In this document: in pieces, positions 1-22,805 of the stretch
How positions within the stretch are numbered: the first letter of the stretch is position 1
Layout of the letters: every line of letters starts with the position of its first letter
Position numbers and translations under genes: made by a program
Virus record (IMG/VR): IMGVR_UViG_3300023180_000424
Coordinates: 1 to 22,805 of that record
Direction: 5' to 3' (one strand)
Length of the DNA stretch: 22,805 bases
Source: a virus
Notes under the pieces: model-generated
Told to the model about the DNA's origin: nothing
The model's input: the letters and a program-made list of their open reading frames with translations, nothing else
Databases searched by the model: none

Positions 1-2
1 GA

Positions 3-1730
3 TCTTCAGGAACTTCAGGATCATCAGGTTCTTCTGGATCTTCAGGATCATCAGGATCTAGTGGCTCTTCAGGATCTTCAGGATCTTCAGGTTCCTCAGG
101 AACTTCAGGATCTAGCGGTTCTTCAGGATCTAGCGGTTCTTCTGGATCGTCAGGAACCTCAGGTTCTTCTGGTTCTTCAGGTTCTTCAGGATCTAGTGGT
201 TCTTCTGGATCTTCTGGATCTTCAGGATCATCAGGATCTAGTGGTTCTTCTGGATCTTCAGGATCATCAGGATCTAGTGGCTCTTCAGGATCTTCGGGAT
301 CCTCAGGTTCCTCAGGAACTTCAGGATCTAGCGGTTCTTCAGGATCTAGCGGTTCTTCTGGATCGTCAGGAACCTCAGGTTCTTCTGGTTCTTCAGGATC
401 TTCAGGATCTTCGGGATCTAGTGGTTCTTCTGGATCTTCAGGATCATCAGGTTCTTCGGGTTCTTCGGGTTCTTCAGGATCTAGTGGCTCTTCAGGATCT
501 TCAGGAACTTCAGGATCATCAGGATCTAGTGGCTCTTCAGGATCTTCAGGTTCCTCAGGAACTTCAGGATCTAGCGGTTCTTCAGGATCTAGCGGTTCTT
601 CTGGATCGTCAGGAACCTCAGGATCCTCAGGTTCTTCAGGTTCTTCAGGTTCTTCAGGTTCTTCAGGATCTAGTGGTTCTTCTGGATCTTCAGGATCATC
701 AGGTTCTTCGGGTTCTTCAGGGTCTAGTGGCTCTTCAGGAACTTCAGGATCTAGCGGTTCTTCAGGATCATCAGGTTCTTCGGGTTCTTCGGGTTCTTCA
801 GGATCTAGTGGCTCTTCAGGATCTTCAGGAACTTCAGGATCATCAGGATCTAGTGGCTCTTCAGGATCTTCAGGATCATCAGGTTCTTCAGGCACAAGTG
901 GATCTTCAGGATCATCAGGTTCTTCAGGATCATCAGGTTCTTCAGGCACAAGTGGATCATCAGGTTCCTCTGGTGTATCTGGAGCCTCTGGAACTTCAGG
1001 TTCTAGTGGATCTTCCGGATCATCAGGATCTAGTGGTTCTTCTGGTTCATCAGGAACTTCAGGATCCTCAGGTTCATCAGGTTCTTCAGGATCTAGCGGT
1101 TCTTCAGGAACATCAGGTTCTTCTGGATCTAGTGGTTCTTCTGGATCATCAGGATCTTCAGGTTCTTCAGGCTCTAGTGGTTCTTCTGGATCTTCAGGAA
1201 CTTCAGGATCTTCAGGTTCATCAGGATCTAGTGGATCTTCAGGATCTTCAGGTTCCTCTGGATCATCAGGATCATCAGGATCGTCAGGTTCTTCAGGTTC
1301 TTCAGGTTCTTCAGGTTCTTCAGGTTCTTCAGGCACGAGTGGATCTTCTGGATCTTCAGGATCGTCAGGTTCTTCTGGTTCTTCAGGTTCTTCAGGATCT
1401 AGTGGTTCTTCTGGATCTTCAGGGTCAAGTGGATCTTCAGGATCTTCAGGTTCCTCAGGAACCTCAGGATCTAGCGGTTCTTCAGGATCTAGTGGTTCTT
1501 CTGGATCTTCAGGGTCAAGTGGATCTTCAGGATCTTCAGGGTCTTCAGGAACATCAGGTTCTTCTGGATCTAGTGGTTCTTCTGGATCATCAGGATCTTC
1601 AGGTTCTTCTGGTTCTTCTGGTTCATCAGGTTCCTCTGGTTCATCAGGTTCCTCTGGTTCTTCAGGATCATCAGGTTCTTCAGGAACATCAGGTTCTTCA
1701 GGATCTAGTGGTTCTTCCGGAACATCAGGT
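3..1730 (+). repeat. Gly-Ser-Ser/Thr coding repeat block 1 (9-bp unit)
   Basis: There are 192 consecutive Gly-X-Y triplets, with X and Y nearly always Ser or Thr. The exception is a Gly-Val-Ser-Gly-Ala-Ser stretch near 971-990. All six Ser codons are mixed, so protein composition is conserved more strongly than the DNA. Higher-order duplications are nevertheless present: 441-550 recurs without a mismatch at 765-874, and a motif beginning GTTCCTCAGG recurs at 91, 307 and 550. All these offsets (324, 216 and 243 bp) are multiples of 9, so copy-number changes stay in frame. Confidence 0.95.
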
Positions 1731-3686
1731 ATTGATGGCACAAATTATTTAGGATTCTTTTCTGAATACGATTCAAGCAGTACGAACATTACAGTAGCAC
1801 CATCATCCCAACAATTTGTATTAAATAATGCAAGCTTAAACAGTGTTACAGGTGCTGCGATTAGTACAACTTCTACTAATTCAGTAAATGTTACTAAGAC
1901 GTTAGATATCTTCGATGAGATAGCAAACCCTGGTCCAAGAAGAGGAATTATACAGTTCTTAACCCCAGGAAATTCTCAATTTGCATCATATTATGTAACC
2001 AGTGCAACAAAAAATCCTCCAACTAATAGTACATGGTTTCAACTAGGTTTAGAGTATATAGATAGAGGTGGATCTGGATCCCTTACCGATGGTGAAGATT
2101 ATTGGGTAGGACTTAATGTAATTGGTGATGCAGGAACATCAGGATCTTCTGGATCGTCAGGCTCTAGTGGTTCTTCAGGTTCTTCAGGAACCTCAGGATC
2201 CTCAGGCTCTAGTGGTTCTTCTGGATCTAGTGGTTCTTCAGGCTCTAGTGGATCTTCGGGAACATCAGGCTCTAGTGGTTCTTCGGGATCATCAGGATCA
2301 TCAGGAATTTCTGGTACTTCAGGATATGTAATAGACAATACCTGGGATTGGACAACATCCGGAGGATCTCCAGCAAGTGGAGAAGCTAGAAATAGCTCCG
2401 GATCTAATTTACCTGCATCACCCTTTGTCTTATTGATAAATGAAAACCCCATATCAGGACCTAATTATGTAAACATTTTTAATAGTTTAGGCAACGGAAC
2501 CCTATGGAAAATAACGCGATTAGTTGGTGGATCTAACGTACTTTATTATACGCAAATCTCAGTTGGTGTTGATAACGGATCATATTGGGAATTTGATTTA
2601 GATCATTTGTCAGGTACAGGATGGTCGCCTACTACAGGTGATGATATATTAATTCAAATTGCAGGAGTAGGAGCACCAGGAAGTTCTGGAACATCAGGTT
2701 CTTCTGGATCATCAGGCTCTAGTGGTTCCTCAGGATCTAGTGGTTCTTCAGGATCCTCAGGATCCTCAGGTTCTTCTGGATCATCAGGCTCTAGTGGTTC
2801 TTCTGGTTCATCAGGAACATCAGGATCGTCAGGCTCTAGTGGTTCCTCAGGATCTAGTGGTTCTTCAGGAACATCTGGTTCTTCTGGATCATCAGGAAGT
2901 TCTGGTTCTTCTGGATCCTCAGGAAGTTCTGGTTCTTCTGGATCATCAGGAAGTTCTGGTGTTGGAGGTAGTGTAGATAGATTTAATGGGTATGATGATG
3001 GTACTTTAAATGTAACTAATTTCTCTACCCAAGGTACCACAGCAGATATTAAAGTTTCGCATACACAATATGGTTTAGACCCTTCAACCAACGCCTTAAT
3101 TTACGATCATACGAATGATACTGCTCTTATTGAGATTCTGCAAGATGGATATTATATAATTAGCTCTAATGTAAATTACATTGTTGGAGCAAGTAGGAGT
3201 GGTTCTAGATCAACAATGCAGCAAAATCTCTATATTAATGGTGCTGTTGTAGATTCTTCTAAGTCTGATACTTACTCAAGAGGACAGCTTTATAATGATG
3301 AAATTAATACGCTAACCACTGGTTATTTCTATTTAAATACGAATGATACTATAAGAATGGAGGTAAATGCAGCACGGATGGATAGTAGCGGTACTGGAAC
3401 TGTAGCGATCACTGATGCTGTTATTAATATTGCTCGGATATCAGGAGCAGCTGCTGCTTCTGGTTCTGACGGAGCACAGGGAGCAGCAGGAGCAGCAGGA
3501 GCACAAGGAGCACAAGGAGCAGCAGCAACAATTCCGTGTGATGGAACGTGTACATCTACTGAAGGTGGTAACCCAACATTGTACTACGGGACTAATCCTG
3601 ACGTTTATCTTGCAGAACCTAATGTGTGGTTCCGAATTGATTGTGATGGAACAACATATAACGTTCCTGGATACTCTTGTGAGTAA
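3..3686 (+). CDS. Giant Gly-Ser-Ser collagen-like tail fibre/adhesin, 5'-truncated
   Basis: The frame is open from the window edge to TAA at 3684-3686, about 1,227 codons, with no start codon before a TTG at 2433. The gene therefore begins upstream and 2433 is not its start. Glycine occurs every third residue in three blocks (3-1730, 2133-2324, 2679-2960), with the other positions almost all Ser or Thr. Globular modules lie between them (1731-2132 and 2325-2678). The third module (2961-3461) has the spaced hydrophobic strands and 'DGYY...NG...LNTNDTIRMEV' pattern of a C1q/TNF-like jelly roll. A short Gly-Ala-Gln collagen stretch (3462-3524) and a tip with four Cys follow. Repeated collagen-like stalks with globular heads are known in phage fibres and bacterial adhesins. 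Host-binding fibre is inferred from this architecture and the phage context. It lies directly upstream of a glycosyltransferase block that may modify its serines. Confidence 0.85.
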   Translation, partial: SSGTSGSSGSSGSSGSSGSSGSSGSSGSSGSSGTSGSSGSSGSSGSSGSSGTSGSSGSSGSSGSSGSSGSSGSSGSSGSSGSSGSSGSSGSSGSSGSSGSSGSSGTSGSSGSSGSSGSSGSSGTSGSSGSSGSSGSSGSSGSSGSSGSSGSSGSSGSSGSSGSSGSSGTSGSSGSSGSSGSSGSSGTSGSSGSSGSSGSSGSSGTSGSSGSSGSSGSSGSSGSSGSSGSSGSSGSSGSSGSSGSSGTSGSSGSSGSSGSSGSSGSSGSSGSSGSSGTSGSSGSSGSSGSSGSSGSSGTSGSSGSSGSSGSSGSSGTSGSSGSSGVSGASGTSGSSGSSGSSGSSGSSGSSGTSGSSGSSGSSGSSGSSGTSGSSGSSGSSGSSGSSGSSGSSGSSGSSGTSGSSGSSGSSGSSGSSGSSGSSGSSGSSGSSGSSGSSGSSGSSGTSGSSGSSGSSGSSGSSGSSGSSGSSGSSGSSGSSGSSGSSGTSGSSGSSGSSGSSGSSGSSGSSGSSGSSGTSGSSGSSGSSGSSGSSGSSGSSGSSGSSGSSGSSGSSGSSGSSGTSGSSGSSGSSGTSGIDGTNYLGFFSEYDSSSTNITVAPSSQQFVLNNASLNSVTGAAISTTSTNSVNVTKTLDIFDEIANPGPRRGIIQFLTPGNSQFASYYVTSATKNPPTNSTWFQLGLEYIDRGGSGSLTDGEDYWVGLNVIGDAGTSGSSGSSGSSGSSGSSGTSGSSGSSGSSGSSGSSGSSGSSGTSGSSGSSGSSGSSGISGTSGYVIDNTWDWTTSGGSPASGEARNSSGSNLPASPFVLLINENPISGPNYVNIFNSLGNGTLWKITRLVGGSNVLYYTQISVGVDNGSYWEFDLDHLSGTGWSPTTGDDILIQIAGVGAPGSSGTSGSSGSSGSSGSSGSSGSSGSSGSSGSSGSSGSSGSSGSSGTSGSSGSSGSSGSSGSSGTSGSSGSSGSSGSSGSSGSSGSSGSSGSSGVGGSVDRFNGYDDGTLNVTNFSTQGTTADIKVSHTQYGLDPSTNALIYDHTNDTALIEILQDGYYIISSNVNYIVGASRSGSRSTMQQNLYINGAVVDSSKSDTYSRGQLYNDEINTLTTGYFYLNTNDTIRMEVNAARMDSSGTGTVAITDAVINIARISGAAAASGSDGAQGAAGAAGAQGAQGAAATIPCDGTCTSTEGGNPTLYYGTNPDVYLAEPNVWFRIDCDGTTYNVPGYSCE
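2133..2324 (+). repeat. Gly-Ser-Ser/Thr coding repeat block 2
   Basis: A shorter run of 64 Gly-X-Y triplets in the same frame as block 1, flanked by two globular modules. An Ile replaces one Ser near its 3' end. It is probably a short collagen-like connector between globular parts of the fibre. Confidence 0.93.
2679..2960 (+). repeat. Gly-Ser-Ser/Thr coding repeat block 3
   Basis: A run of 94 Gly-X-Y triplets leads into the C1q/TNF-like head. Its 3' end carries a tandem unit reading Gly-Ser-Ser-Gly-Ser-Ser-Gly-Ser-Ser, encoded with 'ggaagttctggttcttctgg' at about 2899, 2926 and 2953 (the last copy incomplete). That is a local 27-bp periodicity, a sign of recent expansion. Confidence 0.93.
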
Positions 3687-3698
3687 TAGATTAATGCT

Positions 3699-3953
3699 AT
3701 GAAGGAAGTACCTAAGGTAGACATGTCACTTTTACAAATGGCCAATAATTTTGTTGGAGGTGAAGAAATTTCGAGAATTGAAATTATCAATAAGGAGGGT
3801 ATTGTTTTAAATACATATGATTATTCCAAATCTACTGGTGATCATATTCCGAGTGTGATTTTTTCTATGTCCGATATTCTAGGTAATTCTAATTCGATAG
3901 TTAGTAACCCCAATACAACTCAAAAGGTTAATGAATTCCCAGGATTACTTTAA
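3699..3953 (+). CDS. Small protein of unknown function (84 aa)
   Basis: I do not recognise this protein. It starts 12 bases after the fibre stop codon and is followed by a 59-base gap before the dioxygenase-like gene. It has a plausible N-terminal amphipathic segment (residues 9-25), then a short strand-rich region containing the Ile-Glu-Ile-Ile and Gly-Ile-Val-Leu runs, then a Ser/Asn-rich tail. No signal peptide or membrane segment is evident. There is no Shine-Dalgarno sequence, as for most genes here. A fibre-associated accessory or chaperone role would fit its position, but nothing in the sequence demonstrates it. Confidence 0.65.
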   Translation: MKEVPKVDMSLLQMANNFVGGEEISRIEIINKEGIVLNTYDYSKSTGDHIPSVIFSMSDILGNSNSIVSNPNTTQKVNEFPGLL

Positions 3954-4012
3954 ATAATTGAAAACCTTTGGATTGTTTGGCGTATAAGAATAAATCATTA
4001 TTGTAATTCTAT

Positions 4013-4591
4013 ATGAAGGTCCAAACAATCATTATAGACGATTTCTATAAAAATCCCGATGATGTAAGATCATTTGCTTTAGCCCAAGAATTTAGTGCTC
4101 GTGGAAATTACCCCGGACAAAGAACGGTATCTTTTTTAGCAGATAACGTAAAGAATTCTATTCAGGATATAATTAGACCTTATGGCGGAGAGGTTACTTG
4201 GTGGGGTGATGATTCAACTGGGTCCTTTCAATATACAGTAGCTGCTGACAGATCCTGGATCCATAGCGATGACACAACAGATTGGGCAGGAGTTCTTTAT
4301 TTAACACCAGATGCACCACTTTCTGCAGGTACTGGTCTTTTTAGGCATAAAGAAACTGGTCTTAATAGGTGGAGAAATTCTGAGCATCCTGATGAGGTAG
4401 CTAAAGCAGCCCCTGTTAATATAGAATCCCAGGATATGACCAAATGGGAAATGGTTGATAAAATTGGAAATATTTATAATAGGCTGGTAATTTATCGGGG
4501 TGATTTATTTCACGTTTCTTTGGACTATTTCGGACTGGATAAAAATGACGGTAGGCTATTCCAGGTTTTCTTTTTCAACACGGAAAAATAA
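4013..4591 (+). CDS. Putative 2-oxoglutarate/Fe(II)-dependent dioxygenase (DUF6445/prolyl-hydroxylase-like)
   Basis: The 192-residue protein has the layout of a double-stranded beta-helix oxygenase. An HxD pair (His84, Asp86) follows the Trp-Ile-His segment, a distal His lies at 167 in 'GDLFHVSLD', and Arg181 falls at the spacing expected for the 2-oxoglutarate carboxylate. The stretch between, with 'AGVLYLTPDAP' and 'GTGLFRHKETG', is typical of the phage and bacterial DUF6445/prolyl 4-hydroxylase-like family as I recall it. Such enzymes hydroxylate protein or small-molecule substrates using O2 and 2-oxoglutarate. The stop codon directly abuts the ATG of the next glycosyltransferase gene, indicating co-translation. 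The substrate is unknown. Fibre hydroxylation before glycosylation is one possibility, although the Gly-Ser-Ser blocks contain essentially no proline. Confidence 0.7.
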   Translation: MKVQTIIIDDFYKNPDDVRSFALAQEFSARGNYPGQRTVSFLADNVKNSIQDIIRPYGGEVTWWGDDSTGSFQYTVAADRSWIHSDDTTDWAGVLYLTPDAPLSAGTGLFRHKETGLNRWRNSEHPDEVAKAAPVNIESQDMTKWEMVDKIGNIYNRLVIYRGDLFHVSLDYFGLDKNDGRLFQVFFFNTEK

Positions 4592-5890
4592 ATGCTAATT
4601 GTTAAAAGACCGACTGCTATTGTTTTTGGTTGGGATAAGCCTAGTGGCAATTATGAATTCGTTACCACAGTTTATTCTTCGGTAGAAAATAACATGCAGT
4701 GGGTGAATTTGATTTCTATTGGCATAATTGATGTAGACAATAATGTACTATCGGATTTAAACATCAAACACACTCCTGATGTTTTCGTTTTTATTGGTAG
4801 TAAGTATGATCAAATACATTCGCATTTTGATAGAATGGTTATAGAATACGATCAAATCCCAGATCCTGACACACTTGCTAATGATGTGGTGGTTAAGGCA
4901 GTAGACGTTCGTACAAACCCACACATTCCTCTTTTCAGCATTTTTACCCCTGCTTTCAAAACGGGGGAGAGAATATTTAGAACTTATCAAGGAATAGTAG
5001 ATCAGAGTGAAACAGATTGGGAGTGGGTTGTTGTAGACGATTCGCCTTCAGACCATAACGACTTATGGCATGATCTTCAAAAGATAGCTTCCAGGGATTT
5101 AAGGGTTAAACCATATAGAATAACACCAAATACCGGGGGATTTGTAGGAATGGCTAAGAAGAGGGCCTGCTCTTTGTCTAGTGGTAAATGGTTGGTAGAA
5201 CTTGACCATGATGACTATTTATTGGATAATTGCTTGGCTAAAATTAAATCTGCTAGCGATAAATTCCCTGACGCTGGATTCATTTACAGTGACTGTACAG
5301 AAATGTTTGAGAATGGGAAATTTAGAAGATATGGTAGCAAAGATGAAAAATACGATGGTAATTTCTATGGTGTTGAAGGCAACAACTTTAACTTTGGGTA
5401 TTCTGGACACTCTTGGGTTAATATAAAGGGTAAAAGATATCTAACACATCACTATCCCTCTATAAATCCGATTACTATTAGATTTAATATTTCAATGCCA
5501 AATCATGTTAGGGCTTGGAGGTCTGATATTTATAAAAAAATCGGAGGGCATGCTGAAAGCCTACCAATAGCGGATGATCTAGAATTAATCATTAAAACTT
5601 TTCTCGAAACAAGGATAGTCCATATTAAGGATTTGCTATATATTCAATATAGTAATGGCTCCGGGACTGTTAGCTATAACTCTTTCGAAATTAATAGAAT
5701 TTCTAGAATTTTGAAAGAGAAATATAACAAAGCAATACATAACAGGATAATTGATTTGGGGTTCCATGATTGGGAGTGGGACGAAGAAAAGAGAACTAAT
5801 AGGCACCAAGAGGCTATAATGAATAGTGACCTTAGTGATATAAAGTTCTGGGAGGATGAACAGGTTTTGAATTATGTATATGATGAATAA
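4592..5890 (+). CDS. Family 2 (GT-A) glycosyltransferase with extra N-terminal domain
   Basis: The catalytic domain spans roughly residues 112-380. It begins with the strand 'PLFSIFTPAFKTG', followed by Asp149-Asp150 of the nucleotide-binding 'VVVDDSPSD' segment and a DxD-type metal-binding cluster, Asp205-His-Asp-Asp208, after 'GKWLVEL'. Asp-Asp near 'PIADDLELI' is consistent with the catalytic-base region. GT2 enzymes transfer a sugar from a nucleotide-diphosphate donor. The first ~110 residues are not part of the GT-A fold and look like a separate alpha/beta domain of unknown role. The ATG follows the upstream TAA with no gap. The last 17 bases overlap the next gene. No membrane segments are seen, so a cytoplasmic enzyme is likely. 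Donor and acceptor cannot be read from sequence. Confidence 0.85.
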   Translation: MLIVKRPTAIVFGWDKPSGNYEFVTTVYSSVENNMQWVNLISIGIIDVDNNVLSDLNIKHTPDVFVFIGSKYDQIHSHFDRMVIEYDQIPDPDTLANDVVVKAVDVRTNPHIPLFSIFTPAFKTGERIFRTYQGIVDQSETDWEWVVVDDSPSDHNDLWHDLQKIASRDLRVKPYRITPNTGGFVGMAKKRACSLSSGKWLVELDHDDYLLDNCLAKIKSASDKFPDAGFIYSDCTEMFENGKFRRYGSKDEKYDGNFYGVEGNNFNFGYSGHSWVNIKGKRYLTHHYPSINPITIRFNISMPNHVRAWRSDIYKKIGGHAESLPIADDLELIIKTFLETRIVHIKDLLYIQYSNGSGTVSYNSFEINRISRILKEKYNKAIHNRIIDLGFHDWEWDEEKRTNRHQEAIMNSDLSDIKFWEDEQVLNYVYDE

Positions 5891-7076
5891 GAGGGCTAAA
5901 ATTTGCATGAATGCCATGGTAGCTAATGAATCCCGTGTTATTCTGAGAATGCTTGAATCCTGCTATCGATACATCGATTATTGGGTTATACAAGATAACG
6001 GCTCTACTGATGGTACCCAAGGTCTTATTAGAAATTTCTTTTCTCAAAAGGGGATACCTGGATACCTGTATGAAACTGAATGGCAATATCCTGGATTTAA
6101 TCGGGATCACACTTTGCAAGAATGTTTAAAAGCTGATCATGGTTGTGATTGGATTTTAAGGATGGATGCAGATGAACAACTGGCTGTTGATGATAATTTT
6201 GATTGGTCTTTGATTAACGACACATCTATTCAAAGTTTTAATATTACCGCTCAGGACCCGGGTGGAATATATTATAGAACTTGGCTTTGGAATGCAAAAT
6301 TGCCATGGTATTTCAAGCACGACAAAAGGCATGAGACAATTTATCTTTCTGGTCACAAAGAAGGGGAGGGTAATTTTCAGGTAATTAACTTACCCCGTGG
6401 GTTTAGACATATCATTACAAATGACGGTAAAACTTGGGAAGACCCTTTAAAGTTTTTAAATGATGCTCTTTTACTTGAAGCTGATCAGGTTTGTTCTGGG
6501 AAGATAAAAGAGGATGATTACCATCTTTTCTATATTGGTAAAAGTTATGCTGATATTTATCAGAATGGAAATCTCCCGTTTGGCAAAAATCATAGTGATG
6601 AATACGCTAGAAGGACTATATATTACCTTGAACATTATGTGAGAAGGAAATTTCCAGTTTATGATAATGACTCACCTCCTACAGTGTTTGATGAGATGTG
6701 TTACCTTTCTATAGTTCTTATCGGACAAGCACATAGATTTATAGGAAATCGAGATCTCGCATATAAAAGGCTTGAACAAGCTGACTGGTATTGTCCGGAT
6801 AGAAACGAGCACTGGGTTATTTTGGCAGAGATGCTCTTGGAGGACCAAAAATTTCATAGGATGTATGAAATAACATCAATGCTCATGAGAGATGATAGGA
6901 TATGCCCATTTCCTAGATTTCATTTTTTACTCTGGACCTCTTGTTACAAGGATACCTCTGATTATGTAGAATTTCTGTACAAAGAATCGATGAAATTTGT
7001 GGAACTAATTGAAACCCGAACAGACCAAAATAATTTAAAAACTATGGAAGACGCTTACTTTCCTGGTGAAATTTAG
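5874..7076 (+). CDS. Family 2 (GT-A) glycosyltransferase, cytoplasmic
   Basis: The N-terminal half carries classic GT2 signatures: 'ICMNAMVANE' as first strand, 'QDNGSTDGT' (residues 40-48) for nucleotide binding, and the DxD motif Asp98-Ala-Asp100-Glu after 'CDWILRM'. The middle has His/Trp-rich substrate-pocket sequence ('GGIYYRTWLWN', 'HETIYLSGHKEG'). The C-terminal 160 residues are helical and resemble TPR-like repeats, as in related bacterial enzymes ('IGQAHRFIGNRDLAYKRLEQ'). Three in-frame ATGs lie at 5874, 5880 and 5883. The first gives a 17-base overlap with the preceding gene, and the later ones remain possible. The gene probably acts with the neighbouring transferases on one glycan. 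Acceptor unknown. Confidence 0.87.
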   Translation: MYMMNKRAKICMNAMVANESRVILRMLESCYRYIDYWVIQDNGSTDGTQGLIRNFFSQKGIPGYLYETEWQYPGFNRDHTLQECLKADHGCDWILRMDADEQLAVDDNFDWSLINDTSIQSFNITAQDPGGIYYRTWLWNAKLPWYFKHDKRHETIYLSGHKEGEGNFQVINLPRGFRHIITNDGKTWEDPLKFLNDALLLEADQVCSGKIKEDDYHLFYIGKSYADIYQNGNLPFGKNHSDEYARRTIYYLEHYVRRKFPVYDNDSPPTVFDEMCYLSIVLIGQAHRFIGNRDLAYKRLEQADWYCPDRNEHWVILAEMLLEDQKFHRMYEITSMLMRDDRICPFPRFHFLLWTSCYKDTSDYVEFLYKESMKFVELIETRTDQNNLKTMEDAYFPGEI

Positions 7077-7086
7077 ATAAAAACAT

Positions 7087-7362
7087 ATGGAAAACAATCA
7101 AACAAAAATAACATCTGAGGAGTTGGAAAAAATTAACTCCTTAAGAACCGAGATTTTAGAAAATGTTGAATCGATAGGTAGACTGAATATTAGAAAGCAT
7201 TTTCTGGTAAAAGAACTCGAGCCAATAGAGGCAACTCTGATATCATTGCTTCAAAAGTCAGAAGAACTGGACACACAGGAGAAGGATGTAATAGATGAGA
7301 TCATTCAGAAATATGGGGAAGGCCAGTTAAATTTTGAAACTGGTATTTACACTAAAGAATAA
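7087..7362 (+). CDS. Small coiled-coil protein (91 aa)
   Basis: Almost the whole protein is predicted coiled coil by eye. Heptad-like spacing of Leu/Ile runs through residues 10-70, with many Glu and Lys, then a conserved-looking C-terminal tail 'KYGEGQLNFETGIYTKE'. Similar short proteins ending in a 'YG.G..N.ETG.(Y/F)T' tail occur in T4-like phages near structural genes, in my recollection, but I cannot assign a function. It starts 10 bases after one glycosyltransferase and ends with tandem TAA codons directly before the next, so it belongs to the same transcript. It could be an oligomerisation or scaffold partner for the glycosyltransferases, or a fibre-assembly factor. Both are inferred from context only. 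Confidence 0.7.
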   Translation: MENNQTKITSEELEKINSLRTEILENVESIGRLNIRKHFLVKELEPIEATLISLLQKSEELDTQEKDVIDEIIQKYGEGQLNFETGIYTKE

Positions 7363-7365
7363 TAA

Positions 7366-8418
7366 ATGAAAGAGATTGAGGCTTTAAGAAAAACCAAATA
7401 TGAATTGGTAAGAACAATCAATTCTATACAAAAAACATTGGATGAAAAAACCGGTGGAAAAAAGAGAATTCTTTTCGTTGCTCCACATCTTTCAACTGGA
7501 GGAATGCCTCAATACCTGTACAAAAAAATAGAGTCTTTTAACGAAGAAGCTGAAGTTTATTGCATACAATATAACAATACATCGGAGGAATATGTTGTAC
7601 AGAGAAATAGGATAAAGGAAAGGATTGGTTCTAGATTCCATTGTTTGGGGGAAGATAAGACAGAGATACTTGATTTAATTGATAGAATTTACCCTGACGT
7701 TATCCATTTTGATGATTTTGTTGAATTTTTTGTAGACCCGTCGATTATTGACAAAATATATGCACTGGATAGACCATATTGCATAGTTGAAACTTGCCAC
7801 AGCTCAAATATTTCCCCATCAGATAAGATATATTGTCCGGATAAACTGGTTATGGTAAATCAATGGATGTGTAACAAATTTAAAGATCTTGGTGTTCCGA
7901 CAGACATTTTAGAATACCCAATTGAGGATTTTAAAAGACCTGATAGAAAATCTGCCTTAGAGAGTCTTGGTCTAGATCCAAACAAAAAGCATGTAATAAA
8001 TATCGGTTTATTCACACCAGGTAAAAACCAAGGTGAGCTTATAGAGCACGCTAGAAATCTCATTGACTACCCAATACAATTTCACTTTATAGGAAATACT
8101 GCACCAAATTTTCAAAGCTATTGGGAACCACTTTTAGAAACACTACCTGATAATTGCAAATTATGGGGTGAAAGAGATGATGCGGATCTTTTCTATAGTG
8201 CGGCTGACCTTTTTGTTTTTACCTCTAATTGGGAGTTAAATCCCATTGTTATAAAGGAGACTCTTTCATGGAAACTACCGATTTTAATGAGAAGACTTGA
8301 TCCATACATGGATTCTTATGATCAGAATCCATTGGTAAGCTATCTTAGCCCTAGCGGTGCTTTTTTAGATATACCTGCAGATACGGAAAAAATTAAGGAC
8401 ATATTAGATTTAAGATGA
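7366..8418 (+). CDS. GT-B glycosyltransferase, family 4-like
   Basis: The first 30 residues form a short helical, coiled-coil-prone extension. The GT-B N-domain starts at 'KRILFVAPHLSTGG' (about 33-46), including the Gly-Gly loop typical of GT4. The C-domain starts near 'HVINIGLFTPGKNQGE', where a GT4 enzyme has its donor-binding 'G.....KG' segment. The EX7E-type acidic pair is Glu290 and Glu298 in 'WELNPIVIKE'. GT4 enzymes are retaining transferases using nucleotide sugars. At 350 residues it is within the family range. The start codon abuts the TAA of the coiled-coil gene, and its stop overlaps the next start as ATGA (8415-8418). Acceptor and donor cannot be determined from sequence. Confidence 0.85.
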   Translation: MKEIEALRKTKYELVRTINSIQKTLDEKTGGKKRILFVAPHLSTGGMPQYLYKKIESFNEEAEVYCIQYNNTSEEYVVQRNRIKERIGSRFHCLGEDKTEILDLIDRIYPDVIHFDDFVEFFVDPSIIDKIYALDRPYCIVETCHSSNISPSDKIYCPDKLVMVNQWMCNKFKDLGVPTDILEYPIEDFKRPDRKSALESLGLDPNKKHVINIGLFTPGKNQGELIEHARNLIDYPIQFHFIGNTAPNFQSYWEPLLETLPDNCKLWGERDDADLFYSAADLFVFTSNWELNPIVIKETLSWKLPILMRRLDPYMDSYDQNPLVSYLSPSGAFLDIPADTEKIKDILDLR

Positions 8419-9596
8419 AAAATAGAGGCTTAAAAGTTTATGAGAGCTTAAAAAAAGCGGACTTTGTAAGGTTTAGACACCCCTACACTTTTGAACTTAC
8501 TTTTGATAATGGTGCTAATGTTGATTGCATAGGACCAAATAATGCTAAACCTTGTACAATAAAGTTCATGGATTTAAGTACTGGTACATATGGGTATACA
8601 GGTGAAATTTCTGCTGGACTTTTTACAAGGCTTTATAGAAAATGGTTTACTCCTTGGAGATTAGAGGCTTACGATAATGATGAATTAATCTACCAGAGAG
8701 ATCTGGAAGACGTAATTAGTGAGGAAAAAGTTTGTATTAGTGTTGATAGCAACTCACTTGGTGACACTCTAGCTTGGATGCCCGTCATAGAAAAATTCAG
8801 AAGAAAATATGACTGTGACCTCTATGTTACTACATTTTGGAATGAGCTTCTTGCTAACTATTATCCTTCCATAAGGTTTAGATCACCCGGGTCAAGAGAG
8901 ATCAATACAAAAATTACATTTGGTGTGGGGTGGTATGACGAGAATGACCGCGATAGACATAGGAGGGATCCTAGAGCTATTTCGTTACAGCAGGTTGCTG
9001 GGGATATTTTAGGAATAGATGTTGAAGGTGACCTATTAAACGAAAGTGTACCACTAACAATACAAAACACAAACTCAACTATTGACGGAAAGTATGTGTG
9101 TTTGGCTATGGATTCTACCGCTAATGCTAAACATTGGCACTATGAGGACGGCTGGCAGAAGATTACCGATTATTTAAATTCAATAGGTTATAAGGTTGTT
9201 GTTGTACAAAAGCAGGGAACAAATTTAAATGGAGTGATTGACAAAACTGGAGATATTGATATTTTACAAAGAGCCATTGACATTTATCACTCCGATTTCT
9301 TTATTGGAATAGGGTCTGGTCTAAGCTGGCTTGCTTGGTCACTACACAAGCCAGTTGTAATGATATCTGGTTTTTCGGATCCCGCGTGTGAATTTTCTAC
9401 TAAAAACTATAGAATCATAAACCGCGATGTCTGCCATGGTTGCTTTAGTGATACCTCAATAAAATTTGATAAGGGGGATTGGAATTGGTGTCCGAGGTTA
9501 AAGGATACCGAAAGGATGTTTGAATGTACAAAAACAATTACCCCAGAGGTTGTTCAAACCTATATCGACGATCTGATACAAAATCACCTATCTTAA
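8415..9596 (+). CDS. Autotransporter-type protein O-heptosyltransferase (BAHT/TibC-like)
   Basis: The C-terminal region matches the bacterial autotransporter heptosyltransferase family (TibC, Aah; GT9-related) closely. It has 'SGLSWLAWSLHKPVVMISGF', then a CxxC (Cys340, Cys343), 'WCPR' (Cys359) and 'FEC' (Cys371), giving C-x2-C-x15-C-x11-C. In TibC a four-Cys cluster binds iron. 'SLGDTLAWMP' (114-123) contains Asp117, equivalent to the proposed catalytic base. An N-terminal beta-rich domain (about 1-100) precedes the GT-B core, as in the family. Characterised members transfer heptose from ADP-heptose to serines of surface adhesins. Here the gene closes the glycosyltransferase cluster downstream of a Ser-rich fibre. 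It overlaps the preceding gene by four bases. No ADP-heptose synthesis gene is in the window, so the donor would come from the host or another locus, and the sugar may not be heptose. Confidence 0.88.
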   Translation: MKNRGLKVYESLKKADFVRFRHPYTFELTFDNGANVDCIGPNNAKPCTIKFMDLSTGTYGYTGEISAGLFTRLYRKWFTPWRLEAYDNDELIYQRDLEDVISEEKVCISVDSNSLGDTLAWMPVIEKFRRKYDCDLYVTTFWNELLANYYPSIRFRSPGSREINTKITFGVGWYDENDRDRHRRDPRAISLQQVAGDILGIDVEGDLLNESVPLTIQNTNSTIDGKYVCLAMDSTANAKHWHYEDGWQKITDYLNSIGYKVVVVQKQGTNLNGVIDKTGDIDILQRAIDIYHSDFFIGIGSGLSWLAWSLHKPVVMISGFSDPACEFSTKNYRIINRDVCHGCFSDTSIKFDKGDWNWCPRLKDTERMFECTKTITPEVVQTYIDDLIQNHLS

Positions 9597-9611
9597 CCTC
9601 TTTTATTTCTA

Positions 9612-9624
9612 CGGATATATAAAC
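9612..9624 (+). promoter_or_regulatory. Putative phage late promoter upstream of the neck/structural gene
   Basis: The box GGATATATAAA lies about 45 bases before ATG 9666, in the only sizeable gap after the glycosyltransferase cluster. It resembles the T4 late promoter core TATAAATA and similar boxes before four other transcription-unit starts in this window. Seventeen bases downstream (box start to element start) lies ACCGAG (9631-9636), as at the sheath gene. Confidence 0.5.
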
Positions 9625-9626
9625 AT

Positions 9627-9646
9627 ACAGACCGAGCTTTGTCTGT
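9627..9646 (+). other. Small stem-loop in the 5' leader enclosing CGAG
   Basis: ACAGAC (9627-9632) can pair with GTCTGT (9641-9646), a 6-bp stem with an 8-base loop containing CGAG. It sits between the putative late promoter and ATG 9666. It could affect transcript stability or translation; no U-tract follows, so it is not a convincing terminator. Confidence 0.35.
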
Positions 9647-9665
9647 TAATAATATCTTGTAGATA

Positions 9666-12221
9666 ATGGCTTTTTACCCAGAAAATAGATTTCCAAAAAA
9701 AGGTATCCCCGTTTATAACGGCAACGGCGATCAGAGGGATCTTTCGGATCCTAGATTTAGATACCAAGACAATTTGGAGAATACTACCAAGGTTTTTCAC
9801 CAGAGTACAGATAACTATTTTGGAACCACTGGAGCTGCTATGGCACGTGCTGAGCAACTTGGTTGTAATGGTTATCACACAGCTCTTGCTGACGATGGGG
9901 TTTACTATTACTTACCATGTTCTGATGCTACCTGGTATGCTGAAAGAATACAGCAATTCGAAAGCTCATTAAATTTCACATACATAGGTAATTATAGGGT
10001 TCTCACTTGGGATAGCCCATTTAACTATGTACAAGCCTTCAATGGGTGGATAATAGAAACAGCAGGTGCTGTTTTGGGTGATCCTGTAAATCTTGGTGAT
10101 CCAACAGCAGCTATTCCAAATGACATTGCAATTGATTTTAGATATTCTGTTGACGGGAAAAGTTGGTCCCTTTGGGCTAATGTTGGAACTGCATTAACTG
10201 GATTTTCTCAGGGTTATACCTCCAACAACGATTCGACAATCTTCTCAATTCCGCTTGATCCTTCAAAATCATTTTACCCGGAATTTAGATTTACTTCCGT
10301 TGTAGTAAATACGGACGGAACACTGGCTTATGAGACAGATGAACCTATAGATCCTTCAATAGTAATCCTTGATTTCGATCTTGATCTTACCTATGCTACT
10401 GGACCTAGTGGACCTTCTGGTTCAATAGATAACTTGGTTATTAATAGACCTGTACCAAATTGCTCTAATGAGAAGTCAAACAGACCAGTTGTTTTTGATG
10501 ATTGCAACTACACTTTTAATCCCTATGCAATAAACAAGGCTGTTAACCTGTATAAGGATTTAAGCTTGGTTGTAAACAAGGTATTTGGGTTTGAGACAAA
10601 TTATTATTCAGTGCAACCACAAGCTAGAGGTAAAGACGTAGTGTTGAAGGAGTATACTTTATTTGATGTTGTAGATGAACAATGTGTGAAGGTAATGGTT
10701 CCTTCAAATCAATTTCCAGATAACCGAACAAATTATGATCCCTTCGGAATCCAGTTTGACGAACCGTTCGAGATTCATATAGATAAGACCTATTTCGAAA
10801 ACATTTTTGGAAGAGGCTCACAACCAAGGAAGAGAGATATTATTTACTTCCCTTTAACCAATAGGATCTATGAAATAAATTCTACCTACTTGTTCAGGGA
10901 TTTCATGTATTCTCCGGTTTACTACAAAATAGAGCTTAAAAAATATAGTCCTAAGTCTAATACGTATTTCAAAGACCCTGCTTACAAAGAGGAATTAGAT
11001 GGAATTGCACTTACTACAGAAAAGCTATTTGGTGCAGAGGTTGAAGCTGAAGAGCAAAAAATAGCTAAGCCAGAGCAATACTCCGATAGTACGCAAAGAA
11101 GACAAGAGGACCCAACCAGGTCTTATATCTATAAGAATCTTCCTATAGTTGGGTATGATCTCAATAACAACTGGACAATAGTGTTTAACAACTACTACGA
11201 TATGTCGGATGCTTTTGTTTCTGATTCAGAATTCGTATATCAGCCTAACAAGTATCGCGAAGCACTTAGGTATAAAAACAGACCTCTATTGGAGAGCGAT
11301 GGTGAGGTATCCTACACCTGTTGGTTTAGTTTGAAGAACTATATTAATGAGGATAGCTTGGCTAAAAAACCATACTCTCCAGCACCAATCACAAAAGTCT
11401 CAGAGGATGCTAACCAAATTTTATACAGCTCTCACCCATATAAACACAATTTAACCCCATTTAGGCAATTTTCGGATAACCCGGAAGGGTATGTTGCAAT
11501 TAGTACTGATGCTAACCATTCGGGAGGATTCAAGGTTCTAACTACTCCTGATGAGTTTAAATTTTCTGTTGCAAATCCAAATCTTCCTTATGCTAAGAAT
11601 ACTGCAAATTGGAAAATGCAAAAGGCACAAGCAAGGAATCTAATTGATGGAACCTATATCGATGGCTCTGGTTTGTTAAAAGGCATGAGGATAGACTTAG
11701 TGCATTCTGGTACCAACGATGCTGCAAATAATAATTATGTACAGCAAGGAAGCATTGAGATTATCTTAAACGATCTTACGTATGATTCCAGATTGCAATT
11801 TACTCCAGAGCAGGGAGAGTGGTATGGATTGGTTGTTAATATAAGTAACAAGTATAAGCAGATGGGAATTAACATCTGGAAAATGTCGTATGATCCAACA
11901 AATCCAGGTGCACAACAATCATCAGATTTAGTTAAAGTGCACGAAGATTATAGGACGTTAACCAAATCTTACATTTTTGATGCTCCCTCTGATATTGAGA
12001 CAAACGTAAACAACCCATTCTATGGGACGGATAATAACGCTTACAAGATTTACACATCCCCGCTCCTTTTATCGAATGTAAGACTGTTTAAGAACATGAT
12101 AGATATTGATAAACAATCAATTGTCCTTAACCAGAACACTGTAAGGGATGAACAACTAGCATATATTATAGATAACGCTAAACCACAATTGATCCTACCT
12201 AAATTCGCAAGAAATAGGTAA
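9666..12221 (+). CDS. Large virion structural protein, gp14-like neck region plus LamG-like C-terminus
   Basis: The 851-residue protein appears modular. The N-terminus has 'AMARAEQLGCNGYHT...YYYLPC', a motif I associate with phage virion proteins. A short Gly-Pro-Ser linker follows near 10399-10420. The middle (about residues 265-450) includes 'FGIQFDEPFEIHIDKTYFE' and 'KRDIIYFPLTNRIYEIN', with spacing reminiscent of T4 neck protein gp14. The C-terminal part (about 540-835) has beta-strand spacing and the 'SNVRLFKNMIDI' ending of LamG/concanavalin-like domains. It lies just upstream of the small terminase, where T4 carries neck genes 13-14-15. T4 gp14 is far shorter (~256 aa), so this would be a fusion with decoration domains. 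The start ATG 9666 follows the A/T-rich leader. Structural role likely, neck assignment tentative. Confidence 0.6.
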   Translation: MAFYPENRFPKKGIPVYNGNGDQRDLSDPRFRYQDNLENTTKVFHQSTDNYFGTTGAAMARAEQLGCNGYHTALADDGVYYYLPCSDATWYAERIQQFESSLNFTYIGNYRVLTWDSPFNYVQAFNGWIIETAGAVLGDPVNLGDPTAAIPNDIAIDFRYSVDGKSWSLWANVGTALTGFSQGYTSNNDSTIFSIPLDPSKSFYPEFRFTSVVVNTDGTLAYETDEPIDPSIVILDFDLDLTYATGPSGPSGSIDNLVINRPVPNCSNEKSNRPVVFDDCNYTFNPYAINKAVNLYKDLSLVVNKVFGFETNYYSVQPQARGKDVVLKEYTLFDVVDEQCVKVMVPSNQFPDNRTNYDPFGIQFDEPFEIHIDKTYFENIFGRGSQPRKRDIIYFPLTNRIYEINSTYLFRDFMYSPVYYKIELKKYSPKSNTYFKDPAYKEELDGIALTTEKLFGAEVEAEEQKIAKPEQYSDSTQRRQEDPTRSYIYKNLPIVGYDLNNNWTIVFNNYYDMSDAFVSDSEFVYQPNKYREALRYKNRPLLESDGEVSYTCWFSLKNYINEDSLAKKPYSPAPITKVSEDANQILYSSHPYKHNLTPFRQFSDNPEGYVAISTDANHSGGFKVLTTPDEFKFSVANPNLPYAKNTANWKMQKAQARNLIDGTYIDGSGLLKGMRIDLVHSGTNDAANNNYVQQGSIEIILNDLTYDSRLQFTPEQGEWYGLVVNISNKYKQMGINIWKMSYDPTNPGAQQSSDLVKVHEDYRTLTKSYIFDAPSDIETNVNNPFYGTDNNAYKIYTSPLLLSNVRLFKNMIDIDKQSIVLNQNTVRDEQLAYIIDNAKPQLILPKFARNR

Positions 12222-12235
12222 TTAACAGAATTGAT

Positions 12236-13009
12236 ATGCCAAGAAGAAAACCGAAACCAGAAAGGGTAGTCGAAGAAAAGATAAAAGAAAGTCTTGATTC
12301 TATACTGCAAGATGAAAATCTTGATTTTGATGCAGTAACAGCAGATGAGCTTCCTAGGCTAAAAACCACGGAACTTATGAACTTTAGTGAGGCTACTCAA
12401 ACTACGGGTACTGATGCTAAGGGAGTTCTTGATTCCATAGTTAAGTTTTATCTTGATGAGAACCTCATAGACCAAACCGATTACATCGAATACAAGAAGA
12501 AGATTGATTCGATGAACATCGCCTCTATGATGCTTCAACTTAAAACTGCACAGCACGCTATAACCAAGCTACTTGAAGAAATAGATCTTGGAAACGCCAA
12601 TCCAAGAATGTTTGAGGTTCTTGCACAATTGCAATCTCAAATTATGCAAATGCCTAAAGACTACCAAACATATGTGCAAAAGATGGAGGATGGTTACAAA
12701 TCAATAGCTACCCAATTGGAGGAAAAAAGCAATTCAGGATCATTTCAACTTGAACCTGGAGAAGACGGAAAGAATGTCTATAACCCATCCACTAACGAAT
12801 CTGGGGGAATTAAGGTTAGAGGAACTAAGGGATTAATGGAGGGTTTAAGGGATATTATAGGGGCTGAAATTGAGGATGTAAGGGTTGAGGATGTTGACGA
12901 TAACGCAGTAGTAAATGCTAAAAAGAAAGCAGAAATCGATGCAAGCAGAAACATCTCTTTGGATGAAGAAGATACTGGCTTGGAGGTAGAAGATGATTTA
13001 TTTGATTAA
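12236..13009 (+). CDS. 16: Terminase small subunit (T4 gp16-like)
   Basis: The gene sits immediately upstream of the large terminase, as gene 16 does in T4. After a basic N-terminus (residues 2-8) and an acidic linker, the core (about 60-165) is helical and contains 'KTAQHAITKLLEEIDLGNANPRMFEVLAQL'-type sequence spanning about 100-129. This matches the family pattern of a helix followed by 'HPR.YEV..QL'. The C-terminus is rich in Asp and Glu. Small terminase oligomers recognise viral DNA and stimulate the ATPase of the large subunit. At 257 residues it is longer than T4 gp16 (164 aa), with extra residues at the C-terminus. The gene begins 14 bases after the neck/structural gene and ends two bases before the gp17 start, so the three are probably co-transcribed. 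Confidence 0.75.
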   Translation: MPRRKPKPERVVEEKIKESLDSILQDENLDFDAVTADELPRLKTTELMNFSEATQTTGTDAKGVLDSIVKFYLDENLIDQTDYIEYKKKIDSMNIASMMLQLKTAQHAITKLLEEIDLGNANPRMFEVLAQLQSQIMQMPKDYQTYVQKMEDGYKSIATQLEEKSNSGSFQLEPGEDGKNVYNPSTNESGGIKVRGTKGLMEGLRDIIGAEIEDVRVEDVDDNAVVNAKKKAEIDASRNISLDEEDTGLEVEDDLFD

Positions 13010-13011
13010 CA

Positions 13012-14808
13012 ATGGCCGAAAAAGAAGAGAAAGATTCCAATTACTGGAGTACCAAAAGAATAGAGGAACTTCTATTTAGGGTTGAAGAGGAGGGGCTTGA
13101 TTACAAGTCTGTTGATAACCCCTTTCATGATGGTGACCCAGAGCTTAAGATGTCAAATCTTTTGTATGAGTATACACAAGACGAGATTTTAGAGATGGAA
13201 AGATGCGCAAAAGATGTTGTTTATTTTTCTAAGTACTGTAGGGTCATGACTGATGACGGTCTTTTTTATGTAAAACTTCGTGACTACCAAGAATCAGTTC
13301 TCCGTGAGTATCAAGCTAATAGATTTAATATATTTTTAGCACCTAGACAGGTTGGAAAATCAATTACTTCAGCTATTGTCCTTGTTTGGTATCTTCTTTT
13401 CAATCACGATAAAAATGCAATGATCTTAGCAAACGTTGGTTCTACTGCAGAAGAACTGATGGATAAGATCAAAGCAATAGTAAGAGGTCTGCCGTGGTTC
13501 TTAAAACCTGGTATGGTAGTAAACAATGTGATGTCTATGAAGTTTGATAACGGGTGTAGAGCAATTGCAAAAACTACTACAAAAACATCCGCAATTGGTT
13601 TTACAATTCACTTTCTTTATATGGACGAATTTGCTCATATCCACCCAAATTTTATAGAATCGTTTTTTAGATCAACATATCCTACAGTATCTTCTTCTAA
13701 GGTTTCTAGAATTATTATTACATCAACCCCAAATGGAATGAATAAATTCTATGAAATTTATAAAGGTGCTGTTGATGGTGAAAATAGCTTTAATCCTATA
13801 AGGGTTGATTGGTGGCAAGTTCCCGGAAGGGACGAAGAATGGAAAAAACAAGAAATCGCTAACCTAGGTTCTCAAGAATTGTTTAATCAGGAATACGGCA
13901 ACCAGTTTTTAAGTTCCTCTACATTGCTTCTAGGATCTAACGAGCTTAAAAAAATTAAAGCAAACGAGGTTGAATATGAATGGAGGGACATTGATGTTCT
14001 AGAGGATGTTGGACTTCCGTATGACAATTTTAGATGGCATCCAAAATTCAGTTTGAATACTGATACTCTTTTCAATAATAGATTTGTTATTTCGATTGAC
14101 TTAGCTGGTGGCGGAAAGGGGGATTTTACAGTTCTTAATATTTTTAAGGTGGTACCTCTGCCAAAAAAAGTAATAGAGGCCATGGATGATTTCCAAGATG
14201 AGTCTGACTTTTTCGGGCTTCTACAGGTTGGCATTTATAGGGATAATGAAATTGAGGTTGAGGATTTTAAAAAAATCCTCGAAGCCTTGGTTGTTAAGTT
14301 CTTCAATCCAGAAAATGTAAGGGTACTTTTAGAGATTAACTTTAAAGGTGAATTGCTTATAGACAAGCTCATTTTAAATGACGACTTTCCTCTCGAAATC
14401 TTTGTACACACAAAGCACACAGAATCTGCTAGGACGAGAAAGCCTGGTATAAAGTACAACGAGAAAAACAAGATGAAATACTGTGAGATTCTTAGATCTC
14501 AGATGAGGATGAATAGGGTAATAATAAACGAATCTACTTGGACTGTACCTGAGTTATTCTCTTTCGGTCTTAACACTAGGGGAACTTATTCAAGTCAATC
14601 TGGACACGATGATGTAGCAATGACGATTGTAAATCTTTCTGGGATGTTTGAATCCTCCGATTTTTATGATCTTGTTGGTGAATTGTATGATGAGCTTGGT
14701 GAATCTACCTACCGGGATCTTATAGATCTAAAGATGGAAGAAAATAGTGAGGATGGAGCATCAACCAAAGAGGGAGGGTTCTATAGCTCTTTCAGTCAGT
14801 TGCTCTAA
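13012..14808 (+). CDS. 17: Terminase large subunit, packaging ATPase/nuclease (T4 gp17-like)
   Basis: This motor packages concatemeric genomes into the prohead and cuts them. All the key motifs are visible. The Walker A loop is 'PRQVGKS' (about 111-117) and Walker B is Met204-Asp205-Glu206 after 'IHFLY'. The coupling motif is 'TSTPNG' (237-242). The RNase H-fold nuclease follows with Asp363 in 'SIDLAGGG', Glu441 in 'LLEINFKG' and the 'GHDDVAM' acid pair (Asp533, Asp534). At 598 residues it is close to T4 gp17 (610 aa). ATG 13012 lies two bases after the gp16 stop. The full set of catalytic residues suggests an active enzyme. Confidence 0.95.
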   Translation: MAEKEEKDSNYWSTKRIEELLFRVEEEGLDYKSVDNPFHDGDPELKMSNLLYEYTQDEILEMERCAKDVVYFSKYCRVMTDDGLFYVKLRDYQESVLREYQANRFNIFLAPRQVGKSITSAIVLVWYLLFNHDKNAMILANVGSTAEELMDKIKAIVRGLPWFLKPGMVVNNVMSMKFDNGCRAIAKTTTKTSAIGFTIHFLYMDEFAHIHPNFIESFFRSTYPTVSSSKVSRIIITSTPNGMNKFYEIYKGAVDGENSFNPIRVDWWQVPGRDEEWKKQEIANLGSQELFNQEYGNQFLSSSTLLLGSNELKKIKANEVEYEWRDIDVLEDVGLPYDNFRWHPKFSLNTDTLFNNRFVISIDLAGGGKGDFTVLNIFKVVPLPKKVIEAMDDFQDESDFFGLLQVGIYRDNEIEVEDFKKILEALVVKFFNPENVRVLLEINFKGELLIDKLILNDDFPLEIFVHTKHTESARTRKPGIKYNEKNKMKYCEILRSQMRMNRVIINESTWTVPELFSFGLNTRGTYSSQSGHDDVAMTIVNLSGMFESSDFYDLVGELYDELGESTYRDLIDLKMEENSEDGASTKEGGFYSSFSQLL

Positions 14809-14822
14809 ATAATTTGCTTTTT

Positions 14823-14834
14823 CCGATATATACA
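14823..14834 (+). promoter_or_regulatory. Putative late promoter 1 upstream of tail sheath
   Basis: CCGATATATACA lies 78 bases before ATG 14912 in the 103-base gap after gp17. ACCGAG starts at 14842, exactly 17 bases from the start of GATATATA, the same spacing as at 9614/9631. A small stem-loop follows at 14849-14864. Confidence 0.5.
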
Positions 14835-14848
14835 ATTACTAACCGAGT

Positions 14849-14864
14849 AGCATACAAAAATGCT
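14849..14864 (+). other. Short stem-loop in the sheath leader
   Basis: AGCAT (14849-14853) pairs with ATGCT (14860-14864) around a six-base loop ACAAAA. It follows the ACCGAG element, as does the leader hairpin upstream of 9666. Weak on its own. Confidence 0.3.
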
Positions 14865-14874
14865 GGTTTTGGTT

Positions 14875-14886
14875 TAGATATATAGT
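14875..14886 (+). promoter_or_regulatory. Putative late promoter 2 upstream of tail sheath
   Basis: A second box, TTAGATATATAG, lies about 26 bases before ATG 14912. Two boxes before the sheath gene would fit the very high expression needed for a major tail protein. Confidence 0.4.
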
Positions 14887-14911
14887 AGGCAAAAATATCT
14901 CTTGTACAATA

Positions 14912-17900
14912 ATGGCAAAGAAAATCAAACTGGATTTATCCCAATTTAAAGCATCAGGAGTCTATACGCTTGAGTTTGACGCTTCAGAAAACGTCATTCT
15001 TACGTCTCAGACTATAAGATTGGTGGTGGGATTTTCGAATAAAGGACCTTTTAATGCTCCCGTGTATTTACCGGATGTAACTACAGCGGTAGCAATTTTT
15101 GGTGATATAGATAAGACTTTAGAGGCTAAAGGATCTTACTTCCACCGCTCAATATTTGCGTGTTTAAATACTGGCCCAGTATTTGCTCTGAATTTGTTGA
15201 ATTTGAATAATGATATAGATAGCCCTACAGCTGATGTGGTTAACTATTTTGGTTATTCGATTGATACTGAGCAATCTAACGGGGTTCTTACCTCCAGGCT
15301 ATATTCCTCCTTCTATAATAAGGAGAGATTTTGGTTTGCTGATACCGATTACTTCTTAGCTACACTTTCTGCTGTAGATACTGGTAGACTTTTTAACCTT
15401 GTTAACCTTGGTAAGGAAGCAATAAGTGTCATTGTTAGGAAATCAACTGATGCGGTTCAACCTTTACAAGGATATGATGTTTTTGCCTTAGATTGGTATG
15501 GAGCGGACAACGTTCCTAGCTTCATGCACCCATATGATTACATTTCGGATTACTTTATAGATGTTATCTCAGTATCTGGAGATTGGACTGATTACGAGAC
15601 ACTATCTTTAGACCCTAAATGGAGTTCATACTTTACAAGAAATGGATTTATAAAAAGCCAGATCAACAATTTCTTATCACAACCTGATGTGAATATTGTT
15701 ACTTCAACCACAGGATGTTTAATCCCAGATTTTGTTGACCTGAATGGTAATAACCAATACATCCAAACGCTTATTAACAATAATACTCCTTCTACCGGTT
15801 TATTCTGTGCTGTTGATGAGGATGCAATGGATGATATCTGTACTAATCCTTATAAGATTGACCTTGTAGGACACCACTTAATTGACGAGCTTACGGCAGA
15901 TAGGGACATTGTTGATGCAAGACTTAATTTCTTAAGCTATGATCAGAATCTTACTGCTGATTACCTATACTCACAAAATGTTACGACAATAACCGATGCA
16001 GCTACTGGTGCTAGTGGATCATCACCGGATTCTATAAATGTTGGTACACTACTAACTATTGGAGCTACCTCTACATATGGTGTAGGAGCAACAGCTTTCG
16101 ATGGTTATGATCCTTCCCTTAAGTATGGAGGTTTACATTATGTAGTAACTAACAGCGGAGTTACCGGTGCTTCCCTTACTACAGCAGAGAAAAACGAATT
16201 GGTATCTTTTGCAACTCCAAGCGCTACCTCTTCGCCTTACATTATGGGTAGAGTTACTGGTTTATCTGGGTTAACTGGTTCAGTTATAAACCAATTCTCC
16301 GAAAATGACCTAGTAAAACTAAGAGTGTCTGGTGTTATTCAAACGGGTGGAGAAGTGCTCCTAACATGGACACACCCACTTGATACTGCATCATACTCTG
16401 CTCAAGGTGTCTCAGTTACTCCATATAGCAATATGGTGGGAGCTACATCTGGAAACATTTCTGCTGACTATTATCAATTTGCATCTTCTGATTATTTAGA
16501 TATTACATCAGTTAGTTCAGTAACCGGTGGAACAGCTAGTAACGCCTTAACTGGACAATTGTCTACAGCATTCTACCAGGACTTGCTTTACGGTGAACTT
16601 GAGGATGGAGACCAGATTTGGTTAAATGAAACTGGAAGTTCCATTAATTATATTTCATACGAAAGCACAATTGATAGAGACCAATTTGCTGTAGCATATG
16701 CTAGGCAGTTTGATAACGTTGCTAGACAAAATCCAGACAATTTGGTAGATTATACTGCATTCTCCACGGGTTTACCTGGCAGCAAACCTTTTGCTTCTGA
16801 CAATATTGGTCTTCCAGTAGCTGCGGGTAAGACTGATATAGTTTCATCTGTAGGCTCTATTAACCAGTTTATTGATGTGATAACACAAATAGATCCGACT
16901 AATTTCACTATATCTTCTTCACCATCATCCCCAATATCTGTTGGTGATCTTATAGTATCTACTGACCAGGATATTTGTGAAACCGTTGGTAGTAATAGAC
17001 AATATAGGTTAACGAGAGTTACCTCGGTTGCTCAAACAACAACACCAAACGTTGTGCAAGTAACAACTGCAAGGCCTCTTTATTACTATGCGGGGAGTCC
17101 GATTCAAGTTCAGAAGTTTAAGTCAATACCTCAGTTTACTAGGTCTTTCGACTTCACATACCTGAATGGGTTTACAATGAGGGATTCCCACAGGCCAAAT
17201 GGTACTGATGCTAGAGTATCTGAACTACTGGATGTAATGTACAACACAAACATTGCAGCGACACTTGCTGCTAAGGATGTGATCTCGTTCAGATACATCG
17301 TAGATACCTTCAGTGGTCAGATTTTGCCTAACTCTAAATATCAGCTTAGTAAGTTGGCAATGATGAGACAGAAGGCTCTTGCTTTAATTAACGCTCCTTC
17401 GATGGAGCAGTTTAGGGAGTCAACAGACCCTAGGTTTACTGATGCACCAACACAAACTAACCCGTATCCTTCACTGAAGGCACAATATATTTCGGAAGGT
17501 GGTAACTTATCTCTTAATCCTTCTTACACTTTCAGTTTACCTACTGAAGATCAAGGAGCCAAATACGCTGCTTTCTATACGCCATACTTAACGGTAAGGG
17601 AAAATAATAGAAATGTAAACGTTCCTCCTGCAGCTTATATCTCCAACAACTTTGTTAGAAAATTTGCTAATGGCGAACCTTACAGCATTATAGCAGGTCA
17701 GAAGAGAGGGGTAATCTCAGGACAAAACCTTGTCGGACTCGAATATGATTTCACTGACGAAGATAGAGGATGGTTGGAGCCAGTAGGTCTTAACCCTATA
17801 ATTAAGAAGAGAGGCCTTGGTGTAGTTGTCTTTGGTAACCAAACAGCTTATCAAACTGTTAATTCGGCATTTAATTTAGTACACGTGAGGGACCTTCTCA

Positions 17901-18208
17901 TCAGTGTTGAGAATGACGTTGAAGAGATCATGGCTAACTACCTATTTGATTTCAATGAAGATTCTATAAGACTAGAGATCAAAACCCTTGTAGATAACTA
18001 CTTAGATGGAGTTAGAGCTGGTGGTGGTATTTATGCTTACCAAGTAATCATGGATTCTTCTAACAACCCTCCTTCTATTATCGATCAGAACATCGGTATT
18101 ATTGATGTAATTATCGAACCTGCTAGAGGTATTCAGAAGTTCATAAACAGAATTACTGTTACAAGAACTGGTGGTATCGCTGCTGGAGGATTTATCCAAT
18201 TCGCTTAA
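14912..18208 (+). CDS. 18: Contractile tail sheath protein (T4 gp18-like), enlarged
   Basis: Sheath subunits surround the tail tube and contract to drive it into the host. The N-terminus 'SGVYTLEFDASE...SQTIRLVVGFSNKGPFN' and the C-terminal ~180 residues match the sheath family. The C-terminal match includes 'GLGVVVFGNQTAYQ', 'VHVRDLLISVENDVEE', 'GGIYAYQVIMDSSNNPP' and the final 'RGIQKFINRITVTRTGG'. At 1,098 residues it is much longer than T4 gp18 (659 aa). The extra length lies mainly in a Ser/Thr/Gly-rich, beta-strand-like middle section (about 350-700) that would form surface protrusions on the contracted or extended sheath. The gene stands alone behind two promoter-like boxes and precedes the tube genes. 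Confidence 0.9.
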   Translation: MAKKIKLDLSQFKASGVYTLEFDASENVILTSQTIRLVVGFSNKGPFNAPVYLPDVTTAVAIFGDIDKTLEAKGSYFHRSIFACLNTGPVFALNLLNLNNDIDSPTADVVNYFGYSIDTEQSNGVLTSRLYSSFYNKERFWFADTDYFLATLSAVDTGRLFNLVNLGKEAISVIVRKSTDAVQPLQGYDVFALDWYGADNVPSFMHPYDYISDYFIDVISVSGDWTDYETLSLDPKWSSYFTRNGFIKSQINNFLSQPDVNIVTSTTGCLIPDFVDLNGNNQYIQTLINNNTPSTGLFCAVDEDAMDDICTNPYKIDLVGHHLIDELTADRDIVDARLNFLSYDQNLTADYLYSQNVTTITDAATGASGSSPDSINVGTLLTIGATSTYGVGATAFDGYDPSLKYGGLHYVVTNSGVTGASLTTAEKNELVSFATPSATSSPYIMGRVTGLSGLTGSVINQFSENDLVKLRVSGVIQTGGEVLLTWTHPLDTASYSAQGVSVTPYSNMVGATSGNISADYYQFASSDYLDITSVSSVTGGTASNALTGQLSTAFYQDLLYGELEDGDQIWLNETGSSINYISYESTIDRDQFAVAYARQFDNVARQNPDNLVDYTAFSTGLPGSKPFASDNIGLPVAAGKTDIVSSVGSINQFIDVITQIDPTNFTISSSPSSPISVGDLIVSTDQDICETVGSNRQYRLTRVTSVAQTTTPNVVQVTTARPLYYYAGSPIQVQKFKSIPQFTRSFDFTYLNGFTMRDSHRPNGTDARVSELLDVMYNTNIAATLAAKDVISFRYIVDTFSGQILPNSKYQLSKLAMMRQKALALINAPSMEQFRESTDPRFTDAPTQTNPYPSLKAQYISEGGNLSLNPSYTFSLPTEDQGAKYAAFYTPYLTVRENNRNVNVPPAAYISNNFVRKFANGEPYSIIAGQKRGVISGQNLVGLEYDFTDEDRGWLEPVGLNPIIKKRGLGVVVFGNQTAYQTVNSAFNLVHVRDLLISVENDVEEIMANYLFDFNEDSIRLEIKTLVDNYLDGVRAGGGIYAYQVIMDSSNNPPSIIDQNIGIIDVIIEPARGIQKFINRITVTRTGGIAAGGFIQFA

Positions 18209-18224
18209 TTTCAAAAAATTGAAA
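18209..18224 (+). other. Weak inverted repeat after the sheath gene
   Basis: TTTCAA (18209-18214) and TTGAAA (18219-18224) can pair around AAAA directly after the sheath stop. The stem is entirely weak apart from one G-C pair and has no U-tract, so termination is doubtful. Confidence 0.2.
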
Positions 18225-18227
18225 ATT

Positions 18228-18240
18228 CGGATAAATATAA
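18228..18240 (+). promoter_or_regulatory. Putative late promoter upstream of the tail tube gene
   Basis: CGGATAAATATAA lies about 30 bases before ATG 18258 and is the box closest to the T4 core TATAAATA. An AGGA (18245-18248) ten bases before the ATG is one of very few purine-rich ribosome-binding candidates in the window. Confidence 0.5.
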
Positions 18241-18257
18241 AAAAAGGACAAGACTAA

Positions 18258-18812
18258 ATGGCTGGTTTACCACATTACCAAAATTCCATAAACTCGGTTA
18301 ATAAATTTGAGCCGGTTTACCTTAACCAATTTGAGGTAAATGTTATACCACCTGCGGCTGTTTCTGGAGGTCCAGTGCTACTAGAACAAGTTGTTTCTGT
18401 AAGTGGTTTGGATGTGGATAAAAACCCTAGCTTTGTATCTCAGAAATATAAGTTTGCAAAGAGGAACTATGCTGGAGGTAAACCAGATACAACAACTCTG
18501 GATCTTGGTTTAAAGTTTACTGTCAACCTTGACGATGCTAATTCAATGTACGTCTTTAAGACGATGAGACAGTGGACTGATTTAATTTACAATCCATTGA
18601 CAGGGGCGCAAGGAATTAAAGCAGATTATACTGGGACAATCGTTGTGTCTGTCTTCAATAAAAATGGTGATGTATTTAGGAGAATTACTCTTAAGGATTG
18701 CTTCCCACTAAAAGCAATTGATCCTATGGAGCTAGAATACGTAAATGGTACTACGCTCTATGAGATTAATATGACTTGGGCAGTTGATTACTGGGACGAT
18801 TTATTCCTATAA
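18258..18812 (+). CDS. 19: Tail tube protein (T4 gp19-like), copy A
   Basis: The 184-residue protein has the tube-family fold signature: 'FEPVYLNQFEVNVIPP' at the start, then a central beta-hairpin region, then 'QWTDLIYNPLTGAQG', 'GTIVVSVFNKNGDVFRRITL' and the final 'INMTWAVDYWDDLFL'. T4 gp19 is 163 aa. Hexamers of this protein stack to form the rigid inner tube through which DNA passes. Its place directly after the sheath matches T4. A late-promoter-like box and an AGGA sequence precede it, which suits a highly expressed protein. It is clearly paralogous to the next gene, sharing near-identical 'LIYNPLTGA' and 'GDVFRRITL' segments. Confidence 0.9.
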   Translation: MAGLPHYQNSINSVNKFEPVYLNQFEVNVIPPAAVSGGPVLLEQVVSVSGLDVDKNPSFVSQKYKFAKRNYAGGKPDTTTLDLGLKFTVNLDDANSMYVFKTMRQWTDLIYNPLTGAQGIKADYTGTIVVSVFNKNGDVFRRITLKDCFPLKAIDPMELEYVNGTTLYEINMTWAVDYWDDLFL

Positions 18813-18829
18813 AATATAACAAAGCATAA

Positions 18830-19408
18830 ATGGCAGGTTTACCACATTTTAACAACTCTAAGGCAGCAAGGAATAACTACGAGCCGGTTTTCTTAAACCA
18901 GTTTGAGGTTCTTATAACTCCACCTAACGGTATCAATCTTGCTAATACTACATTTAAGGGTGAGAATATACTTACTCAGCAAGTGAAGAGTATTTCTGCC
19001 TTACAAGTTGATATACAGCCAGCTGATGCTGTTACCCAATATTACAAGTTTGCTGAAAGAAGGTATGCTGGTGGTGAACCATCTACATCTGATGTACAGT
19101 TTAATATGTCTTTCGAAGTGAACCTTAATGAGGACAATTCTATGGTTCTTTATAAGGTTTTAAGACAATGGTCTGATTTAATTTACAATCCATTAACTGG
19201 AGCAATGGGTCTTAAAAGAGATTATGTTGGTTCTATGGTAGTTTCTGTTTTTAATAAACAAGGTGATGTCTTCAGGAGGATAACACTGAACAATTGTTTC
19301 TTGGTAGAGCCAATTACTCCAATGAACCTTTCTTACGATATCGGAGATGCTCTTTATACCATTGATACTACATGGAAGTCAGATTACTGGAACGACCTAT
19401 TCCTTTAA
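18830..19408 (+). CDS. Tail tube protein paralogue (T4 gp19-like), copy B
   Basis: This is a diverged tandem duplicate of the preceding tube gene, 17 bases away. Both begin MAGLPH, share 'NQFEV', 'YKFA.R.YAGG.P', 'QW.DLIYNPLTGA', 'DVFRRITL' and end 'DYW(D/N)DLFL'. Copy B has an eight-residue longer N-terminal half ('NLANTTFKGENILTQQVKS'). It may form part of the tube itself, cap or initiate it (as T4 gp48/gp54 do), or be a second tube subunit in a mixed tube. The sequence cannot decide. No separate promoter box is seen between the copies, so they are likely co-transcribed with copy A. Confidence 0.85.
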   Translation: MAGLPHFNNSKAARNNYEPVFLNQFEVLITPPNGINLANTTFKGENILTQQVKSISALQVDIQPADAVTQYYKFAERRYAGGEPSTSDVQFNMSFEVNLNEDNSMVLYKVLRQWSDLIYNPLTGAMGLKRDYVGSMVVSVFNKQGDVFRRITLNNCFLVEPITPMNLSYDIGDALYTIDTTWKSDYWNDLFL

Positions 19409-19452
19409 TACGGAACTTAACTCCAATTTTTTTCTATAATTTCTGGTTTTTT

Positions 19453-19472
19453 TATACCAACGGTATATAAAG
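19453..19472 (+). promoter_or_regulatory. Putative late promoter overlapping a hairpin, upstream of the gp26-like gene
   Basis: CGGTATATAAAG (19461-19472) ends four bases before ATG 19476, unusually close. It overlaps a perfect 6-bp inverted repeat, TATACC (19453-19458) and GGTATA (19462-19467), around AAC. Two T-rich runs (19428-19434 and 19447-19453) lie upstream. The short leader would leave almost no 5' untranslated region, so the true start of transcription may differ. Confidence 0.4.
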
Positions 19473-19475
19473 AAA

Positions 19476-20543
19476 ATGTCAAATATGTCCGATAATAACC
19501 TTTCTCCAGAAGAAATACTCAGGGAAAAAGAAATCGCTGGTGGTATTAAATATGATGAACCAGATGGCTTGAATCTGGATACAGAGCTACAAGAAAATAT
19601 TTATCCAGAAAAGCAGCCCGAAAATACAGAAGACCCTCTTGGTAACATTCATGAAGGTAAAGTTGAAAGTCAACCTTATGTGCAAGAGGCCGAATCTAAA
19701 CCATTAGACCTTGGGTGGAAAAACCTCCCGATGGGGATGTTACCCTCTCAGGGATTATTTTATCCGGAAGCAACAAGAATAGCTATCAGACCAGCGGAGG
19801 TCAGGGAAATACGACAATTCTCAACAATAGATGAGGATGACATGCTAGATATAGATAACAAGCTTAATTTCATTCTTGAGGCATGCTGTAAAGTTAAGTT
19901 TGAGGAAAACGGAGGTCTTGTGTCTTACCGGGACCTAAAGCAAGAAGATAGGTTCTTTATCATCATGGCTATAAGGGACTTAACTTTTGTTAAGGGGGAA
20001 AACAGGATTATTGTAAACCCTGAAGGTGGATGCACTACAAAAGGATGCTCTGGGATGGAAGGTATTGAGCTTAGAACTGGTGTGTTGAGCAATTATGATA
20101 TAGATCGGGATTTGCTTAAATATTATTCCACTACCGAAAGAGGTTTTGTTTTCCCTATTAGAAGAATAGGGAAAACTATAAAAATGTCGCCACCGTCAAT
20201 TGGTGTAACAAAAGCAATATCATCTTTTGTTGCTGATTGTGTTGCAAAGGGTGAAGAAGTCGACAAGAGTTTTATAAAAATAGCTCCATTTTATTTTAAT
20301 GATTGGAGAGGTCTTGATTATTTTAAAATCAAGGAGACTATGGTTTCTTCTTTGGAAGAATGGACAAAGGAGGAGTTTTCTGCTTATTTTGAATTAGCAG
20401 AAAAAATCAAGATAGGAACAAATCTAAGGGTAAGAGTAAAATGTGATTCTTGCGGTGCTGGGGAGGTCACCGCTCCAATTTACTTTCCCTCCGGGTTCAG
20501 ATCTCTTTTCGTTATTTCAGATATCTTTAGAGAATTATTTTGA
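19476..20543 (+). CDS. T4 gp26-like baseplate hub/tail-assembly protein
   Basis: The first ~78 residues are acidic and low-complexity. The conserved part starts at 'LPSQGLFYPEATRIAIRPAEVREIRQFSTIDEDD' (roughly 89-122), the pattern of the T4 gp26 baseplate family, and continues with 'RDLKQEDRFFIIMAIRDLT'. Cysteines at 186 and 191, with a CxxC at 323-326 near the C-terminus, look like a metal site. T4 gp26 is 208 aa, so this version is longer at both ends. Gene position, after the tube and before the tape-measure-like protein, is where many phages encode tail-assembly chaperones, often as a frameshifted pair. Its last 101 bases overlap a second frame. Role in tail/baseplate assembly likely; exact function inferred. 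Confidence 0.7.
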   Translation: MSNMSDNNLSPEEILREKEIAGGIKYDEPDGLNLDTELQENIYPEKQPENTEDPLGNIHEGKVESQPYVQEAESKPLDLGWKNLPMGMLPSQGLFYPEATRIAIRPAEVREIRQFSTIDEDDMLDIDNKLNFILEACCKVKFEENGGLVSYRDLKQEDRFFIIMAIRDLTFVKGENRIIVNPEGGCTTKGCSGMEGIELRTGVLSNYDIDRDLLKYYSTTERGFVFPIRRIGKTIKMSPPSIGVTKAISSFVADCVAKGEEVDKSFIKIAPFYFNDWRGLDYFKIKETMVSSLEEWTKEEFSAYFELAEKIKIGTNLRVRVKCDSCGAGEVTAPIYFPSGFRSLFVISDIFRELF

Positions 20544-20718
20544 TCTCAAGTTCCGTCTTTGGAGAGAACACACAATAGATCCTAATTGGCTAGAGTCAGT
20601 TCCTTTTTATGAATATCAGATTTGGCTAGATAAATTAAACGACTCTGTTGAAGAGGAGAACAAGAAAAAACTCCAGGAGAGTGGCCAGACCGAGGTCTTT
20701 AGCTTTAACAATAAGTGA
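20443..20718 (+). CDS. Small overlapping tail-assembly protein (gp51-like or frameshift extension)
   Basis: This frame is +1 relative to the gp26-like gene and overlaps its last 101 bases. The unique part after 20543 encodes a compact helical sequence, 'FRLWREHTIDPNWLESVPFYEYQIWLDKLN', then a charged coil 'EEENKKKLQE'. That pattern (short helix, '(M/V)P.YE', helix, 'LN...EE.') is typical of the small partner of tail-assembly pairs and of T4 gp51-type proteins as I recall them. ATG 20443 gives 91 residues but lies deep in the upstream gene with no obvious ribosome-binding site. Translation may instead occur by +1 or -2 ribosomal frameshifting to make a fused product. The actual start is uncertain. 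Confidence 0.65.
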   Translation: MILAVLGRSPLQFTFPPGSDLFSLFQISLENYFDLKFRLWREHTIDPNWLESVPFYEYQIWLDKLNDSVEEENKKKLQESGQTEVFSFNNK

Positions 20719-20731
20719 TAATCGTTAATGT

Positions 20732-20746
20732 CTGATATATAATCAG
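20732..20746 (+). promoter_or_regulatory. Putative late promoter/inverted repeat upstream of the tape-measure-like gene
   Basis: CTGATATATAATCAG contains the GATATATA box and is also a 5-bp inverted repeat (CTGAT/ATCAG) around ATATA. It lies 20 bases before ATG 20766 in the 47-base gap after the small overlapping gene. Confidence 0.45.
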
Positions 20747-20765
20747 AAAATAACCCAATCTGTTA

Positions 20766-22184
20766 ATGGTAAACGGATCTGACAAATTGCTAAGAGAACT
20801 TACTACTCTTTCTTCAAATTTTGATTCACTTTATCAAGAGCTTAAGGAATCTACTAAGGCTAATATAGAATCCTCCGAGAGTATAAAGAATCTGACAAGT
20901 GATATTAAAAAAGGAGCTATGCCCAGCGGGCAAGATTTGGAAAAGGCTTTTAAGGGATTTACCGAGTCTTTTACTAAAACGATAACTTCTGAGAATGATA
21001 AGCTCATCAGCGATTTAAAGGATAGTATTTCCAAGTCTCTTATTGAATCCTCCTCTAATTTTATTTCAAATTTACCTAGTCAAATTGCACAAGTAAAATC
21101 CGGAGAGCCAATAGATTTTAAAGGTATCCTGAGTAGTGGTGTAAAAAATGTTTTCTCTGATGTTATACCAAAAATTCCTGGACTGAAACAGGGTGGTACT
21201 GTTGAGGGTGATGGTATTGCGGTTGTTGGTGAGGGTGGACCAGAGCTTGTTAAGTTAGATAAAGGCAATAAAGTTAGGACTATGGAGCAGCAGATGATGG
21301 ATATGATGCTTGCGGAAGAGAGAGAAAAAAATATAAAACTTGGAAGAATTGTACAACAAAACCCATTGCAAGCTGCACTTTCTAAGATTACATCCGACTC
21401 AAAGCTTATTAGCGAGTTTATAGAGTATTCTAAAAATGACCTAGACGAAAGTGACCAGCAGGAGCTTTTGGCTGATCCTGATTACCTAAAGGATGAATTT
21501 GATTATTTCCTCAGCGAAAGAGACCGAGAATATTTTACTCAAGAGGATCTTCAAAAGTTATCTTCGGCCTCGAATGCTCCTAAGGTAGAGACGATAAAGG
21601 ATACAGAGGTTCTCAAGACTCCAAACCCAAGCGTTCCTAAAGTGGAGACAATAAAGGATACCGAAGTTCTCAAGACCTCAACACCAGTTGTACCTCAAAA
21701 ATCTGAGGTGACGCCTAAACAAGATTTGGTTTCAGAACAATCTAAACTTAAGTCAGGTATATCCGGCGTAAATGATATAACAGCTTTGGTTAAATCAAAA
21801 ATAGAAGATGCAAGGAAAAAAGGATCTGATGCTATGAGTCAAGTTGTAAGTACCTCGCAAGAGCTAAAGGAGAGAGTAACAAAACCATTTAATAAAGAAA
21901 GCGAAGGTAGTGGTGGTTCTAGTGCTAATAAATCTTCTAATGCTTTGGAAAAAATTAATCAAGCAACCGCAGCTCTGAAAGAATCCTCTTCTCCAACAAG
22001 CAGTACACCAGCAAAAAAGTCAAAAGAATCTTCTGCATCAAATACTCCTGCATCTTCCGACACAATGACTTCTAAGGACGTAAAGGAGATGAAATCTTTG
22101 CTTGCTTCGATATACCAAGCACTTAGATCACCGCTAACAATTGTTAACGACGTTCCGTTTAGACCAACGTCAAACAATTTCTAG
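20766..22184 (+). CDS. Tape-measure-like tail protein
   Basis: The 472-residue protein is mostly helical, Ser/Lys/Glu-rich and partly low-complexity. Residues about 138-170 carry 'IPGLKQGGTVEGDG' then 'VVGEGGPELVKLDKGNKV', closely resembling the Gly-rich 'GG.V.GP..A.VGE.GPE.(V/I)' motif found in many tail tape measure proteins. The N-terminal 130 residues are coiled-coil-prone. A 19-residue unit starting Pro-Lys-Val-Glu-Thr-Ile-Lys-Asp is duplicated at 21579-21635 and 21636-21692. The C-terminal half (about 370-445) is Ser-rich and probably disordered. T4 gp29 is 590 aa. The position downstream of tube and assembly-protein genes supports the assignment. It could instead be a hub or tail-interior protein that uses the same motif. 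Confidence 0.55.
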   Translation: MVNGSDKLLRELTTLSSNFDSLYQELKESTKANIESSESIKNLTSDIKKGAMPSGQDLEKAFKGFTESFTKTITSENDKLISDLKDSISKSLIESSSNFISNLPSQIAQVKSGEPIDFKGILSSGVKNVFSDVIPKIPGLKQGGTVEGDGIAVVGEGGPELVKLDKGNKVRTMEQQMMDMMLAEEREKNIKLGRIVQQNPLQAALSKITSDSKLISEFIEYSKNDLDESDQQELLADPDYLKDEFDYFLSERDREYFTQEDLQKLSSASNAPKVETIKDTEVLKTPNPSVPKVETIKDTEVLKTSTPVVPQKSEVTPKQDLVSEQSKLKSGISGVNDITALVKSKIEDARKKGSDAMSQVVSTSQELKERVTKPFNKESEGSGGSSANKSSNALEKINQATAALKESSSPTSSTPAKKSKESSASNTPASSDTMTSKDVKEMKSLLASIYQALRSPLTIVNDVPFRPTSNNF

Positions 22185-22204
22185 CAATTGTTTATAACTT
22201 CATT

Positions 22205-22223
22205 TTTTCCCAACGTGGGAAAA
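22205..22223 (+). promoter_or_regulatory. Perfect 8-bp inverted repeat next to a host-type promoter
   Basis: TTTTCCCA (22205-22212) and TGGGAAAA (22216-22223) pair around ACG. No U-tract follows on either strand, so a terminator is less likely than an operator or a processing site. It ends three bases before the TATATTTG element. Confidence 0.45.
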
Positions 22224-22226
22224 CGT

Positions 22227-22234
22227 TATATTTG
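22227..22234 (+). promoter_or_regulatory. Bacteroidota-type -7 element upstream of dCMP deaminase
   Basis: TATATTTG matches the Bacteroidota housekeeping -7 consensus TAnnTTTG and lies 32 bases before ATG 22267. The expected -33 TTTG is represented only by a T-run (22203-22208), so the match is partial. It differs from the GATATATA boxes before structural genes, consistent with an early or middle, host-polymerase-read gene. Confidence 0.45.
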
Positions 22235-22266
22235 TTTCTCAACTACTTTTTAATCCTGAACCGAGA

Positions 22267-22805
22267 ATGGAAGAAGCATTTATTGATCCCTCTGATTTTT
22301 TCACCAAAGAAGATCTAGCAAAAGGAGATTATTGGATAGCAAGTCCAAGCCTTAGCAGAGTTATTACCTCGGATGATAATTTCAAAGAAATAGACGAAAC
22401 CTTTTATTCCATTAAGGATAGGAAGATGGATAGGGTCTATCTAGAAATGGCAAAGGTGTGGGCTACTAATTCTTATTGCGAAAGGATGAAAGTTGGTAGT
22501 CTTATTGTGAAAGATAAATCTATTATATCTGACGGCTATAACGGTTCACCCACAGGTTTTCCAAACGTCTGCGAAGATTCATCTCACGTCACTTTACCTC
22601 ATGTATTACATGCAGAGGCTAATGCGATTACTAAGTTGGCTAAGAGTACACAAAGCTCTGATGGTGCGACACTTTATGTTACAGTATCTCCTTGCTTTGA
22701 ATGCTCTAAACTTATTATTCAGAGTGGGGTAAAAAGATTAGTGTTTAAGGAGTTATATAGAAAACTTGAATCGCTTAAGTTTTTATTCGACGCTGGAATT
22801 GAACT
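22267..22805 (+). CDS. dCMP deaminase, 3'-truncated by window
   Basis: Deoxycytidylate deaminase converts dCMP to dUMP, feeding dTMP synthesis for phage DNA replication. The zinc site is complete: His115-Ala-Glu117 ('HAE') and Pro142-Cys143-Phe-Glu-Cys146 ('PCFEC'). The flanking 'VGSLIVKDKSIISDGYNGSPTGF' region (residues 77-99) and 'STQSSDGATLYVTVSPC' match the family closely, including bacterial versions from Bacteroidota and T4 Cd. The first ~53 residues precede the usual family start. A second in-frame ATG at 22426 begins just before 'DRVYLEMAKVWA', the typical N-terminus, so either start is possible. The frame is open to the window end at about residue 179. This is the first nucleotide-metabolism gene after the tail module. 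Confidence 0.92.
   Translation, partial: MEEAFIDPSDFFTKEDLAKGDYWIASPSLSRVITSDDNFKEIDETFYSIKDRKMDRVYLEMAKVWATNSYCERMKVGSLIVKDKSIISDGYNGSPTGFPNVCEDSSHVTLPHVLHAEANAITKLAKSTQSSDGATLYVTVSPCFECSKLIIQSGVKRLVFKELYRKLESLKFLFDAGIE

Follow-up and report, generated by a model that had tools for sequence, protein, structure and literature searches.

What do glycosyltransferase genes do beside a collagen-like fibre gene in a T4-like phage? We addressed this question for a 22,805-nucleotide stretch of viral DNA (the window), in which all genes of the cassette lie on the plus strand. The fibre ORF (3–3686), whose 5′ start is cut by the contig end, is followed by a small ORF without a family match at 0.001 (p84, 3699–3953), a gene for a DUF6445 protein (4013–4591; PF20043, 4e-15), two GT2-family glycosyltransferase genes (4592–5890, Glycos_transf_2 1e-10, DHD motif at residues 205–207; and 5874–7076, Glyco_tranf_2_4 5.6e-7, DAD motif at residues 98–100), a small conserved ORF (p91, 7087–7362), a GT4-family glycosyltransferase gene (7366–8418; Glycos_transf_1 1.8e-10, EX7E motif from residue 290) and a gene for a TibC/Aah-type protein O-glycosyltransferase (8415–9596), which is predicted to do the priming. 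Successive ORFs in this series are spaced by 12, 59, 0, −17, 10, 3 and −4 bp. A T4-like neck or head-closure protein (9666–12221, plus strand), identified by family searches (Pfam, PHROG), marks the right border of the cassette. A preliminary description of the locus had given the gene set, order and strand as found here, except that p84 and p91 were missing from its list. As p91 is kept in some kin phages without an adjoining TibC-type gene, it probably lies outside the sugar pathway. Elsewhere in the window, two ORFs that we take to be tube-like from T4-like gene order had no Pfam match, and a third, presumed on the same grounds to encode the sheath, had one match below the cut-off.

The fibre ORF is a collagen-like protein by sequence and may form a triple helix (PF01391, 1.2e-24, 86.2 bits against a Pfam cut-off of 27.2, for the searched part 1731–3686). 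Three Gly-Ser-Ser blocks contain 193 (9–1745), 23 (2124–2330) and 34 (2670–2975) triplets, with 99, 89 and 93% Ser/Thr at the X and Y positions, so that about two thirds of all block residues are Ser/Thr, as previously noted. Including a fourth run of 7 Gly-Ala-Gln/Ala triplets, the Gly-X-Y runs comprise 257 triplets with 457 Ser, 29 Thr, one Pro and no Lys. PHROG tail fibre matches fell mostly on the repeats of this incomplete gene. A complete kin fibre (L544:8612–17146) has 2845 amino acids, 561 contiguous triplets, which would form a rod of ∼0.48 micrometre if triple-helical, and a PF13884 Peptidase_S74 domain. Downstream of the window's repeats, a globular domain (2967–3446) probably adopts a TNF/C1q-like jelly roll: its best Foldseek matches were TRAIL, 4-1BBL and the Bacillus exosporium proteins BxpB and ExsFA. 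The underlying model is weak (pLDDT 53.5, from a two-sequence alignment), as a sequence search of the PDB with this domain found nothing and the 8 loci yielded just one relative that was not identical.

The 8415–9596 product bore out its earlier assignment to the TibC/Aah type, matching the TIGR04414 hepto_Aah_TibC profile at 3.9e-83 (279.5 bits; curated cut-off 200) and the solved TibC structure 4rap at 1e-57. Aligned with TibC, the catalytic Asp D110 and iron-finger Cys 339, 342, 358 and 370 (positions from PMC4358343) correspond to D117, C340, C343, C359 and C371, and all five were invariant in 21/21 and 36/36 aligned rows, the 36 having been hand-picked for mutual dissimilarity. The TibC beta-hairpin thumb residues F265/V266 line up with T269/N270, beside alignment gaps, and Pro300 with Gly. 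The window ORFs searched included no autotransporter family, and the gene's neighbour is a collagen-like fibre, which points to a putative BAHT-like homologue acting on another substrate rather than an autotransporter heptosyltransferase. Of the 36 TibC-type ORFs, 21 are fusions that also contain a Glycos_transf_1 (GT4) domain, supporting joint action of the transferases. Genes for ADP-heptose synthesis were mostly absent from 35 records: GmhA exceeded its cut-off in one (6/35 at E 1e-4) and RfaE domain II in none (11/35 at 1e-4). Phage donor genes would be dispensable if the host has them. Among 50,697 phage records, just 4 held a relative of the window protein; one belongs to a cultured phage, and no record name points to a pelagimyophage.

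DNA glycosylation was set aside on the family calls, as the TibC-type family acts on proteins. Identity as an LPS heptosyltransferase was likewise rejected, because both curated cut-offs were missed (heptosyltransferase I, 24.6 versus 185.3 bits; II, 11.8 versus 134.6 bits). The transferases as a group might nevertheless remodel host LPS or O-chain against superinfection, and lie beside the fibre as parts of a variable host-recognition region. Polysaccharide synthesis is common among GT2 and GT4 families, and O-chain remodelling of this kind has been proposed for glycosyltransferases in a pelagimyophage host-recognition cluster (PMC7029224). However, this explanation is unlikely given the protein O-glycosyltransferase family of the TibC-type enzyme and its scores against the LPS profiles, and no flippase or polymerase family was found among the cassette ORFs searched.

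The DUF6445 protein carries the motif of a 2OG-Fe(II) dioxygenase (HxD at H84 and D86, H167, and the 2OG residue R181). Its modest AlphaFold model (pLDDT 60.7) has the corresponding jelly-roll fold, with prolyl-4-hydroxylase 4j25 as best Foldseek match (7e-5), followed by other 2OG oxygenases. The “dioxygenase-like” label of the preliminary description is thus justified by motif and modelled fold, the activity being predicted, and the name ‘minor coat protein’ given by PHROG 1644 was rejected as at odds with that fold. One could imagine that DUF6445 hydroxylates the fibre and a GT2 enzyme then glycosylates it, in the manner of Mimivirus L230, which acts on lysine and adds both hydroxyl groups and glucose to collagen-like proteins (PMC9614988), making this the main pathway in place of serine priming. 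Consistent with this, 20 of the 34 kin loci that carry GT4-TibC also have DUF6445, and in an otherwise different phage (G127) it lies beside collagen, GT4 and TibC-type genes. It is absent from the other 14 loci, though, and the iron ligands are lost in 2 of 11 relatives (L020, L021). With one Pro and no Lys in the 257 triplets of the repeat runs, the repeats were rejected as a site of prolyl or lysyl hydroxylation, and such a main pathway appears improbable. The DUF6445 substrate could instead be the globular parts of the fibre or the glycan.

Of 80 loci in phages related to the window by TerL, 52 were usable, and 46 of these have a TibC-type gene no more than 5 kb ahead of the neck gene; three of four kin contigs without the gene hold no Ser/Thr-rich collagen. 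Some kin phages keep GT4-TibC preceded by sulfotransferase or methyltransferase genes; in one, the slot before GT4-TibC holds GT4, methyltransferase, sulfotransferase and APS kinase genes. GT4-TibC is the more constant core, and the preceding genes form a variable tailoring slot, filled in the window by the dioxygenase-like and GT2 genes. At five kin loci (L012, L013, L017, L018, L024), the fibre beside the enzymes is Gly-Ala-Gln with 12–28% Ser/Thr, and the contigs are cut there.

Co-occurrence of such fibres and enzymes, whose absence would have counted against the earlier proposal of fibre glycosylation, was strong in phages, with controls, and extended to phage-like copies in cellular bacteria, which supports that proposal. 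We compared three sets of contigs of at least 30 kb, unmatched for habitat or phage type. The Gly-Ser-Ser set derived from at least 119 new loci found by pattern (plus L110), 78 of which had at least 10 triplets and at least 60% Ser/Thr; the 43 of these on sufficiently long contigs were tested. The Gly-Pro-X set comprised the 50 longest of 53 such contigs, from at least 108 confirmed loci. For Gly-Ala-Gln, 41 contigs were used among 79 new loci listed (∼40 more were fetched), excluding L475, which shares its contig with L438, and L234, already counted in the Gly-Ser-Ser set; they include two without a real collagen (L441, L478) and one that is Gly/Thr-rich (L455). Among the matches listed, TIGR04414 exceeded its cut-off in 22/43 Gly-Ser-Ser, 9/41 Gly-Ala-Gln and 1/50 Gly-Pro-X contigs, the Gly-Ala-Gln controls carrying the gene more often than Gly-Pro-X. 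Upon removal of four clones (L214, L248, L252, L266), taken as such because their repeat statistics and scores agree, the matches listed still gave 18/39 Gly-Ser-Ser against 1/50 Gly-Pro-X (Fisher, 3e-7). Across the 91 contigs selected on grounds other than Gly-Ser-Ser, five had both a strict Ser/Thr collagen and a TibC-type gene, one only the collagen, five only the TibC-type gene and 80 neither (p = 3e-5); without the window's kin G105 and G124 the counts were 4/1/4/80 (p = 1.4e-4), and on contigs of at least 60 kb 5/1/2/34 (p = 1.4e-4). The collagen lay within 10 kb of the TibC-type gene in 12 of 19 contigs (5.3 expected, p = 0.0008) and 15–115 kb from the TibC-type gene used in the other seven. 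Contig L254 has a second TibC-type copy 44 kb away.

Exceptions occurred in both directions. Among the matches listed, 21 of the 43 Gly-Ser-Ser contigs had no TibC match over the cut-off, two of them with a weaker match; clear Ser/Thr collagens without a match over the cut-off are found in L213 (84 kb), L207 (75 kb) and L269 (67 kb), and G079 and G181 have Ser/Thr collagens with the TibC-type gene absent. The strict collagen pattern was missing in 13 of 50 TibC-bearing records, several of them short, from a set hand-picked to differ from each other. LR756504 (636 kb) is TibC-bearing without a match to the strict pattern, and L083 (162 kb) carries GT4-TibC but no collagen in the 17 kb and 22 kb that flank it. 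Overall, the TibC-type gene is specifically associated with Ser/Thr-rich collagens. A link to Ser/Thr-rich rather than Pro-rich collagens would not be expected from LPS remodelling.

Both genes might also have hitch-hiked together among large aquatic phages, shared by descent: kinship is common among the phage members, the entire block is inherited in the window's clade, phage type is unmatched across the three sets and the sources are, by impression, mostly aquatic. The persistence of the association on contigs of at least 60 kb argues against this, as do the Pro-rich-collagen contigs of at least 100 kb, only one of the six having the gene, and that one holding Ser/Thr collagens too. Collagen-linked bacterial enzymes, moreover, fall in three places in the tree, whose deep forks are weak. 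We therefore regard hitch-hiking as highly improbable.

In cellular bacteria, all six phage-like TibC-type copies (five of five loci judged cellular, plus one found separately) lie near a Ser/Thr-rich collagen-like gene, the Gly-X-Y ORF being 13 to 5,099 bp away. In four of five of those genomes, every PF01391 match found sits beside the TibC-type copy; such a link to the few collagen-like genes of a bacterial genome is again unexpected if the enzymes remodel LPS. Two classical copies, one plasmid-borne in E. coli and one on a Paraburkholderia replicon, instead have an autotransporter gene and an AIDA-repeat gene as neighbours. The bacterial loci bear on whether the collagen fibre might be a bystander, the enzymes acting on some other protein of the virion or on one at the host surface. 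Mycobacteriophage glycans sit on capsid and tail tube subunits (PMC12619734), and the seven contigs with a distant collagen would fit such a target. However, by eye we noticed no neighbour shared by the bacterial loci except the collagen-like gene, and the phage association tracks the Ser/Thr content of the collagen, making a bystander role very unlikely. The enzyme–collagen pair is also present in the bacterium Methylobacter luteus and in Microcystis phage Mel-JY01, for which a literature search found nothing; public records name both, so the metagenome phage is not needed for study. In Mel-JY01 the pair consists of a GT4-TibC fusion (L002:4750–8427) and a Gly-Thr-Ser collagen ORF.

Together, these data suggest that the cassette enzymes most probably attach sugars to the neighbouring serine-rich fibre. 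Sequence family, the kept catalytic and iron-finger residues, gene order, domain fusion and the Ser/Thr-collagen association are observed; that the fibre is modified, with which sugar, through which succession of steps and to what end, we infer. We put a probability of roughly 0.78 on a virion-glycosylation cassette of a T4-like phage in which the TibC-type enzyme primes stalk serines and the GT4 and GT2 enzymes extend the glycan. In this model, the 8415–9596 product would place the first sugar, probably heptose or another sugar from the host's nucleotide-activated donor, on many Gly-Ser-Ser stalk serines in the host cytoplasm; the GT4 enzyme (7366–8418) would act together with it, and the two GT2 enzymes would lengthen the glycan. 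The favoured purpose would be to stabilise an almost proline-free collagen-like rod, and the glycan might secondarily shield the fibre surface. More tentatively, and with rather less than even odds, a widespread class of proline-free collagens in phages and bacteria, built of Gly-Ser/Thr-Ser repeats, may fold or hold together only after dense TibC-type O-glycosylation, with the surface of the phage fibres diversified by variable tailoring enzymes (sulfotransferase, methyltransferase, dioxygenase). As the enzyme–fibre gene pairing recurs in many phages and some bacteria, such fibres may often be sugar-coated. Large-phage glycosyltransferases, whose role is usually guessed, would here have a protein target instead of host LPS or phage DNA, and a protein glycosyltransferase family would come to cover, besides autotransporters, collagen-like fibres and the small collagen-like proteins of bacteria. 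The stability of a proline-free collagen rod becomes testable, and the pair would offer a simple enzyme and substrate for making glycosylated collagen-like rods.

An open-licence literature search found no published description of this layout, and the known systems each resemble it in part. BclA of the Bacillus anthracis exosporium joins a collagen-like stalk bearing O-glycans to a TNF/C1q-like tip; its collagen-like region reportedly carries oligosaccharides. The likeness concerns the fibre, stalk plus tip, with exosporium BxpB/ExsFA among the best solved matches of the window's domain; BclA is located on the spore and its repeats are Gly-Pro-Thr. The TibC/AAH autotransporter heptosyltransferases share TIGR04414, a GT9-like catalytic domain, the catalytic Asp and four iron-finger Cys, and their genes adjoin the likely substrate in the E. 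coli and Paraburkholderia examples. Unlike them, the window enzyme is phage-encoded, is partnered by a collagen-like fibre instead of a beta-helical autotransporter, and differs at the Pro300 position and apparently at the thumb; TibC-type phage enzymes also have a GT4 partner or fusion. EPclA of E. coli prophages places a collagen domain in a phage-type tail fibre as a trimeric rod, described as Pro-rich at X and unglycosylated as recombinant protein, unlike the window's nearly proline-free repeats; the same source gives threonine glycosylation as another known route to collagen stability (PMC3368898). Mimivirus L230 combines a 2OG hydroxylase and a glycosyltransferase that modify the virus's own collagen-like proteins, in one bifunctional protein with a lysine target and a GLT25D1-like transferase (PMC9614988), whereas the window has separate enzymes and no Lys in the repeat runs. 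Mycobacteriophages (Che8 and others) carry glycans on virion proteins and encode glycosyltransferases (PMC12619734, PMC11256854); the targets described are capsid and tail tube subunits, and the available text mentions no collagen fibre or TibC-type enzyme. The pelagimyophage host-recognition cluster, between VrlC and the neck gene gp14, likewise combines glycosyltransferases with tail fibre genes ahead of the neck gene, an arrangement explained in that work by host O-chain change (PMC7029224).

The window, an entire IMG/VR contig of 22,805 bases, comes from a T4-like phage and covers part of its structural module; its fibre ORF (3-3686) is cut by the contig start. Three blocks of Gly-Ser-Ser/Gly-Thr-Ser repeats (193, 23 and 34 triplets) stand among globular parts of the fibre, together with a seven-triplet Gly-Ala-Gln/Ala run; all runs combined contain 457 Ser, 29 Thr, 1 Pro and 0 Lys. 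A fibre domain at 2967-3446, for which the model is weak (pLDDT 53.5), gave TNF-superfamily jelly rolls and Bacillus exosporium proteins as best solved matches. Several contigs of the window's clade, this one among them, start within fibre repeats (window 1-1745), probably as a result of breaks in short-read assembly. The fibre is followed, with almost no spacing, by p84, DUF6445, two GT2s, p91, a GT4 and a TibC-type enzyme. ORF and family analysis thus confirmed the gene content and order given in the preliminary description, whose named genes all stood; p84 and p91 had been left out. Downstream of the cassette lie a neck protein, a T4-type large terminase and a sheath-like protein (match under cut-off). 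Two tandem genes present in the window and its kin (18258-18812 and 18830-19408, ∼55% identical), which had no match in a Pfam search, are presumably tube-like, as named by T4-like gene order after the sheath. At its far end, the contig breaks off within its final ORF, for a deoxycytidylate deaminase-like protein (22267-22803, PF00383).

The TibC-type ORF (8415-9596) scored 279.5 bits against TIGR04414 (hepto_Aah_TibC; cut-off 200), and LPS heptosyltransferase models scored far under their cut-offs on it. Solved TibC (4rap) matched its product over residues 49-386 (1e-57). D117 aligns with TibC D110, and C340, C343, C359 and C371 with the iron-finger Cys 339, 342, 358 and 370, whose roles are taken from passages of PMC4358343. 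These five residues were invariant in 21/21 rows of one alignment and in all 36 rows, hand-picked for mutual dissimilarity, of another. According to the same passages, TibC Pro300 sets donor stereochemistry (PMC4358343). This position is aligned with Gly in the window enzyme, so the sugar donor is not deducible from its sequence. A search of 35 records for ADP-heptose genes found most of them absent or below cut-off. On contig G034, an RfaE domain II-related nucleotidyltransferase (under cut-off; C1:62580-62948), perhaps a donor-activating enzyme, ends 18 bp from a TibC-type match (62967-64046).

As 21 of 36 TibC-type ORFs also matched Glycos_transf_1 in the same polypeptide, such fusions support joint action of GT4 and TibC. 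DXD or EX7E motifs are kept in both GT2s and the GT4. In DUF6445, an HxD motif (H84, D86) is joined by a more distant His (H167) and by Arg R181; 2 of 11 relatives lack iron ligands. Its modest model (pLDDT 60.7) best matched P. putida prolyl-4-hydroxylase and other 2OG oxygenases. Hydroxylation of the repeats as in animal collagen was judged unlikely, because the runs hold one Pro and no Lys. p91 probably lies outside the sugar pathway, as it is kept in kin loci without a TibC-type gene (such as L150, L152 and L154-L156).

The proposal that the phage O-glycosylates its own Ser-rich fibre had come with a call for a comparative co-occurrence search, and its outcome supports the proposal. DNA patterns for three kinds of collagen served to pick phage contigs, blind to glycosyltransferases, and entire records of at least 30 kb were searched with TIGR04414. 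Among the matches listed, the family was found over cut-off in 22/43 Gly-Ser-Ser, 9/41 Gly-Ala-Gln and 1/50 Gly-Pro-X contigs, sets unmatched for habitat or phage type and including, among the Gly-Ser-Ser contigs, some window kin (such as L224). Omitting the near-copies L214, L248, L252 and L266 left 18/39 Gly-Ser-Ser contigs (Fisher p 3e-7 versus Gly-Pro-X, 0.03 versus Gly-Ala-Gln), and the sole positive Gly-Pro-X contig also holds Ser/Thr collagens. In 12 of 19 non-redundant Gly-Ser-Ser contigs bearing a TibC gene, this gene lay within 10 kb of the known collagen (5.3 expected at random, p 0.0008). Among the 91 contigs that had not been selected for Gly-Ser-Ser, a strict Ser/Thr-collagen pattern occurred in six, five of which had a TibC gene, compared with 5 of the 85 others (p 3e-5). 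The association (both/collagen only/TibC only/neither) held for contigs of at least 60 kb (5/1/2/34, p 1.4e-4) and without the close window kin G105 and G124 (4/1/4/80, p 1.4e-4). Among the five contigs with TibC only is G127, which does carry a Gly-Thr-Ser collagen missed by the strict pattern.

Several results weigh against the proposal, the scarcity of ADP-heptose genes among them. The whole-record search found no TibC gene over cut-off in 21 of the 43 Gly-Ser-Ser contigs, and contig fragmentation can account for only part of this: L213, L207 and L269 are large and have clear Ser/Thr collagens. Nor was a TibC gene found in G079 and G181, where Ser/Thr collagens are present; G079, a 68.8 kb contig with zero TibC-type matches, encodes two large Gly-Thr-Ser/Gly-Ser-Ser fibres (L567, 7170-20000). 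Conversely, 37 of 50 hand-picked TibC-bearing records showed the strict pattern. Nine of the remaining 13 are shorter than 45 kb, and the exceptions that stand out most are L083 (162 kb) and LR756504 (636 kb); also among the 13, Microcystis phage Mel-JY01 has a collagen ORF of 203 triplets (80% Ser/Thr). This ORF (L002, PP395634.1, 2-3049, + strand) is mostly overlain by CDSs annotated for the other strand, and a GT4-TibC fusion at 4750-8430 is annotated 'methyltransferase FkbM'. When TibC loci were clustered at 90% identity, the fetched flanks of the 41 held a Ser/Thr-rich run in 24 cases, another collagen in 2 and none in 15.

Among 80 terminase relatives, 52 loci were usable (neck gene with at least 2 kb before it). 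Many are near-copies; in 46, the 5 kb preceding the neck gene included a TibC-type gene, accompanied by a GT4 in 42 cases, and in 40 of the 52 the TibC-type gene lay within 150 bp of the neck. DUF6445 was present in 20 and absent from 14 of the 34 kin loci that have both GT4 and TibC and extend 4 kb or more upstream of the latter. In its place, L545 (4943-10322) has a GT4, an FkbM methyltransferase, a sulfotransferase, an APS kinase and a cytidylyltransferase-like gene, and L546 (9760-12253) has a sulfotransferase and a GT2 between fibre and GT4-TibC, which suggests that fibre glycans of such phages are sulfated or methylated. GT4-TibC thus looks like a constant core preceded by a variable tailoring slot. 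As a further point against the proposal, five window kin have a Gly-Ala-Gln fibre part beside the enzymes. The same gene order (collagen, DUF6445, small uncharacterised ORF, GT4, TibC-type gene) recurs in G127 (L569, 3585-10688), a phage that is otherwise different, and the cassette may therefore travel as a unit. The complete kin fibre of L544 (8612-17146, 2845 aa) has a Peptidase_S74 chaperone domain near its end and a single run of 561 triplets (98% Ser/Thr); at the collagen triple-helix rise of 0.286 nm per residue, this run would, if triple-helical, be ∼0.48 micrometre long. A rise of 2.9 Å is used in a passage of PMC3368898.

Together, these data suggest a model in which the TibC-type enzyme probably primes stalk serines before assembly, the GT4 and GT2s would then extend the glycan, and optional enzymes would tailor it. 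As TibC was rare with Pro-rich phage collagens (1/50 contigs) and frequent with Pro-free Ser/Thr ones, a glycan substituting for proline would fit; a protease-proof coat or altered adsorption is equally compatible as its purpose. The Pro-rich prophage fibre EPclA is described in part of PMC3368898 as stable, and unglycosylated as recombinant protein, its authors naming threonine glycosylation as another means of stabilising collagen. No description of a TibC-type or heptosyltransferase pairing with phage collagen was found among the open-licence papers listed. A survey from 2025 on large phages of aquatic origin reports four core glycosyltransferases, offering DNA, serotype or virion as targets (PMC12619734), and pelagimyophage glycosyltransferases are ascribed, in a portion of PMC7029224, to host O-chain change.

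A bacterial genome scan with a phage-type TibC alignment returned eight relatives. L537 and L538 are phage contigs within MAGs, and L533 is an unassigned 7.5 kb contig with a Gly-Thr/Ser-Ser ORF of 27 triplets nearby. Judged from their neighbours, the other five are cellular (a Schekmanbacteria, a gammaproteobacterial and a Polaromonas MAG, and two Methylobacter), and each carries a Ser/Thr-rich Gly-X-Y ORF at a distance of 13 to 5,099 bp from its TibC-type gene; in the farthest, L531, the best stretch is under the PF01391 cut-off and reaches 40.8 bits together with its neighbours. For four of these genomes, every PF01391 match that a genome-wide search found lies at the TibC locus (coordinates and ORF length compared), and a simple estimate puts the chance of such closeness at 0.0004 to 0.0014 per genome. 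Among 369 genomes sampled from the class of Methylobacter luteus, the TibC family occurred in two, M. luteus itself and G497, where a Gly-Thr-Ser/Thr ORF lies 110 bp away (PF01391 26.9 bits, just under 27.2). By eye, several of the small bacterial collagen-like proteins have lipoprotein-like starts. In a tree whose deep forks are weak, bacterial enzymes linked to collagens branch at three points among those of phages, the window's clade adjoins L532 and L541 (support 98/91), and two autotransporter-type enzymes sit on a long branch. The two classical bacterial copies examined differ from these in having autotransporter or AIDA neighbours: on an E. coli plasmid, the copy shares an overlap with a gene annotated as autotransporter, and that of Paraburkholderia lies before a protein with 11 AIDA-stalk stretches.
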